From: Bacteroidota bacterium
Lineage (GTDB): Bacteria > Bacteroidota > Bacteroidia > NS11-12g > UBA955
Direction of reading: 5' to 3'
NCBI GenBank assembly: GCA_023957335.1
Contig: JAMLHC010000001.1
Span: 516,017-580,016 of the forward strand
DNA: 64,000 bases
This document shows positions 1 through 64,000 of the stretch, in pieces (the stretch's first letter is position 1; the number at the start of each line of letters is the position of its first letter). The notes beneath the pieces were generated by a model. The model did no database searches, was not told where the DNA came from, and saw nothing but the letters and a program-made list of their open reading frames with translations. The position numbers and the translations under genes were made by a program.

Positions 1-1305
1 AAAGCCGAGATTCAGATTTTTTTGGAAAAAGACCATTACAAGAAAGAATCTACCAAAATGTTTGCAACCAAGTTGATTAACAGCATGGAAGATGAACTTA
101 TTGGTGTAAAACTCAAGAGTGTTAATCTGGGGTTGATGGGTGCAGAACAAGCCCCAATCAAGCTGACAGTTGTAGGTCCTACAATGGAAGATGCAGAAGA
201 ATTTGCCTCTCAGGCAGCCGAGCTTTTAAAGAAAGTACCGGGTGCAACAGGAGTAAAACTCACCTCTGAAGGCGGAAATCCCGAAATTGATGTTAAAGTA
301 GATAGGGACAAAATGTCCTCCCTCGGTTTGAATGTCGCAACCGTGGGTATGGCTATGCAAACAGCTTTTGCCGGTAATACAAAAACGAAATTTAGAGCCG
401 GAGACAGAGAATATGATATTAATATTCGCTATGATGAAACAGGACGTGCAGATATCAATAATGTCAAAAATCTGGAATTCATCAATGTATATGGACAAGC
501 TATCAAGCTGGAACAATTTGCGAATGTAAGCTACGGAACCGGACCTACTTTGTTGGAGCGCAGAGACAAATCTCCGGCAGTGTCGGTTGAAGCACAAGTA
601 GTAGGTGCGCCTTCGGGCACTGTGGCGACCGAATGGGAAAACCAATTTTCAAAACTTGAGAAAAAGCCCGGCATTGATTATATGTGGGGTGGAAATATGG
701 AAAATCAAAAAGAAGGTTTCGGTTCATTAGGAATTGCATTAATTGCTTCCATTATATTGGTATATTTGGTGATGGTGGCTTTGTATGACAATTTTGTCAC
801 ACCTCTGGTTGTACTATTCTCAATTCCGCTTTCTTTCATTGGTGCGCTATTATTCCTTGCCATTTTCAATCAATCCCTCAACATTTTCACTATTTTAGGT
901 ATTATCATGTTGATTGGCTTGGTAGCAAAAAATGCCATTTTGTTGGTAGATTTTGCCAACCATTCCAAAGCAAATGGAGCCTCTACACATGATGCGCTTA
1001 TGGCTGCCAATCATACGCGTTTTAGACCCATTATTATGACCACTATTGCAATGGCTATAGGAATGTTACCGATTGCAATTGCGCAAGGAGATGGAGCTGA
1101 TATCAATCGCGGACTGGCAATGGTGATTATAGGAGGGCTTTTATCTTCATTGTTTTTGACACTTGTGGTAGTACCGGTGGTATATTCTATTTTTGACAGT
1201 ATTGGTTTGCGTATGAGAGACGGCAACGAGAAGACCAACTATGCAAAGATTCTCCAACATAGCATAGAAGAAGCCGAACAAGAAAAGAAATCCAATCCCA
1301 ATTAA
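1..1305 (+). CDS. RND efflux transporter, C-terminal part (left end cut by window)
   Basis: The reading frame is open from base 1, so the gene begins outside the window and about 434 residues of the C-terminal half are present. It encodes an inner-membrane RND pump (AcrB/MexB type, the proton-driven component of a tripartite exporter). After a periplasmic stretch it has the typical run of membrane helices beginning GSLGIALIASIILVYLVM, the conserved GLVAKNAILLVDFAN helix, and the motif RFRPIIMTTIAMAIGMLPIA followed by GLAMVIIGGLLSSLFLTLVVVPVVY. These place it firmly in the hydrophobe/amphiphile RND family. Substrate cannot be told from this fragment. The adaptor and outer-membrane factor genes, if present, should lie to the left. 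A two-component pair follows 93 bases downstream on the same strand and could regulate it; that link is inference from proximity only. Confidence 0.93.
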   Translation, partial: KAEIQIFLEKDHYKKESTKMFATKLINSMEDELIGVKLKSVNLGLMGAEQAPIKLTVVGPTMEDAEEFASQAAELLKKVPGATGVKLTSEGGNPEIDVKVDRDKMSSLGLNVATVGMAMQTAFAGNTKTKFRAGDREYDINIRYDETGRADINNVKNLEFINVYGQAIKLEQFANVSYGTGPTLLERRDKSPAVSVEAQVVGAPSGTVATEWENQFSKLEKKPGIDYMWGGNMENQKEGFGSLGIALIASIILVYLVMVALYDNFVTPLVVLFSIPLSFIGALLFLAIFNQSLNIFTILGIIMLIGLVAKNAILLVDFANHSKANGASTHDALMAANHTRFRPIIMTTIAMAIGMLPIAIAQGDGADINRGLAMVIIGGLLSSLFLTLVVVPVVYSIFDSIGLRMRDGNEKTNYAKILQHSIEEAEQEKKSNPN

Positions 1306-1398
1306 TATCAGTATCTTTGGATTCAAGTGTAGAAGCAACATTGATTGCATTGAAATAGCGCATTTTATTGCAACAAAGAGTTTGATTGAATAAGTAAT

Positions 1399-2484
1399 AT
1401 GAGTGAGAAACAGTCATATAGAGTCCCCCTTAAAGTCTTGACATTATACAGCGGAAAACTATTTTTATTGTTTTTGCTGGGAGCTCTGTTAATCACATCA
1501 TTACAGGACTTAAGTTTTAAAGGTTTTATTCAAAGAACACTTTCTTTAGGCTCCTTATTTATGGTTATTTTTGCTTTGAACTCATTCTTATTCCATTATT
1601 TTGATAAGAGGAGAAAAAATAATCTGGAGCGTATTTGGAGAAAAACTTATGTCATAGGATATGTTGTGAGCCTCCTCTATTTTATACTGCATCTTTCCAT
1701 CATTCTTTGGTTAGAAAAGAAAGGATTGTATCAACATCCGCACAACGTTGACATGAATTCAGTTGTTGGCATTAGGTATTATGCTTTTGTTATCGGTGCT
1801 TCAACTTTTATTTATTCCTTTATTTTCTTAATTCAAAGCTCAGTGCTCACACAATATGAATCGAACAGAATTCAAATGGAACTATTACAATTAAAATCTT
1901 CAAATGCAGATACAATGAACCAACTGTTGCGCCAACAGATACAACCGCATTTTCTGTTTAATGCATTGAATATTCTCAAATCTCTCATCAAAAGAGAACC
2001 TAAAATGGCAGAGAACTATTTGCTACATCTGTCGGACTTCTTGAGGATTTCAATTTCTCAAAATTCCACCGGTATTTCAACTGTAGCAGATGAACTTAAA
2101 ATATGCAATGACTATATGGAAATGCAACGAATTCGATTCGGAGATGCTTTGCAGTACAGTGTACACCTGCCTGACGACCAAAACTTTAGAAATAAAAAAT
2201 TACCGTTTTTCTCTTTGCAACCCATCTTAGAAAACGCTATTAAGCATAACAAATTAACAGAAACCAATCCCCTATTCATCACGATTACAACAGATTCAGA
2301 CTTCATTACAATAAGTAATAACTTGCAGGAGAAAACAGAAATTGAAAACTCTTCAGGAAAAGGTCTGAGTATGTTGCAGGAACGATATCACATTCTGAAC
2401 GAATCCAGTCCTGTCATTAGGAAAGATGAAAATTCATTCTCTGTTTCATTAAAAATTCTGGACATTGAATATCCTAATAATTGA
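1399..2484 (+). CDS. LytS/YehU-type sensor histidine kinase
   Basis: A 361-residue membrane sensor kinase of the His_kinase (LytS/YpdA/YehU) family. Four hydrophobic segments occupy roughly residues 18-36, 48-68, 84-105 and 126-148, with no large extracytoplasmic domain. The phosphoacceptor region reads RQQIQPHFLFNALNIL with the histidine near residue 184. The ATP-binding part shows the N-box-like LQPILENAIKHN and the G-box GKGLSMLQERY. It overlaps the following response-regulator gene by 20 bases, so the two are translationally coupled and almost certainly partners. In Bacteroidota this architecture commonly pairs with LytTR regulators. The signal sensed is unknown. The ATG start is the first in frame and keeps the first helix intact. 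A -7-like TATCTTTG lies at 1312-1319 without an evident -33 TTG. Confidence 0.92.
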   Translation: MSEKQSYRVPLKVLTLYSGKLFLLFLLGALLITSLQDLSFKGFIQRTLSLGSLFMVIFALNSFLFHYFDKRRKNNLERIWRKTYVIGYVVSLLYFILHLSIILWLEKKGLYQHPHNVDMNSVVGIRYYAFVIGASTFIYSFIFLIQSSVLTQYESNRIQMELLQLKSSNADTMNQLLRQQIQPHFLFNALNILKSLIKREPKMAENYLLHLSDFLRISISQNSTGISTVADELKICNDYMEMQRIRFGDALQYSVHLPDDQNFRNKKLPFFSLQPILENAIKHNKLTETNPLFITITTDSDFITISNNLQEKTEIENSSGKGLSMLQERYHILNESSPVIRKDENSFSVSLKILDIEYPNN

Positions 2485-3223
2485 AGACGAACAATTAACC
2501 GCAGAGGATTTGAGAGATATAATTTTAGACATATCTCCTGATACGAATACAATACGCATACTGAATTCAGTGGAAGAGTCAGTAAATTTTCTAAAAGAGA
2601 ATAAACAAATTGATTTAATCTTCAGCGATATACAATTAGGCGATGGACTCAGTTTTGAGATATTTAAACAAGTTAAGTTTCATGCTCCTATTATTTTCTG
2701 TACTGCCTATGATGAATACGCCCTTAAAGCGTTTGAAACTAATGGAATACATTATATTTTAAAACCATTTGACGAACGAAAAATTGCTGAATCATTGCTG
2801 AAGTTTAAAGAGTTAAAATCATCCTTCAATACTAAAGAAGAAAACTTTGCCAAAGTTATAGAAACGTTGAAAATCCGGAACGATAATTCCCTCTTGGTAT
2901 ATAAGCAAGACAGGGCAATCCCAATTCGATTTAAGGATGTTGCATTATTTTACATAAAGAATGAAATCACATATCTCATCACCTTCGAGCAAAAAACCTT
3001 TCATATTGATAAACCATTGGATGAGATACAACAATTAAGCGGTAAGGATTTCTTTCGTGCAAACAGGCAATGCATCATTAACCGAAATGCAATCAAGGAA
3101 GTGGGACAAACACTGTCACGTAAAACCATAGTTTTTTTAAACATCCCATTTGCAGATGAAATTTCAGTGAGCAAAGAAAAAAGAATAGAACTGCTCAACT
3201 GGATAACAGGAACTGATACTTAA
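2465..3223 (+). CDS. LytTR-family response regulator
   Basis: A 252-residue DNA-binding response regulator. The N-terminal receiver domain begins MNILIIEDE (acidic pocket), has the phosphoacceptor Asp at about residue 55 in LIFSDIQLGDG, a conserved Thr at 80 and Lys at 100 in YILKPF. From about residue 150 the LytTR DNA-binding domain follows, with the typical ending FFRANRQCIINRNAI. The start is TTG inside the kinase gene; an in-frame stop lies five codons upstream, so no ATG is possible and the TTG gives the canonical receiver N-terminus. It is presumably phosphorylated by the overlapping kinase. Targets are unknown; neighbours that could be controlled are the RND pump upstream and the lipoprotein operon facing it. 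Confidence 0.92.
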   Translation: MNILIIEDEQLTAEDLRDIILDISPDTNTIRILNSVEESVNFLKENKQIDLIFSDIQLGDGLSFEIFKQVKFHAPIIFCTAYDEYALKAFETNGIHYILKPFDERKIAESLLKFKELKSSFNTKEENFAKVIETLKIRNDNSLLVYKQDRAIPIRFKDVALFYIKNEITYLITFEQKTFHIDKPLDEIQQLSGKDFFRANRQCIINRNAIKEVGQTLSRKTIVFLNIPFADEISVSKEKRIELLNWITGTDT

Positions 3224-3268
3224 ATACCGGTATAACGGTGGGTTATAGTTATTTGACTACCGGTATTT
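3222..3268. terminator. Inverted repeat between convergent genes, possible bidirectional terminator
   Basis: An 11-base perfect inverted repeat, AAATACCGGTA at 3222-3232 and TACCGGTATTT at 3258-3268, with a loop of 25 bases. The left arm starts in the stop codon of the response regulator and the right arm lies in the last codons of the convergent lipoprotein gene. A and T tracts flank both arms, which fits a terminator for both strands, but the loop is long and the stem core is only moderately GC rich. It could equally be a binding site for a dimeric regulator. Confidence 0.4.
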
Positions 3269-4040
3269 TACTATTGAGTTTTAAGTCCGCAGAGTCAGAA
3301 TAGTCATATTGAAATATCCCCTCAGTAGCACTAATAATCAGGTTTTTGTTATAAGGAATTACATCATAAGGACCCTGCACATTAATATCGCTTATTTCAA
3401 AAGGGGCTGATGGAGTTTTAACATTAATTACCTTGACTTTGTTTGCATCACATACGAAGAGAATTCTATTATCAATTCCCAATCCTCTCGGTGAAACCAT
3501 ACTAACTGACTTGATAAGTTTGGGATTAGTTGGAATATATAAACTGAGGATATCAAGACTGTTCATTGTACCTCTGCAACCTGTTGCACCATTCAGAGTG
3601 AGATAAGCAAAACCATCTTCTGCAACTACCGGATCACAACCTATAATATGATTATATCGACCTTCATAGGAAGGAGACTCGGGATTTTGAAGCGAATATA
3701 CAATCATGCCAAATTGGGTTCCAAATAATAGATAGTCTTCATACACAAATATTGTTTCTGCATTAAGACTTGAATTCGTACCTGCTATTGCTGTCGTACT
3801 CTTAATAATCATTGAATCAGGATTCGAAATATCATAAACAACAACAGAATTATTAGTCAAAACATAGAGATAATTCGCAACAATAGCAAACCGTGCATAA
3901 GAACCACCTTTCCCGGTAGAACCGCCTGAAGAACCGGAACCACCCATGTTACCAGGAGCTTTAGAGTCAGAACTACAAGAATACACCAATATTACAAATG
4001 CAGAAAGAAGCAGAATGAATATATATGATAGTTTTTTCAT
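3249..4040 (-). CDS. LVIVD-repeat-like beta-propeller lipoprotein (second of a pair)
   Basis: A 263-residue predicted lipoprotein. The signal peptide ends in a lipobox with Cys near residue 22 (VLVYSC), followed by a Gly/Ser-rich linker at about residues 28-48. The rest consists of short beta-propeller-like units of the LVIVD type, e.g. NYLYVLTNNSVVVYDISNP and VYEDYLLFGTQFGMIVYSL, about five of them, each ending in a phrase like 'isnP.sP'. Proteins with these repeats are common and uncharacterised in Bacteroidota; surface exposure is likely. It follows the related gene at 4054-4599 by 13 bases and is probably co-transcribed with it. Its function is unknown. It has its own signal peptide, so it is not merely the second half of a broken gene. 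Confidence 0.8.
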   Translation of the reverse strand: MKKLSYIFILLLSAFVILVYSCSSDSKAPGNMGGSGSSGGSTGKGGSYARFAIVANYLYVLTNNSVVVYDISNPDSMIIKSTTAIAGTNSSLNAETIFVYEDYLLFGTQFGMIVYSLQNPESPSYEGRYNHIIGCDPVVAEDGFAYLTLNGATGCRGTMNSLDILSLYIPTNPKLIKSVSMVSPRGLGIDNRILFVCDANKVKVINVKTPSAPFEISDINVQGPYDVIPYNKNLIISATEGIFQYDYSDSADLKLNSKIPVVK

Positions 4041-4053
4041 GGCTTATAAATTA

Positions 4054-4599
4054 TTATCTAATTGAACAATATTGACCTTCGATTTCTCCCATTTTCCACC
4101 CAAACACTTCCCCTCTTTTCGGGTCGGGGCATTTAAAAATAATATATCCGTCTTTGTTTCTGACAGAACTACCCGGATCCGGTGTTTGCAAATTGTTAAA
4201 TTCAGATTTTATGTAATCTTTAAATACAGGGTTTTGTGGGTCGGAGATATTAAAACTTACTAAACCATTTCCAAAATTGGCATACAAGATTGAATTTCTA
4301 ACAGCCATATCAATACAACCCGGAATTTTATAAAATGCTAAATTAATAGGTGACTTCTTATTGGTATTGTCATACACATGTATGCCTTCTGCTACTTCGT
4401 TGATGAGCAAAATATTGTTATAGATATATATTTTACCGGGATGCTTGAGTGCAGTTGGGGCAGCTACAATGTCAAAATTTCCTTGCAACTCATCTGTATA
4501 TATAGGGATATAACCTTTGTGAATATCCTTCTGATTGTCATCACAACCGAGAACAAGAATTCCAATGAATAATAGTGGGTAAAAAATGCGTATTTTCAT
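4054..4599 (-). CDS. LVIVD-repeat-like lipoprotein (first of a pair)
   Basis: A 181-residue predicted lipoprotein: a hydrophobic signal peptide with lipobox ILVLGC (Cys near residue 19), an acidic linker, then repeated propeller-like units such as KIYIYNNILLINEVAEGIHVYD and NSILYANFGNGLVSFNISDPQNP. The C-terminal part is not repeat-like and contains several charged residues and a Cys near the end. It is the first gene of a two-gene unit and has a well-formed Bacteroidota promoter at 4625-4654. It is shorter than the gene after it; the two are similar in style but not near-identical. No specific function can be assigned. Confidence 0.8.
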   Translation of the reverse strand: MKIRIFYPLLFIGILVLGCDDNQKDIHKGYIPIYTDELQGNFDIVAAPTALKHPGKIYIYNNILLINEVAEGIHVYDNTNKKSPINLAFYKIPGCIDMAVRNSILYANFGNGLVSFNISDPQNPVFKDYIKSEFNNLQTPDPGSSVRNKDGYIIFKCPDPKRGEVFGWKMGEIEGQYCSIR

Positions 4600-4624
4600 A
4601 ATTTCATTAGGTTGAGTTTAATGT

Positions 4625-4654
4625 CAAAATTAGCTTTTATTTCTATATAAACAA
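4625..4654 (-). promoter_or_regulatory. Bacteroidota-type promoter of the lipoprotein pair
   Basis: On the minus strand TTG (4652-4654), 19 bases, then TAATTTTG (4625-4632) matches the phylum's -33/-7 consensus TTG-N17-23-TAnnTTTG. The start site would fall about 20 bases before the ATG at 4599. Confidence 0.7.
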
Positions 4655-4703
4655 TTTACTAATCCTTCTCCCCTATTAAATATTGTTTTTATTTGCACTT
4701 CTG

Positions 4704-5834
4704 ATGAAAATCGGGATTTTACTCTATCCCACCTTTGGCGGGAGTGGTGTCATGGCTACAGAACTTGGAAAAGCTCTTGCTCAAAGAGGGTTTGAGGTTC
4801 ATTTCATTTCGTATAACATACCCGCACGTCTAACCCATTTTCACGGTAACATCTTTTTCCATGAAGTTTCCGTGAAATCATATCCTTTATTTGATTATGT
4901 ACCATACGAAACCATATTAGCAAGCAAAATTGTAGATATTGTTTTGCGTCAGAACCTTGACATATTACACGCCCACTATGCTATTCCACATGCATCTGCC
5001 GCTATTATGGCAAAGCTGATACTCAAAGAAAAGGGAATTAATATTCCGCTGGTTACAACGTTACATGGTACAGATATCACATTGGTAGGACGCAACCCAA
5101 CATACAAGCCTGTTGTGGAATATTCTATCAACAACTCCGAAGCGGTTACAGCAGTTTCTGAAAGTTTAAAATCGGATACTTTATCCATTTTTAACATTCA
5201 AAACCGGATTGAGGTTATTTACAATTTTGTACATGTTGAGGCTTCCACCAATCTCATTGATCACGATTTTAGAAACTCTATTGCCCCTAATGGGGAGCGA
5301 ATTTTGGTACATAGTTCAAATTTCAGAAAAGTAAAAAGAATTGAGGATGTAATCAAAGTGTTCAATGAAGTAAAAAAACAACTCCCATCTAAACTCATTA
5401 TCATAGGCGATGGTCCGGAGCGGGATTCTATAGAAGCATTATGTCAAAAGTTACAACTTGGCAACAACGTTATTTTCCTTGGCAGACAAGAGGCAGTTTA
5501 CGAGATATTGGCTAACTGTGATTTATTTTTATTGACGTCCGAGACAGAGAGCTTTGGACTTGCAGCATTGGAATCAATGGCTTGCGGAACACCCGTAATT
5601 TCTACTAATGCAGGCGGTATTCCCGAAGTGAACAAGGACGGATTTTCCGGCTTTTTGCTCCCTGTTGGAGACATTCAAGGTATGGCAGATAAAGCTGTAT
5701 TCATCCTTTCTTCAGATGAAAGATTGAAACAATTCAGTCAGAATGCACGCGAGCATGCAAAACAGTTTTCGATAGATAAGACAATAGAAAGATATTGCGA
5801 GATTTATAAAAAGACAATAGCAGCAAACTGCTAA
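4704..5834 (+). CDS. bshA: N-acetyl-alpha-D-glucosaminyl L-malate synthase (bacillithiol step 1)
   Basis: A 376-residue GT-B glycosyltransferase that joins GlcNAc from UDP-GlcNAc to L-malate, the first step of bacillithiol synthesis. The N-terminus MKIGILLYPTFGGSGVMATELG is the BshA signature, followed by FHEVSVKSYPLFDYVPYE, HAHYAIPHASAA, TLHGTDITLVG and, in the nucleotide-sugar domain, ETESFGLAALESMACGTPV with the E-x7-E arrangement. The ATG at 4704 is preferred to an in-frame upstream TTG at 4683 because it gives the family's usual N-terminus. The deacetylase and thiol-adding genes bshB and bshC are not in the window, so the pathway is inferred from family membership. It runs convergently against rng with only six bases between stop codons. 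Confidence 0.93.
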   Translation: MKIGILLYPTFGGSGVMATELGKALAQRGFEVHFISYNIPARLTHFHGNIFFHEVSVKSYPLFDYVPYETILASKIVDIVLRQNLDILHAHYAIPHASAAIMAKLILKEKGINIPLVTTLHGTDITLVGRNPTYKPVVEYSINNSEAVTAVSESLKSDTLSIFNIQNRIEVIYNFVHVEASTNLIDHDFRNSIAPNGERILVHSSNFRKVKRIEDVIKVFNEVKKQLPSKLIIIGDGPERDSIEALCQKLQLGNNVIFLGRQEAVYEILANCDLFLLTSETESFGLAALESMACGTPVISTNAGGIPEVNKDGFSGFLLPVGDIQGMADKAVFILSSDERLKQFSQNAREHAKQFSIDKTIERYCEIYKKTIAANC

Positions 5835-5840
5835 TCATTA

Positions 5841-7391
5841 TTAGAGCACGATTTCCTCTCCTGCTTGATTTTCAAACATAAAAACGCCCAAAGAAATTTG
5901 TTTATCTTCTTTAATTTTAAGCCATTTACCGTATTTCAAAAACCATTTTGTCCTGATGGAAAGAAATCCATTCGTAAAATAGGCTTTTAAGATGGGGTTG
6001 CAAACCAACGTAAGCTTTTGCATATTTTGGTTCATATATAAATACGCCAATGCCTCTTCAATTCTATCTTCCAGCAAATTGGCAGATTCAACTTTCCCAG
6101 AACCATTGCAAGCCGGGCAAACTTCTGCAGTAACAATAACGGTTTCCGGTCTGAGTCTTTCTCTGGTGATTTGTATCAACCCAAACTTGCTCATAGGAAG
6201 GATACTGTGACGCGCCTTATCCGCTTTCATACACTCCGCTAATTTGTCGTTGAGCTGTTTTTTATGTACCGGAGATTTCAGGTCAATAAAGTCAATTACA
6301 ATGATGCCTCCCATATCCCGTAGTCGTAATTGACGGGCTATTTCTTGGGCTGCTTCCAGATTTACTCTCAGCGAAATTTCTTGTTGACTTTCTCCTGCAT
6401 TGAGTTGCCTACCACTGTTAACATCGACTACGTGTAGTGCTTCAGTGTGTTCAATAATGAGATAGGAGCCTGCAGAAAAAGGCACTTGCTTGCCAAAAGA
6501 AGTTTTGATTTGTCGGTCTATATCAAAATTCTCAAAAAGGCTTGCTTTTCCTTTATATAACTTAACTAAATTTGATTTTCCATGCGAAATACGGTTCACA
6601 ATCTGCCGGATTTCATCCATTAATGGCATTTCGTTTACCCATATATTCTCAAAACTGTCATTAAGCAGGTCGCGTAGAATTACTTCAATTTTTGCACCTT
6701 CGCTCAATAATCGCGTACGAGGACTTGCTTTTGCAATGCCTTTGATGATATCTTTCCATTTTCCTAGCTGCTCATTTAGGTCATTTTTAATTTCATCAAT
6801 GGTTGCGTCTTCCGCTACTGTTCGAACAATGATTCCGAAGTTTTGCGGTCTGAAATCTCTAAACAAATTTTTGATTTCTCTTTTCTTGTCCGGGTTGCCG
6901 ATTTTGCGTGAAACAGAAAGTTGCTGAGAAAAAGGCATAAGCACTAAATATCTGCCTGCAAAAGAGATATCGCAACCTACCCTTGCTCCTTTGTTGTGTA
7001 TAGGTTCTTTGAGGACTTGCACCATGAGTATCTGCCCTTTTTTGACATAATTACCAATGGGGGCATTCTTGATGGTTTCGGGTTGAAATTCAATTTTATC
7101 AAGCTTGGTGCTTTTCACACCGCCTTCATGTGCCGCTTGGGTATATTTATTATAGGTAAGAAAATGCACACCAAGGTCATGCAGATGCAAGAATGCATCT
7201 CTGCTATCTCCAATATCAATAAATGCAGCATTTATTCCCGGTACAACACGTTTTACCTTGCCAAGATAGATATCTCCTATTTTAAAGGATTCATTTCCGC
7301 TTTCGTTGTGGTATTCAACGAGCTTCTTATCAGATAGTAAGGCAATTTTTGTTTGTCCGGCAACTCTTTCTATGAATAATTCGTTGACCAA
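5841..7391 (-). CDS. rng: Ribonuclease E/G family endoribonuclease (RNase G)
   Basis: A 516-residue RNase G-type enzyme that cleaves single-stranded RNA in rRNA maturation and mRNA decay. The N-terminal S1 RNA-binding domain is visible as YLGKVKRVVPGINAAFIDIGDSRDAFLH (residues about 43-70). The catalytic DNase I-like subdomain carries the two metal-binding Asp motifs HVVDVNSGR and GGIIVIDFID. The zinc-link CPAC motif (EVCPACNGSGKV) lies near residue 410. There is no long C-terminal scaffold, so RNase G rather than E. It is the last gene of a minus-strand unit after HU, a TPR protein and the 29-residue ribosomal peptide at 7420-7509, 28 bases upstream. Coupling of rRNA processing with a ribosomal peptide gene makes sense. 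Confidence 0.95.
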   Translation of the reverse strand: MVNELFIERVAGQTKIALLSDKKLVEYHNESGNESFKIGDIYLGKVKRVVPGINAAFIDIGDSRDAFLHLHDLGVHFLTYNKYTQAAHEGGVKSTKLDKIEFQPETIKNAPIGNYVKKGQILMVQVLKEPIHNKGARVGCDISFAGRYLVLMPFSQQLSVSRKIGNPDKKREIKNLFRDFRPQNFGIIVRTVAEDATIDEIKNDLNEQLGKWKDIIKGIAKASPRTRLLSEGAKIEVILRDLLNDSFENIWVNEMPLMDEIRQIVNRISHGKSNLVKLYKGKASLFENFDIDRQIKTSFGKQVPFSAGSYLIIEHTEALHVVDVNSGRQLNAGESQQEISLRVNLEAAQEIARQLRLRDMGGIIVIDFIDLKSPVHKKQLNDKLAECMKADKARHSILPMSKFGLIQITRERLRPETVIVTAEVCPACNGSGKVESANLLEDRIEEALAYLYMNQNMQKLTLVCNPILKAYFTNGFLSIRTKWFLKYGKWLKIKEDKQISLGVFMFENQAGEEIVL

Positions 7392-7419
7392 ACTTTGTAA
7401 GAATTTAAGTTAAAGAAGA

Positions 7420-7509
7420 TTATTTCTTCTTATGACGATTTTTTCTTAAACGCTTCTTCCTTTTGTGAGTGGAAATTTTATGTCTTTTTCTCTTTTTACC
7501 GCTTGGCAT
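7420..7509 (-). CDS. 29-residue basic peptide, AURKAIP1/COX24-like (bS22-type ribosomal protein)
   Basis: A tiny gene, ATG at 7507-7509 to TAA at 7420-7422. I translated it as 29 residues, beginning MPSGKKRKRHK, then ISTHKRKKRLRKNRHKKK, i.e. about two thirds Lys, Arg and His with no acidic residue. This is the pattern of the short AURKAIP1/COX24-domain proteins conserved in Bacteroidota, which relate to mitoribosomal mS38 and mycobacterial bS22, small-subunit proteins packed against 16S rRNA helix 44. Recognition is from memory of the family, not a search. It sits between the TPR gene (stop at 7529) and rng in the same direction. Its extreme composition and position in an RNA-processing operon support it as real. 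Confidence 0.8.
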   Translation of the reverse strand: MPSGKKRKRHKISTHKRKKRLRKNRHKKK

Positions 7510-7528
7510 ATATCTTAAAAATTAAATT

Positions 7529-8323
7529 TTACTGTCTTGTTATCGTTTCCTTTGTTCTAAACTCAGTTCCTCGTTTCAGGTAGAAATCAGCACTGTCTTT
7601 CATATTGAGACGGCTGAAAACTTCACTGACTTTAAAGTTGTAGTCAGAATTAAAGGGCTGCAAAGATAGTAATTTTTTGAAACGTTCTAATGCTTTTTCA
7701 AATTGACCTGACTCTATCGAAAAATCACCCAAAATGTATAGTGCATCCAGATTATTAGGGTCTTCTTGTAACACTTCTTGAAGTACGGCAATACCTTGCA
7801 TTGGAGCAGGTTGGGTTCGCACCAACACATATCCTTTAAGTGTTTTGGCATCCAAATTTTTGGGGTTATGTGTCAAAATTTTGTCAAGCAATAATTGAGC
7901 TTTCTGAAGGAAAACCATTCCTCTGGATTCAACCTTAGCAGACATGCCGGCAACAACTAAATAACGTGCGGATTGAAGGTAGAGGCTGTCAACTTGTTTT
8001 AAGTCAGCCAATTTTTCATTGTATAAAGCAGCAGCAGAAGCTAAGCCCGCGTTAATAGAGTGTTCTACGAGTGTTGTGAGTGAATCTTGTTTTAATTCGG
8101 AGTTTATGGGGAAGTCTTTATCTATAGTAAAACCCATTTCTGTAATTTCTTCCGATACAGCAAGATGATAAGCACTTTCTGAAAACTCAGGAAGCGAATT
8201 GTGAATACCTTCACTTTTGGCAATAGTTGCCGTAGATTTTTTCCAATTTAAAGTAATAAGTAAAATCCCAATCGCTATAGTTAAAGTAACGATAGCGTAT
8301 GAAAACAAAGACTTAGAAAACAT
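7529..8323 (-). CDS. Membrane-anchored TPR-repeat protein
   Basis: A 264-residue protein with one N-terminal membrane helix (residues about 9-27, LFSYAIVTLTIAIGILLIT) and a soluble region of tetratricopeptide repeats at about residues 120-255, e.g. PNNLDALYILGDFSIESGQFEKALERF followed by FNSDYNFKVSEVFSRLNMKDSADFYLKRG. It resembles the TPR proteins found next to HU and rng genes in other Bacteroidota. It probably acts as a protein-interaction scaffold at the membrane. Its start overlaps the HU stop in a TAATG, so it is translationally coupled to HU. No enzymatic motif is visible and the partner is unknown. Confidence 0.8.
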   Translation of the reverse strand: MFSKSLFSYAIVTLTIAIGILLITLNWKKSTATIAKSEGIHNSLPEFSESAYHLAVSEEITEMGFTIDKDFPINSELKQDSLTTLVEHSINAGLASAAALYNEKLADLKQVDSLYLQSARYLVVAGMSAKVESRGMVFLQKAQLLLDKILTHNPKNLDAKTLKGYVLVRTQPAPMQGIAVLQEVLQEDPNNLDALYILGDFSIESGQFEKALERFKKLLSLQPFNSDYNFKVSEVFSRLNMKDSADFYLKRGTEFRTKETITRQ

Positions 8324-8610
8324 TACTTAACTTTAATTTTTTTAATTTTGTCAGCAAATGTTTTTGCAGGTTTGAATTTTGGGATATAATGAGCTTCAAC
8401 GACCATTGCGGTGTTTTTGGTAATGTTTCTCGCAATTTTCTTAGCTCTTTTCTTCAATGTAAAACTTCCAAAACCTCTAAAAAAAATGTTTTCACCTTTG
8501 TGCATGGAGTCTTTTACTACATCAAAGAAGGTGTCCACTGTTTCAAGCACCACTGCCTTTTCGGCACCGGTCTTTTCAGCAATTTTTGCTACTACTTCTG
8601 CTTTAGTCAT
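8323..8610 (-). CDS. HU family DNA-binding protein
   Basis: A 95-residue HU/IHF-like nucleoid protein. It has the helical dimerisation N-terminus MTKAEVVAKIAEKTGAEKA, the conserved GENIFFRGFGSFTLKKRA and the DNA-binding arm region ending in YIPKFKPAKTFADKI. It bends and packs DNA as a dimer. The gene has its own consensus promoter at 8638-8667 and leads an operon with the TPR protein, the 29-residue peptide and rng. The arm lacks the common 'GRNPQTG' phrase; here it reads NITKNTAMVVEAHYIPKF, a variant seen in some Bacteroidota HU proteins. Confidence 0.95.
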   Translation of the reverse strand: MTKAEVVAKIAEKTGAEKAVVLETVDTFFDVVKDSMHKGENIFFRGFGSFTLKKRAKKIARNITKNTAMVVEAHYIPKFKPAKTFADKIKKIKVK

Positions 8611-8637
8611 AACTGTGTGTATTTAAGATTAGTGAGG

Positions 8638-8667
8638 CAAAATTAGTTATTCGAATTAAACAAACAA
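8638..8667 (-). promoter_or_regulatory. Consensus promoter of the HU operon
   Basis: Minus strand TTG (8665-8667), 19 bases, TAATTTTG (8638-8645). It lies back to back with the mutY start region; a plus-strand -7-like TATCTTTG is at 8673-8680, so the two control regions nearly overlap. Confidence 0.7.
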
Positions 8668-8704
8668 CGAAGTATCTTTGTTTTTATCATTGAACGGACA
8701 CTCT

Positions 8705-9733
8705 ATGGGATGGGAAAATGAGCTAATGAATTGGTATAAAGTAAATCACAGGGAACTTCCGTGGCGAAAAGAAGCGAATGGATATCTCACATGGATATCC
8801 GAAGTTATTTTGCAACAAACCCGTGTTGCACAAGGAATTCCGTATTTTTTAAGGTTTATTGAGAGATTTCCTACCGTAAAAGATTTGGCAAACGCAGATG
8901 AACAAGAGGTTCTATTGCTTTGGCAGGGTTTAGGTTACTATTCAAGGGCAAGAAATTTACACCAAGGTGCCAAACAAATCGTAGAAAATCTTAATTCAGA
9001 CTTTAATCACGCTCCTGAAATATTAATGAAAGTGCGTGGAATTGGACACTATACAGCCAATGCCATTGCATCCTTGACTTATGATTATCCCATCCCGGTG
9101 GTGGACGGAAACGTATATAGAGTTACAACGCGCCTTTGGGGAATTACAGACCCAATTCCCAGTGAAAGGGCACGTAAAATGATTACATCTCTGTTACAAA
9201 CTTCCGTTGAACACTTCAAACCTTCTATCTTTAACCAAGCACTCATGGAGTTGGGGGCATTGGTTTGCTTACCACAAAACCCTAAATGTGAGCTATGCCC
9301 TCTTCAAATCTACTGCTTTGCATATCAAAACAAGCAACAAAACCTTTTTCCTATTAAAATCGAGAAGAAGAAACCTCAGTCACTATACCTCTCTTACTTT
9401 CATTTCAACGATGTACATGGCAAAACACTTATATATAAACGCAACAAAGGCATTTGGCAAAATCTATATGAATTCCCTTCGGTAGAAAGTAACAAACACT
9501 TCAACAAAGCCGATGCGCAGATGCAACTAAAAGGACTTGAAATTAAAAGTATAGAAAAGAGACTTTCTCTAAAACACCAACTCACGCATAAAACAATTTT
9601 TGCGATTTTTTGGGAAATAAAGGTGCAGAAATTACCTTTGAATGGAAATTTTCATACTTTTGAAATTCATTTGGATGAGATTGAGAATTACCCCATTCAT
9701 CAACTAATGAAAAAATATATAAATTCACTTTAA
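8705..9733 (+). CDS. mutY: A/G-specific adenine DNA glycosylase
   Basis: A 342-residue MutY that removes adenine mispaired with 8-oxoguanine. It shows ELPWR at the N-terminus, the catalytic Glu (about residue 33) in SEVILQQTRV, the helix-hairpin-helix VRGIGHYTANAIAS with the catalytic Asp (about 134) in PVVDGNVYRV, and the iron-sulfur ligands C188-x6-C195-x2-C198-x5-C204. The remaining C-terminal part corresponds to the NUDIX-like domain that reads 8-oxoG. The ATG at 8705 is preferred over a TTG at 8678, which overlaps the -7-like element. It is followed after 13 bases by ssb and then gldD, an arrangement conserved in Bacteroidota. Confidence 0.95.
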   Translation: MGWENELMNWYKVNHRELPWRKEANGYLTWISEVILQQTRVAQGIPYFLRFIERFPTVKDLANADEQEVLLLWQGLGYYSRARNLHQGAKQIVENLNSDFNHAPEILMKVRGIGHYTANAIASLTYDYPIPVVDGNVYRVTTRLWGITDPIPSERARKMITSLLQTSVEHFKPSIFNQALMELGALVCLPQNPKCELCPLQIYCFAYQNKQQNLFPIKIEKKKPQSLYLSYFHFNDVHGKTLIYKRNKGIWQNLYEFPSVESNKHFNKADAQMQLKGLEIKSIEKRLSLKHQLTHKTIFAIFWEIKVQKLPLNGNFHTFEIHLDEIENYPIHQLMKKYINSL

Positions 9734-9746
9734 AAAACAGTTCACC

Positions 9747-10196
9747 ATGATTAACAAAGTTATCTTAGTCGGAAGGGTTGGCAAAGATCTTGAGCTGCGC
9801 ACACTCAACAGAGGAACCCAGATTAGGTTTGTGGTTAATTTCCCATTTGCAACTCATGAATTCTCAGTAAACAGAAAGACGGGCGAGCGGCTTGAACAAG
9901 TGGAATGGCATAATATAGAGATGTGGGACAAGAATGCGGAAAATGCTGCCAAAATCCTCAAAAAAGGTAGAGTTGTATATATTGAAGGCAGGATAAAGTG
10001 TGACGTATCAACAGATTCAGATGGCAATAAACAGTACCGAACTAAAATCAGGGCAAGTTTGTTTCAAGTGCTGAATTTTAATGGAAACAACACCAAATCA
10101 CAGTTAGAAGGTGAAGCCAAATGTGATGAAATGAATGAAGACATTGAACCGATTGACAATATAATGGGCACAGAGGACTTTGACAATGAGGAGTAG
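9747..10196 (+). CDS. ssb: Single-stranded DNA-binding protein (atypical C-terminal tip)
   Basis: A 149-residue SSB with a full OB-fold: MINKVILVGRVGKDLELR, VEWHNIEMWDKNAENAAKILKKGRVVYIEGRI and QYRTKIRASLFQVLNF. It binds single-stranded DNA as a tetramer in replication and repair. The C-terminal tail is acidic but ends GTEDFDNEE, not the usual DDDIPF-like tip with terminal Pro-Phe that docks RecQ, PriA, RecO and other partners. Gene order mutY-ssb-gldD suggests this is the mutY-linked SSB of Bacteroidota; the genome may hold another, housekeeping SSB. Confidence 0.93.
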   Translation: MINKVILVGRVGKDLELRTLNRGTQIRFVVNFPFATHEFSVNRKTGERLEQVEWHNIEMWDKNAENAAKILKKGRVVYIEGRIKCDVSTDSDGNKQYRTKIRASLFQVLNFNGNNTKSQLEGEAKCDEMNEDIEPIDNIMGTEDFDNEE

Positions 10197-10211
10197 GCAA
10201 GAGAAACTAAG

Positions 10212-10811
10212 ATGAAAGATTATATAAAACCGAGTTTCATAGCTTTATTTGTTTTATCTGGGATGTTTTTTTTAACTTCATGTGAAACAGCCCTTAGTCC
10301 ACGTCCAAAAGGATATCCCAGGATATATTTTCCTGAAAAAGTATATGATGTCTTTGATTCAGCGCAATGCGGTTATACGTTTTCCAAACCGGTATATGCT
10401 AAAATGCAAACAGACCCCGCCTATACCGAGAATCAGCCTTGTTGGTATAACCTAAATTTTATACCCTTTGATGCTACCTTACATATCAGTTATCATGAAT
10501 ATCAAACTCCGGAAGAATATGACTCTTTATATGAAGATACGCATAAATTAGTGTACAAACATATTATCAGAGCAGATGACATAGAAGAAATTGAGATTGG
10601 TTCTAAAAGTGACAGCCTTAGCGGGCTTATTTTTCAGTTGCGCGGCAATACTGCCACTAATCTCAATTTTTTCCTTACGGATAATAGTCACCGCTATTTC
10701 AGAGGTGCTTTATACTTTAATTCCAAGACCGAACCTGATTCGATTGCCCCGGTATATCAATTCATTCAGGATGATATTTACCATATAATCACAACTTTTA
10801 AATGGAAATGA
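10212..10811 (+). CDS. gldD: Gliding motility lipoprotein GldD
   Basis: A 199-residue lipoprotein of the GldD family, required for gliding and type IX secretion in flavobacteria. The signal peptide ends in a lipobox (FFLTSC, Cys near residue 24) followed by the GldD hallmark PRPKGYPRIYFP; downstream are CWYNLNFIPFDATLHISYHEY and the C-terminal FIQDDIYHIITTF. In Flavobacterium gldE usually stands between ssb and gldD; here gldD follows ssb by only 15 bases and gldE is absent from this spot. Its stop overlaps apaG. Confidence 0.93.
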   Translation: MKDYIKPSFIALFVLSGMFFLTSCETALSPRPKGYPRIYFPEKVYDVFDSAQCGYTFSKPVYAKMQTDPAYTENQPCWYNLNFIPFDATLHISYHEYQTPEEYDSLYEDTHKLVYKHIIRADDIEEIEIGSKSDSLSGLIFQLRGNTATNLNFFLTDNSHRYFRGALYFNSKTEPDSIAPVYQFIQDDIYHIITTFKWK

Positions 10812-11203
10812 CAGAAAAAACAACCCATGATATACGTGTAAAGGTCATCGCACAATATGAACCCCACATGTCTGCGCCTGATCAACCGGAATATATTTTT
10901 TCCTATTTGATTAAAATCGAAAATAAATCTCCTTATCGAGTGCAACTGCTTAGACGAAAGTGGTTTATTCTTGATTATACATCCGTTATACCAATTGAAA
11001 GAGTTGTTGAAGGCGAAGGCGTAGTGGGCGAACTACCTGTGCTGGAACCGGACGAATCATATTCCTACACTTCATTCTGCAGACTCAGTTCAACCAACGG
11101 AGAGATGTCGGGATTTTATACTTTCTTTAATTTTTCTGAATATGAAGAGTTTGAAGTCGAAATTCCTTCTTTTGCGCTCAACACTCCTTGGGTGTTGAAT
11201 TAA
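10802..11203 (+). CDS. apaG: ApaG family protein
   Basis: A 133-residue ApaG/FBOX3-domain protein: a single beta-sandwich domain with EYIFSYLIKIENKSPYRVQLLRRKWFI, GEGVVGELPVLEPDESYSYTSFC and MSGFYTFFN, all typical. ApaG has been linked to Co2+/Mg2+ homeostasis in enterobacteria but its biochemical role is unsettled. It overlaps the end of gldD; the ATG at 10802 or the one at 10808 (an ATGA junction with the gldD stop) may be used. Confidence 0.93.
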   Translation: MEMTEKTTHDIRVKVIAQYEPHMSAPDQPEYIFSYLIKIENKSPYRVQLLRRKWFILDYTSVIPIERVVEGEGVVGELPVLEPDESYSYTSFCRLSSTNGEMSGFYTFFNFSEYEEFEVEIPSFALNTPWVLN

Positions 11204-11241
11204 CACAAAATGTCCCTTAATAAATTGGGATATTCTCACAC

Positions 11242-11622
11242 TTATTTTCCTGCAATACAGCTTATTTCAACTCTTGCACCAGCCGGCAAAGCTGTAACTT
11301 GTACCGTTTCTCTTGCAGGAAATACATCGGTAAAATAGCTTGCATATACATTATTTACCTCTTGAAAATCACCCATATTAGTAATAAAAATGGTGGTTTT
11401 GATAATATCTGAAAATGTAAGTCCGGCTTCGGTCAGAATTGCTTTCATATTGTCAAGCACTTGGTGTGTTTCAGCAGCGATACTGTCTTGAATCATTTTG
11501 CCTGTTGCAGGATTGATGGGAATTTGACCTGAAATAAAAACAAGTCCGTTGAATTCTCTTGCGTGGCTGTATGGTCCAATAGGTGCCGGTGCTTGGGGTG
11601 AGGTAATTACTTTGTGTGTCAT
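11242..11622 (-). CDS. ridA: RidA family enamine/imine deaminase
   Basis: A 126-residue Rid-family protein that hydrolyses reactive 2-aminoacrylate-type intermediates. The sequence shows the family features APAPIGPYSHA at the N-terminus, GLVFISGQIPINPATG, and the substrate-binding Arg in the C-terminal FPARETVQVTALPAGARVEISCIA. Length and motifs are those of archetypal RidA. It is transcribed divergently from the dehydrogenase-like gene and convergently with apaG. Confidence 0.95.
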   Translation of the reverse strand: MTHKVITSPQAPAPIGPYSHAREFNGLVFISGQIPINPATGKMIQDSIAAETHQVLDNMKAILTEAGLTFSDIIKTTIFITNMGDFQEVNNVYASYFTDVFPARETVQVTALPAGARVEISCIAGK

Positions 11623-11681
11623 ATTCTATTTGGTATTTAGTTTTCTTGGTTTTTAGCCCTACTTTTGCCCTCATATTTTTC

Positions 11682-12347
11682 ATGTCAACCCGTATGAATA
11701 TTGCAATCGTAGGAAATGAAACACTTTGCAAAGAATTGCTGCCAGTTATTTCACAAGGCAATAATAGTAGAATATTTGAAATTGATAAAATCCCGAATGA
11801 TGAAAGTTTTGACGTATTGATAGACCTTGATTTTGACAAGGCTCCGGACTCTCATTGGAACGCAATTTCTAAAATAAAAACTCAATATTTTTTGCTGGGT
11901 GCTTGTCTCACACAACTTGGCTTTGTAAATTTTGCGAACCAAAAAGAAAAAGTTTTTGGTATTTGCAACATGCCAACATTACTCGGAAGAAACACTCTGG
12001 AATACAGTTCGCCCATCGGCTTGGAACTACCACAAAACATTGTCAAAGCATTAAATTATTTTGAAGCAATAAAAGTTGACGATCGGGTGGGGATGGTTAC
12101 TCCACGTGTAATTTGCATGATTATTAACGAAGCATATTACACCCTACAAGAAGGAACTGCCAACAAAAGTGATATTGATTTAGGAATGAAATTAGGAACT
12201 GCTTATCCTATGGGACCTTTCGAATGGGCTGATAAAATTGGATCTCAAAATGTTTACCATTTGCTCAAGGCAGTTTTTGACGACACTATGGACGAGCGCT
12301 ACAAAATCTGTAATCTTTTGAAAACAGAAGCATTCAAGGCAAATTAA
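11682..12347 (+). CDS. 3-hydroxyacyl-CoA dehydrogenase-like protein with degenerate NAD domain
   Basis: About 221 residues. The C-terminal half matches the 3HCDH C-terminal helical domain: RVGMVTPRVICMIINEAYYTLQEG, then DIDLGMKLGTAYPMGPFEWADKIG. The N-terminal half is short and lacks the dinucleotide-binding GxGxxG (here IAIVGNETLC), so binding of NAD in the usual way is doubtful. Full-length enzymes are about 280-300 residues. It may be an inactive relative or use another substrate. The start at 11682 (or 11694) lies just downstream of a -7-like TACTTTTG at 11660-11667, which argues against the longer frame reaching back to 11616. It is followed after two bases by nadD. Confidence 0.75.
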   Translation: MSTRMNIAIVGNETLCKELLPVISQGNNSRIFEIDKIPNDESFDVLIDLDFDKAPDSHWNAISKIKTQYFLLGACLTQLGFVNFANQKEKVFGICNMPTLLGRNTLEYSSPIGLELPQNIVKALNYFEAIKVDDRVGMVTPRVICMIINEAYYTLQEGTANKSDIDLGMKLGTAYPMGPFEWADKIGSQNVYHLLKAVFDDTMDERYKICNLLKTEAFKAN

Positions 12348-12349
12348 AT

Positions 12350-12904
12350 ATGAAAAGACTTGGACTTTTCTTTGGTTCTTTCAATCCGATTCATCTGGGG
12401 CATTTGGCTATAGCGGAGTTTATGCTTGAAAAGCTAAAATTTGATAAAATCTTGTTTATTGTCTCACCCCAAAATCCTTTCAAATCTTCCGCTGATTTGT
12501 ATTCTGAGGAAAAACGTCTAAAATGGGTTCAAAATGCCACTCAATATAACCCTCGTTTTGAGGCTTCAGATATTGAATTTTCATTACCCAAGCCTTCTTA
12601 TACATACAACACTCTGCAAAAACTTAATACACTCTATCCTGACACACATTTTTCTATCATCATGGGTTCTGATAATCTTGCAAGGCTGAAAGATTGGAAA
12701 AATATTGATTTGATTTTAGAAACTACTGATTTTGAGATTTTTCAACGCAGTGGAACAGACAAAACAGAAACTTTTCATCCGAATATTCATCTGCACCATA
12801 CTCCATTCATTGATATTTCAGCTACCGAGATTCGCCAAAGGCTCAATAAGGGCATGAGTGTTAAGGACTTGGTACCAAGTAGCATACTTGAACAATTGAA
12901 ATAA
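12350..12904 (+). CDS. nadD: Nicotinate-nucleotide adenylyltransferase
   Basis: A 184-residue NadD that joins nicotinate mononucleotide and ATP to give deamido-NAD. The nucleotidyltransferase motif is LFFGSFNPIHLGHLAIAE (GxFxPxHxGH) at the N-terminus and the second signature is ISATEIRQRL near residue 160. SPQNPFKS and IMGSDNL are also typical. It follows the dehydrogenase-like gene by two bases and is probably co-transcribed. Confidence 0.95.
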   Translation: MKRLGLFFGSFNPIHLGHLAIAEFMLEKLKFDKILFIVSPQNPFKSSADLYSEEKRLKWVQNATQYNPRFEASDIEFSLPKPSYTYNTLQKLNTLYPDTHFSIIMGSDNLARLKDWKNIDLILETTDFEIFQRSGTDKTETFHPNIHLHHTPFIDISATEIRQRLNKGMSVKDLVPSSILEQLK

Positions 12905-12940
12905 TTCATAACAAAACATCATAAGAGAACATCTAAATAC

Positions 12941-12969
12941 TTGGTGGTTTGAATTTTTATTTACATTTG
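12941..12969 (+). promoter_or_regulatory. Promoter of the DUF4412 gene
   Basis: TTG (12941-12943), 18 bases, TACATTTG (12962-12969). The predicted transcription start is near 12975, which favours the second ATG (12990) as start of the coding region. Confidence 0.6.
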
Positions 12970-12989
12970 TTTCTTAATTCATGAAGATT

Positions 12990-13853
12990 ATGAAAAAAAT
13001 AACTTTTACCCTTATGATGTTGTTTGCGGGGAGCCAAGTGCTTTATTCTCAAGGAATTCTTGACAGAATTAACAATAAAATCAATGTGAATATTAACATT
13101 AATTCCAACGAATCCGGCACTCAAAATAATCATACACAAAACAACACCACCAATCAGAATGATGCTGATTCGAGCATACCCACGTTCAATTTTCCGGGTA
13201 TGGGCGGAAAAAGCAAATGCAAAGTCGAGCCTACCTATACATTTCAGACAGAGGTTGTCATGGATGTGTACTCCTTCGATGCTTCAGGCAAAAAGAAAAG
13301 TAACGATAGTTTTAGCCTGAACTATTCAATGTTATTTGAAAAAAACGCTCAATATATTGGCACTATCATGCACAAAATGAGCAATCAGACAGATATGGAC
13401 GAAATGAAAACAGTCATGAATCTTAAAGATAGTTGCTATGTTACATTCATGATTAATGATGGCAATAAAATGGGCATGAGCATGTCCTTTAAAAATATCC
13501 AACAATACCAAAAGAAAGACAAAGAATATTCGGATCTTAAATTTACAAAAACCGGCAAAACCAAGACTATACTAGGACACCTGTGCTATGAATACATAGC
13601 TGAGAATGAGGAAACTAAAATGACTCAGTGGGTGTCAGAGAAAGACACTAAGATATGGGATGCCTATATCAAAAACGGTTACACTTCAATACCCAATTCA
13701 AATATACGGGGAATGGAAATAGGCAAAAATGGCATGCCCTTAGAGACCGTTGTGGAGGACAAGAAAAAGAAGAACATCATGTATATGTATGTAAGGGAGA
13801 TTAAGCAAAATCAAAATATAGTAATAAGTTCTGAAGGCTATACCATTTATTAA
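12990..13853 (+). CDS. Exported DUF4412 domain protein
   Basis: About 287 residues. The signal peptide MKKITFTLMMLFAGSQVLYS is followed by an Asn-rich stretch (about residues 30-65, repeated NN and NT pairs) and a DUF4412-type domain with YTFQTEVVMDVYSFD, YSMLFEKNAQYIGTIM, GHLCYEYIAENEETKMTQWVSE and a C-terminal MYVREI. These proteins are periplasmic or outer-surface, common in Bacteroidota, and of unknown role. An ATG at 12981 is also possible. The gene stands alone with its own promoter and converges on the OstA-like gene. Confidence 0.8.
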   Translation: MKKITFTLMMLFAGSQVLYSQGILDRINNKINVNININSNESGTQNNHTQNNTTNQNDADSSIPTFNFPGMGGKSKCKVEPTYTFQTEVVMDVYSFDASGKKKSNDSFSLNYSMLFEKNAQYIGTIMHKMSNQTDMDEMKTVMNLKDSCYVTFMINDGNKMGMSMSFKNIQQYQKKDKEYSDLKFTKTGKTKTILGHLCYEYIAENEETKMTQWVSEKDTKIWDAYIKNGYTSIPNSNIRGMEIGKNGMPLETVVEDKKKKNIMYMYVREIKQNQNIVISSEGYTIY

Positions 13854-13857
13854 GTTA

Positions 13858-15369
13858 TTAAACCTTCAAGTTAATTTTTTTGCGTTTATAGAATTCTTGC
13901 TCTTGTGGCTTAAGTTGAATTTGCCAATTTAAACCTTCTAAGGTTTTTTCTTTTTCGGGTATGTCAGCCGGAGGATAGAGTGTTCCGGAGGGTTCCGGAT
14001 TTGGATAAAAACGGATATTATTAATACCTGTACTATCCATATAGATAGTTATCTGACCACTTACAATCTTATTTACCCCACTGTAGGGACTTGTATCTGA
14101 TTCATCATCGCGTACATAATACACAGACTGTCCTTGTCCAATGAGATTCACTCTGCGGAGTTTGCCGTCATCAAAATAGTTATAAATTTCATTGCCTGCC
14201 ATCTGATTAAACCTATCCTCCTCCAGCCAAGAGGCTACAAACCCCTCATTGCGAACAAACATATAATCCAGTTTGTCGTCTTTCATGTAAACACTGATAG
14301 AATCTCCTGTAATCTGATTATTCTCATTCCACAAGATGGGTTTATGCAACATGAGTATAACAGAATCTTTCATAAAATATATCAAAGTATCGCAGATGCC
14401 AGCTATATCGGGCGAAAATATTTGAGCATTTTTGAAAGCAATTAGTTTTTTGATTGCAGTGTCAGAGAAATAATAGAAAGTATCTGCCATCAACAGCATG
14501 GTATCTTCATTCAGCAAACGCTCGCTCATGGGCAGTCCATTGATAACGGTTTCCTTTCTTTTCTCCATATACAATCCCTTTTGACCATAGACTTTAACCC
14601 CTTCGGAAGTGTCATTCAAAACAATATTGCCAAAAGCTTGACCATCACCTGTGTTTCTGTTGTAGAAAAAACTGTCAGCAGTGATGTCTGATGACTCGCC
14701 AAAAATGGTGGCTCTTTTGCTGAATGAAGCCAGATTAGAGGCAGTGTTATAGTATCCCCATGTACATTCAATCCTGTTTTGTTCACTGTTAATCACAGTA
14801 GGTCCATAGAAATAAGCAGTTCTTGCAGTAGTAATATATTGCAAGGTGTCGCCTTTCATGGTATAGTCAGGATTAACCAAAACTACATTTCCTTTGAAAG
14901 ACGCTGTACTGTTTCTCGAATTATAATATCCTTTATCACTTGTCAGCACATCATTTTCATTGATAATCTTACCCCCGGCACCATACGAACCGCTTTTGAT
15001 GCGGGTGTCATAATCTATGTAGGGAGTAGTCAATATCATTTTGCGGTCGGTTAAAATAACATCACCGGAAACCCTTGCCATCTTAGTTTTCCCGTCATAA
15101 AAAACTCTTTTTCCGCTCATATTAAAAGTATCGGGCTGATAAATTCTAACTTGTCCTACCCCGTCAATTGTATTGTATTTATCATTGATAATTGCCGAAT
15201 CACACTCAATAAAAACACCTTCGTGCAGTACTTTAATATTCCCTTTACAGTATTTCGACTGGGTTGATGCATCATAGCGAAGTTCATCCGCATTGATAAT
15301 TTGGACTTTTTGAGCCTGTACATGGGTTATACCTATCCAAACAACGCCTATTAATATGTAGATTCTCAA
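13858..15369 (-). CDS. OstA-like (LptA/LptD-type) periplasmic protein
   Basis: A 503-residue exported protein (signal peptide ending near VQAQ, residue 20). It is built of LptA-like beta-jellyroll repeats: INADELRYDASTQSKYCKGNIKV, ARVSGDVILTDRKMILTTPYIDYD, GYYNSRNSTASFKGNVVLVN, GYYNTASNLASFSKRATIFG. This is the OstA-like family of Bacteroidota, thought to bridge lipopolysaccharide from the inner membrane LptFG complex to the outer membrane. It is the last gene of the unit ftsH - small exported protein - OstA-like. Longer than E. coli LptA (about 185), so it may span more of the periplasm or act differently. Confidence 0.85.
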   Translation of the reverse strand: MRIYILIGVVWIGITHVQAQKVQIINADELRYDASTQSKYCKGNIKVLHEGVFIECDSAIINDKYNTIDGVGQVRIYQPDTFNMSGKRVFYDGKTKMARVSGDVILTDRKMILTTPYIDYDTRIKSGSYGAGGKIINENDVLTSDKGYYNSRNSTASFKGNVVLVNPDYTMKGDTLQYITTARTAYFYGPTVINSEQNRIECTWGYYNTASNLASFSKRATIFGESSDITADSFFYNRNTGDGQAFGNIVLNDTSEGVKVYGQKGLYMEKRKETVINGLPMSERLLNEDTMLLMADTFYYFSDTAIKKLIAFKNAQIFSPDIAGICDTLIYFMKDSVILMLHKPILWNENNQITGDSISVYMKDDKLDYMFVRNEGFVASWLEEDRFNQMAGNEIYNYFDDGKLRRVNLIGQGQSVYYVRDDESDTSPYSGVNKIVSGQITIYMDSTGINNIRFYPNPEPSGTLYPPADIPEKEKTLEGLNWQIQLKPQEQEFYKRKKINLKV

Positions 15370-15390
15370 TAAAGCCAGATATTTACAAAA

Positions 15391-15699
15391 TTAACATTTA
15401 CAACCCGGTGTATGTACTTTCTCCTCACCCTTTTTATTGATGTGTCGGAGGATTTTACCCTTTTCGTTAAACTCAATGAAGTAAATCCTTTTGCCATTTT
15501 TGAACTTCTCTTTAGATACTAACTTGTTGGTGGTCGTATTATATGACTTAATAATTTTCACCTTGCCGCCATAGCGCGTTTTCACAACGGTTTTTAGGCT
15601 ATCTCCTAAATTATGTCCAAAACCCAAACCTGCCAGTCCAAATAAAGCACAAGCAACAAGCAGGCTTCTGAGTACCGTAGGATTCGGCTTCAATTTCAT
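15391..15699 (-). CDS. Small exported protein of unknown function
   Basis: A 102-residue protein with a signal peptide (LRSLLVACALFGLAGLGFG) and a basic mature part ending in HTPGCKC, two closely spaced cysteines. The centre, KVKIIKSYNTTTNKLVSKEKFKNGKRIYFIEFNEKGKILRHI in part, resembles the repeats of MORN-like or 'toxin-antitoxin YwqK' proteins, in which short KxxFKNGK phrases recur. It overlaps ftsH in an ATGA and lies 21 bases before the OstA-like gene. I do not recognise the family. Confidence 0.7.
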   Translation of the reverse strand: MKLKPNPTVLRSLLVACALFGLAGLGFGHNLGDSLKTVVKTRYGGKVKIIKSYNTTTNKLVSKEKFKNGKRIYFIEFNEKGKILRHINKKGEEKVHTPGCKC

Positions 15700-17798
15700 G
15701 GCTGGTCTTCTTCGGTAGTTAATGGATTTTCTACCGTTTGTGTTTCTTCAGGATTTTGCTGATTATTTTGAGGAGGGTTCAAATTATTAGTTTCGTTACT
15801 ATTATTAGCATCGGACTCACTCTCCATATAACTTTCATAAGTTGTTTTTGTATCAAAAGGTCTTTTGCCAATCAATGTTTCCAAGTCGGATTGGAATAGA
15901 ATCTCTTTGCGAAGTAACTCCTCAGCCAGTATTTCAATTTCATGCTTTTTCTCGGTCAAAAGCTTTTTCACTTTCATATAAGCATGGTCTATTATCCTAC
16001 GAACTTCTTCGTCAATTATCTCTGCCGTAGTCTCTGAATAAGGTTTTTGGTATGCAAACTCACCTGTTGGGTCATAGAAAGACACTTGTCCTACTTTTTC
16101 GCTCATGCCATAAATTGTTACCATGTTGTAAGCCATTTTAGTAACACGTTCAAGGTCATTTTGAGCACCGGTAGATATTTCACCAAAATTAATATCCTCA
16201 GAAGCACGTCCACCCAATGCCATACACATAGAATCGAGCAATTGATTGGTTCTGTATAAGAATTGTTCTTTGGGCAGATATTGAGCATAACCCAAAGCAG
16301 CAATACCACGAGGTACAATTGATACTTTTACAAGTGGGTCTGCGTGTTCTAAGAACCACCCTGCCACGGCATGCCCTGCTTCATGATAAGCCACAATTTT
16401 CTTTTCTTCGGGACTAATCAATTTGTTTTTCTTTTCTAATCCACCTATAACCCTGTCAATTGCATCCTGAAAATCTTGCATATCTACTGCGGGTTTGTTC
16501 TTTCTGGCGGCAATCAAAGCAGCTTCATTACATACGTTTGCAATTTCGGCTCCAGCAAAACCGGGCGTTTGGGCTGCAAGTTTTTTGGGGTCAACATCGC
16601 TTGCTTGCTTTACCGGTTTCAGATGAACTCTAAAAATCTGTTCTCTTCCTATTAAATCAGGTTTGTCAATAGAAATTTGTCTGTCAAAACGTCCCGGTCT
16701 TAATAAAGCAGAGTCCAAGATATCGGGTCTATTGGTAGCCGCAAGTATAATGACACCGCTGTCGGTACCAAAACCATCCATTTCTGTCAAAAGTTGGTTC
16801 AGCGTATTCTCTCTTTCGTCATTGCCTCCGCTCATAAGGTTTTTGCCTCTGGCTCTGCCAATAGCATCAATCTCATCAATAAAGATAATACAAGGGGCTT
16901 TTTCTTTTGCTTGCTTAAACAAATCTCGGACACGGCTTGCACCCACTCCAACAAACATTTCTACAAAATCAGAACCTGACAATGAGAAAAATGGCACTCC
17001 TGCTTCTCCTGCAACAGCTTTTGCCATAAGCGTTTTACCGGTTCCGGGAGGACCTACCAACAACGCTCCTTTGGGGATTTTCCCTCCAAGGTTAGTATAT
17101 TTCTTGGGGTTTTTAAGGAAATCAACAATTTCCATAACCTCCACTTTGGCTTCATCTAACCCTGCAACATCTTTAAAAGTGATATTTACTTTGGTATTCT
17201 TATCAAACAATTGTGCACGCGATTTGCCGATAGAGAAAATCTGTCCGGGACCACCGGCTCCTCCGCCCGACATTCTGCGCATAATAAACATCCACAATCC
17301 TATGAAAAGGGCTATCATGATGACCCATTGAAGTATAGGACCCAGAAAATCATGTTCGGTTTTGAAATCAACTGTAACTGCATTTACCTCATCAGGATGT
17401 TCTTTTCTGAGATTTTCCCATTGGGTCTGAAAGTAATCAACATTAGTTTCAAAATAATATTGAGGTGTTTCGGTATCTATAAAATTACGTGTCTTTTTGA
17501 GTTTGCTGTATTTATCATTTTCCAATGCTTCTTTGGTAAGATATACTTTGACAAGGGAGTTATTGACAATCTGAACCTTTTTAACATCTTTAGCTTCAAC
17601 CATTTTTTTGAGTTCCTCCCATGAAGACTGCACTCCGCTATCGCGAGGTATTATTTGCATAATCAACACCCCAATCAGTAAAAGAGCATATATCCAATAT
17701 GCATTAAATTTCGGTTGTCCCGGCTTCTTCTGACCCGATTCTCCCGGTTTATTCCCTTTAAAATCGTTATTAGGGTTATCTTTCTTATTTAGTTCCAT
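15696..17798 (-). CDS. ftsH: ATP-dependent zinc metalloprotease FtsH
   Basis: A 700-residue membrane AAA+ protease that degrades misfolded membrane proteins and regulators. Two helices (about residues 33-51 and 152-172) flank a periplasmic domain. The AAA module has Walker A GPPGTGKT (249-256), Walker B CIIFIDEIDAIG (303-314) and the second region of homology ending ATNRPDILDSALLRPGRFDR. The zinc site is HEAGH (472-476). The acidic, Asn-rich C-terminal tail is long. The start at 17798 is chosen because the -7-like TACCTTTG at 17822-17829 lies inside the longer frame that begins at 17855. It heads the ftsH - small exported - OstA-like unit. Confidence 0.96.
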   Translation of the reverse strand: MELNKKDNPNNDFKGNKPGESGQKKPGQPKFNAYWIYALLLIGVLIMQIIPRDSGVQSSWEELKKMVEAKDVKKVQIVNNSLVKVYLTKEALENDKYSKLKKTRNFIDTETPQYYFETNVDYFQTQWENLRKEHPDEVNAVTVDFKTEHDFLGPILQWVIMIALFIGLWMFIMRRMSGGGAGGPGQIFSIGKSRAQLFDKNTKVNITFKDVAGLDEAKVEVMEIVDFLKNPKKYTNLGGKIPKGALLVGPPGTGKTLMAKAVAGEAGVPFFSLSGSDFVEMFVGVGASRVRDLFKQAKEKAPCIIFIDEIDAIGRARGKNLMSGGNDERENTLNQLLTEMDGFGTDSGVIILAATNRPDILDSALLRPGRFDRQISIDKPDLIGREQIFRVHLKPVKQASDVDPKKLAAQTPGFAGAEIANVCNEAALIAARKNKPAVDMQDFQDAIDRVIGGLEKKNKLISPEEKKIVAYHEAGHAVAGWFLEHADPLVKVSIVPRGIAALGYAQYLPKEQFLYRTNQLLDSMCMALGGRASEDINFGEISTGAQNDLERVTKMAYNMVTIYGMSEKVGQVSFYDPTGEFAYQKPYSETTAEIIDEEVRRIIDHAYMKVKKLLTEKKHEIEILAEELLRKEILFQSDLETLIGKRPFDTKTTYESYMESESDANNSNETNNLNPPQNNQQNPEETQTVENPLTTEEDQP

Positions 17799-17821
17799 TC
17801 GTATTTGCGCGAATAAGTGTG

Positions 17822-17829
17822 CAAAGGTA
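17822..17829 (-). promoter_or_regulatory. -7 element of ftsH
   Basis: TACCTTTG on the minus strand, about 24 bases before the chosen ftsH start. No matching -33 TTG is seen at the usual distance. Confidence 0.45.
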
Positions 17830-17934
17830 TAACTTTGTAAGAATTTAATTGTCATGGCTTTTTATTTTCGGGCAAACAAGACATTTATACTATAATTGCA
17901 AGGTCATTCAGATAGTCAAAAAAAATTAAACATT

Positions 17935-19131
17935 ATGTACGGACAAATTCAACAATATCTCAGCGAAGAACTAAATAAAATCAAAGAAGCAGGACTTTTC
18001 AAAAACGAGAGAATTATTACATCGGCACAAGGGGCAGAGATAAAACTCTCAAATGGTCAAACTGTACTTAACTTTTGTGCAAACAATTACTTAGGATTGT
18101 CATCACATCCAAAGGTTATTGAAGCTGCAAAAAAGGGTCTTGATACCCATGGCTACGGGATGTCATCTGTACGGTTCATTTGTGGGACTCAGGATATTCA
18201 CAAAGAATTAGAAAGCAAGATAGCCGAGTTCTATCATACCGAAGACACCATACTTTATGCAGCGGCTTTTGATGCAAACGGTGGCGTATTTGAACCTTTA
18301 TTCAACGAACTTGATTGTATAATTTCAGACGAATTAAATCATGCTTCAATTATTGACGGAGTGCGACTTTGCAAAGCCCAAAGATATCGCTATAAAAATA
18401 ATGATATGGCAGATTTGGAGTTGCAATTACAAAAAGCCAACGAAGCAGGCATGCGCTTCAAACTCATTGTTACTGACGGGGTGTTCAGTATGGACGGTTA
18501 CGTAGCTCAACTTGACAAAGTATGTGACTTGGCTGACAAATATGATGCATTGGTAATGACAGACGAATGTCATAGTGCCGGTTTCATTGGCAAAACAGGT
18601 CGTGGCGTGCCTGAACTGTGCGGAGTCATGGGAAGGGTAGATATTATTACCGGAACATTAGGCAAAGCATTAGGAGGCGCAATGGGCGGATATACAACCG
18701 GTCGAAAAGAAATTATTGAAATGTTGAGACAACGTTCACGCCCTTATTTATTCTCCAATTCATTAGCCCCAAGCATTGTAAATGCAAGTATTGCAGTATT
18801 TGATTTACTTTCTCATACTACAGAACTCAGGGATAGACTTGAAGAAAATGTAAAATACTTTAAAGCAGGCATCAAACAATCTGGTTTTGATTTTAAAGAT
18901 GGTGATGCGGCTATTGTTCCCATCATGCTCTATGACGCAAAACTCAGTCAAGATATGGCGAACGAACTGCTCAAAGAGGGTATTTATGTAATTGGATTTT
19001 TCTATCCTGTTGTAGCCAAAGGGCAAGCCAGAATTCGTGTACAGTTATCCGCTGCTCACACAAGAGAACACTTAGACAAAGCGATTGCTGCGTTTACAAA
19101 AGTGGGGAAACTTTTAGGTGTAATTAAATAA
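17935..19131 (+). CDS. kbl: Glycine C-acetyltransferase (2-amino-3-ketobutyrate CoA ligase)
   Basis: A 398-residue PLP enzyme of the alpha-oxoamine synthase family, splitting 2-amino-3-ketobutyrate with CoA to glycine and acetyl-CoA in threonine breakdown. It shows [65 protein letters not shown] and the PLP lysine in [13 protein letters not shown]. The match to KBL is very close, although related serine palmitoyltransferase-like enzymes share the fold. An ATG at 17935 gives the standard N-terminus [13 protein letters not shown]; an upstream TTG is unlikely. A threonine dehydrogenase gene is not in the window. Confidence 0.9.
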
Positions 19132-19144
19132 CAAGGACGAAGCA

Positions 19145-19798
19145 TTACGCTTCTCCCCTATTTCGTTTACGAATTTTAATATTGGCTTTACTCTCGTTAC
19201 CTGCCACAAGGCGTTTAATGTTTTTTTGGTGTGTTAGTACAACCATAATTGCAGCCGAGATACCGAATGCCATAAAAAAAGGTTCATCCGGTTTAAAAAT
19301 AAAGAGCAATAACAAAGGGAAAGAAATTGTAGCAAGTATAGAACTCAATGAAACATATTTGGTTGAAAACAACACAACAAGAAACAAAGCCATGCATATC
19401 AAGGCAGGAACATAGTGTATTCCTATAACCATTCCCAAAAGCGTAGCAATTCCTTTTCCGCCTTTAAAATTTGCAAATACCGGTAGCACATGTCCTACCA
19501 CAGCCATCAAGCCACAAAGAAGTTGAAGATTTACGAATCGAGCCGAATAAATATCTACAAATCCCAATAACCAAGGTAAAGAAGCAGCAATTAAGCCTTT
19601 AGAAATATCCATCATCAGCACAAATATTCCGGCTTTGGTGCCTAATACACGGAACGTGTTTGTGGCACCAGCGTTACCACTACCATATTCTCTGATGTCT
19701 TTTTCGTAGAGAGCTTCTCCAACCCATACACTACTTGGAATGGAACCAAGCAAGTAAGCTAAAACCGTCAACCCGAGTATAATTAGATTCTCTGTCAA
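19145..19798 (-). CDS. plsY: Glycerol-3-phosphate acyltransferase PlsY
   Basis: A 217-residue polytopic membrane enzyme that transfers acyl groups from acyl phosphate to glycerol-3-phosphate, the first step of phospholipid synthesis. Motif 1 is LLGSIPSSVWVG, with GSGNAGATNTFRVLG as the phosphate-binding motif, and motif 3 is FKGGKGIATLLG. At least five hydrophobic helices. The start codon is TTG (19796-19798); no ATG is available in frame. A consensus promoter at 19830-19860 reads into it, separating it from the large gene upstream. The C-terminal tail is basic. Confidence 0.95.
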   Translation of the reverse strand: MTENLIILGLTVLAYLLGSIPSSVWVGEALYEKDIREYGSGNAGATNTFRVLGTKAGIFVLMMDISKGLIAASLPWLLGFVDIYSARFVNLQLLCGLMAVVGHVLPVFANFKGGKGIATLLGMVIGIHYVPALICMALFLVVLFSTKYVSLSSILATISFPLLLLFIFKPDEPFFMAFGISAAIMVVLTHQKNIKRLVAGNESKANIKIRKRNRGEA

Positions 19799-19829
19799 TT
19801 TTAGTTAAAGTTTCAAAAGTTTAAGGGCG

Positions 19830-19860
19830 CAAAGATATATTAATTTTCATCATTATTCAA
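19830..19860 (-). promoter_or_regulatory. Promoter of plsY
   Basis: Minus strand TTG (19858-19860), 20 bases, TATCTTTG (19830-19837). The -33 lies in the last codons of the 1490-residue gene; the leader would be about 26 bases. Confidence 0.65.
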
Positions 19861-22800
19861 ATCGTCTCAACAGCTTATCTATAGAACGCGGTGTTCCCCT
19901 ACGGAGACTATAGTCATCATTGGAAATTTTTTCTCCTTTGTCAAGAATAATTTGGTTGAATTTTTCATCGGTAGAATAGGCATACATCACTCCTCTGACA
20001 TAATTCAAATAGATAAACTCATTGGGATTTAATTCGATATAAATATGAATGTCATCTCCGCTTCTTTTTTTATCCACCACGATGATGGCCCCAAAACGTT
20101 TGTTAATATTCACCCCATTAATAGATGCCAAATCAATGGAACCATTGCAAATAAAGGAGTTTGTTCTGTTATTAAAATACCAATTGGATGCAGCCACAAA
20201 GAACATTGCTTTTTCAGGCGCTCTCTCATTCACTTCTTTTATATACAAATCCGTGTCGAATATCTCTTTTACTTTATCTGTTGCTTTGCCTACAGATTTA
20301 AAGAATTGGCTTGTTGCAACAACATTTTCCGAGTTCAAATTACCACTGTTTTTCACACGGCTGACAACCGATTTAGAGGCAGCAGATGTAGCATAAAACT
20401 CAGGCAGATTAGCGGCAAATGTGCTAGTTTTTACACTCACCGAAGAACCATAATTCTCATTTTTAACAAGTTCAACCATTCTTGTAACAGCTTCTTTGGG
20501 TAATGGAAAATCAAAATAGAAAGACCAATCAAAATTAAAAGTAGTATCACTTTCTTTCCATTCAGAAGTGCCCGCAAATCCACTTTTTATACCGGATTTC
20601 ACATTCAGACTCATACCATAACTTCCTTCAGTTTTGATGGTACGATTTTTATCATTTACCCTGATAACATTACCTTTCTCCTCTTTTTCGAACAACTTTC
20701 TTTTATCTCCCACAACAATATCACCGGTGTTATGGTCATAATATAGAACTCCCGAATCTAAGGTTACTTCGGGATTGGAGTAAGCTTGTTTCATCCCAAA
20801 CAACATTGGATATACCCTTACGCTATCCCCAGCCACAAAGAGTCCCGTCAGCAAAGGTCGGTTGTCCACATTGCGTGCATTGTTCACATCAATCACTACA
20901 TCCAAAGCATCCATTTCTCCCTTAAAACGCAACCATTGTCCGCTCACATAATCCATGGAATGAATAGGTTTTACAAAACCTGTATAAGTAATTGGTTTGT
21001 CTGTGCTGATAATTTTTGCCCAACCTTTATACCCAATCTCAACATCCAGATAAAAGCTCTGTGAATCCGTGATATTACCAACTCCCACTAAGTGTTTTTG
21101 CTCATCAATTTTAATGGAGTCCATATTGATCACATGCTGTTCTCCAAGCTTGGTTTTGAAGTCATATAATCCACTTGCACGAATATTATTCTTCCCGTAA
21201 ATTTTTGTATGTGCATTATATATTTTGTGGTATTTATCTACTCTATTGGCTTCAATCAGAGAGCTGTCAAGCCTGTCGATGTCCGCATCTTTTCGTACAA
21301 TTGCTTTGTTTGCAAAAGGATAGACTCTCGAATCTGCAACATCTATGAAAGGGATTTTCTCCATATATACCACATTTTCCTTCATATCAAAATCCGCATA
21401 AGAGCATTCAAACTTGAGTGAATCTTGGTCCGGCTTTGTGGAGACAAAGAAAGGTTTAACCGCAGGGAACTTAGTATTGGGACGCATTTCCATTCTTTTG
21501 TCATCCATTTTCCAAGTATAATCACTAAGGATTGTACCATATTGATTGGCCGGCAAATAGGTCATATTGTCGGGAGAATTGGCAATAAAATTACCTTTAC
21601 GTTTATCAAAATCTATATGAGACTCAACATTAGATGTTTGGAAGGCAAATACCTGCGGATCAATGGAGAAGATTCGAATACCGGAAGTATCCGCATCTAC
21701 TTTGTTTTTACCATAGATCATGTTCTTTGAGTAGAACTCTGCTTCGTTCCATTCTAATTGTCCGTTTCCGGCTAATGCAGTTGGTGAAAGGGCTAAAGTA
21801 CCTCCAAATTTATAATGAGTTTGAAACACATTAAATTTGGTTTCGTTGTGTGTAACCAACATCTTGTCTTCGTAGGGCAACCAACGGGTTGTTACATCCA
21901 CACCTGAAACCAGCGGATATTTGGAAGATTCCGGCAAATCAAATGTTTTGCTATTAGCTTGGGTTTCCTTGGGTAAAATCAAAAAGTCATCACTTTTGGT
22001 AGATGAGGTCTGGTATGTAATCTCTCCATTGCCATATAATCCTTTGTTACTTAAAGAAATATTCATTTTCCCATTACCCTTGCTTTTGTACATAGGCAAA
22101 TCTATATCTTTTACAAAACCCAAAGAATAATCGGGTTGGATGGTGAGTTCATATCTGAAATCAGGAAAAATATCTGCCGAAATAAAAGTACCCGGTAGTT
22201 TCAAATTAGCAGCAGTAAAATCATTGAGATTAGTAATGCGAAAAGGATCTACTCCAAAATAGAAGCTTTCTTTTTTATAACTAAAGTTATGTGTCTGCTC
22301 ATATTCATAATGCACTTTTGAACCTTTTTCAGAAGTAAAAATGGGGTAATCGGGATAATCCTTCTTTTTGAGTCCGGACTTATTCTTGGGATAGTCAAAT
22401 TCAATGGTTCCATATAAATCAGACAATACAGATTGCACTTTGCGCAAAGCCTGTGTTGTTTCGTCCGGATAATACAACACCATGGAATCGTAGTAAGTAT
22501 CTCGAATCATGAAAGCATTATAATCAAAATTAAAAGCTTTAGAGTAAAAATCGACTTTCCCTGCCCTAACAATCCCGCCAAAAGTCATATTGCGGTCTTT
22601 TTTGATGAGTACCTGCTGCTCATTAGGCACTGCAATACAGTTTTGGCTATCGCTAAAGGTAAACTTACGAACCCCTTCCACTTGCAGATTCATGTTGTTC
22701 AAACTCAGTGTAACATTTGGTCTGGCGGAAATAACTGAAAGCATTCGTACGACATCATAATCACGAACTTTCATATAATTATTTACATAGTTAAAGAGCC

Positions 22801-24325
22801 TGTCTCTCACTTCGATTGAGTCCGTTTTCATGTCATAAAAAATATAGCCATCATCGGCAAGGTTGATGATTTGCTCTTGGATATTTTCCTTTTTGCTGTT
22901 ATAAAATGCGCAATAATCATCCAAATGGAATTTTCTTTGACGAGTTTTTAGCGAGTAATCCCGCATTCGGTAAAGAGGATTATATGCCAAAATACCTTGA
23001 ACCTTTTCATATCTGAATTCCTTGAAAAAGTCGTTAGACTCAATTGCAACGGGCTTTTCGGGCGACATATTCCTAAATTCCACATAAGGTGTATTTTGTT
23101 TCCAAACAATTCGTTCCGCATCAATATCCACCCCATGAAAATTATCCTGAAAAGTCATTTGCATCAATCCTTTATCTCCTTTGTTGATGATAAGTTCTTT
23201 TTTATTGAAATCATACCGTATTTCTACTGCCGGATGGTAAATGGTTTTGTTGGAATCTAATAAAACCGTAAAAGAGGAATTCAAACTCAATACTACACCT
23301 TCGTCAATCTTAAAGGACTGAGATTGAAGAATCACGCGCGGTTTCTTATCTTGTAATAATGTGATAGTTACCGGGTCGGAGTTCACATTATCTCCGGTAA
23401 TGACTTTGCCAATAAGCGAAAAACCTCCACTGTATGTTGCCATATCGCCCACCAAGCCGTCAATTTTTACATTACCTTTATAGCTTGAAAACTTTGGGTA
23501 ATTTCCGTTTGCAAGCTGATCTTGGCTGGTAGAAAATGAAACCTGATCGGTAACTCTGCCTAAAACATCTCCTTTGAAATATTTAGGATAGCGCAAATAG
23601 GCACTATCAGCAGTGTAGGTACTGCCGGCAAGGTCAATTTTGTATGTTGTCAATCGGCATGATGCTTCTTCTTCTGCCATACCTACCCTTGACCAGTTTA
23701 TCTTTCCATTTTTGCCCACCCATGTTACTTTGTCAGGATAAAAAACACCTTCTGTATCATAGATTTGCATCTTATCCAAAAATGCTTCTCCGGTCAGGTT
23801 GAGGTATTTAAACTTGATTGCTACTCTACCATCATAAATAAGTTCAAACTTATTATTATCCGCATACCATTTTAACTGATCGGTACTATAGAGTATGTTT
23901 TCTGCAAAAAGTTTATTGGCTGTTTGTAGGAACGCTAGGTATTCCTTTGCATTCTTTGCCAACAGTTTACCACTGATATTCTGCCATTGCGTGAGTACTT
24001 TTTTGTCAATATTATTCGCAAAATAATAGTTGATGGTACTGACAAAAAGTTCGAAATATGGCTGCACAGTGAGCTTCCTAAACAACATATCTTCGCAGAT
24101 ATCTCTAATTGCCATTTTTTCTTTTTCATCAAACTTTCCTGCATCCCAGGCTGCTTTAAACTTTTGTGCCTCTTTGGCTACGTGTTCTTGCCCATTATCC
24201 ATCATGTGTTTTACCAACTCATTGATAAAAACCTCAGGCTCGGACGAAAAACTTTTCTGTTGCGCATTGAGCAATGTGCAAGAAAAAAGTAAGATAATAG
24301 ATAGTAGGATTTTAATTTTATTCAT
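19853..24325 (-). CDS. Very large exported protein, 1490 residues, family not recognised
   Basis: A signal peptide (ILLSIILLFSCTLLNAQQ, cleavage likely after NAQ near residue 22; the embedded FSC could alternatively be a lipobox) leads a 1490-residue protein with no other membrane helix. Residues about 25-150 are helical and charged (DNGQEHVAKEAQKFKAAWDAG, DICEDMLFRKLTVQPYF); the remainder looks beta-rich with many alternating aromatic/polar stretches, e.g. AYLRYPKYFKGDVLGRVTDQ, GNVKIDGLVGDMATYSGGFSLIGK, GNGEITYQTSSTKSDDF and FAGTSEWKESDTTFNFDWSFYF. This recurring 'G.v...a.ysgg' style recalls OstA-like, AsmA or TamB-type beta-strand scaffolds, but I cannot assign a family. It ends KLLRRFE with no sorting domain. 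It lies 79 bases after tpiA in the same direction; plsY downstream has its own promoter. Confidence 0.85.
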   Translation of the reverse strand: MNKIKILLSIILLFSCTLLNAQQKSFSSEPEVFINELVKHMMDNGQEHVAKEAQKFKAAWDAGKFDEKEKMAIRDICEDMLFRKLTVQPYFELFVSTINYYFANNIDKKVLTQWQNISGKLLAKNAKEYLAFLQTANKLFAENILYSTDQLKWYADNNKFELIYDGRVAIKFKYLNLTGEAFLDKMQIYDTEGVFYPDKVTWVGKNGKINWSRVGMAEEEASCRLTTYKIDLAGSTYTADSAYLRYPKYFKGDVLGRVTDQVSFSTSQDQLANGNYPKFSSYKGNVKIDGLVGDMATYSGGFSLIGKVITGDNVNSDPVTITLLQDKKPRVILQSQSFKIDEGVVLSLNSSFTVLLDSNKTIYHPAVEIRYDFNKKELIINKGDKGLMQMTFQDNFHGVDIDAERIVWKQNTPYVEFRNMSPEKPVAIESNDFFKEFRYEKVQGILAYNPLYRMRDYSLKTRQRKFHLDDYCAFYNSKKENIQEQIINLADDGYIFYDMKTDSIEVRDRLFNYVNNYMKVRDYDVVRMLSVISARPNVTLSLNNMNLQVEGVRKFTFSDSQNCIAVPNEQQVLIKKDRNMTFGGIVRAGKVDFYSKAFNFDYNAFMIRDTYYDSMVLYYPDETTQALRKVQSVLSDLYGTIEFDYPKNKSGLKKKDYPDYPIFTSEKGSKVHYEYEQTHNFSYKKESFYFGVDPFRITNLNDFTAANLKLPGTFISADIFPDFRYELTIQPDYSLGFVKDIDLPMYKSKGNGKMNISLSNKGLYGNGEITYQTSSTKSDDFLILPKETQANSKTFDLPESSKYPLVSGVDVTTRWLPYEDKMLVTHNETKFNVFQTHYKFGGTLALSPTALAGNGQLEWNEAEFYSKNMIYGKNKVDADTSGIRIFSIDPQVFAFQTSNVESHIDFDKRKGNFIANSPDNMTYLPANQYGTILSDYTWKMDDKRMEMRPNTKFPAVKPFFVSTKPDQDSLKFECSYADFDMKENVVYMEKIPFIDVADSRVYPFANKAIVRKDADIDRLDSSLIEANRVDKYHKIYNAHTKIYGKNNIRASGLYDFKTKLGEQHVINMDSIKIDEQKHLVGVGNITDSQSFYLDVEIGYKGWAKIISTDKPITYTGFVKPIHSMDYVSGQWLRFKGEMDALDVVIDVNNARNVDNRPLLTGLFVAGDSVRVYPMLFGMKQAYSNPEVTLDSGVLYYDHNTGDIVVGDKRKLFEKEEKGNVIRVNDKNRTIKTEGSYGMSLNVKSGIKSGFAGTSEWKESDTTFNFDWSFYFDFPLPKEAVTRMVELVKNENYGSSVSVKTSTFAANLPEFYATSAASKSVVSRVKNSGNLNSENVVATSQFFKSVGKATDKVKEIFDTDLYIKEVNERAPEKAMFFVAASNWYFNNRTNSFICNGSIDLASINGVNINKRFGAIIVVDKKRSGDDIHIYIELNPNEFIYLNYVRGVMYAYSTDEKFNQIILDKGEKISNDDYSLRRGTPRSIDKLLRRFE

Positions 24326-24404
24326 ATACCGTTCGATGAACTTTTTACTAACGACAAGAGTACCGGTATATTTGTTCCGATTTCAAAAATCATTCCACAG
24401 AATT

Positions 24405-25169
24405 TCAACCTGCTGCTTTAATAATTTCACAAAAATCTCTGGATTTAAGAGAAGCCCCGCCAACCAAACCTCCATCAATATCTGGCGCTGAAAACAACTC
24501 CTTTGCATTATCCGGTTTTACACTACCTCCGTAAATGATGCGGATACCGGCAGCAATTTCAGGAGAAAATATTTCGGCTAATTCTTCTCTGATATAGGAA
24601 TGAACATCCTGTGCTTGCTCGGTTGTGGCAGTCTTGCCCGTGCCGATTGCCCACACGGGCTCATAAGCAATGATGAGCTTGGACGGCTGAATATCATTAT
24701 CAACACCTTCCATCCCTTCCCACAACTGTGTTTTTATCACATCCCACAAATCACCATTTTCTCTTTCGTCAAGTGTCTCACCTATGCAATAAATAGGTGT
24801 CAAACCAGCGCCTATTACTTTTCTGATTTTTTGATTCAACAATTCATTTTCCTCTGAAAAATAGTGTCTGCGTTCTGAGTGACCAATAATCACATGTGTA
24901 CAGCCCACACTTTTGAGCATCTCAACAGAAATTTCTCCGGTATATGCTCCCGAATTTTCTTGATGCACATTTTGTGCGCCTATTTGGATATTGTGTTTTT
25001 CTATATTCTTTGCAATGGATGCAAGGCTAATATAGGGTGGAAACAAGATAATTTCAGCATCATTGCGGATTTCATCTTTGACAATCCCTTTGATTTCAGT
25101 TACTAACCCTAAAGATTCATTAAGGTCTTTGTTCATTTTCCAATTTCCGGCAACAATTTTTCTCCTCAT
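24405..25169 (-). CDS. tpiA: Triosephosphate isomerase
   Basis: A 254-residue TIM-barrel enzyme interconverting dihydroxyacetone phosphate and glyceraldehyde-3-phosphate. It shows the substrate-binding RRKIVAGNWKMN at the N-terminus, catalytic His in VIIGHSERRHYF, catalytic Glu in IAYEPVWAIGTGKTAT (also the mobile loop) and the phosphate-binding IIYGGSVKPDN and DGGLVGGASL. The ATG at 25169 (or 25175) is preferred: the longer frame to 25226 would include the -7-like element at 25198-25205. Confidence 0.97.
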   Translation of the reverse strand: MRRKIVAGNWKMNKDLNESLGLVTEIKGIVKDEIRNDAEIILFPPYISLASIAKNIEKHNIQIGAQNVHQENSGAYTGEISVEMLKSVGCTHVIIGHSERRHYFSEENELLNQKIRKVIGAGLTPIYCIGETLDERENGDLWDVIKTQLWEGMEGVDNDIQPSKLIIAYEPVWAIGTGKTATTEQAQDVHSYIREELAEIFSPEIAAGIRIIYGGSVKPDNAKELFSAPDIDGGLVGGASLKSRDFCEIIKAAG

Positions 25170-25197
25170 TATCATAGACTCTTTGTTTGAATTGGCG

Positions 25198-25205
25198 CAA
25201 AAATA
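25198..25205 (-). promoter_or_regulatory. -7 element of tpiA
   Basis: TATTTTTG on the minus strand, 28 bases before the tpiA ATG. No -33 TTG at the expected spacing. The rest of the 246-base divergent region to 25415 shows no gene, hairpin or repeat that I can support. Confidence 0.4.
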
Positions 25206-25415
25206 AGGTTTTATTACTCGAATCATACATAGTGTTCTGCCTTGCCCCTCTACTATATCCTATGCGCTTAGTGTAGTTAAAACATAAGTCAATTAACTTT
25301 CTTGTCCTGTTCTACATTTCGAACCATAGAAAAAAATGATGGATTGATTTTTTAGTATAGATATCACAAAAACATAAATTTACCTTTTTTGCGTTTAATG
25401 CAATTAAACATCATT

Positions 25416-26234
25416 ATGAACAGTACACTTAAAATCTTTGCATTGGTAGCTATTACCATATTCTTGGGCTGCAATACCCATCAAGAAAACCCTCAGTCAT
25501 CTGATGCTGCTTTAGAGAAATCTTTTACAGAAAATAATATAAACCCATCGGAAGACAACCCCAACAAAAGCATAGAACGAAAAATCATCAAAGAAGGCAG
25601 TATCAGTTTCGAATCTTCTGATGTAAAAGCTACCAAGTCATTGATTTCCAAAACTCTCTCTGAGTTACACGGTTATTATGCCGATGATAATATTTACGAT
25701 TATGAAGACAAGACAGAATATGCTGTAACCATTCGCATTCCCGCCAATATGTTTGACTCCTTATTAGACAGGATTTCTCAAAATGCAAAAAAAATTGACA
25801 GCAAAAACATAAATACACTTGATGCAACCGAAGAGTTTATTGATATAGAGGCACGTCTGAGAAACAAAAAGGAATTAGAAAATCGATATAAAGAATTAAT
25901 AAAGCAAGCAAGGGGTGTTGATGAGATACTATCCATAGAAAAGGAAATCAACACATTAAGAAGTGACATAGACGCAATGGAAGGCAGATTGAAATATCTC
26001 ACAGACAGAGTTGCATATAGTACCCTTAATGTAACTTTTTATGAGAAAAAAATTCCGGAGTTCGGCTTTGGTTCCAAGGTTGTTAGCGGCATAGTCAACG
26101 GCTGGTCAAATCTGTTGTGGTTTTTGATTGGATTAATCAATTTGTGGCCATTTATGATTTTAATTGGTGGAACAATATTCATTTACAAACGCTATAGACG
26201 TAAGCACAAAAAAATAACAAAAACTAACAATTAA
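25416..26234 (+). CDS. DUF4349 lipoprotein
   Basis: About 272 residues. The signal peptide ends in a lipobox (TIFLGC, Cys near residue 19). The mature part shows the DUF4349 pattern: KIIKEGSISFESSDVKATKS, a long amphipathic coiled coil with RNKKELENRYKELI and EKEINTLRSDIDAMEGRLKYL, then DRVAYSTLNVTFYEK. A C-terminal membrane helix (about residues 228-253) and a very basic tail follow. So the protein is anchored in the membrane at both ends, or tethers the inner membrane to lipid. Function unknown. The ATG at 25416 gives the best lipoprotein signal; earlier TTG/ATG codons are possible. Confidence 0.85.
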   Translation: MNSTLKIFALVAITIFLGCNTHQENPQSSDAALEKSFTENNINPSEDNPNKSIERKIIKEGSISFESSDVKATKSLISKTLSELHGYYADDNIYDYEDKTEYAVTIRIPANMFDSLLDRISQNAKKIDSKNINTLDATEEFIDIEARLRNKKELENRYKELIKQARGVDEILSIEKEINTLRSDIDAMEGRLKYLTDRVAYSTLNVTFYEKKIPEFGFGSKVVSGIVNGWSNLLWFLIGLINLWPFMILIGGTIFIYKRYRRKHKKITKTNN

Positions 26235-26255
26235 GCATGAATCAGAACAGGGAAT

Positions 26256-26855
26256 TTATCTCGTAAAACTTTTAATAAACTTAAGAATATCTTCCCTGCC
26301 TTCGCCCGTAAGCGATGAACAAATGAATTGCTGTGGCAATTCCTCCCAATCTTCTTGCAGAGCTTCATTATATAGTCTCACCGTAACTTCGATTTCTTTG
26401 GGTTTTAATTTATCTGATTTAGTAAAAGCCATCATAAACGGCACCTTGTTGTATGCACACCATTCCATAAAATCCAAGTCAATTGCTTGAGGTTTGTGTC
26501 TAATATCAATCAACAAAAAGACCCCAAACAATTGCTGTCTTTTTTTCAAATAATTTTTAACCAGACCGCTCATTTCCATCCTATTAACCATTGAAGTTTT
26601 GGCGTATCCAAATCCGGGCAGGTCCACCAACATCCAGTTTGTATCTATCTCAAAACACACAATTTGTTTTGTTTTACCGGGTTTTGAGGATGTTAGCGCA
26701 AGTTCTTTTCTGCCGGTCAACATATTGATGAGTGAAGATTTGCCCACATTTGATCTGCCGATAAAAGCAAATTCGGGTTTATGAAAATCCGGCATAATCT
26801 CATAGTTAGGATAAGATGCCTTAAACAAAGCGGTTTGCACTAATTTATCACTCAT
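26256..26855 (-). CDS. engB: Ribosome-biogenesis GTPase EngB/YihA
   Basis: A 199-residue TRAFAC GTPase needed for large-subunit assembly. The G1 P-loop is GRSNVGKSSLIN, G2 lies around SSKPGKTKQ, G3 is VDLPGFGYA and G4 is TKSDKL (in AFTKSDKLKP), with G5 near CSSLTGEG. Size and motifs match EngB/YsxC. It is transcribed divergently from ubiE; -7-like elements on both strands lie in the 75 bases between them. Confidence 0.96.
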   Translation of the reverse strand: MSDKLVQTALFKASYPNYEIMPDFHKPEFAFIGRSNVGKSSLINMLTGRKELALTSSKPGKTKQIVCFEIDTNWMLVDLPGFGYAKTSMVNRMEMSGLVKNYLKKRQQLFGVFLLIDIRHKPQAIDLDFMEWCAYNKVPFMMAFTKSDKLKPKEIEVTVRLYNEALQEDWEELPQQFICSSLTGEGREDILKFIKSFTR

Positions 26856-26885
26856 ATTCGTTCGTAAAAAGGGCGATATAAAGAC

Positions 26886-26893
26886 TATATTTG
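26886..26893 (+). promoter_or_regulatory. -7 element of the ubiE operon
   Basis: TATATTTG on the plus strand, 37 bases before the ubiE ATG. No -33 TTG is seen at the usual distance. Confidence 0.4.
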
Positions 26894-26930
26894 CCCCTCC
26901 AAAATTATTCGTGCAAATATAATTTAATTA

Positions 26931-27671
26931 ATGCAAGAAGCACAAAATACAGTAAAGCCGGACATGTCTTCAGAGCTTGGCAAGAAAGACCAAGTTGTAG
27001 AAATGTTTGATTCGATATCTAAGAGATATGATTTCCTAAATCGTTTTCTTTCTTTGGGTATTGACCAATCATGGAGGAGAAAAGCTATCCAAAGCATTTT
27101 GCCTATTAATCCCAAAAAAATATTAGATGTTGCTACCGGCACAGCCGATCTTGCCATAGCTGCCACCAAATATGCAAAGCCTGAATCCATTACCGGAGTG
27201 GACATTTCTCCCGAAATGTTGAATATTGGTAAAGAAAAAATTACAAAAGCCGGGCTTACGGATATTATTTCTCTTCAAATAGAAGACTCAACTAAATTAT
27301 CATTTGCCGACAATGCTTTTGATGCTGTAACGGTTGGATTTGGAGTACGCAATTTCGAAAATATGCAAGCAGGACTTGCGGAAATATTCAGGGTGATTAA
27401 ACCCGGTGGCATGGTGGCGGTTTTGGAGTTCTCACAACCCACCACAATCATTGTCAAACAATGTTATAACTTTTATTTTAAAACAATTTTACCAACTTGG
27501 GGACGTTTAGTTTCAGGGAACAATAGAGCATATTCATATTTACCTGCATCGGTTTTGGCTTTTCCAGACGGACAAAGGTTTTTGGATATTCTTACAAACT
27601 TAGGATTTAAACAATCTAAACAGAAAAAATTAACTTTTGGGATTTGCAGTCTATACACCGCTATAAAATAA
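26931..27671 (+). CDS. ubiE: Demethylmenaquinone methyltransferase
   Basis: A 246-residue SAM-dependent methyltransferase of the UbiE/MenG family, making menaquinone from demethylmenaquinone. It has VVEMFDSISKRYDFLNRFLSLGIDQSWRRK, the SAM motif ILDVATGTADLAIAA, GVDISPEMLNIG and the later FGVRNFENMQAGLAEIFRVIKPGG. Menaquinone is the expected quinone in this phylum, so MenG would also be a proper name. The end overlaps the start of porT by 28 bases, a conserved neighbour pair in Bacteroidota. Confidence 0.95.
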   Translation: MQEAQNTVKPDMSSELGKKDQVVEMFDSISKRYDFLNRFLSLGIDQSWRRKAIQSILPINPKKILDVATGTADLAIAATKYAKPESITGVDISPEMLNIGKEKITKAGLTDIISLQIEDSTKLSFADNAFDAVTVGFGVRNFENMQAGLAEIFRVIKPGGMVAVLEFSQPTTIIVKQCYNFYFKTILPTWGRLVSGNNRAYSYLPASVLAFPDGQRFLDILTNLGFKQSKQKKLTFGICSLYTAIK

Positions 27672-28363
27672 TCTTCTGTTGCCTGCTGCTGTTGCCGGTA
27701 TACAATGCACATGCACAATGGTTTAAACGTACCTTAGGAGGAGAAATTGACCCTTTGCGTTATGAAAGAGCTCCTTTTCACATGGGCTTTTCCATTGTCG
27801 GAGATTATGGCAAATTCAAGATTGTACCGGTAGAAAGTTTGCTCAGTCAAGATTCTTTGCTTAGCATTCGTACCCAAGGCTTCCCGGGTATTGGATTTGG
27901 TGGAATTATGAACTTGCGTTTGAGCAAACATTGGCATATACGTGCACTGCCTCAACTGAATTTCAATCAACGCAATGTTTTTTTTGAATTTAGAGACAGA
28001 ACTGACATGATTGAAGTTGAGAGTATTACATTTGACATTCCTGTGTTAATCAAATACCAAGGAACTCGACACAATAACTACAATATGTATGTGATTGGAG
28101 GCGTGCGTCCTTCGCATGATTTTTCTGCAAAACAAGACAAACAGCGCGGACCGCTTATCAAGCAGGTTGCACTCAGAAAACAATCCATTTCCTATGAATT
28201 CGGGTTTGGTTTTGATATTTACACCACATATTTCAAATTTTCTCCCGAAATCAAAATGAGTAATTCTATTACCAATGTGATTTCCAAAGATTCGTATATC
28301 TATAATGGCTCTATCAATTTTCTTCAAACCCGATTATTTCAGATTTCCTTTCACTTTGAATAA
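27644..28363 (+). CDS. porT: PorT family outer membrane beta-barrel protein (type IX secretion)
   Basis: A 239-residue protein with signal peptide (KIIFCCLLLLPVYNAHAQ) and a barrel-like mature part: GFPGIGFGGIMNLRLSKHWHIRALPQLNFNQR in part, SITFDIPVLIKYQG, MYVIGGVRPSHDFSAK and a C-terminal aromatic end FQISFHFE. PorT (SprT) is required for secretion by the type IX system, and its place just after ubiE is typical of the phylum, which supports the call. The start is TTG at 27644 inside ubiE, because no ATG precedes the signal peptide. It is followed with no gap by tgt. Confidence 0.88.
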   Translation: MQSIHRYKIIFCCLLLLPVYNAHAQWFKRTLGGEIDPLRYERAPFHMGFSIVGDYGKFKIVPVESLLSQDSLLSIRTQGFPGIGFGGIMNLRLSKHWHIRALPQLNFNQRNVFFEFRDRTDMIEVESITFDIPVLIKYQGTRHNNYNMYVIGGVRPSHDFSAKQDKQRGPLIKQVALRKQSISYEFGFGFDIYTTYFKFSPEIKMSNSITNVISKDSYIYNGSINFLQTRLFQISFHFE

Positions 28364-29482
28364 ATGAAATTTACGCTTACCCATTCCTTGTCTGACAGCC
28401 ATGCCAGAGCCGGCACTATCGAAACGGCACATGGAATTATCAACACTCCTGTTTTTATGCCGGTGGGTACACAAGCTACTGTCAAAGGTATTTACAGAGA
28501 ACAGCTAAGCGATGATTTAAAAGCCAAAATTATACTTGGAAACACCTACCATATTTATCTCAGACCCGGAATAGAAATCATCAAACAAGCAGGTGGACTT
28601 CATCGGTTTATCGGATGGGAGAATGCAATGCTCACAGACAGTGGAGGATTTCAGGTGTATTCACTTTCAGCAAATAGAAAACTCAAAGAAGAAGGAGCTG
28701 ATTTCAAGTCACATATTGACGGCTCAAAACACTTTTTCACTCCTGAAAATGTGATGGATATTCAGAGAGCCATAGGAGCTGATATTATAATGGCTTTTGA
28801 CGAATGTGCACCCTATCCTTGCGACTATGACTATGCAGAAAAGAGCATGGAACTCACCCATCGTTGGCTCAAAAGGTGCATTACGCGTTTTGATAACACT
28901 GAACCTCTTTACGGATATAATCAAACGCTTTTCCCCATAGTACAAGGCAGCACCTATCCTGATTTGAGAAAACGTTCAGCCGAATTCATTGCTTCGTGCG
29001 ACAGACCCGGCAATGCAATTGGGGGTGTATCAGTTGGCGAGCCAACAGAATTAATGTATGAAATTACCGAAACTGTTTGTGCTATTCTGCCTAAAGACAA
29101 ACCTCGTTATTTGATGGGAGTTGGCAAACCCGAAAATATTTTGGAAGGTATCTCTATGGGTGTTGATATGTTTGACTGTGTAATGCCTACACGCAACGGC
29201 AGAAACGGTACTGTTTTTACAAGCGAAGGGATTATCAACCTAAAAAACACAAAATGGAAAGATGATTTTTCTGCGTTAGACCCCATATTAACACCGGAAT
29301 ACAGCAAAGCTTATATCAAACATCTTTGCATGGCGCAAGAAATGCTCTTTGCGATGGTGGCAAGTATGCAAAACCTCAGACTCTATATGTGGCTTATGGA
29401 AAATGCCAGAGAAAAAATAAAAGATGGTACTTTTGAGAGTTGGAAAAGACAAATTTTACCCAAACTGACAAGAAAATTATAG
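28364..29482 (+). CDS. tgt: tRNA-guanine transglycosylase (zinc cysteines absent)
   Basis: A 372-residue Tgt that exchanges G34 of certain tRNAs for a queuine precursor. Catalytic Asp motifs are present: MLTDSGGFQV (Asp near 92) and GVDMFDCVMPTRNGRNG. FDECAPYPCDYDYA and the GGVSVGEP loop are typical. The usual C-terminal CxCxxC zinc ligands are missing: the matching segment reads LDPILTPEYSKAYIKHLCMAQ, retaining only the His-containing 'AYIKHL'. The gene starts one base after the porT stop, so the two are coupled. Confidence 0.94.
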   Translation: MKFTLTHSLSDSHARAGTIETAHGIINTPVFMPVGTQATVKGIYREQLSDDLKAKIILGNTYHIYLRPGIEIIKQAGGLHRFIGWENAMLTDSGGFQVYSLSANRKLKEEGADFKSHIDGSKHFFTPENVMDIQRAIGADIIMAFDECAPYPCDYDYAEKSMELTHRWLKRCITRFDNTEPLYGYNQTLFPIVQGSTYPDLRKRSAEFIASCDRPGNAIGGVSVGEPTELMYEITETVCAILPKDKPRYLMGVGKPENILEGISMGVDMFDCVMPTRNGRNGTVFTSEGIINLKNTKWKDDFSALDPILTPEYSKAYIKHLCMAQEMLFAMVASMQNLRLYMWLMENAREKIKDGTFESWKRQILPKLTRKL

Positions 29483-29486
29483 CCAA

Positions 29487-30566
29487 ATGCTTAAAAGGAT
29501 TGACAAGTACATCATCAAAACTTTTCTTACCACATTCTTGGTAACCTTGGGGCTATTCAGCATCATTATTATTGTATTTGATATAGGAGAAAAACTGGAT
29601 GATTTTATTACCAATAAAGCACCTGTAAAAGAGATTATTGTTAATTATTATTTCAACTTTATTCCGCAAATCATGAATATGTTTAGTCCCATATTTGTGT
29701 TTGTTTCGGTCATCTTTTTCACTTCCAAAATGGCACAACGCACTGAAATTGTTGCCATTCTTGCATCCGGTGTTTCATACAAAAGATTTTTAAGACCTTA
29801 TATATACACTGCCTTGATATTGGGTGTACTCTCATACTTTCTCAACGGCTGGATTATTCCTCATGCAGACAAAAAGCGAGCAGCATTTGAAAACACATAC
29901 ACTCGCAATAAATTCCATTCTCGTTCCGGCATTCACCGCCAAATCAAGCCTGATGTTTTTTTGTCCATTGACTGGTTCAGCCAATACGACAGCTCCGGCA
30001 CAAATGTTACCTTAGAACAATATAAAAACGGGCAACTGATTTCCAAAACGTATGCACGCAGAATGAGTTTTAATTATGGTGCGGAGAAATGGCAATTACA
30101 AGATGTTTTTTCACGTGAATATAACAAAGACGGCAGTCAGACCATTCACAGCTACAACACCTTAGATACTGCTATTCAATTTGATCCCTCAGACTTTTTC
30201 TTAAGGGTAGAAGATTTACAAACTTTTGACAACAACGAACTCACCAAGATTATTCACGCTGAACAAGAAAGAGGCTCAGAGAATGTATATTTATATACAA
30301 CAGAAAAGTACAGACGCATGGCATCTCCCTTTTCTACTTTTATTCTGACCATCATCGGAGTTTGTGTTTCATCCAAAAAAACACGTGGAGGAATCGGTGT
30401 CAGCCTTGGGATTGGAATAGGTTTGAGTTTCAGTTTTTTGTTTATCGTGCAATTTTTTAACAGTTATGGCGCAACAGGCTTGCTTAGTGCCCCGCTTGCA
30501 GTCTCCATTCCCAACATATTATATTTAGGTATTGCCTGGATATTATATAAAAAAGTACAAAAATAG
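29487..30566 (+). CDS. LptF/LptG family permease
   Basis: A 359-residue YjgP/YjgQ-type permease of the lipopolysaccharide export ABC transporter. N-terminal helices (about residues 12-32, 55-80, 98-118) are followed by a periplasmic domain (about 125-265) and three C-terminal helices. The motif TEIVAILASGVSYKRFLRP, facing LptB, and SPIFVFVSVIFFTSKMAQR are characteristic. Whether it is the LptF or LptG counterpart cannot be told. It follows tgt by four bases. In function it connects with the OstA-like protein at 13858-15369. Confidence 0.9.
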   Translation: MLKRIDKYIIKTFLTTFLVTLGLFSIIIIVFDIGEKLDDFITNKAPVKEIIVNYYFNFIPQIMNMFSPIFVFVSVIFFTSKMAQRTEIVAILASGVSYKRFLRPYIYTALILGVLSYFLNGWIIPHADKKRAAFENTYTRNKFHSRSGIHRQIKPDVFLSIDWFSQYDSSGTNVTLEQYKNGQLISKTYARRMSFNYGAEKWQLQDVFSREYNKDGSQTIHSYNTLDTAIQFDPSDFFLRVEDLQTFDNNELTKIIHAEQERGSENVYLYTTEKYRRMASPFSTFILTIIGVCVSSKKTRGGIGVSLGIGIGLSFSFLFIVQFFNSYGATGLLSAPLAVSIPNILYLGIAWILYKKVQK

Positions 30567-30634
30567 CTTCGACAGATTCCAAATAATTGCTTGGAAATTG
30601 CAACTTGGCACAGAGTATTTGATTAATTTTTTCA

Positions 30635-30642
30635 TATTTTTG
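30635..30642 (+). promoter_or_regulatory. -7 element of efp
   Basis: TATTTTTG, 28 bases upstream of the efp ATG. TTG triplets at 30605 and 30619 are at the wrong distances (27 and 13 bases), so the -33 is uncertain. Confidence 0.4.
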
Positions 30643-30669
30643 CACTCCAATTTTTAACCAGAACCTATT

Positions 30670-31230
30670 ATGGCAAAAGCATCAGACTTATCTAACGGAG
30701 CCATCATCCGTTTCAATGGCGAACTGTACCAGATTACTGAATTTATTCACAGAACGCCCGGCAACCTGCGTGCATTCTATCAAGCAAAAATGAAAAACCT
30801 GCTTTCAGGCAAATCAGCAGAATATCGTTTTGGCACAGATGAAGCTGTTGAAATGGTGAGAGTAGAAGTGCGTGAATTGCAATACTTATACAAAGATGGC
30901 AACAGTCTTGTGTGCATGGACAACGAAACTTTCGAGCAAATCTACATTCCTGAAACCATGTTTGGCGACACTGCTTCATTCATGAAAGAAGAGATGAAAG
31001 TACTTGCTTCTTTTGAAGGTGATAGAGTTATCTCCGCAACCGGACCGAACCACGTGGAATTGGTTATTACTTATACCGAACCGGGCATTAAAGGCGACAC
31101 TGCTACCAACACTTTAAAACCGGCAACACTCGAAACCGGTGCACAAGTAATGGTTCCACTTTTCTGCGATGAAGGTCAAAAAGTAAAAATAGATACCCGC
31201 ACAGGTCAATACGTTGAAAGGGTTAAGTAA
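30670..31230 (+). CDS. efp: Elongation factor P (unusual tip loop)
   Basis: A 186-residue EF-P with three beta-barrel domains, rescuing ribosomes stalled at polyproline. Domain 1 contains SNGAIIRFNGELYQITEF, domain 3 ends with DTRTGQYVERVK. The tip loop, which carries the modified Lys in E. coli (PGKGQAF) and the rhamnosylated Arg in other bacteria, here reads TPGNLRAF: Asn at residue 32 replaces the Lys and an Arg lies two residues later. So the standard beta-lysylation and the known rhamnosylation position are not available as such. It starts the unit efp - ureohydrolase - cysteine desulfurase - dprA - HhH protein. Confidence 0.96.
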   Translation: MAKASDLSNGAIIRFNGELYQITEFIHRTPGNLRAFYQAKMKNLLSGKSAEYRFGTDEAVEMVRVEVRELQYLYKDGNSLVCMDNETFEQIYIPETMFGDTASFMKEEMKVLASFEGDRVISATGPNHVELVITYTEPGIKGDTATNTLKPATLETGAQVMVPLFCDEGQKVKIDTRTGQYVERVK

Positions 31231-31242
31231 TTCATTTTCACA

Positions 31243-32142
31243 ATGAAAGTATTAGGCACAGAAGATAATTTTCTTGGGATAGAAGACCCGAGTTTGTATC
31301 AATATGACTCCAGCAAGGTACTCATTCAGTCTTTCCCTTATGAGCATACTTCATCCTATTTGCAAGGCTCAAACATTGGACCTGAAGAGATCTTGAAGGC
31401 TTCGCACTATGTTGAATTTTATGATGAAGAGACTGACCACGAAGCATTCCGAAAAACAGGTATCTGTACCTTAGTCCCTTATGAAATCGGAGGCAGAGTA
31501 AATAAAGAAGCCATTGATTTTTTGTATCAACAAACCAAAGTTCATATTGGAAACGGTAAATTTGTAGTAACCCTTGGGGCAGAACATTCTATAGCTGTTT
31601 CTATGGTAAAGGCTTACCAAGATAAATATCCGAATCTTAAATGTTTACAGATTGATGCACACTCCGATTTAAGACAAGCATATCAAGACAACCCATACTC
31701 GCATGCAAGTGCGCTGGCAAGAGTCTTTGATTTGGGAGTTCCGCTCACACAAGTGGGTATCAGGGCTCAGTGCATTGAAGAATCTCAACTCATAAAGAAT
31801 AATCCCGACAAAATCCATACATGGTATGCACACATGGTACACAGCACTCCTAATTGGATAGATAGAGTTGTGGATACACTCCAAGGTGCGCCTGTTTATA
31901 TAACCATTGATGCAGACGGGTTCGACCCGGCTGTAATGCCTGCAGTTGGCACAGCTGAACCAAACGGATTGAGCTGGCATCAGGGAACTCAGTTATTAAA
32001 AAAAGTAGCCGAAAAATGTAATGTAGTAGGTTTTGACATTGTTGAAATTGCACCTAAAGAAGGTGAAATCCTCACTCAGTTCAACTGTGCCAAATTGCTT
32101 TATAAATTCATTTCCTATTTGTCTTTTTACAACAAAATCTAA
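31243..32142 (+). CDS. Agmatinase/arginase family ureohydrolase
   Basis: A 299-residue binuclear manganese hydrolase of the ureohydrolase family. Metal ligands are visible in TLGAEHSIA (His), LQIDAHSDLRQAY (Asp, His, Asp) and ITIDADGFDPA (two Asp), with the conserved SHASALARV and VVGFDIVEIAP. The pattern is that of agmatinase-like enzymes rather than arginase, but the substrate is not certain. It follows efp by 12 bases and precedes the cysteine desulfurase by six, so it is operonic. A second family member lies at 36957-37997. Confidence 0.9.
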   Translation: MKVLGTEDNFLGIEDPSLYQYDSSKVLIQSFPYEHTSSYLQGSNIGPEEILKASHYVEFYDEETDHEAFRKTGICTLVPYEIGGRVNKEAIDFLYQQTKVHIGNGKFVVTLGAEHSIAVSMVKAYQDKYPNLKCLQIDAHSDLRQAYQDNPYSHASALARVFDLGVPLTQVGIRAQCIEESQLIKNNPDKIHTWYAHMVHSTPNWIDRVVDTLQGAPVYITIDADGFDPAVMPAVGTAEPNGLSWHQGTQLLKKVAEKCNVVGFDIVEIAPKEGEILTQFNCAKLLYKFISYLSFYNKI

Positions 32143-32148
32143 TCTGCT

Positions 32149-33303
32149 ATGAAACCGGCAGACAATAGGGTTTACTTTGACAATGCTGCCACCACACCGA
32201 TGGACAGTAGGGTTATCGAGACCATGCAGGCTCTTTTGGCTCATAATTTTGGAAATCCTTCATCCATTCATGCAGAAGGCAGAAAAGCCAAGACCGTACT
32301 TGAACAAGCACGCAAATGCATGGCTAAATTGCTGAATGTATCTACTTCCGAAATTATTTTCACATCCGGTGGAACTGAGGCAGACAACACCGCACTCCGC
32401 ATGGCAGTAAAGTCATTAGGAGTAAAAAATATTATCACCTCCCCAATTGAACATCATGCTGTCTTGCATACACTTGAAGAACTTGAACAAGATGCGAAAA
32501 TTAAAATTCATTGGCTCAAAGTAGATAGTCAAGGCAAAATAGACACAATAGAGCTGCAACAAAAATTGTCACAAAACACCCACTGCTTGGTCAGTTTGAT
32601 GCATGGGAACAACGAAATCGGAACCATGAATGACCTTGTAGAAATCGGCAATATTTGCAAGCAAAATAACGCCCTTTTCCATTCAGACACTGTTCAAACG
32701 ATAGGTCATTACCCTATTGACTTAGGCGCACTCAACATAGATTTTGCAGCAGGTTCTGCACATAAATTTAACGGACCCAAGGGCGTAGGATTTTTGTATG
32801 TTGCAAAAAAGCACAAAATCTCTCCCTTCATTACCGGTGGCAACCAAGAACGAGGATATAGAGCAGGCACCGAAAACATAGCCGGTATCGCAGGAATGGC
32901 TAAGGCACTGGAAGTAGCATTGGCTGAACTCTATTCTGACCGAGTCAGAATCGAAGGTTTGAAAAATACTTTCAAAAAAATGCTGGTTCAAAATTTTTCT
33001 GAAATTAGCTTTGTAGGTGACAACCACAATTCTCTATACACCGTCCTAAACACGTCATTTCCGCCTATTTTGACTGCAGATTTATTTTTATTCCAATTGG
33101 ATTTGCACGGCATTTCGGTGTCTGCAGGCAGCGCATGCGCATCGGGCGCAAACAAAGGCTCGCATGTATTAGAAGCGATTGGTGCTAATCCGAAAAGAAA
33201 CTATATTCGCTTTTCGTTTGGCAAGTACAATACTGCAGAAGAACTTGGTCTTGTAATAGAACGCATAAAACAAATATTTAAAGAACAGCAAGCAAGCCAA
33301 TGA
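32149..33303 (+). CDS. Cysteine desulfurase (NifS/IscS-like)
   Basis: A 384-residue PLP enzyme releasing sulfur from cysteine for iron-sulfur or thio-cofactor assembly. It begins VYFDNAATTPMD and shows SSIHAEGRKAK, FTSGGTEADNTALRMA, the PLP lysine in GSAHKFNGPKGVG, and the active-site cysteine loop SAGSACASGANKGSHV. It is of the NifS/IscS group (class I), not SufS. The stop overlaps dprA in an ATGA. No scaffold gene accompanies it, so the acceptor is unknown. Confidence 0.93.
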   Translation: MKPADNRVYFDNAATTPMDSRVIETMQALLAHNFGNPSSIHAEGRKAKTVLEQARKCMAKLLNVSTSEIIFTSGGTEADNTALRMAVKSLGVKNIITSPIEHHAVLHTLEELEQDAKIKIHWLKVDSQGKIDTIELQQKLSQNTHCLVSLMHGNNEIGTMNDLVEIGNICKQNNALFHSDTVQTIGHYPIDLGALNIDFAAGSAHKFNGPKGVGFLYVAKKHKISPFITGGNQERGYRAGTENIAGIAGMAKALEVALAELYSDRVRIEGLKNTFKKMLVQNFSEISFVGDNHNSLYTVLNTSFPPILTADLFLFQLDLHGISVSAGSACASGANKGSHVLEAIGANPKRNYIRFSFGKYNTAEELGLVIERIKQIFKEQQASQ

Positions 33304-34403
33304 CACAGGAAGAACTCATGTATGGGATGGCACTCAAAAATGTTCCCAACATTGGCGATAAGTCTGCAAAAAATTTAATTGCCTATTGTGGTTCTGCCGA
33401 AGCAGTTTTCAAATCAAAAAAAAGTACCCTGCTCAAAATACCGGATATCGGTATCAAATCAGCGGAATCCATTGCCGGATATCGCGAATTTGACAAAATC
33501 ACACAAGAAATTGAATTTGCGCAAAGCAAGGACATCAACATCTATTTCTATTTTGACAAAGAATATCCTCAAAGGCTCAAAGACTGCAACGATTCGCCCC
33601 TTTTTATTTTTGTCAAAGGAAACACCAATCTCAATGCTCAAAAAGTTTTGGCAGTTGTAGGCACCAGAAACGCCACTCAATACGGTAAGGATTTCTGTTA
33701 TTCCTTAGGACAAGCGCTGAATGGCACAGGTTGTTTGATTGTGAGCGGACTTGCATTTGGAATCGACACCCATGCACACAAAGAAGCACTGAAAGCTCAT
33801 TTACCTACGGTTGCTGTATTGGGACACGGACTCAAGACTATTTCACCTCCGCGCAATCGCAACCTTGCTAAAGAAATATTAGACTCAGAGGGGGCACTTA
33901 TAACAGAATTCTTATCTGAAGAACCACCCAATCCTGAAAATTTTCCGCAACGAAACCGCATAGTAGCAGGCATGTGTGACGGGCTAATCATTGTAGAGAG
34001 CGGAATCAGAGGCGGTTCTATGATTACAGCCGAACTTGCATGGGGATATGACCGTGAAATCTACGCACTGCCGGGTAGAATCAATGATGTGCATTCATTG
34101 GGATGCAATAGGCTCATAAGCACTAACAAAGCCATGAGCATTGAAAATGCCGAAAAACTGGTTGAATACTTAGGGTGGAATCAACAAGGACAAGCAAAAA
34201 AATTACCGGTCAATATAGAACAAAACCTGAGTGAACTTGAAAGAAAAATATTCAACTTGATGCGTTCAGGCGAAAAGCATATTGACAACTTATCTGCAGA
34301 AGCAGGTATGGGGCTTAGTAATTTATCTATGTTGCTGTTAGACCTTGAATTTAAAGGTATTATAGTTTCACTGCCAGGCAAAGTCTATAAATTGCGTGCC
34401 TGA
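33300..34403 (+). CDS. dprA: DNA-processing protein DprA
   Basis: A 367-residue DprA/Smf that loads RecA on incoming single-stranded DNA in natural transformation. N-terminal helix-hairpin-helix region (about residues 1-65, NVPNIGDKSAKNLIAY and IPDIGIKSAESIA) precedes the Rossmann-like core with KVLAVVGTRNATQYG, SGLAFGIDTHAHKEAL, FPQRNRIVAGMCDGLIIVE and RGGSMITAELAWG. A C-terminal winged-helix domain follows. It overlaps both its neighbours by one to four bases and is linked to the HhH protein next to it, suggesting a competence-related pair. Confidence 0.95.
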   Translation: MTQEELMYGMALKNVPNIGDKSAKNLIAYCGSAEAVFKSKKSTLLKIPDIGIKSAESIAGYREFDKITQEIEFAQSKDINIYFYFDKEYPQRLKDCNDSPLFIFVKGNTNLNAQKVLAVVGTRNATQYGKDFCYSLGQALNGTGCLIVSGLAFGIDTHAHKEALKAHLPTVAVLGHGLKTISPPRNRNLAKEILDSEGALITEFLSEEPPNPENFPQRNRIVAGMCDGLIIVESGIRGGSMITAELAWGYDREIYALPGRINDVHSLGCNRLISTNKAMSIENAEKLVEYLGWNQQGQAKKLPVNIEQNLSELERKIFNLMRSGEKHIDNLSAEAGMGLSNLSMLLLDLEFKGIIVSLPGKVYKLRA

Positions 34404-35287
34404 TGAAACCGATTTGGAAACTAAAACTTAAAGCCTATTTTTCTTTTAATCATTACGAGAAAATAATAGTCTGGATTTTTATTACCCTTTTGATTGTATT
34501 GTCAGGAACCATGTTCTATGTCAATCGCAAACACTTTGATTCACACACTCCTCTTACTAACAACAAAGCACTTACTGACTCTTTGCAAAAATTGATTAGC
34601 AACCGAAATGAGAAAAAACAAACCGAAACTGCCCAGCCTTTTTATTTCAATCCTAACACAGCAGATAGTTCCACATTAGTATCACTTGGATTCTATCCTA
34701 AACTTGCTGCCAGACTTATCAAATACAGAACAAAAGCACCGTTCAAAAAACCCGATGATCTCAAAAAACTTTATGGAATCAACGATGATTTTGTGGATGA
34801 ACTGGCATCTTTTATGATTTTTGAAAAAGCTATCGAAACCCCTATAATCACTACAAAAATCCCTGCTTCCACTATAAAAAAAGAGAGCATCAAGATTGAA
34901 TTGAACACAGCACAAGCCGAAGAGTTCATGTTGATGAAAGGTATTGGAGTAAAGCTGAGTAAACGCATTGTTACCTATCGTGAAAATCTGGGCGGCTTTC
35001 TCAACCAATGGCAACTGCTTGAAGTATGGGGTATTGACTCATCTATCATTATACAAAATGAAGAATTGTTTACCATTGACACTTCACACATACAACATAT
35101 TTCCATCAATACTGCCGATTGGAAAACATTAAACAAACATCCTTATATTCAAGGCAGAGAAGCTTCTCTGATTATAAATTACCGATTACAACACGGCAAT
35201 TACCAATCTATTAATGATGTAAAGAAAATTAAAGCATTGTCGAAAGAATTCATTGACAAAATTGAACCCTATTTGATATTTGAGTAA
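34403..35287 (+). CDS. Helix-hairpin-helix (ComEA-like) membrane-anchored protein
   Basis: A 294-residue protein with one N-terminal helix (about residues 18-38, IIVWIFITLLIVLSGTMFYV) and three ComEA-type HhH units: FNPNTADSSTLVSLGFYPKLA at about 75, LNTAQAEEFMLMKGIGVKLSKRI at about 170 and INTADWKTLNKHPYIQGREASLI at about 235. Such repeats bind DNA without sequence preference. The first ATG overlaps the last base of the dprA stop. With dprA this may serve DNA uptake; related HhH proteins in Bacteroidota also occur without competence function. Confidence 0.85.
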   Translation: MKPIWKLKLKAYFSFNHYEKIIVWIFITLLIVLSGTMFYVNRKHFDSHTPLTNNKALTDSLQKLISNRNEKKQTETAQPFYFNPNTADSSTLVSLGFYPKLAARLIKYRTKAPFKKPDDLKKLYGINDDFVDELASFMIFEKAIETPIITTKIPASTIKKESIKIELNTAQAEEFMLMKGIGVKLSKRIVTYRENLGGFLNQWQLLEVWGIDSSIIIQNEELFTIDTSHIQHISINTADWKTLNKHPYIQGREASLIINYRLQHGNYQSINDVKKIKALSKEFIDKIEPYLIFE

Positions 35288-35392
35288 CAGATAGAGGTTA
35301 AGTTTATTTGCCAACATCTTGCACTTCTACCAATTATTCTGATTTTGTGCGCAATTCTTTATTGTCACTTATGCCCTCCATTTGATTCAAAT

Positions 35393-35423
35393 TTGCACAC
35401 AGAAATTTAAACCCTTATTTTCG
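35393..35423 (+). promoter_or_regulatory. Promoter of the acyl-CoA dehydrogenase gene
   Basis: TTG (35393-35395), 20 bases, TATTTTCG (35416-35423), a one-mismatch -7. The leader would be about 25 bases. Confidence 0.55.
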
Positions 35424-35454
35424 CACACTTATTTAAAAATAAACCTACGAAAAA

Positions 35455-36594
35455 ATGAACTTCGAAATTTCTGAAAGCCAACAAATGATTCGCGCAACTT
35501 GCCGAGATTTTGCTGAAAAATATATTCGTCCTGATTTTATGAAATGGGATGAATCTCAAGAGTTTCCGTTAGAATTATTTCACAAAATGGGAGAATACGG
35601 ATTAATGGGCGTAATAGTTCCGGAGAAATACAACGGTTCTGGACTTGGGTACTTCGAATACATGGATGCCATCATAGAAATTTCCAAAGTTTGCGGTTCC
35701 ATCGGATTGTCAATGGCAGCCCATAATTCCCTTTGCACAGGGCATATTTTGCAGTTTGGCAATGAAGAGCAAAAAGCCCAATGGTTGCCCAAACTTGCCA
35801 CAGGAGAATGGATCGGTGCGTGGGGGTTGACAGAAGCCAATACCGGCTCTGATGCCATGCGCATGCAATGTGTTGCCAAACAAGACGGCAATGACTGGGT
35901 TATCAACGGCTCTAAAAACTGGATAACACATGGCAAAACAGGCAATGTGGCTGTAGTGTTGGCAAGGACAGGTGAATTATTAGACTCGCATGGGATTACT
36001 GCTTTTGTGGTAGAGAGAGGCACTCCGGGTTTCAAAGCCGGGAAAAAAGAAAATAAGCTCGGGATGCGAGCTTCCGAAACTGCCGAAATGATTTTTGAAA
36101 ATTGCAGAATCCCAAAAGAAAATATCTTAGGTGAAGTAGGCAAAGGGTTTATTCAGGCAATGAAAATTCTGGATGGAGGACGCATTTCTATTGCTTCTCT
36201 CTCCTTAGGCATTGCAATTGGTGCGTATGAGGCAGCACTGAAATACTCAAAAGAAAGACATCAATTCGGGAAACCTATTTCCGACTTTCAAGCCATTTCT
36301 TTTAAACTGGCTGATATGAAGACTCAAATCGAAGCCGCAACATTACTTACTCAACAAGCTGCTGACCTGAAAAACAAAGGGTTGAGCGTAAACAAAGAAT
36401 CTGCATTTGCAAAATACTATGCATCTGAAGTGGCGGTTAAATGCGCCACCGAAGGAATACAAATTTTTGGCGGTTACGGATACACCAAGGACTTTCCGGC
36501 AGAAAAATATTACAGAGATTCTAAACTTTGCACCATAGGCGAAGGCACTTCGGAGATTCAAAAGCTCGTAATAGCAAGGGCTGTATTGAAATAA
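35455..36594 (+). CDS. Acyl-CoA dehydrogenase
   Basis: A 379-residue flavoenzyme of beta-oxidation, short- to medium-chain type by size. The signatures are [49 protein letters not shown], the dimer/FAD segment [21 protein letters not shown] and [22 protein letters not shown] with the catalytic Glu region in [11 protein letters not shown] near the C-terminus. It is a single gene with its own promoter; chain-length preference cannot be told. No SD precedes the ATG. Confidence 0.94.
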
Positions 36595-36613
36595 TGAAAA
36601 TTAAAATCATTTT

Positions 36614-36643
36614 TTGGCAGAATAAGAATTAACATTATATTTG
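36614..36643 (+). promoter_or_regulatory. Consensus promoter of rpsU
   Basis: TTG (36614-36616), 19 bases, TATATTTG (36636-36643), the best match to the Bacteroidota consensus in the window. The leader is about 20 bases and contains the SD. Confidence 0.8.
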
Positions 36644-36654
36644 CAATCCCAAAA

Positions 36655-36664
36655 AAAGGAAGTG
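36655..36664 (+). promoter_or_regulatory. Strong Shine-Dalgarno sequence of rpsU
   Basis: AAAGGAAGTG, five bases before the ATG, pairs with the 16S 3' end (complement AAAGGAGGTG) at nine of ten positions. Nearly every other gene in the window lacks such a site. In Flavobacterium, bS21 helps to hide the anti-SD, and rpsU keeps an SD for feedback control; this site fits that model. Confidence 0.75.
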
Positions 36665-36669
36665 GATAA

Positions 36670-36864
36670 ATGCTAATAGTTAACATCAAAGAAAACGAGT
36701 CATTAGACAGAGCTTTAAAGAAATTCAAAAAGAAATTTGAAAGAACCGGAGTTGTAAAAGAACTTAGAGAAAGACAAGCTTTCATTAAGCCTTCAATCAA
36801 AAAGAGAAAGCAAATGATTAAAGCCCGTTACCGTCAACAGATGCAAAACGAAGAAATGGCTTAA
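36670..36864 (+). CDS. rpsU: 30S ribosomal protein bS21
   Basis: A 64-residue bS21: MLIVNIKENESLDRALKKFKKKFERTGVVKELRER in part, then a very basic C-terminal region (KPSIKKRKQMIKARYRQQM). It sits near the 16S rRNA 3' end on the small subunit platform. In Flavobacteriia structures bS21 with bS18 and bS6 sequesters the anti-SD, accounting for the near absence of SD use. The gene is monocistronic, with a consensus promoter, a strong SD and an intrinsic terminator directly after it, which suggests individual (auto)regulation. Confidence 0.95.
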   Translation: MLIVNIKENESLDRALKKFKKKFERTGVVKELRERQAFIKPSIKKRKQMIKARYRQQMQNEEMA

Positions 36865-36888
36865 TCAATAAATTGAAAAGATATACAG

Positions 36889-36917
36889 AGCTGTCCCCTG
36901 CGGGCAGCTTTTTTTTT
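36889..36917 (+). terminator. Intrinsic terminator of rpsU
   Basis: An 8-base-pair stem (AGCTGTCC with GGGCAGCT, one G-U pair) with a five-base loop, followed by nine T residues. It lies 25 bases after the rpsU stop. Confidence 0.9.
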
Positions 36918-36956
36918 ATATACTAAATTATTATCGAACCTCTTACAATAGTCCAA

Positions 36957-37997
36957 TCAACTTTTGGAACTCATTGCTGCTTTTACAAAATCTGTAATCA
37001 GATAACTAATCAACTTTCCCACCAAATTTGGATTTTTATCATCCCCGAGCAAAGGAGCAGATTCGCACATATGAACATAAGAAACATTGGGCTTAGAAGC
37101 AAAAAAATGCACAAAACGCCTGATAATTTCAATATCAAACCCGCTGGCTGTCATAGCACTACTGGGAACAAAAGCCAGTGAATCTAAATCTAACTCTATT
37201 CCAAATGGCTTCGAATCTATAAAAGCAGAAGCATCTATCATGGCGGACTCAAATGTTTTTTCGCATCTCACAGTCATCTGTTCATAAGAGGAAAATTGTA
37301 TGCGCTCCTTTTTATCAAAAAGTGTCTGAAAAATATTTGATGAGGTATAATTTTCATGTAATCCAAAAATGAAGTATCGGTGCAAAAAACCTTCCTCATA
37401 AGCATAAGAAAAGCCGTTGCCTGAATGCCTTCCCTCCAAAGCTCTAAAATCGGTGTGAGCGTCAAAATTGACAACATTCAACGGTACTCCCTTCCCTAAC
37501 GAAGTACCTTTTATATTGCCATAAGAATTATTGTGTCCGCCACCAATCACAATCGGGATTTTGCCTGCTGATACAACAGCTTGAATAATGGGCGTGAGTT
37601 TTCGGTCAATTTCTGCCACCAAATTGCGCAATTGCATGAGTTCATCTGGATTTTGTGGGTTTAAGGATTGTGCTTTTTGCATTTGTTCTTCCACATCAAG
37701 ACTTCCTAACACTAAAATTTCAGAACCTTTAATCAGATGATTGGATTGAGTATTGACAAGGTTTCTCAAAGCATTATCCCAAGCAGAAGCTGCCCCGATT
37801 CTTCCAAAGTTAGCTTTCACTCCCACATCCTCCGGCACCCCTAAAAGTACAAACCTCGCAGAAGAAGTTTTAAGATAATCTTCAACAGCAAGGTGTTCAG
37901 GAATGATATCAAAACACTCTCCCAACTTAGTTTCACCTTCTCTGACAGAAGTTATTTTCAGCAAATCAGATTTGGATATTGTAAACAGATTCTTCAT
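36957..37997 (-). CDS. Formimidoylglutamase-like ureohydrolase
   Basis: A 346-residue arginase-superfamily enzyme. Metal ligands are in IVIGGGHNNSYG (His), VVNFDAHTDFRALE (Asp, His, Asp) and GIELDLDSLA (Asp, Asp). The N-terminal region LLGVPEDVGVKANFGRIGAASA and the phrase RHSGNGFSYAYEEGFL are typical of the formimidoylglutamase (HutG) branch found in Bacteroidota, which would act in histidine breakdown to glutamate and formamide. No hutH, hutU or hutI lies nearby, so this is from family resemblance alone. The convergent rpsU terminator ends about 40 bases from its stop. Confidence 0.78.
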   Translation of the reverse strand: MKNLFTISKSDLLKITSVREGETKLGECFDIIPEHLAVEDYLKTSSARFVLLGVPEDVGVKANFGRIGAASAWDNALRNLVNTQSNHLIKGSEILVLGSLDVEEQMQKAQSLNPQNPDELMQLRNLVAEIDRKLTPIIQAVVSAGKIPIVIGGGHNNSYGNIKGTSLGKGVPLNVVNFDAHTDFRALEGRHSGNGFSYAYEEGFLHRYFIFGLHENYTSSNIFQTLFDKKERIQFSSYEQMTVRCEKTFESAMIDASAFIDSKPFGIELDLDSLAFVPSSAMTASGFDIEIIRRFVHFFASKPNVSYVHMCESAPLLGDDKNPNLVGKLISYLITDFVKAAMSSKS

Positions 37998-38056
37998 GAT
38001 AAACCCTCTGCGAATGTAGAAATTTTAGAAGGTTTGAAAAACAAGGATTGTCATTT

Positions 38057-41000
38057 TTATTTAAGCACCGTAACCGTGCCTTTCTGCATGTGATAGCTGT
38101 CATCCCAACCTGTATATGTAGCAATCCAAATAAATACGTTATCAAAAGGTTCATCTCCCAGATAATTACCATCCCACTGTTTGCCTTTATCATGGGTATC
38201 GAAAACCTTTTCGCCCCAACGGTTATATACTCTGATGTTAAACTCTTTGACAAAAACCGGCACAAATCCCCAGAGTTCATTAATACCATCATGATTGGGA
38301 CTGAAAGCATTGGGCACGTGCAGCAAAGGAGGTTGAACCAAATAAATAGTATTGGACGCACTGACAGCATTGAATCTCTCATTAGTATCGCGTTGTTGAT
38401 ATGCATCCACACGGAAATAATATCCACCCCACCAATAATCCAAGTCCAAATCTCGATAATTCAGCTTGTTCTGATTTAAACTCACAATAGGTCTAAGAGT
38501 CCCGGTATCTACACTGCGATTCAACACATATTCTTTCACACCTGAATTCCATTTGCGATAAGGATTCCAATTCAAATCAAAATACCATCGTTCGGAAACA
38601 CCTTGCAACACAATATTACAACCCATGTTTGATGTGTCACTGATATGCCCGCACTTATCCGTTATCTGTAAACAATAACAATAAGATTCCTTACTGACAT
38701 CCAGCCGGTTATCTGTATAAATTGTATCATTGACATTGGCAACTTCTGCAATTTCTTTCCATGCAATTGCACCTTGCACATTGTGTCCTCTGTATAGTTT
38801 GTAGCTGCGGAAATCATCCTCTACACTTTTTGACCAAACCACCTGAACGCTTTTATTGTCATCAGAAACTGTAACGGTAATTAACTGACTTCCAACAATG
38901 GGCGATTCAAACTCATCTTTGGAACAAATCCTAAAATCAAGGGTATCTGTCATTCCGCAAATATTTTCAGTAACTATAAAATAGCAGTAGTTCTGACTTT
39001 TCAAATCGAGATTACTGTTGTCCATCACAAAGCCACCTTTGCCGTCCGTAATTGTTTTTATTAAATGGAGTGTTCCATCTGGATATCTGCAAATCAAATA
39101 TGCTTTAGAGAAGTATGTTCCTGTTTCAAAGCTCTGCCATTCAACTTTGGTTTCATTTTTCACCAAGAAATCTAAACAAAGCACTTCCGGTCCGGGAGCC
39201 AAAGGCGGAGCTGTTACCAGAATTTTAATAATAGCAAACGCAGAATCACTATGCGGACAGCCACCATCTTCGATTTTAACCTTAATATAAATGGTATCTC
39301 CGGTCAAATGCGCACAATCGGGTTGCCATGTAAAATCAGCCCAAACTGTATCAGTAGAGGGTTTGCTTGATACCTGAATATGCGGGAAAGGCGCACTGCC
39401 ATTGATAAAATCCGATTCAAAACTAAGATTCAATATATCTTCATTATCCGGGTCTGTGCCAAAGTAAGAGAATGTAAGAGTTTGAGCAACCATAACCGTA
39501 AAGAAAGTATCTTTCACAAGCGGTTTTTTATTGCGTGCATCCATGTCAAACTTAAAAAGAGCGTTGTTACAATTTGAACTCTTATTTACCTCGCTAAAAG
39601 CTCCTGTAGTTGTTGGAAACATACTATTACCACCGCAACCTGCACACACCGAATGATAAATCACTCCACGTGCATCAAAACGACTTGTTCCGCCATCCAC
39701 GTGTTCATAAGCATTTACCATCGGTGATGATTTTCCACCTATATAAGTCCCGTAAATCAATTCTTTCATATCCTTAGAAAAAACTGCAAGCCAAAAATCC
39801 GAACCGTCAGTTGCTTTCTGAAATGCATCATTGCTAACCGGCATCAGGCTTGTGTTTCCTGTTCCAAAACCATAGAGGGAGTTAACCTTTCCTCCCCAGC
39901 CGGAAACATATATTTTTCCGCAATCATCAATTAGAAATGCAGTTGGTGCAATGTCCCTATTGCTTCTACCTGAACCAATGGTAGTAGAGAAGATGATACT
40001 TTTGAGGTCTTTTTCAAATTTTACTACAAACTGACTTGCACCATCATTCCGGAACACATTGCCCGTAACGGGAAACTTGCCCATAGTTTGACCAAATACA
40101 TAAGGATAGCCCTCTTTGTCGGTTTTCACCATATAACTTTGGTCATACTCGTCAGTACCGATCAGTGTCCCCGCAATTAATGCGCCCGAGGTCCGATTAA
40201 CACGAATAAGATAGCCATCCGGTTTGTCGTTCGGCATAGAAGAGCGATATCCACCAAGCCCATTCAGAAAAGCACCATTGTTAGTTCCGCCCGTAATAAA
40301 GACATCATTATCTGTTCCCAATGCTATTCCAAAGGCAGCATCAAAATTGTTGAATTGACCTATTTTTCCCGTACCAACATAACTGCTCCACAAGATTGTA
40401 GAAAGAGTAGGATTAAGTTTGATGGCAACTCCGCTTTGCGGGTTGTAATAACTGGATATAAAAGGTTTTACCAGAGGAAAATCAATAGAGGTCGTAGAAG
40501 ATGCTATATAGACATTGTCAGTTTCATCCACAATAACTTCTCCCCTAAAATCGTCTGCATAGTTTGCCAACAAAGGCAAATCACCGACTGCATTATGTGT
40601 CAAATCCCCATTGATGCCATCATCTCCAATACCGCCCACCAAGGCTGAAGCTATCAATGCGGTACCATTAGGGTTAAAAATGGTAACAAAAATGTTATAG
40701 GTAGTAACGGGATTAACAAGCGGGTCGTAGGAAAGCAAATTTTGCGTCATCGGAAAATCACGAGAGCGTGTTGAACCTAAGACAATTAACTGATCCATGC
40801 TGTTCACAATCATACTGTGGGGTTGTTCATTGCTACTTCCACCTAAAAAAGTTCCAAATAACAGTTGCGAACCATCCTTTGAATATTTATGAATACCGCA
40901 ATCCCTTGCCGGATAAGCAAAGCTACCATTTCCTCCCGGATTTTCATCTACTCCGCCATTATAGACAAGTTGATAAGCACCTGCACTCACAGGGAAACCT

Positions 41001-41839
41001 TTATCATTTGTAAAATTAAAGTTATAAACTGTACCTCCGGCATAACCATTACCGGCTAAGTCATAAGTGGCAGTAAACCCAAAATTGTCTGCATCAGAAC
41101 CCGAATAGGTTGAAAACACAAGAATAGGGTCAATAATCAGCTTGTGTCTGCGGTTGAAACGCTTGCCAAACTTAAATCCCAACACATTGCCATCCAACGT
41201 AAACTCAGCAGGAACACTCACTTTCTCGGCATTAATTTCCTGATAAACATACGGTGGAAACTCGGTCATATTACCCAGACCGGTTTTGATTTCAAATCCA
41301 TTTTCGGTTAGTTCGAGTTTATCCGCACCTTCGTATTGTATTCTAATTTGTTCCGGATTGCCTCCGGTTTTAACAATAAAATTATATTTAATCCCAAAGT
41401 CATTGTGCAAAATCTGCAAGTCAATATGAGGATATACTTCTTTGTAAAGCACTTGTTTATATGCCCTTAAGCCACTCCGCCATTGGTTGCGATTGTTGCT
41501 TAGGTAGTAATTAAAATAGGCTTCACTCGCTTCTGTGGTTTCTATCACAGGGTTTGGATTGGAGTTCAACAACTTGGACTTGATGACTTGCACGGGCAAA
41601 ATAGTCCTTGCATGTCTGTCGTGTTGAACCTTGTGTAGCGAATCTGAGTTATACAAAATCCAAGTCATGCCTTGTTTTTCAAGAAAGAGAAAACCGCTTT
41701 TGATGACAGCTTTCATTTCAAAATCACCGTCCCATTGCCCTTCATTTCGCACAAAACCTTCTTGAGCCCTTGCAGTATTGCAATACAAGTTTGCAAGAAT
41801 GATAAGAAAAAGGGTAAATATGCGTACTACATTCTGCAT
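38057..41839 (-). CDS. Large secreted beta-propeller protein with T9SS type B sorting domain (CHU_C)
   Basis: A 1260-residue exported protein, signal peptide ending near NTARAQ (residue 26). The N-terminal region (FVRNEGQWDGDFEMKAVIKS to about residue 230) is the domain that starts many Bacteroidota SBBP-repeat proteins. A central region of about residues 240-800 contains SBBP-like propeller units, e.g. GNGYAGGTVYNFNF, LGSTRSRDFPMTQN, VYISGWGGKVNSLYGFG. Fibronectin-like segments follow (about 880-1150). The C-terminal 90 residues are the gliding-motility-associated CHU_C domain: VPNAFSPNHDGINELW, IRVYNRWGEKVFDT, WDGNYLGDEPFDNVFIW, ending MQKGTVTVLK. That is a type IX secretion signal (type B). 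So it is a T9SS substrate, likely attached to or released from the cell surface. A role in adhesion is a guess. Confidence 0.9.
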   Translation of the reverse strand: MQNVVRIFTLFLIILANLYCNTARAQEGFVRNEGQWDGDFEMKAVIKSGFLFLEKQGMTWILYNSDSLHKVQHDRHARTILPVQVIKSKLLNSNPNPVIETTEASEAYFNYYLSNNRNQWRSGLRAYKQVLYKEVYPHIDLQILHNDFGIKYNFIVKTGGNPEQIRIQYEGADKLELTENGFEIKTGLGNMTEFPPYVYQEINAEKVSVPAEFTLDGNVLGFKFGKRFNRRHKLIIDPILVFSTYSGSDADNFGFTATYDLAGNGYAGGTVYNFNFTNDKGFPVSAGAYQLVYNGGVDENPGGNGSFAYPARDCGIHKYSKDGSQLLFGTFLGGSSNEQPHSMIVNSMDQLIVLGSTRSRDFPMTQNLLSYDPLVNPVTTYNIFVTIFNPNGTALIASALVGGIGDDGINGDLTHNAVGDLPLLANYADDFRGEVIVDETDNVYIASSTTSIDFPLVKPFISSYYNPQSGVAIKLNPTLSTILWSSYVGTGKIGQFNNFDAAFGIALGTDNDVFITGGTNNGAFLNGLGGYRSSMPNDKPDGYLIRVNRTSGALIAGTLIGTDEYDQSYMVKTDKEGYPYVFGQTMGKFPVTGNVFRNDGASQFVVKFEKDLKSIIFSTTIGSGRSNRDIAPTAFLIDDCGKIYVSGWGGKVNSLYGFGTGNTSLMPVSNDAFQKATDGSDFWLAVFSKDMKELIYGTYIGGKSSPMVNAYEHVDGGTSRFDARGVIYHSVCAGCGGNSMFPTTTGAFSEVNKSSNCNNALFKFDMDARNKKPLVKDTFFTVMVAQTLTFSYFGTDPDNEDILNLSFESDFINGSAPFPHIQVSSKPSTDTVWADFTWQPDCAHLTGDTIYIKVKIEDGGCPHSDSAFAIIKILVTAPPLAPGPEVLCLDFLVKNETKVEWQSFETGTYFSKAYLICRYPDGTLHLIKTITDGKGGFVMDNSNLDLKSQNYCYFIVTENICGMTDTLDFRICSKDEFESPIVGSQLITVTVSDDNKSVQVVWSKSVEDDFRSYKLYRGHNVQGAIAWKEIAEVANVNDTIYTDNRLDVSKESYCYCLQITDKCGHISDTSNMGCNIVLQGVSERWYFDLNWNPYRKWNSGVKEYVLNRSVDTGTLRPIVSLNQNKLNYRDLDLDYWWGGYYFRVDAYQQRDTNERFNAVSASNTIYLVQPPLLHVPNAFSPNHDGINELWGFVPVFVKEFNIRVYNRWGEKVFDTHDKGKQWDGNYLGDEPFDNVFIWIATYTGWDDSYHMQKGTVTVLK

Positions 41840-41922
41840 GAAAGAACAAAAATAGGTGATTTGATGTTTGGCTAATACATTTTAGATGAAATTCGCAGCC
41901 CGAAAGTTGTTTATAAACTACA

Positions 41923-42852
41923 ATGGAATCTCCTTTACGTATAATCTTTTATGGCACTCCTGAATTTGCTGCTCATTCACTCCGCCAAATTCATGCAGCA
42001 GGATTCAACCTTGTGGGTGTAGTTACCGCACCCGACAAACAATCAGGACGAGGTTTGGCAATGCATAGTTCGGAAGTAAAGAAAACCGCAGAATCACTTG
42101 GAATTGAAGTCTTGCAACCCACTAATCTCAAATCTGATGAATTTCAACAAGAGCTTTCCAGACTCAAGCCGGATGTACAGGTAGTGATTGCATTTCGTAT
42201 GTTACCTGAATCAGTGTGGGCGTTTGCACCTCACGGCACTTTTAATCTGCACGCCTCGCTGTTGCCTCAGTACCGAGGTGCTGCTCCTATCAACCATGCT
42301 ATCATCAATGGAGAAACTGAAACCGGAGTTACTACTTTCTTTATCGAAAAGGAGATAGATACCGGTAAAATTATTTTGCAAACCAAAGTTGCTATCTCTC
42401 CGGAGGATAATGCCGGCACACTGCATGACAAACTCATGCGGGCGGGAGCCGACTTGGTTATTCAGACCTTGTATGCACTCCAAAAAGGACAAGTCATCAC
42501 ACACACTCAAAGCACTGAAATCACATCGCTCAAACCGGCACCCAAGATTTTTTCGCAGGATTGTATGATAGATTGGAACAAACCCGCTTCTGAACTTAGA
42601 AACTTCGTGCGTGGACTATCACCTTATCCAACCGCAAAGACTAGTTACAACAACAAACTTTATAAAATTTTTGATATCCAAGTTGCAACGGATTCATCTA
42701 TGAACAAACTACAACCGGGTGAATGGAAAGTAGAGAAAAATCAACTTTATATTGGTACGCAGGACCATAATGTAATTGTCAAAGAAATACAGCAAGAAGG
42801 CAAAAGAAGGATGAAATCCGAAGAATTTTTAGCCGGCTGGCGTGAGCATTAA
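41923..42852 (+). CDS. fmt: Methionyl-tRNA formyltransferase
   Basis: A 309-residue Fmt that formylates initiator Met-tRNA. It begins RIIFYGTPEFAAHSLRQI and shows APDKQSGRGL, the formyl-tetrahydrofolate site GTFNLHASLLPQYRGAAPINHAI with catalytic Asn and His, and TGVTTFFIEKEIDTGKII with the conserved Asp. The C-terminal tRNA-binding domain (about 205-309) has LRNFVRGLSPYPTAKT. It is single and divergent from the CHU_C gene. Confidence 0.95.
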   Translation: MESPLRIIFYGTPEFAAHSLRQIHAAGFNLVGVVTAPDKQSGRGLAMHSSEVKKTAESLGIEVLQPTNLKSDEFQQELSRLKPDVQVVIAFRMLPESVWAFAPHGTFNLHASLLPQYRGAAPINHAIINGETETGVTTFFIEKEIDTGKIILQTKVAISPEDNAGTLHDKLMRAGADLVIQTLYALQKGQVITHTQSTEITSLKPAPKIFSQDCMIDWNKPASELRNFVRGLSPYPTAKTSYNNKLYKIFDIQVATDSSMNKLQPGEWKVEKNQLYIGTQDHNVIVKEIQQEGKRRMKSEEFLAGWREH

Positions 42853-42897
42853 TATTGAAAAGATAAGAGAATATAGGTATTTAGTTGCTCTATGGGT

Positions 42898-43926
42898 TTA
42901 GAGTTCAAATCCTTTCCCTAATTTTTGTTGCCATCTCCATGCGGATATCAACATTTCAGCTAAGTTTCGTTTGGTTTTCCAACCCAGTATTTTATTTGCC
43001 TTTGCGGGATTAGCCCAAACTTGCTCCACGTCTCCTTCTCTTCGAGGTCCATAGATATAATTCAGTTTCTGCCCGGTTGATTTTTCAAATGTTTCGACTA
43101 CTTCTGTAACCGAATTACCTATTCCGGTTCCCAGATTATACACTTCAAAATGTCCATCTGTTGCCCCAAAATCAGGCTTGCTCAAGCGTTCAATAGCTAA
43201 AATATGTGCATCTGCCAAGTCGCACACATGCAAATAATCTCTGACACAAGTTCCGTCCGGTGTGTCATAGTCTTTGCCGTGAATGGTAAGTTCTTGTCTG
43301 AGTCCGGCAGCAGTTTGAGTAATATAAGGCACTAAATTATTGGGAACTCCCAAAGGCAACTCGCCAATTTCAGCACTTGGATGTGCACCAATAGGGTTAA
43401 AATACCGCAGAGATACTACTTGGAATGACTTATCATCCTTGAGGATTTCCTCACAAATTTTTTTTGTATTTCCATAAGGCGAAGTTGGAATTGCTACGGG
43501 TGAATCTTCTGCTACAGGTAGTTGTTTTGGTTGACCATACACAGTACAAGAAGATGAAAAAACAATTTGATTACAATTAAATTTGTGCATCACTTCCATT
43601 AGTGAAATTAAGCCACCCACATTATTTCTGTAATAGAGTAAAGGCTTTTGTACACTTTCTCCCACAGCTTTAAATGCTGCAAAATGAATAACGGACTGTA
43701 TCTGATGTTTTGCAAAAACAGTTTCTAAAGCCTGTTTATCATTCACATCAAGCTGATAATAAATGACTTTTTGATTTGTTATTTTTTCGATTCCTTTCAA
43801 CACATCCACGGACGTATTGCTCAAATTGTCAACAATCACAGGCACATAACCTTTGGCACACAATTCCACCACCGTATGCGAACCAATAAAACCCAACCCT
43901 CCCGTAACTAAAATCTCTTTACTCAT
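42898..43926 (-). CDS. galE: UDP-glucose 4-epimerase
   Basis: A 342-residue extended SDR enzyme. NAD binding is by ILVTGGLGFIGSHTV at the N-terminus; the catalytic set is Ser/Thr in FSSSCTVYGQP and Tyr-x3-Lys in SPYGNTKK. GKDYDTPDGTCVRDYLHVCDLADAH and YNLGTGIGNSVTEVV are hallmark GalE phrases. It overlaps the acetyltransferase gene before it (ATGA) and so belongs to a small surface-sugar unit. Confidence 0.95.
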   Translation of the reverse strand: MSKEILVTGGLGFIGSHTVVELCAKGYVPVIVDNLSNTSVDVLKGIEKITNQKVIYYQLDVNDKQALETVFAKHQIQSVIHFAAFKAVGESVQKPLLYYRNNVGGLISLMEVMHKFNCNQIVFSSSCTVYGQPKQLPVAEDSPVAIPTSPYGNTKKICEEILKDDKSFQVVSLRYFNPIGAHPSAEIGELPLGVPNNLVPYITQTAAGLRQELTIHGKDYDTPDGTCVRDYLHVCDLADAHILAIERLSKPDFGATDGHFEVYNLGTGIGNSVTEVVETFEKSTGQKLNYIYGPRREGDVEQVWANPAKANKILGWKTKRNLAEMLISAWRWQQKLGKGFEL

Positions 43927-44510
43927 TTGATTCTGTGAACTTTTCCGTTTTTTAATTCATATTGCTGACCGCTTTCAGGACACGAAGCCAAACCGTTGTT
44001 GTCAAATTTAAGTTTGTGTCCATATTCACTCATCCATCCTGTTTGTCGTGCCGGATTGCCTACAACAAGTGCAAAGTCCGGGACATGTTTGGTTACTACA
44101 GCACCCGCTCCTATAAATGCAAATTTTCCAATATCATGTCCACATACAATCGTGGCATTGGCTCCAATGCTCGCTCCTTGCCCTACATGGGTCTTTGCAT
44201 ATTGACTTCTCCTATTGACCGCACTTCGAGGGTTGATAACATTGGTAAAAACCATAGAAGGTCCAAGAAAAACATCATCATCGCAGACAACTCCTGTATA
44301 GATAGAAACATTGTTTTGCACTTTTACATTATTGCCAAGTACAACTTCTGGCGAAACCACCACATTTTGTCCAAAATTACAGTTTTTGCCAATTTTACAG
44401 TTTGACATGATATGGGTAAAATGCCATATTTTAGTTCCTTCACCAATCTCACAACCTTCATCCACAACAGAGGTTTCATGGGCAAAGTAGTTTTTTTCTT
44501 TTGTCTGCAT
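43923..44510 (-). CDS. Hexapeptide-repeat acetyltransferase (WlbB/WbpD-like)
   Basis: About 195 residues, a left-handed beta-helix acyltransferase. Repeats such as GCEIGEGTKIWHFTHIMSNCKIGKNC, VLGNNVKVQNNVSIYTGV and GQGASIGANATIVCGHDIGKFAFIGAGAVV run through most of the sequence. The segment ALVVGNPARQTGWMSEYGHKL is typical of the UDP-2-acetamido-3-amino-2,3-dideoxyglucuronate N-acetyltransferase group used in O-antigen or protein glycan synthesis. The ATG at 44510 is preferred; an upstream TTG at 44519 lies inside the -7 element. It overlaps galE and probably supplies surface-sugar building blocks. Confidence 0.88.
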   Translation of the reverse strand: MQTKEKNYFAHETSVVDEGCEIGEGTKIWHFTHIMSNCKIGKNCNFGQNVVVSPEVVLGNNVKVQNNVSIYTGVVCDDDVFLGPSMVFTNVINPRSAVNRRSQYAKTHVGQGASIGANATIVCGHDIGKFAFIGAGAVVTKHVPDFALVVGNPARQTGWMSEYGHKLKFDNNGLASCPESGQQYELKNGKVHRIK

Positions 44511-44516
44511 GAGGTG

Positions 44517-44549
44517 CAAAAATAGTTAATCGGTTTATAGAAAAGCCAA
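44517..44549 (-). promoter_or_regulatory. Promoter of the acetyltransferase-galE unit, near-leaderless
   Basis: Minus strand TTG (44547-44549), 22 bases, TATTTTTG (44517-44524). The predicted start site is at or next to the ATG at 44510, so the mRNA may be leaderless. Confidence 0.55.
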
Positions 44550-44554
44550 AGTTT

Positions 44555-45709
44555 ATGCCTAACACAAAAAACAATTATTTAAGTTTGAAGCATCTAAACA
44601 CAATCTCTGATATGTTAAAAAACAACAAATGGATTCTTTGGGTAGTTGCCATAATTCTCATATACTTCAGTTTTGCCTATCTGTCCGATGTTATAATGTA
44701 TGTATCAATGGGATGCATCCTTGCTTTTATTGGCAGACCTTTAGTTTTTTTTCTTTCAGAGAAAGGTATTGCCGGTATCAAAATCCCTCGTACACTTGCT
44801 TCCTTCCTATGTCTTGCAGTTTTTGGCATATTGATCATTGCGCTTGCATTACTTTTTATTCCCTTAGTTTCAAAACAAATTGCTTTTTTCTCTACTCTTG
44901 ATTATACGGCTTTGCTGGCAAGTTTGCAGTCCCAAACTACCGGTTTGATAGCCAAACTGCATGCAGTTAATCTCTGGCCCGACTCGCAAGATTGGAGCAG
45001 CATGATTAATCAAGTGGTAGGGTTATTTTCTGCCAAGGAAATCGGAGGGTATTTTGGTTCTGCTATCAATATTTCATCCAGTATCTTTATTACCTTATTT
45101 GCGATGTTTTTTATTGCTTTCTTTTTATTAAAAGATGCCACACTCATGAGTGAGGTCATTTATGCTTTGACTCCCGACAAACATATTGACAAAATGAAAA
45201 ATGCAATCATCAATATCAAAGAATTGTTGTCGAGGTATTTTATAGGTTTACTCATACAGATGAGCGTTATTTCATTGATGGTTTGGGCTGGGCTTGCCAT
45301 GATTGGAGTTGACAATGCATTAGTTTTAGGAATCATCACCGGACTTCTCAACCTGATTCCCTATATTGGTCCTTTGCTGAGTATTATCTTGGGAGTTTTG
45401 TTAGGTTTAACCTCAGCTTTGGCACTTCATTCGGATGTAAATTTCGGAATATTTACCTTAAAAATATTGGCAGTTTACCTTGTAACACTTACTATTGACA
45501 ATATTATCACCCAACCTATTATTTTTTCAAAGAGCGTGAAAGCACATCCACTCGAAATTTTTCTCTTAGTAATGATTGCAGGCACTTTGTTCGGAATTGT
45601 GGGAATGATTGTTGCGATTCCTGTTTATACAATCATCAGAGTAATTGTGCGCGAGTTTTTTCCTGAATTAAAAATAGTTCAAAAAATGACAGCCTCAATG
45701 AAGAAATGA
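44555..45709 (+). CDS. AI-2E family transporter (PerM/YdiK type)
   Basis: A 384-residue membrane protein of the AI-2E exporter-like family with about eight hydrophobic segments. The N-terminal WILWVVAIILIYFSFAYLSDVI, the central IFITLFAMFFIAFFLLKD, and the conserved C-terminal GLLNLIPYIGPLLSIILGV followed by IDNIITQPIIFSKSVKAHPLEIF are typical. Members have been proposed to export autoinducer-2 or to act as Na+/H+ antiporters; the substrate here is unknown. The ATG at 44555 is the first in frame; the ATG at 44612 directly before the first helix is also plausible. Confidence 0.9.
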   Translation: MPNTKNNYLSLKHLNTISDMLKNNKWILWVVAIILIYFSFAYLSDVIMYVSMGCILAFIGRPLVFFLSEKGIAGIKIPRTLASFLCLAVFGILIIALALLFIPLVSKQIAFFSTLDYTALLASLQSQTTGLIAKLHAVNLWPDSQDWSSMINQVVGLFSAKEIGGYFGSAINISSSIFITLFAMFFIAFFLLKDATLMSEVIYALTPDKHIDKMKNAIINIKELLSRYFIGLLIQMSVISLMVWAGLAMIGVDNALVLGIITGLLNLIPYIGPLLSIILGVLLGLTSALALHSDVNFGIFTLKILAVYLVTLTIDNIITQPIIFSKSVKAHPLEIFLLVMIAGTLFGIVGMIVAIPVYTIIRVIVREFFPELKIVQKMTASMKK

Positions 45710-45732
45710 CCTGTTTGTAGCGTCAAACCTTT

Positions 45733-45740
45733 TATCTTTG
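45733..45740 (+). promoter_or_regulatory. -7 element of the NfeD-like gene, near-leaderless
   Basis: TATCTTTG ends five bases before the ATG at 45746. A TTG at 45715-45717 is 15 bases upstream, shorter than the usual spacing. Confidence 0.4.
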
Positions 45741-45745
45741 TAACT

Positions 45746-47149
45746 ATGTATCGCAAAATCTTATTACAACTCATAGTTGCCATAAACCTATTATACGTTC
45801 CTGCTGTTAATGCCACAGACACATCCAAAGCCAAAGTAGTTGTATTTGATATCAAAGAAGAAATAGCACCATCCGCAACCCGACTTGTAAGCAAAGCACT
45901 TCAGATGGCACGAAAAACCCATGCCGATTTGATTGTAATCAATATGGATACTTATGGCGGCTTAGTAGATGATGCTGATTCCATTCGCTATGCAATTCTA
46001 AATTCAAAAATTCCGGTTGTAGTTTATATTAACCCTAACGCTGCCTCTGCGGGAGCACTGATATCCATTGCTTGCAAACACATCTATATGTCCAAAGGAG
46101 CCAGTATTGGAGCCGCAACGGTCGTAACCCAAGAGGGCGCTGCAGCACCTGACAAATACCAGAGTTATATGAGAAGTATTATGCGTTCAACCGCTGAAGC
46201 ACATGGGAAAACAGTAAATTCTGTAGGGGATACTATATGGAAACGTAACCCAACCATAGCAGAAGCTATGGTAGATCAGGATATTGAAGTGCCGGGTGTC
46301 TCAGCCAAAGGCAAAGTCATAACTTTTACACCGGAGGAAGCTATGCAATATGGATTTTGCGAAGGGATAAAAGGAAGCATAGATGAGGTTATCCAAGCCG
46401 AAGGAATCAGTCACTATTCTATTATAAAAGTAGAAAAAAGCACGATTGACATCATTTTTGGATTCTTAAAAAATCCTGCCGTAAGCGGGGTATTGGTGCT
46501 GCTAATCATCGGAGGCATATATTATGAATTGCGCACTCCGGGTATTGGATTCCCCATTGTCGTATCTGCTATTTCGGCTTTATTGTATTTTGCACCTAAC
46601 TATATAGACGGGTTGGCAGAAAATTGGGAGATTCTATTATTTATAGCAGGTGTTATTCTTTTACTCATAGAGCTATTTGCCATTCCGGGTTTTGGGATTA
46701 TTGGGATATTGGGTATTGTGGCAATACTTTCAAGTTTGGTGTTAAGCCTTGTTCCCAATGATGGCTTTGATTTTACTATTCAAAGCCCCTCTCAGATAGG
46801 AAATGCTTTCTTAACAGTCAGTGTAGCTATTGCTATTTTAATCAGCATATTGATATATTCCGGTGTGTCATTGCACAACTCTCCCATATTAAAGATGGTA
46901 AGTTTGGAATCAGATTTGGCTCAATCCAAACAAGAGAGCATAATTGAAGAGGATAGTATTAAGGCAGGCGATATCGGCATTGCTTTTACAGATATCAAAC
47001 CGCAAGGTAAAGCGATCATGCAAGACAAAATTGTGCCTGCACATTCTATATACGGATTTATATCCAAAGGGGCAGAAGTAAAATTCATCCGAAATGAGGG
47101 CAATAGTTGGCTGGTAGAAAGTCGTTTGTCGGAAAATATCGATAGTTAA
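45746..47149 (+). CDS. NfeD-family membrane serine protease (ClpP class)
   Basis: A 467-residue protein with signal peptide (to about residue 24), an extracytoplasmic ClpP-like protease domain and C-terminal NfeD helices plus OB-like domain. The catalytic Ser is in NAASAGALISIACKHIYM and the likely Lys in PDKYQSYMRSIMRS. INMDTYGGLVDDADSI is the substrate-cleft motif. Four to five membrane helices follow (about residues 235-380), then the NfeD domain with KAGDIGIAFTDIKPQGKAIM. This long form is the stomatin-operon-partner protease; no stomatin gene lies nearby. Confidence 0.92.
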   Translation: MYRKILLQLIVAINLLYVPAVNATDTSKAKVVVFDIKEEIAPSATRLVSKALQMARKTHADLIVINMDTYGGLVDDADSIRYAILNSKIPVVVYINPNAASAGALISIACKHIYMSKGASIGAATVVTQEGAAAPDKYQSYMRSIMRSTAEAHGKTVNSVGDTIWKRNPTIAEAMVDQDIEVPGVSAKGKVITFTPEEAMQYGFCEGIKGSIDEVIQAEGISHYSIIKVEKSTIDIIFGFLKNPAVSGVLVLLIIGGIYYELRTPGIGFPIVVSAISALLYFAPNYIDGLAENWEILLFIAGVILLLIELFAIPGFGIIGILGIVAILSSLVLSLVPNDGFDFTIQSPSQIGNAFLTVSVAIAILISILIYSGVSLHNSPILKMVSLESDLAQSKQESIIEEDSIKAGDIGIAFTDIKPQGKAIMQDKIVPAHSIYGFISKGAEVKFIRNEGNSWLVESRLSENIDS

Positions 47150-47180
47150 TCCATAAGAAAAAAACAGCGAATCTTCGTAA

Positions 47181-47188
47181 TAATTTTG
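47181..47188 (+). promoter_or_regulatory. -7-like element before the acidic-tail protein
   Basis: TAATTTTG, 41 bases before the ATG at 47230. No -33 TTG is evident. Confidence 0.3.
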
Positions 47189-47229
47189 AATAGTTATTTG
47201 AACTCTGTTAGCAAACAGGAATTAGAGAA

Positions 47230-47613
47230 ATGGAGAAAAAGCGCGTTATCATTGACTATAGTGTGTTACCTAAGGACATCTTAGCAAAAATGGAAGAACT
47301 CTATCCCGATGGATTTGAGAACGATGTTATTCGATTTCCAAATGCAAAAGGAGAGTTTGTGTATGCTGTCAGAGTAGAAACCGACACTACTATTTATTTG
47401 GTCAAAGTAAACAAACAAATCCAAGAGATGATGGAAGAGTATGACGAAGAAGACTATGACAATGATGAAAAAGACGTAAGTACAACATTAGCCAAAAACA
47501 ACATACCAAAAGGGGTCATACCCGATGAAGAATTGGAAGACGATGAGGAGGAAGATGACTATGACAACTCAGAAGATGTGGGCGATGATGAGGATGAAGA
47601 TGACGATAATTAG
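47230..47613 (+). CDS. Small protein with acidic C-terminal tail, unknown function
   Basis: 127 residues. The N-terminal 75 residues form a compact ordered-looking domain (VIIDYSVLPKDILAKMEELYP, DVIRFPNAKGEFVYAVRVETD, TIYLVKVNK). After a variable linker the last 30 residues are almost only Asp and Glu (DDEEEDDYDN, DVGDDEDEDDDN). I recall similar short Bacteroidota proteins but no named family. An acidic tail of this kind is often used to contact basic proteins or mimic nucleic acid; that is only a possibility. It is transcribed in the same direction as the NfeD gene, 80 bases after it. Confidence 0.8.
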   Translation: MEKKRVIIDYSVLPKDILAKMEELYPDGFENDVIRFPNAKGEFVYAVRVETDTTIYLVKVNKQIQEMMEEYDEEDYDNDEKDVSTTLAKNNIPKGVIPDEELEDDEEEDDYDNSEDVGDDEDEDDDN

Positions 47614-47674
47614 TTAAATTTGTGCAATCCGTTACTGAGGGATATTTGCATCTCTTGAATAAATACTAAGCACC

Positions 47675-48068
47675 ATGACACAATCAATTAAAACAGAAGC
47701 AGGTATTTTGGCTCTCGCCATCGTACTTTATGTTTCCATGTCTGTATTTCACATGAGTTCATTGTTGTATATTGCTTATGTGCTACTTGCCGGACTTTTC
47801 TTCTTTCCGGGCAAACTACTCCTAACCAAAGAAAAAATGAAAATCGACATGGTGCTATCATTCTTGTTGCTCTGTCATACGGTAACTTTCGTATTTGTTT
47901 TATCTGGTGAGTGGCAATGCAAGAGAATCCATGAAAATAACAGCTGGTATATACATGCTGCTGAACATTGTCTTTGTGGTATATTTCAGAATCAAAAGAG
48001 ATGACAAGCATTTTGTGCTACACCTGTTAGCACAAATCTTGGTAGTATTCAGCTATCCCTGGGCTTAA
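47675..48068 (+). pseudogene. Frameshifted small membrane protein, paralogue of the next gene
   Basis: The frame from the ATG at 47675 runs 109 codons to a stop at 48002-48004. Its first part (KTEAGILALAIVLYVSMSVF, LYIAYVLLAGLFFFPGKLLL) matches the start of the gene at 48116, but after about base 47905 the translation becomes cysteine- and charge-rich. In the next frame, from about 47910 to the TAA at 48066-48068, the sequence resumes paralogue-like: ITAGIYMLLNIVFVVYFRIK then RDDKHFVLHLLAQILVVFSY, against NIGYLVYFRTKRDDLYFVPHILANCLL. So a single frameshift near 47900-47915 divides a gene of about 130 codons. It may be a real lesion or a sequencing error. Confidence 0.7.
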
Positions 48069-48088
48069 ACCGGCATAGATATATAACG

Positions 48089-48096
48089 TATATTTG
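48089..48096 (+). promoter_or_regulatory. -7 element of the intact small membrane protein gene
   Basis: TATATTTG, 19 bases before the ATG at 48116; no -33 TTG at the expected distance. Confidence 0.35.
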
Positions 48097-48115
48097 CAAG
48101 CAGAATAATGCTTTT

Positions 48116-48502
48116 ATGACAAAAGCACTCAAAATAGAATCATTGCTTTTTGTATTTGCTATTGTTTTTTATATAACGATAGCTGCCTTTAATCTAAGTT
48201 TCCTATTTTATCTGATTTATGTTTTATTAGCTTCATTGTATTTCTTTCCTGCCAAATTCCTTATCTTCAAAAACAAGATAACATTAGAGATATTATTGCC
48301 ATCAATAGTTCTCTGCTTTACCCTTACACTTTCTTATGTACTTCATCTTGTAGGCAGAAACAATACTGCAACAATAGTTGCATTAATACTTGGCATTGCA
48401 AATATTGGCTATTTAGTATATTTCAGAACAAAACGAGATGACCTCTATTTTGTCCCTCATATACTTGCAAATTGCTTATTAGCAACAACCTATTTACCTT
48501 GA
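48116..48502 (+). CDS. Small four-helix membrane protein, YhhN-like in style
   Basis: 128 residues, mostly hydrophobic, with about four membrane helices: residues 9-30 (LLFVFAIVFYITIAAFNL), 30-52 (FLFYLIYVLLASLYFFPAKF), 60-80 and 84-105, then a charged FRTKRDDLYF and a final hydrophobic end. It is the intact paralogue of the frameshifted gene before it; both begin MT-x-KTE/KIE and share YVLLA.xxFFP.K. I do not recognise the family with confidence; a distant tie to YhhN/TMEM86-like lysoplasmalogenases is possible but unproven. Confidence 0.65.
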   Translation: MTKALKIESLLFVFAIVFYITIAAFNLSFLFYLIYVLLASLYFFPAKFLIFKNKITLEILLPSIVLCFTLTLSYVLHLVGRNNTATIVALILGIANIGYLVYFRTKRDDLYFVPHILANCLLATTYLP

Positions 48503-48540
48503 ATATTATTCACTTTCATATTATTCAACATCACTAATCT

Positions 48541-48548
48541 TATTTTTG
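48541..48548 (+). promoter_or_regulatory. -7 element immediately before the 109-residue membrane protein
   Basis: TATTTTTG ending five bases before the ATG at 48554; would give a leaderless mRNA. No -33 TTG is visible. Confidence 0.3.
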
Positions 48549-48553
48549 CTGTT

Positions 48554-48883
48554 ATGAAAGAAACAAAGATGGTATTAAGAATTACAAGAGTATTATCTTG
48601 GCTTTCTCTTCTCCTCTTCACAGCATATCAAATAGTGTACTTATTCATTCCCATGCAGATCAAAATCAAATTAATTCAAATTCATATTTCCTATTATTTA
48701 TTGGCACTTATGGTTGTTGGACTTGCTGCTTTTTATATTGGGACATCACACGCAAAAAGATTAAACACAAGCTTTGGGGTTACTGAGACGATTACAAAAT
48801 GGCTCTACAAAATTAAATGGGTGATAGTTGTATGTACTTTCCTTGGTATCATCATAATACTGTATCAGAAATATACTTCATAA
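48554..48883 (+). CDS. Small three-helix membrane protein, unknown function
   Basis: 109 residues with three hydrophobic segments: about 8-31 (ITRVLSWLSLLLFTAYQIVYL), 43-63 (ISYYLLALMVVGLAAFYIG) and 88-105 (WVIVVCTFLGIIIILY). Between helices two and three lies a basic, polar stretch (SHAKRLNTSFGVTETITKW). It is not similar to the two paralogues before it. No family is recognised. Together these genes form an accessory-looking patch between NfeD and recQ. Confidence 0.6.
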   Translation: MKETKMVLRITRVLSWLSLLLFTAYQIVYLFIPMQIKIKLIQIHISYYLLALMVVGLAAFYIGTSHAKRLNTSFGVTETITKWLYKIKWVIVVCTFLGIIIILYQKYTS

Positions 48884-48892
48884 AAGGGGCTA

Positions 48893-49058
48893 TTAGTAAT
48901 GATTCAATATGTCTGATGCACGAGGGGCTACTTCCTTATTTGTCCATAAATCAATAAAATTCTGATTCTGAGGACACTTGCGCCCAAAATGAGGATTACT
49001 CTTAACAAAGCCACTACGTGTATCTTCTATTTTTGACTGAACATAAATATAAGATACG
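48893..49058 (-). pseudogene. C-terminal gene remnant without a start codon
   Basis: On the minus strand an open frame of about 55 codons ends at TAA 48893-48895. Translated, it contains YVQSKIEDTRSGFVKSNPHF, then GRKCPQNQNFIDLWTNKEVA and PRASDILNHY, which looks like ordinary globular protein and not random sequence. Upstream the frame continues only to a TAG at 49085-49087, with no ATG, and runs into recQ. So it appears to be the last part of a gene whose beginning has been lost. I do not recognise the family. Confidence 0.55.
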
Positions 49059-49064
49059 CTGAGT

Positions 49065-50975
49065 TTGAATCCAAAAGATATACTCTACCAATATTGGGGT
49101 TACGACAGTTTCAGACCTCAACAAGAAGAAATTATCCGTTCTGTCCTAACAGGGATAGACACACTGGCTTTGCTCCCTACCGGTGGTGGAAAATCTATCT
49201 GTTTTCAGGTGCCGGCATTGTTGCAAGACAAACTTTGTCTTGTAATCTCCCCCTTGATAGCCCTGATGAAAGACCAAGTAGAAAACTTGCAATCCAGAGG
49301 TATCAAGGCGCAGACACTCTTTTCAGGCCAATCACTCAAGGAGCAAAATGCAATTTTAGAACAAGCTGTCAACCAACAATTAACCTTTCTTTATATCTCA
49401 CCCGAACGCCTATCCTCAGAAGATTTTAGAGGCTGGCTTCGCAATATGGATTTGAGCCTACTTGTGGTGGACGAAGCCCATTGTATCAACCAATGGGGCT
49501 ACGATTTCAGACCCGAATATTTACAAATTGGCGAGATTAGAGAACAATTTCCGGAAGTGCCTGTTTTGGCGCTTACTGCTTCCGCCACTCCGGCAGCGAT
49601 AAAGGATATCATCAAATCACTAAAATTCAGACAGGGTGAAGTTGTTTATAGAAGAAGTTTTATCAGAGAAAATCTGGTTTATTTGGTTAGAAAAATTGAA
49701 AACAAGAATTACAAAATTCTTGAAATATGTAACAAAATAGCAGGCACGGGAATCATATATACACGCAATAGGCGCAGGACAGAAGAACTTGCTCTATATC
49801 TCAAACAGAACCAAATCAGTTGCGATTTTTATCATGCCGGTCTCAGCACCGAAGAACGCAGCCAAAGACAAGAAGACTGGATTAAGAATAAAACACGCAT
49901 CATTGTTTGTACAAACGCATTTGGTATGGGCATAGACAAACCGGATGTACGATTTGTTATACACTACGAACCACCGGACTGCATTGAATCGTACTATCAA
50001 GAAGCCGGCAGAGCAGGCAGGGATGGGCTTAAAGCCTATTGTATCCTATGTTATTTTGATTCGGATACAGAAGATGAAAAAAAGAAAATAACCGAACAAT
50101 TCCCTGATGATAAAACACTCAATAAAACCTATCAGAATGTATGTAATTATCTAAAAATCATGGTAGGCAGCGGGCAAGGAATCCGCTATGATTTTGACAT
50201 CAATGCACTGTGTCATGAATACCGTATCCCCATACGCAGTACGCACTTTGCGATTAGTTTATTGCAAAAATTGGAATATCTGGAAATCAAAGAAAATGGC
50301 ATCATTACTAGTACACTTAAGATATTACTTTCCCCTCAGGAACTCTATAAACTACAAGTAGCAAACGAAGAGTACAACCGTCTATTTTTGGCTCTATTAC
50401 GCACAGACGGTGGATACTTCGACTTTCACACTCCGGTTAATGAACTGAAAATTGCACTGTTGCTCAACATTACGCCCCATAAGGTATCTGAACTACTGCT
50501 CGCTCTGCATCAAGAGGAATATATTGATTATCAAGCTAAGACAGCCACACCACAACTTAGCTTGCTTGCGCCAAGATTTGATAAGATAAATCCTGATCGC
50601 AAGTTTATCAATAAACTTCAGACAAAGGCTATAGATAGATTTGAAAGTATGAATTCCTATATTCATAACGAAAAAATCTGTCGCAATCTCTTTATTGCCA
50701 AATACTTTGGAGAAAATATTAAATACAAATGTGGCAAATGCGATGTCTGCATAGAGAATACAAGACAACCCCTGAGCGAACAACAATTTGAACACTATCG
50801 AGTGTATATCAAGGAAAAACTCACACTGGAAAAACAAAACTTTCAGAGTCTTAGACAAGGGATAAAAGACTCCGAGTTACGTGAATTTATGACTGCATAT
50901 AACTGGATGTTGAGCAATAATTGGATTGACATAAACAAGAAAGGATTATTGGAATGGAAAAACAGAAGAAGATAA
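49065..50975 (+). CDS. recQ: ATP-dependent DNA helicase RecQ (without HRDC)
   Basis: A 636-residue RecQ helicase. It begins YWGYDSFRPQQEEII (Q-motif region), Walker A LLPTGGGKSICFQVP (36-50), DEAH box VVDEAHCINQWGYDFRPEY (134-152), motif III LALTASATPA, and motifs V-VI IIVCTNAFGMGIDKPDVRFVIHY and QEAGRAGRDGL. The zinc-binding subdomain CGKCDVCIEN follows a winged helix. There is no HRDC domain after it, so it is the short RecQ form. The start is TTG (49065), which gives the canonical N-terminus. It overlaps the glycosyltransferase gene by 22 bases. Confidence 0.95.
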   Translation: MNPKDILYQYWGYDSFRPQQEEIIRSVLTGIDTLALLPTGGGKSICFQVPALLQDKLCLVISPLIALMKDQVENLQSRGIKAQTLFSGQSLKEQNAILEQAVNQQLTFLYISPERLSSEDFRGWLRNMDLSLLVVDEAHCINQWGYDFRPEYLQIGEIREQFPEVPVLALTASATPAAIKDIIKSLKFRQGEVVYRRSFIRENLVYLVRKIENKNYKILEICNKIAGTGIIYTRNRRRTEELALYLKQNQISCDFYHAGLSTEERSQRQEDWIKNKTRIIVCTNAFGMGIDKPDVRFVIHYEPPDCIESYYQEAGRAGRDGLKAYCILCYFDSDTEDEKKKITEQFPDDKTLNKTYQNVCNYLKIMVGSGQGIRYDFDINALCHEYRIPIRSTHFAISLLQKLEYLEIKENGIITSTLKILLSPQELYKLQVANEEYNRLFLALLRTDGGYFDFHTPVNELKIALLLNITPHKVSELLLALHQEEYIDYQAKTATPQLSLLAPRFDKINPDRKFINKLQTKAIDRFESMNSYIHNEKICRNLFIAKYFGENIKYKCGKCDVCIENTRQPLSEQQFEHYRVYIKEKLTLEKQNFQSLRQGIKDSELREFMTAYNWMLSNNWIDINKKGLLEWKNRRR

Positions 50976-52054
50976 TATTCACTGTTACCAATGATCTAAG
51001 CTATGATCAAAGAATGCATAAAATATGCACTTCCTTGACAGACGCAGGATATAGCGTATTATTGGTAGGCAGAAAACTATCCCATTCAAAGCCTTTACCC
51101 TCACTCCCATTTGAACACCAAAGGCTTAAATGTATATTCAATAAAGGTTTTCTATTTTATTTAGAATACAATATCCGTTTGAGTTTCTTTTTGTTATTCC
51201 ACCCCTTTGACATAGTATCATCCGTTGATTTAGACACAATTTCTTCATGTGCTATCATAGCGAAAATAAAAAGGAAAAAACTTGTTTTTGATGCACATGA
51301 GTATTTTACACAAGTTCCGGAAGTAATTGCAAGAAAAAGGGTTCAAAAGATATGGGCATGGATAGAGAAAACATTTGTCCCTATGTCTGACCTATGCTAT
51401 ACAGTAGGCGAGAAACTTGCAGAGAATTTTTCGTCACGCCTGCATTGTAAATTTCATGTAATCAAAAATGTCCCTGAATTAGCCCCGGAAACATTACAAG
51501 CTGAATTATCGATTCCGGAGAAGAAATTTATCCTATATCAAGGTGCACTAAACCAATCACGGGGTATCGAAAACATGATTTTAGCCATGCAACAATTAGA
51601 CATTGCATTTCACATTGTTGGCGAAGGTGATTTGAGTGATACTTTAAGAAAACTTGTAATAGATAATCATTTGGAAGACAAAGTGTTATTCTTTGGATAT
51701 ATGCCTCCGTCAGATTTAAGAGAATATTCTCGCAAAGCCTATTTGGGGCTGAATGTATCCGAAAATAAGGGACTTAGCTATTTCTATTCGCTCAATAATA
51801 AATTCTTTGACTACGTGCATGCCCTTCTACCGTCTCTACTCAACAAATTCCCCGAATATGAACAGCTTAATTCAGAATGTGAAGTTGGAATATATACTGA
51901 ATCAAGCGTTGACAACTTGGTTGCTAACATACGCTCTATTCTTGACAATAATCAATTTTATTTAACACTAAAATCCAATTGCCAAAAAGCTGCAATGCTT
52001 TGGAATTGGGAAAACGAAAAAAAAAAACTAATCCAATTATATGATAACCTTTGA
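50954..52054 (+). CDS. Glycosyltransferase (GT-B fold, family 4-like)
   Basis: A 366-residue GT-B protein. The N-terminal domain starts IIFTVTNDLSYDQRMHKICTSL and contains LVFDAHEYFTQVPEV. The C-terminal domain has ILYQGALNQSRGIENMILAM, IVGEGDLSDTLRKLV, KVLFFGYMPPSDL and LGLNVSENKGLSYFYSLNNKFFDYVHA, i.e. the GT4-like donor site with a variant of the E-x7-E motif. Acceptor and donor sugars cannot be told. It is embedded in the recQ end and itself overlaps the next glycosyltransferase by 14 bases, so the three are one translational unit. Confidence 0.87.
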   Translation: MEKQKKIIFTVTNDLSYDQRMHKICTSLTDAGYSVLLVGRKLSHSKPLPSLPFEHQRLKCIFNKGFLFYLEYNIRLSFFLLFHPFDIVSSVDLDTISSCAIIAKIKRKKLVFDAHEYFTQVPEVIARKRVQKIWAWIEKTFVPMSDLCYTVGEKLAENFSSRLHCKFHVIKNVPELAPETLQAELSIPEKKFILYQGALNQSRGIENMILAMQQLDIAFHIVGEGDLSDTLRKLVIDNHLEDKVLFFGYMPPSDLREYSRKAYLGLNVSENKGLSYFYSLNNKFFDYVHALLPSLLNKFPEYEQLNSECEVGIYTESSVDNLVANIRSILDNNQFYLTLKSNCQKAAMLWNWENEKKKLIQLYDNL

Positions 52055-53189
52055 AGACCACTATGTTCATATTGTGAGTTTTGACGTACCCTATCCCGCA
52101 GATTATGGCGGAGTAATGGATGTATTTCACAAGATTCGAACCCTATCAGATTGCAATATGAAGATAATACTTCATTGCTTCCAATACGGGCGTGCACAAC
52201 AAAGCGAACTAAATAAATATTGCGAAAAAGTATATTATTACCCTCGCAAACGTATATTCAATCCTATGAGAGGCACATTACCCTATATTGTAACCTCCAG
52301 AGAAAACACAGAACTATTAGACAATCTATGTAAAGATAATTACCCCATTATTTTTGAAGGAATCCATACCACGTTCTATCTCAATCATCCTGATTTAAAA
52401 GACAGATTAAAAATTATTCGCAATCACAATATTGAACACGAATATTATTCAAATCTTGCTGAGGTGGAAAAAAATTACTTCAAAAAGAAATTCTTTAGGA
52501 AAGAGGCCGTACGTCTAAAAAATTACGAAGTCAATCTCATCAATGCAAATTATGTATTAGCAATCTCGCAACAGGACACAAGCTATCTGAAAAGTAAAGG
52601 AATAAATGCCCGGTGGGTATCTGCATTTCATCCTAATGATTTTGTTGATATTAAATCCGGAATAGGTGCTTTCATTTTTTATCACGGCAATTTGGGTGTT
52701 CCGGAGAATAATCATGCTGCATTATATTTAGTCAAAGAAGTTTTCAAACTCATTAATCTGCCTGTAATCATTGCCGGAAGCAATCCTTCATCTGAATTAA
52801 GGAAATCTATCCGTAGATTATCTCATGTAACATTGAAAGATAATCTAAGTAATGAAGAAATAATGGAGCATATCAAAGATGCACAAATAAATGTTTTGGT
52901 TACGTTTCAAGCCACAGGAATCAAGCTTAAGCTCTTGAATTCACTTTTCATAGGGCGACATGTTGTGGTAAATAATCCAATGGTTGAAAACACCGGCACA
53001 GAATCTTTATGTCATATTGCCAATAATCCTTTTGAATTAGCTGAGATAATTTTTAATCTTTGGGAGAAACCGTTTAGTGAAGGAGAGAAAAAGGAGAGAA
53101 AACTACTCTTGGAAAACAAGTTCAGTAATGCAGCTAGTGCAGAAAAAATTCTTGATTTACTGCGAAGAGATGAGAAAGTCAGAGTGTAG
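52041..53189 (+). CDS. Glycosyltransferase-like protein (second of a pair)
   Basis: A 382-residue GT-B-like protein. The start VHIVSFDVPYPADYGGVMDVFHKI is a typical glycosyltransferase-4 N-terminal domain; IIRNHNIEHEYYSNLAEVEKN and NYVLAISQQDTSYLKSKG are phrases of this group in Bacteroidota. In the C-terminal half FIFYHGNLGVPENNHAALYLV, IIAGSNPSSELRKSI and VLVTFQATGIKLKLLNSLFIGRHV are present, but a clear E-x7-E is not seen. It probably acts in the same glycan as its partner gene. Confidence 0.8.
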   Translation: MITFEDHYVHIVSFDVPYPADYGGVMDVFHKIRTLSDCNMKIILHCFQYGRAQQSELNKYCEKVYYYPRKRIFNPMRGTLPYIVTSRENTELLDNLCKDNYPIIFEGIHTTFYLNHPDLKDRLKIIRNHNIEHEYYSNLAEVEKNYFKKKFFRKEAVRLKNYEVNLINANYVLAISQQDTSYLKSKGINARWVSAFHPNDFVDIKSGIGAFIFYHGNLGVPENNHAALYLVKEVFKLINLPVIIAGSNPSSELRKSIRRLSHVTLKDNLSNEEIMEHIKDAQINVLVTFQATGIKLKLLNSLFIGRHVVVNNPMVENTGTESLCHIANNPFELAEIIFNLWEKPFSEGEKKERKLLLENKFSNAASAEKILDLLRRDEKVRV

Positions 53190-53218
53190 TTATATTCCTA
53201 AAGGAGAAATTAAGTAAT

Positions 53219-53235
53219 ACAAGTTAATGACTTGT
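53219..53235. terminator. Weak inverted repeat between convergent genes
   Basis: ACAAGT (53219-53224) and ACTTGT (53230-53235) with a five-base loop, in the 114-base space between the glycosyltransferase and the PorG-like gene. No T tract follows, so it is at best a weak terminator. The rest of this gap shows nothing else. Confidence 0.2.
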
Positions 53236-53303
53236 TAGAACGCTCACATACTAATATTACTACAACAATTAACTATCTACAGTTATGATACTGCAAGATA
53301 TTT

Positions 53304-54239
53304 TTAGAACTCCCAACAGTGTCCTTTCTTAAATCTAAAGCCACCACGTCCCTTAGAGCCGGAACCAAACCCTAAATCCATTACGCTTCTAAGAGGGTAA
53401 TCAAATTTAACAAGGATAAAAAAGAAATTATCCATATCCTTAGGGTCGCCTCTAATTGCGCCCGGAGCTTCGAATCCAGGTATAGTGCTCTTTGTGTTAT
53501 TAACCCATTCAACAGCTTGTGCTCCACTAGAGTTAAATAATTTATTTCTATCCGGGAAAACCGTGCTAACATCATCAATAAAATCAGTAAAGTTAGCTCT
53601 TGAGTTAATTTCAAAACCCAGATATCCGTCTCCCACTCTAAATCTATAACCTAAGCCAAATGGCACATTCACAGATGTGTTTTTATAGGGTTTGAGGTCA
53701 TCTCTATAATTTTGTCCCTCAGTACCGAGGGGGCGAAGTTTGAGCACTTCACCATTCAATCTTCCTTTGGGTTCAAAGTAAAAATATCCAATTCCTCCAT
53801 ATATGTAAAAACTACCGGATTTGTCATAGCGGCTTCTTCCATTATGACCAAAATGCAACTCAAAGACTGCACTTCCTTCTACAATGGGGCTAAAAAAATT
53901 AGCGTTTCTGCCTTGTCTTTCGATATTGTCAGTGTACTTGTCATCTCCTGCCACTCTAGCGTATGCAATATTGGTTCTAAACGCAACTTTATCTCCCAAA
54001 AAAACTCTAAACCCTCCAAGTAAAGAATATCTTGTAGTAATTAAGTTTAAATCCGATATGTCATTCGTACCTCTTAAGGGTTTCCCACCCAAATCACCCA
54101 AAAAGTGACTTGTGCCTGCAGCCGCAACAATTTCAAATTGAGCAAAGGAATTTTGTGTACAGAATAGGGTACACAAAAGGGTAGTGCTAAAAAATATAAA
54201 ACTACGAAATCTATTTCTCATTCTATTTTGTTTTGTCAT
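53304..54239 (-). CDS. PorG-like outer membrane barrel protein (DUF6089 type)
   Basis: About 311 residues: an N-terminal signal peptide ending near QNSFAQ, then a beta-barrel pattern beginning FEIVAAAGTSHFLGDLGG and including GGFRVFLGDKVAFRTNIAYARVAG, SFYIYGGIGYFYFEPKGRLN, NVPFGLGYRFRVGDGYLGFEINSR and FFFILVKFDYPLRSV. This is the DUF6089 pattern to which the T9SS protein PorG belongs. The C-terminus is unusual: a Gly/Arg/Lys-rich end with a Cys-Trp close to the last residue. The ATG at 54239 is chosen over a TTG at 54248. A good promoter precedes it. A role in type IX secretion is likely but not proven. Confidence 0.78.
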   Translation of the reverse strand: MTKQNRMRNRFRSFIFFSTTLLCTLFCTQNSFAQFEIVAAAGTSHFLGDLGGKPLRGTNDISDLNLITTRYSLLGGFRVFLGDKVAFRTNIAYARVAGDDKYTDNIERQGRNANFFSPIVEGSAVFELHFGHNGRSRYDKSGSFYIYGGIGYFYFEPKGRLNGEVLKLRPLGTEGQNYRDDLKPYKNTSVNVPFGLGYRFRVGDGYLGFEINSRANFTDFIDDVSTVFPDRNKLFNSSGAQAVEWVNNTKSTIPGFEAPGAIRGDPKDMDNFFFILVKFDYPLRSVMDLGFGSGSKGRGGFRFKKGHCWEF

Positions 54240-54274
54240 TATTGACAATCAACTAAATTACAATTAGCCAGTTG

Positions 54275-54303
54275 CAAAAGTAGTTTGTAAAATTATAAAA
54301 CAA
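54275..54303 (-). promoter_or_regulatory. Promoter of the PorG-like gene
   Basis: Minus strand TTG (54301-54303), 18 bases, TACTTTTG (54275-54282); leader of about 30 bases. It separates this gene from the DUF3467/rpoC unit before it. The remaining 140 bases up to the DUF3467 stop are AT-rich and without recognisable features. Confidence 0.7.
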
Positions 54304-54444
54304 AAATAATAATACCATTTTACTTAAAAAACTGACGAGCATGTCTATTACACAAGCATTTCCATTATTCACATTATATGAACACCTAATAAACATGCCT
54401 ATATTTTACAAGATATTAAGAACGAACAAACAATAAAATATATT

Positions 54445-54768
54445 TTATGCCTGCCCTGTCATACCACCAAAATTTATAGGAAATCCTGGAGGATTGTTGT
54501 TACTTTCTACTTCACCAAAGTTATCTTCAAATCGTTTCATATTGTCTGTCAAAGCTCCCAACAACCTTTTTGCATGTTGTGGTGTTAGAATAATTCTGGA
54601 CTTCACTTTGCCTTTAGGAATCCCGGGCAGAATTTTCACAAAATCAATAACGAATTCCGAATTTGAATGTGTAATAATAGCCAGATTTGAATAAATGCCC
54701 TCTGCTACTTCTTCTGAAAGCTCAATATCAAGTTGATTTTGAGCGTTGTTATTTTCCTTTTTTTCCAT
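54445..54768 (-). CDS. DUF3467 domain protein
   Basis: A 107-residue protein of the DUF3467 family: LDIELSEEVAEGIYSNLAII, FVIDFVKILPGIPKGKVKSRIIL and TPQHAKRLLGALTDNMKRFEDNFG are the typical core. The family is widespread, usually soluble, and of unknown function. Its place directly after rpoC is conserved in Bacteroidota, hinting at a link with transcription or translation. A hairpin at 54796-54820 separates it from rpoC, so it may be expressed at a lower level than the polymerase genes. Confidence 0.9.
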   Translation of the reverse strand: MEKKENNNAQNQLDIELSEEVAEGIYSNLAIITHSNSEFVIDFVKILPGIPKGKVKSRIILTPQHAKRLLGALTDNMKRFEDNFGEVESNNNPPGFPINFGGMTGQA

Positions 54769-54795
54769 ATTTATGAGTAATTTTATTTAGACAAA

Positions 54796-54820
54796 GAAAC
54801 CCACCTTTGAGGTGGGTTTC
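54796..54820 (-). terminator. Hairpin between rpoC and the DUF3467 gene
   Basis: A perfect 11-base-pair stem (GAAACCCACCT / AGGTGGGTTTC) with a three-base loop, 26 bases after the rpoC stop. On the minus strand it is followed by TTTGTCTAAAT, a weak T tract, so partial termination or mRNA-end processing is more likely than complete stop. Confidence 0.6.
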
Positions 54821-54845
54821 AAAAAATCAATTTATTATTGAGATA

Positions 54846-57800
54846 TTAGTGTGAAGCAGATGACACTGTTTCTTCCCTATCATGACTATCTGTACTATAT
54901 GAGTCATTTTTAGAAGCTAACAACATTTCATATTCTTCTTTTGAACCAACCACAATATCATCATATTCTCTTAATCCTGTTCCGGCAGGTATGAGATGCC
55001 CTACTATTACGTTCTCTTTCAATCCTCGTAAGTCATCAACTTTACCAGAAATAGAAGCTTCATTTAACACTTTCGTTGTTTCTTGGAACGATGCAGCAGA
55101 CAAGAAGCTTTGAGTTCCCAACGATGCTTTAGTAATACCTTGAAGTAAAGGTGTCATGGTTGCTGCTACAGCATCTCTTACCTCTATTTGCTTCATATCC
55201 TGTCTCTTCAATTTCGAGTTTTCTTCACGTAATTCTCTCAATGAAACGACCTGACCTGGTTTCATAGTAGTTGAATCACCTGCATCTAATACAACTTTCT
55301 TATCAAAAATTGCATCGTTTTCTTGATTAAACTCCCACTTTTCAACCGATTCACCTTCCAATAAGATAGTGTCTCCGGACTCAACAATTTCAACCTTTTG
55401 CATCATTTGGCGAATAATAATTTCAATGTGTTTATTATTGATTTTTACACCTTGTAATCTATACACTTCTTGGATTCCATTGAGAATATATTCCTGAACC
55501 GCAGTAGGACCCTGAACTCTCAGAATATCTTGAGGTGTAATTGCGCCATCTGAAAGAGGATTACCTGCTTTTATAAAATCACCATCTTGTACATAAATAT
55601 GTTTAGACAAAGGTACTAAGTAGCGTTTTACATCACCTTCTCTGGACTCGACTACAATCTCTCTATTGCTTCGTTTGATACCACCATAGGTAACAACACC
55701 ATCAATTTCTGACACAACAGCGGGATTAGAAGGGTTTCTTGCTTCAAACAACTCAGTGATACGAGGCAAACCTCCGGTAATATCGCTTGTTTTGCTGCCA
55801 CTTCTTGGGATTTTAGCAATAATATCTCCTGCTTTAATCTTCTGACCATCCTCAACAGACAACCTCGCACCAACCGGAACGTTAATTTCCTTTAATAGAT
55901 TGCCTTTCTTATCGTTGATACGAATAATTGGAATAATTGTTTTGTCCTTACTGTCAACAATTACCTTTTCTTTAAATCCTGTTTGATCGTCCACTTCTTC
56001 TTTGAAAGAAACCCCGGACTCAAGACCAAAGAACTCAACAAGTCCATCCAAGTCAGACAAAATGATGGCATTGTATGGGTCCCAAGAGCATATCAAATCG
56101 TTTTTAGAGACTTTTTGATTGTTTTTAATAAACAAAGTTGAACTATAGGGGATATGATATGTTGTAATCAAAGCATTTGATTTAGGGTCATGGATTCTGA
56201 TGTCACCCGAACGACTAATCACAATTTCAACGGTTTCGGACTTACCTGTTTCATCTTCAACCCTTTCAGTTTTAATTGTTTTAATTTCATCAAATAAAGC
56301 AATCCCTTCATATTTAGTTTTGATTTCGGATTCTGCTGCAATATTGGATGCAGTACCTCCCACGTGGAAAGTTCTCAATGTAAGCTGAGTACCCGGTTCT
56401 CCGATAGATTGAGCGGCAATTACACCGACAGCTTCTCCTTTTTGAACCATTCTATTGGTTGCCAAATTACGCCCATAACATTTTGCACAAACTCCGGAAT
56501 GAGATTCGCATGTCATTACTGACCTTATCTCAACCTCTTCAATATTGGCTTCTGTAATTTTCTTGGCAGCATTTTCATCAATTTCTTCACCGGCAGCAAT
56601 AATAAGTTTATTAGTTTTCGGATTATAAATATCGTGTAATCCTGTTCTACCTAAAATTCTTTCTGATAAAGATTCAATAACTTCATCATTATCTTTAAGC
56701 GCAACCATGGTTATTCCACGTAGAGTTCCACAATCACTTTCTGTGATAATAACATCTTGTGCAACATCATGCAAACGTCTTGTCAAATAACCTGCATCAG
56801 CTGTTTTAAGTGCGGTATCTGCCAAACCTTTACGTGCTCCGTGCGTTGAGATGAAGTATTCCAATACGGAAAGTCCTTCTTTAAAATTTGCAAGAATTGG
56901 GTTTTCGATAATCTCTCCTCCGCCACCACCAACGTGTTTGCGAGGCTTTGCCATCAATCCTCTCATTCCACCCAGCTGTCTAATTTGTTCTTTTGAACCT
57001 CTGGCACCTGAGTCAAGCATCATATAAATAGGGTTAAATCCTTGTCTGTCCTCACTTAATTGTTTCAATAAGATATCAGACACCTTTGAATTTACTTTAG
57101 TCCAAATATCGATAACCTGATTATAACGCTCATTATTAGTAATAAATCCATTTGCGTAGTTCATGGTTACTTCCTCTACTTGTTGACGCGCTTCCTCAAC
57201 AAGAGTCTTTTTCAAATCCGGAATTTTAACATCTGAAATACTAAAAGATAGACCACCTCTAAATGCATAATAGAATCCCATATCTTTGATATTATCTAGA
57301 AAATCAGCAGTAACTTTGATACCGCATGTTTGCACCATTTCTCCAATAATATTTCTTAAGGATTTCTTGGTCAGTGTTTGGTTAATGAAACCCATCTCCT
57401 TTGGTACAACTTGGTTGAAAAGTACACGTCCAATGGTAGTTTCAATATACTTATTTTCAAAAACATCGTTTTCCTTCACATTTGCTTTGATTTTAATCCA
57501 AGCGTTTAGGTCTGCACGTTTTTCATTAAAAGCGATGATTACTTCTTCAGGTGAATAAAAAGTCAATCCTTCACCTTTAACGGGTGAACCGGCAATTGAT
57601 TTTTTACCTTTAGAAATATAATAAAGTCCCAGAATCATATCTTGAGAAGGTACAGCGATTGGCGCACCATTGGCCGGATTTAAGATATTATTAGGAGCTA
57701 ACATTAGCATTTGTGCTTCTAAAATAGCAGCATTACCTAGTGGGACATGGACAGCCATTTGGTCACCGTCAAAGTCAGCGTTATATCCTGTACACGTTAA

Positions 57801-59192
57801 CGGGTGAAGTTGAATTGCCTTTCCTTCCACAAGTTTAGGTTGGAAAGCCTGAATTCCCAATCTATGCAGTGTAGGAGCACGGTTAAGCAATACAGGATGA
57901 CCTTTCAATATGTTTTCAAGAATCTCCCATATAACCGATTCTTTTCTATCCACAATCTTCTTTGCAGATTTAACTGTTTTAACAATACCTCTTTCAATGA
58001 GTTTGCGAATAATAAAAGGCTTAAACAACTCCGCAGCCATACCTTTAGGAATACCACATTCATTGAGTTTGAGTTTAGGTCCAACCACAATAACAGAACG
58101 ACCTGAATAGTCAACCCTCTTACCCAAAAGATTTTGTCTGAAACGACCTTGTTTTCCTTTAAGCATATCACTCAAGGACTTAAGTGGTCTGTTTCCGGCA
58201 GTTTTCACAGCATTAGCTCTTCTTGTATTATCAAGCAAAGAGTCAACTGCTTCTTGCAACATCCTCTTTTCATTTCGTAAGATTACATCAGGAGCTTTGA
58301 TATCTACAAGACGTTTTAACCTATTATTTCTAATAATTACTCTTCTGTAAAGGTCATTCAAGTCAGAAGTAGCAAATCTTCCACCTTCCAAAGGAACCAA
58401 AGGTCTCAGCTCTGGAGGAATAACAGGAAGATTGCGTAAAATCATCCATTCAGGTTCATTCTCACCTGTTTTTTGAGATGCTCTGAACGATTCGATTACT
58501 TTCAATCTTTTAAGTGCTTCGGTTTTTCTTTGCTGACTGGTTTCATTGGCAGCCTGATGTCTTAATTCATAAGAAAGTTCATCTAACTTAAGTCCTTTCA
58601 ATAATTCCTCAAGTGCTTCAGCTCCCATTTTTGCAATAAACTTATTAGGGTCTGAATCGTCAAGATACTGGTTTTCTTTAGGAAGAGCTTCAATGATATC
58701 ATTGTATTCCTCTTCAGTAAGGAAATCTAACTTATTGATATCTTCTTTGATACCGGGTTGGATTACTACATATCTTTCATAGTAAACCAGCATATCTAAT
58801 TTTTTAGAAGATAACCCTAATAAATAACCTATTTTGTTCGGTAGTGATTTGAAATACCAAATATGAGCAACGGGAACAATCAATTCGATATGTCCCATTC
58901 TTTCACGTCTTACTTTCTTTTCGGTAACTTCAACACCACATCTGTCACACACAATTCCTTTGTAGCGAATACGCTTGTATTTACCGCAATGACATTCATA
59001 GTCTTTAACGGGTCCGAAAATTTTCTCACAAAATAAACCACCCATCTCAGGCTTAAATGAGCGATAGTTTATGGTTTCCGGCTTAGTTACTTCACCAAAT
59101 GATCTTTGTAGTATCATTTCGGGAGAAGCCAAACTGATTCTTATTTTACTAAAGTTAGCATTTAGTTTTGGTGTTTTTTTATTTGTTTGCAT
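54846..59192 (-). CDS. rpoC: RNA polymerase beta' subunit
   Basis: The 1448-residue beta' subunit. N-terminal zinc site [20 protein letters not shown] (about 70-90); catalytic Mg loop [16 protein letters not shown] near residue 470; second zinc site with C-G-T-L-R-G and [16 protein letters not shown] at about 830-910; bridge helix/trigger loop region [19 protein letters not shown]. It has the insertion and length usual for the phylum. It follows rpoB by 29 bases. The acidic, Ser-rich C-terminal tail is typical. Confidence 0.98.
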
Positions 59193-59221
59193 TGATTTCT
59201 TTTCTAATTAAATTTGGATAA

Positions 59222-62200
59222 TTACTCAAATGACATCTCAAGTCCTAAGCCTCTTAACTCATGTAACAACACATTGAATGATTCAGGAATTCCATTCATC
59301 ACAATAGGATCTCCTTTGACAATAGATTCGTAAGCTTTGGCTCTTCCCACAATGTCATCAGATTTGATGGTAAGAATTTCACGCAAGATGTTAGACGCCC
59401 CGAAAGCTTCAAGTGCCCAAACTTCCATCTCACCAAATCGCTGACCTCCAAACTGTGCTTTACCGCCCAGAGGTTGTTGTGTAATAAGTGAGTATGGTCC
59501 AATAGAACGCGCGTGCATTTTATCGTCAATCATGTGACCCAATTTGAGCATATATATTACGCCTACAGTCGTTTTTTGGTCAAACAATTCTCCGGTCAAA
59601 CCGTTGTATAAGTTAACCGAACCATATTCCGGCAGTCCTGCTTTTTGGATATACTCTTGTACTTCTTCTTCTGAGGCACCGTCAAAAATCGGGGTAGCAA
59701 ATTTTACGCCTAATTCAATACCTGCCCATCCTAAGATGGTTTCATAAATTTGTCCGAGATTCATCCTTGAAGGCACACCTAATGGATTAAGAACTATATC
59801 AACCGGTGTCCCGTCTTCCAAGAAAGGCATATCTTCTTCAGGAACAATTTTCGCAACAATACCTTTATTTCCGTGACGACCTGCCATTTTATCCCCTACT
59901 TTGAGTTTTCTTTTGGTAGCGACATAAACCTTAGCCATCTTCAGAATTCCGGTTGGGAGTTCATCTCCAACAGTAATTGCAAAATATTCTCTTCTGTATT
60001 CTGCATAGAATTCATTCTTGGCGTTTTTGTAGTTAACTAATATTTTTCTGACAAGGTCATTCTTTTCAGCATCAGTAGTCCAACCATCAAAGTTAACGGT
60101 ATCATAGTCAATAGAAGCTAAGGCTTTTTGAGAAAACTTAGTTCCTTTAGGAATCACATATTCATTCAATGAACTCTTAATTCCTTGTGAGGTTTTACCA
60201 TTCACTATTTTAAAGAGTTTTTGAATTAATTGTTCTCTGATTTTTGATACATTTCTTTCATAATCAGTTTCCAATTTCGTAATTCTGGTTTTCTCTTCAG
60301 TTTTGATACCTTTTGCTTTTTTAGAGCGTACAAAAAGCTGTTTGTTAATTACATAACCATTGGTTGAAGGTGGTGCTTTCAATGAAGCATCTTTTACATC
60401 ACCAGCTTTGTCTCCAAAGATAGCTCTGAGCAATTTTTCTTCTGGGCTAGGTTCTGACTCTCCTTTGGGTGTGATTTTACCAATCAAAATATCTCCCTCT
60501 TTCACTTCTGCACCAATTCTGATTAAACCATTTTCATCAAGGTTTTTGGTGGCTTCTTCGCTCACATTAGGAATATCGTTGGTCAACTCTTCCTCGCCTC
60601 TTTTGGTATCTCTCACTTCTACTTCAAATTCAAACACATGAAGCGAAGTAAACCAGTCATCCTTAACCACTTTTTCTGAGATTACAATAGCATCCTCAAA
60701 ATTGTATCCCTGCCATGGCATGAAAGCCACTTTAAGGTTTCTGCCCAAAGCAAGCTCTCCTCCATTGGTTGCATATCCTTCACACAAAACTTCACCTGCT
60801 TTTACCTTTTGTCCCTTTTTAACAATGGGGCGGAGGTTAATACAAGTATTTTGGTTGGTTCTTCTGAATTTGGTTATAGGATATGACACAACATTACCTG
60901 AGAAACTTGCTAATTCATCATCCTCAGAGAAGTTATATTTAATTCTAATGGTATTTCCATCCACGTATTCAACCACTCCATTGTGTTCTGCCACAACCAA
61001 TGCTCTTGAATCATGTGCTACCTTACCTTCCAATCCAGTTCCTACAACAGGAGCTTGTGGTCTCATCAGAGGTACAGCTTGGCGTTGCATGTTAGAACCC
61101 ATCAGTGCGCGGTTTGCATCATTATGTTCTAAAAATGGAATCAATGATGCTGCAATAGACACAATCTGATTGGGGGCAACATCCATACAATCAATTTTGT
61201 CCGGCTCTACAATTGGAAAATCACCCTCAAATCTAGCTTTAACAGCATTGGAAGCAAAGGTTCCATCTGCATTTAACTCTGCATTTGCTTGTGCAATGGT
61301 TTTGTTATCTTCGTCTTCTGCGCTGAGATAAATGACATTGCTTGATGCATCTACTTTTCCATCAACCACATTTCTGTATGGAGTTTCGATAAATCCCATA
61401 CTATTAATTTTTGCGTAAACACACAAAGATGAAATCAATCCTATATTGGGTCCCTCGGGAGTTTCAATGGTGCAAAGACGACCATAATGTGTGTAATGAA
61501 CGTCCCTAACCTCAAATCCTGCCCTCTCTCTTGACAATCCACCTGGTCCCAAAGCCGACAATCTGCGTTTATTGGTTAATTCAGCCAAGGGATTGGTTTG
61601 ATCCATAAACTGAGAAAGTTGATTTGTTCCAAAGAAGGAATTAATAACCGAAGACAATGTTCTTGCATTAATCAAGTCAGTAGGTGTAAACACCTCATTG
61701 TCTCTAATATTCATTTTTTCGCGAATGGTTCTTGACATTCTTGCCAATCCCACTCCGAACTGTTGATACAACTGCTCACCAACGGTTCTGACCCTTCTGT
61801 TACTCAAGTGGTCAATATCATCCACATCTGCTCTGGAGTTACTCAATTCAATCAGATAGTTTATAATACTGATAATATCTTCTTTGGTCAAAACCTTGGT
61901 TTCCATCGGAATATCAAGATTTAATTTTCTATTAATTCTATATCTACCCACATCTCCCAAGTCATATCGCTTGTCAGAGAAGAAAAGACGCTCAATAATA
62001 CCACGGGCAGTCTCTTCATCTGGCGGTTCTGTGTTTCTTAATTGTCTGTAAATATGTTCAACCGCTTCTTTACCTGAATTAGATGTATCTTTTTGAAGGG
62101 TATTGTAGATGATTGCATAATCATTCTTTAAATCGGTGTTTTTGTTTAGAATAATTGCTTTTGCTCCGGATTCAAGAATTTCGTTAATATGTGTATTTTC

Positions 62201-63034
62201 TAAAATTGTATCCCTTTCCAAAACAACCTCATTTCGTTCAATTGAAACAACCTCACCGGTATCTTCATCAACAAAATCTTCAATCCAGGTTCTTAAAACA
62301 CGTGCGGCTAATTTTCTGCCAATATATTTTTTCAACCCTGTTTTTGTAACCTTCACTTCCTCAGCTAAGCCAAAGATATTCAGAATATCTTTATCAGACT
62401 CATAACCGATAGCCCTCAACAATGTAGTAACAGGGAATTTTTTCTTTCTATCAATATACGCAAACATGACGTTATTTACGTCTGTTGCAAATTCAATCCA
62501 AGAACCTTTAAAAGGAATGATTCTGGCTGAATATAATTTTGTACCATTAGTATGATACGATTGTCCAAAGAACACACCCGGTGAACGATGCAGTTGAGAC
62601 ACAATAACTCTTTCAGCACCATTAATAATAAAAGTTCCTTGTGGTGTCATATAAGGGATAGTACCCAAATACACATCCTGCACAATGGTTTCAAAATCTT
62701 CATGATCTTCGTCATTACAGAAGAGTTTCAATTTAGCTTTCAAAGGCACTGCATAAGTTAGCCCTCTATCAATGCACTCGAATATTGAATATCTTGGCGG
62801 ATCCACGAAGTAATCCAAAAACTCAAGAGTGAAAATATTTCTTGTATCACTAATTGGAAAGTTCTCAACAAATACTTTGTACAAGCCTTCGTTGGTTTTT
62901 TTATCAGATTGAGTATCAAGCTGAAAAAACTCTTTAAAAGATTTTAATTGGATTTCAAGAAAATCAGGGTAGTCAATAACCCTTTCTGTCTTAGAGAAAT
63001 TTATTCTCTTATTGGTTTCTAGTATAGTTGCCAA
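59222..63034 (-). CDS. rpoB: RNA polymerase beta subunit
   Basis: The 1270-residue beta subunit. It shows the rifampicin-region phrase [34 protein letters not shown] in part, the [19 protein letters not shown] segment, [41 protein letters not shown] and the C-terminal [24 protein letters not shown]. Residues of the rifampicin pocket appear wild type ([18 protein letters not shown]). It lies 97 bases after rplL, with a hairpin in between. Confidence 0.98.
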
Positions 63035-63074
63035 GTTGTATTAATTTTAATTATTAATTAGTAAAATGCACAAA

Positions 63075-63098
63075 GCAGCCCCCTTTTAAGAGGGCTAC
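63075..63098 (-). terminator. Hairpin between rplL and rpoB (attenuator candidate)
   Basis: AGCCCCCTT (63077-63085) and AAGAGGGCT (63088-63096) form a nine-base-pair stem with one mismatch and a two-base loop, 36 bases after the rplL stop. On the minus strand it is followed by GCTTTGTGCATTTTAC, only a poor T tract. A partial terminator between rplL and rpoB is common in bacteria and balances L7/L12 against polymerase. Confidence 0.55.
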
Positions 63099-63131
63099 TT
63101 AGATAAGTCTTTAATGGTAAAGTAGTAACTA

Positions 63132-63512
63132 CTACTTAATTTCAACCTCTGCACCGGCTTCTTCTAATTTTGCCTTAAGTGCATCAGCTTCTTCTTTAGA
63201 AACCTTTTCCTTAACAGGTTTTGGAGCTGCATCTACTAAATCTTTAGCTTCTTTCAAGCCAAGTCCGGTTAAGTCTTTAACAACTTTAACTACACCTAAT
63301 TTAGCAGCGCCTGCTGATTTAAGGATAACATCGAATTCGGTTTTAGCTGCTGCTGCGTCTGCTGCTCCACCTGCTACTGCGGGTGCTGCTACTGCTACTG
63401 CTGCTGCTGCCGGCTCAATGCCATAGTCGCTTTTCAAAATATCGGACAATTCCTTTACTTCTTTTACTGTAAGGTTGACCAATTGTTCTGCAATTTGTTT
63501 TAAATCTGCCAT
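63132..63512 (-). CDS. rplL: 50S ribosomal protein bL12 (L7/L12)
   Basis: A 126-residue bL12: an N-terminal dimerisation domain [23 protein letters not shown], an Ala-rich hinge (about residues 36-58) and the factor-binding C-terminal domain [38 protein letters not shown] in part, ending AGAEVEIK. It recruits translation GTPases to the ribosome stalk. It lies 26 bases after rplJ. Confidence 0.98.
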
Positions 63513-63538
63513 GATTTTGATTTTTTGATTTTAATTAA

Positions 63539-64000
63539 TTAATTTTCTTTGTTTGATAGTGTTTGTAAGATTCCGGTAATGTTCTGACTGCTGGAGTTGA
63601 TTGCAGATAGAACATTCATAACGGGAGATTGTAGGAGTGAAATGATGTCAGCCAACATATCTTCTTTAGACTTCAATGATGCTAACGCACTTAATTGGTT
63701 GTCACCAATATAGATTGCGGAATCAATAAATGCACCTTTGAGTTTTGGAGTTTCTTTTGCGCCTCTGAAGCCTTTGATAGCAACAGCCGGTGCTTTAAGG
63801 TTTACACTCACCATAATGGCTGATGAACCTTTTAAAGTGTCTGGAAGCTCTCCAAAATCCTTGGATGAATTTTTCATTGCGAGTTTAATCAGAGTATTTT
63901 TGGCCACTCTCATTGTTACTCCATTTTTAAACAATTCCCTTCTTAAACTGTTTGTGTCTGCAGCAGTCATGCCGGTTGCGTCTGTGATGTAAACAAACGA
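63539..64000 (-). CDS. rplJ: 50S ribosomal protein uL10 (N-terminus beyond window end)
   Basis: The frame stays open to the right edge: before the Met at 63970 ten further codons read SFVYITDATG, the normal continuation of uL10, so the start lies outside the window. The visible part has TNSLRRELFKNGVTMRVAKNTL, LKGSSAIMVSV and the C-terminal helix for bL12 binding (SSQNITGILQTL). It forms the base of the L7/L12 stalk and usually represses its own operon through the mRNA leader, which is not in view. Confidence 0.97.
   Translation of the reverse strand, partial: SFVYITDATGMTAADTNSLRRELFKNGVTMRVAKNTLIKLAMKNSSKDFGELPDTLKGSSAIMVSVNLKAPAVAIKGFRGAKETPKLKGAFIDSAIYIGDNQLSALASLKSKEDMLADIISLLQSPVMNVLSAINSSSQNITGILQTLSNKEN

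Follow-up and report, generated by a model that had tools for sequence, protein, structure and literature searches.

The window analysed here, meaning the whole stretch of 64 kb, encodes at window:19853-24325 a 1,490-residue protein that we label X. The gene is a single intact reading frame of 1,490 codons with an ATG start and is the longest of the five open reading frames of at least 700 residues in the window. The initial annotation called it the largest gene of the window and placed it between tpiA and plsY; the reading frame on the minus strand and the Pfam families found upstream (PF00121) and downstream (PF02660) confirm both points (Table 1). Three further long reading frames lie at 38057-41839, 54846-59192 and 59222-63034, all on the minus strand, encoding 1,260, 1,448 and 1,270 residues.

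Table 1. Gene X, its neighbours and the parts of its product (positions in the window, residues of X)
Feature	Position	Strand	Basis
Gene X, 1,490-residue exported protein	19853..24325	-	Single intact ORF, ATG start, 1,490 codons
tpiA, directly upstream of X, same strand	24405..25226	-	PF00121
plsY, directly downstream of X, same strand	19145..19798	-	PF02660
Signal peptide, residues 1-21	24263..24325	-	[AGSTC]Q end; putative cleavage after A21
N-terminal six-helix domain, residues 23-142	23900..24259	-	AlphaFold2, helices at model 8-120
Beta body, residues 144-1280, about 89 strands	20486..23896	-	DSSP, both models
Lpt-type jellyroll match I, residues 279-582, split by helical insert	22580..23491	-	LptD 8h1r_A, Z 10.4, 135 aligned, rmsd 2.8
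Helical insert, residues 434-523, winged-helix-like (weak)	22757..23026	-	YusO 1s3j_B, Z 7.3, 84 aligned, rmsd 4.0
Lpt-type jellyroll match II, residues 525-730, most conserved stretch	22136..22753	-	LptD 9rps_A, Z 9.9, 151 aligned, rmsd 3.9
Lpt-type jellyroll match III, residues 827-1015	21281..21847	-	LptD 9a39, Z 11.4, 167 aligned, rmsd 3.5
Linker, residues 1334-1353, low-confidence, poorly conserved	20267..20326	-	pLDDT <50; gapped in most homologues
C-terminal alpha/beta domain, residues 1378-1490	19856..20194	-	Model: six long strands, two helices

X and its same-genus orthologue are 89% identical, with a pN of 0.065 and a pS, near saturation, of 0.74. Residues 501-750 are the most constrained stretch in this comparison (pN 0.026). 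Strong purifying selection acts on X. Orthologues are present in 56 of 57 relatives, many genomes giving two or three aligned pieces of a single open frame. This presence, together with the pN and pS values, rules out a chance reading frame. X is a real, conserved, exported protein whose family is unnamed in the libraries searched.

A broad profile of 24 rows detects the family in 324 of 395 genomes of the class, corresponding to 159 of 196 genera. The phyletic check proposed in the initial annotation has a second side: only 10 of 247 genomes (narrow profile) or 11 of 296 (broad profile) carry X in a draw from the phylum, the listed part of which consists almost entirely of very complete genomes from other families. 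The family is widespread across the class Bacteroidia, but many well-sampled lineages do without it, a pattern in keeping with its having no named family. Many very complete genomes lack X in the broad-profile draw, and X is therefore dispensable in those lineages. No member was found outside the class in genome draws in which the share of other classes is not visible. When an alignment of 83 sequences is divided into 20-residue blocks, gaps relative to X make up no more than 9% of any block as far as residue 1320, and only residues 1321-1380 are poorly kept. This gap measure is blind to insertions in homologues, and members of 1,575-1,857 residues exist. Three of them, from families f11 and f12 (L119, L120 and L117), have 1,675-1,857 residues with insertions relative to X.

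A profile scan of genome contigs gave 473 X-encoding stretches, of which 80 were kept as named loci. By title these are Bacteroidota with two exceptions, one given as Sphingomonadales and the other simply as bacterium; some of the names, for example Chitinophaga pinensis, look misassigned. A tpiA homologue occurs at 43 of the 80 loci, many of which have short flanks. It is directly upstream of X at 34, one gene away at 8 (spacing 787-920 bases) and far off at 1. The plsY gene follows X directly on the same strand at 25 of the 80. The gene in the gap between tpiA and X is prmA (PF06325) in all three loci read. Distant families keep parts of the order, with tpiA-prmA-X in G105, prmA-X-plsY in G222 and prmA-X in G234; it is absent from the stretch read in G202, G246 and G101. 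Ten tpiA loci of X-negative genomes were read, and none contains an X match. Three of them (G132, G058 and G136) retain tpiA-prmA with another gene behind, and the other seven have no prmA beside tpiA. The simplest reading is an ancestral order tpiA-prmA-X-plsY with later loss.

All 83 aligned family sequences start with what looks like a signal peptide with an [AGSTC]Q end, and 80 of the 83 have a strongly hydrophobic core, bearing out the signal peptide ascribed to X earlier. A Cys in the later part of the core is found in only 7 of the 83, X included, so a general lipobox is unsupported for the family. No membrane helix follows the signal peptide in X, where 19-residue windows past residue 30 reach a mean hydropathy of at most 1.26. 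With a cleavable-type signal and no later membrane helix, X is most likely a soluble periplasmic protein or a peripheral one. By these sequence features it would fit a soluble exported periplasmic protein of the LptA/OstA kind. Hydropathy and the signal peptide, putatively cleaved, likewise reveal no inner-membrane anchor. The earlier statement that X carries no T9SS sorting domain also stands, the Pfam and NCBIfam scans being empty up to E 5.

Known families are not recognised in X by sequence, in line with the initial annotation. No Pfam family matches at the curated cut-off (best E 0.12), and searches of NCBIfam, PHROG and, by phmmer, the PDB gave no match. Profiles of the two halves of X gave one chance-level PDB row (PadR, E 0.094) for one half and none for the other. 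No Pfam or NCBIfam family is shared by two or more of 24 diverse members, nor by two or more of the 21 sequences in the first alignment. Matches to C1q, Arylesterase and other Pfam families were each confined to a single member and regarded as chance hits. The LptA/OstA models PF03968 and PF13100 do not match X up to E 5, nor any of the 24 members at E 0.1. Neither X nor these members match the Pfam models of LptD, which in this genome is represented by a separate LptD_2 protein, or the TamB PF04357 and AsmA models.

Profile-profile comparison by hhalign used the whole X-family profile and 45 overlapping windows of 120 residues, with reversed profiles as the null. The best OstA window, residues 892-1011, reached a score of 29.0 (E 0.0017), the highest score with reversed profiles being 22.3; it is one among 135 comparisons and was not counted. 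The best windows for TamB (24.9 against 23.1 reversed) and LptD (22.6 against 23.7) were not significant. The test is blunt, since OstA_2 against LptD, which share the OstA domain, reached only 23%. By sequence, no relationship of X to OstA_2, LptD or TamB can be demonstrated. Within X, profile windows match each other with up to 90% probability, over 44-52 columns only, a hint of duplicated jellyrolls. The motif DS...[YV]P occurs five times in X and in none of 2,000 shuffles; it was drawn from the same sequence, and the count does not amount to independent evidence. DS by itself is unenriched, with 12 occurrences against a mean of 8.5, a count reached by 264 of the 2,000 shuffles. A search for literature that describes the family, in which subscription papers were thinly covered, found none.

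The structure of X was predicted with AlphaFold2 as two overlapping models, each from a 59-sequence alignment, which were not joined. Residues 23-960 gave a mean pLDDT of 91.7 and pTM of 0.68. Residues 520-1490 gave 88.9 and 0.61, with values below 50 only in the linker and the first residues. The chain is predicted to run from six helices (residues 30-142) through strands, the helical insert and strands again to about residue 1280, then through helices and the loose linker to the C-terminal domain. The helical N-terminal domain and long beta-rich body described from the sequence are thus both seen in high-confidence models. The alternating-face hydrophobicity of the strands is 2.06 against 1.25 in shuffles, and only 21 of 42 long strands rank among the highest 20% of their own null. 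PDB profile searches with the terminal domains yielded nothing beyond designed proteins and rows of similar weakness; the C-terminal domain has no clear match in the PDB or Pfam. The helical insert, which lies inside the first jellyroll, gives weak winged-helix matches (YusO Z 7.3, PadR E 0.094) in an exported protein.

The closest structures to the predicted body are Lpt proteins. For residues 23-960, VIA ranks 1-18 are all LptA, LptH, LptC or LptD; YusO comes next (Z 7.3) and matches the helical insert. For residues 520-1490, ranks 1-15 are all Lpt proteins, followed by CPAP (Z 7.9). Among the latter rows is 4q35, which we take to be LptD; its record title reads membrane protein. The top Z scores are 12.5 for LptA, 11.4 for LptH, 10.7 for LptC, and 10.4 and 11.4 for LptD. 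The best of these superimposes LptA 2r1a_C on residues 835-960 of the first model (116 of 135 residues, rmsd 2.6 A). In the second model LptA 2r19_B falls on residues 835-968 with Z 9.4 (124 residues, 3.3 A). Rows 5 and 13 for residues 520-1490, which align LptD over the whole C-terminal model with rmsd above 30 A, were not used. VIA gave no row for TamB or YhdP and is uninformative on those folds.

Foldseek gave LptA and LptC with probabilities up to 1.00, target TM-scores of 0.5-0.6 and E of about 0.03-0.3. Its lowest E values belong to the long chains LRP2, ApoB100 and LptD, with low TM-scores. The top match in a viral library is a chorein-domain protein of mimivirus (E 1.1e-5, TM 0.11, 6% identity). 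Sequence identity in the Lpt rows is only 4-12%; therefore the fold is shown, and common ancestry with Lpt is not. The models make it very probable that the body of X carries the Lpt-type beta-jellyroll fold. Structure prediction, one of the checks suggested in the initial annotation, thus gave confident models with Lpt proteins as top matches. The likeness to OstA, AsmA or TamB proposed there is upheld in its OstA-like fold, the best structures being LptA, LptC, LptH and LptD; a sequence link to OstA_2, LptD or TamB is not, the hhalign check having found no significant one.

Single-layer sheet proteins match X too, CPAP with Z 7.9 and OspA with Z 5.5. These are rod-like, and X could be a structural scaffold or a surface or periplasmic rod, with a groove-like fold that moves no lipid. 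In favour of this, X has no membrane anchor, and its lipid role is a proposed one. However, the Lpt rows rank above the sheet proteins (Z about 8-12 against 5-8), and X lacks a T9SS sorting domain that would direct it to the surface; a scaffold is rather unlikely.

Parts of the Lpt machine are encoded within 16 kb of X. An OstA_2 protein of 503 residues (PF13100, E 3e-47; 13858-15369, minus strand), exported-looking, lies 4.5 kb from X and is likely the LptA-type bridge of this genome. An LptF/LptG permease (PF03739, E 4e-72) is encoded at 29487-30566 on the plus strand. Between ftsH and the OstA_2 gene lies a reading frame for an exported-looking protein of 102 residues (15391-15699, minus strand) with no Pfam match. 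The genome also encodes LptD_2 and one TamB match.

X might then be an extra or alternative part of the Lpt machine, extending or bracing the LPS bridge as a long LptA-like segment. Its top structural matches are Lpt proteins, and the OstA_2 protein and the permease share its window. The usual parts are nevertheless present, OstA_2 in 29 and LptD_2 in 28 of 30 relatives, and the neighbours of X where read are plsY, prmA and tpiA, not lpt genes. We regard such a part as unlikely. TamB occurs in 192 of 198 class genomes, and with OstA_2, LptD_2 and TamB so widely present X would add to Lpt and TAM.

The number of TamB copies is higher where X is absent. At least two TamB matches are found in 20 of 26 X-negative and 44 of 172 X-positive class genomes (Fisher 7e-7), and by family in 6 of 7 against 18 of 54 (Fisher 0.012), in statistics that ignore phylogeny, genome size and assembly quality; this is a lead only. 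In family f10 the X-negative genomes have 2 and 2 copies, the X-positive ones 1 and 1. One study reported TamB2 with TamL2 in 20 of 30 Bacteroidota species, with unknown function (PMC12045153). X could replace such a second AsmA-like bridge and carry phospholipid in lineages with one TamB, for which the class-wide, family and f10 contrasts agree. Those contrasts are confounded by the three factors just named, however, 44 X-positive genomes have at least two TamB matches, and no TamB stands at the X locus of X-negative genomes among the loci read. A stand-in for TamB2 is therefore improbable.

Our preferred reading, to which we assign a probability of about one half, takes up the lipid transport that the initial annotation raised as a possibility: X would be a further periplasmic protein of Bacteroidia, whose single chain forms a beta groove and conveys lipid between membranes. 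X would be secreted into the periplasm as a chain made of the six-helix domain, a very long body of Lpt-type jellyroll or beta-taco and the C-terminal alpha/beta domain. The body would most likely form a continuous open groove that holds lipid acyl chains. In the Lpt bridge, according to PMC6164715, jellyrolls joined edge to edge form a continuous hydrophobic groove along which LPS moves. Because at least three Lpt-like stretches lie in one chain of X, one continuous groove is the economical reading. The beta body, of about 1,140 residues, equals several LptA units and could span the periplasm, by an estimate made without coordinates. X would touch both membranes, its terminal domains docking on membrane partners. 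It would carry lipid between inner and outer membrane or hand it over, alongside the bridges formed by Lpt and TAM and not in their place. The plsY neighbour hints weakly at phospholipid as the lipid. Judged from the models, X probably works like an Lpt or AsmA bridge, yet it fails the sequence tests for either.

In its fullest form, which we offer tentatively and consider doubtful, this would give Bacteroidia a third conduit for lipid across the envelope, next to Lpt and TAM. X would form the whole groove in one secreted, anchorless chain; its gene would be ancestral in the class at tpiA-prmA-X-plsY, and several well-sampled lineages would have lost it, with extra TamB copies perhaps substituting there. 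The transport of non-LPS lipids to the outer membrane is an open question, above all in Bacteroidota. TamB and TamL are essential in Flavobacterium johnsoniae, and depletion of TamL did not substantially alter the lipid composition of the outer membrane, as reported in PMC12045153. X is a concrete candidate for a lipid conduit, being conserved, unannotated, about 1,500 residues long, often beside plsY and found in the majority of the class's sampled genera.

X can be compared with several known systems. VPS13-like or chorein proteins with a repeating beta groove supply its best viral row, but the TM-score is 0.11 and there is no Pfam sequence relation. The AsmA-like proteins are described in PMC12045153 as beta-taco tubes anchored in the inner membrane and resembling the eukaryotic repeating-groove proteins. 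TamB, TamB2, YhdP and YdbH are similar to X in length and in having a long beta body, predicted in the case of X. X instead has a cleavable-type signal peptide, lacks PF04357 and coexists with TamB. The OstA_2 protein of the same window shares recurring conserved D[ST] motifs with X, whereas it has 503 residues and its profile comparison with X is not significant. LptA, like X, is exported without a membrane anchor, and the jellyroll of LptA, LptC and the LptD N-terminus is the fold predicted in at least three stretches of X. Unlike the Lpt units, X is one chain of 1,490 residues, with a helical N-terminal domain, a helical insert and a C-terminal domain of its own.
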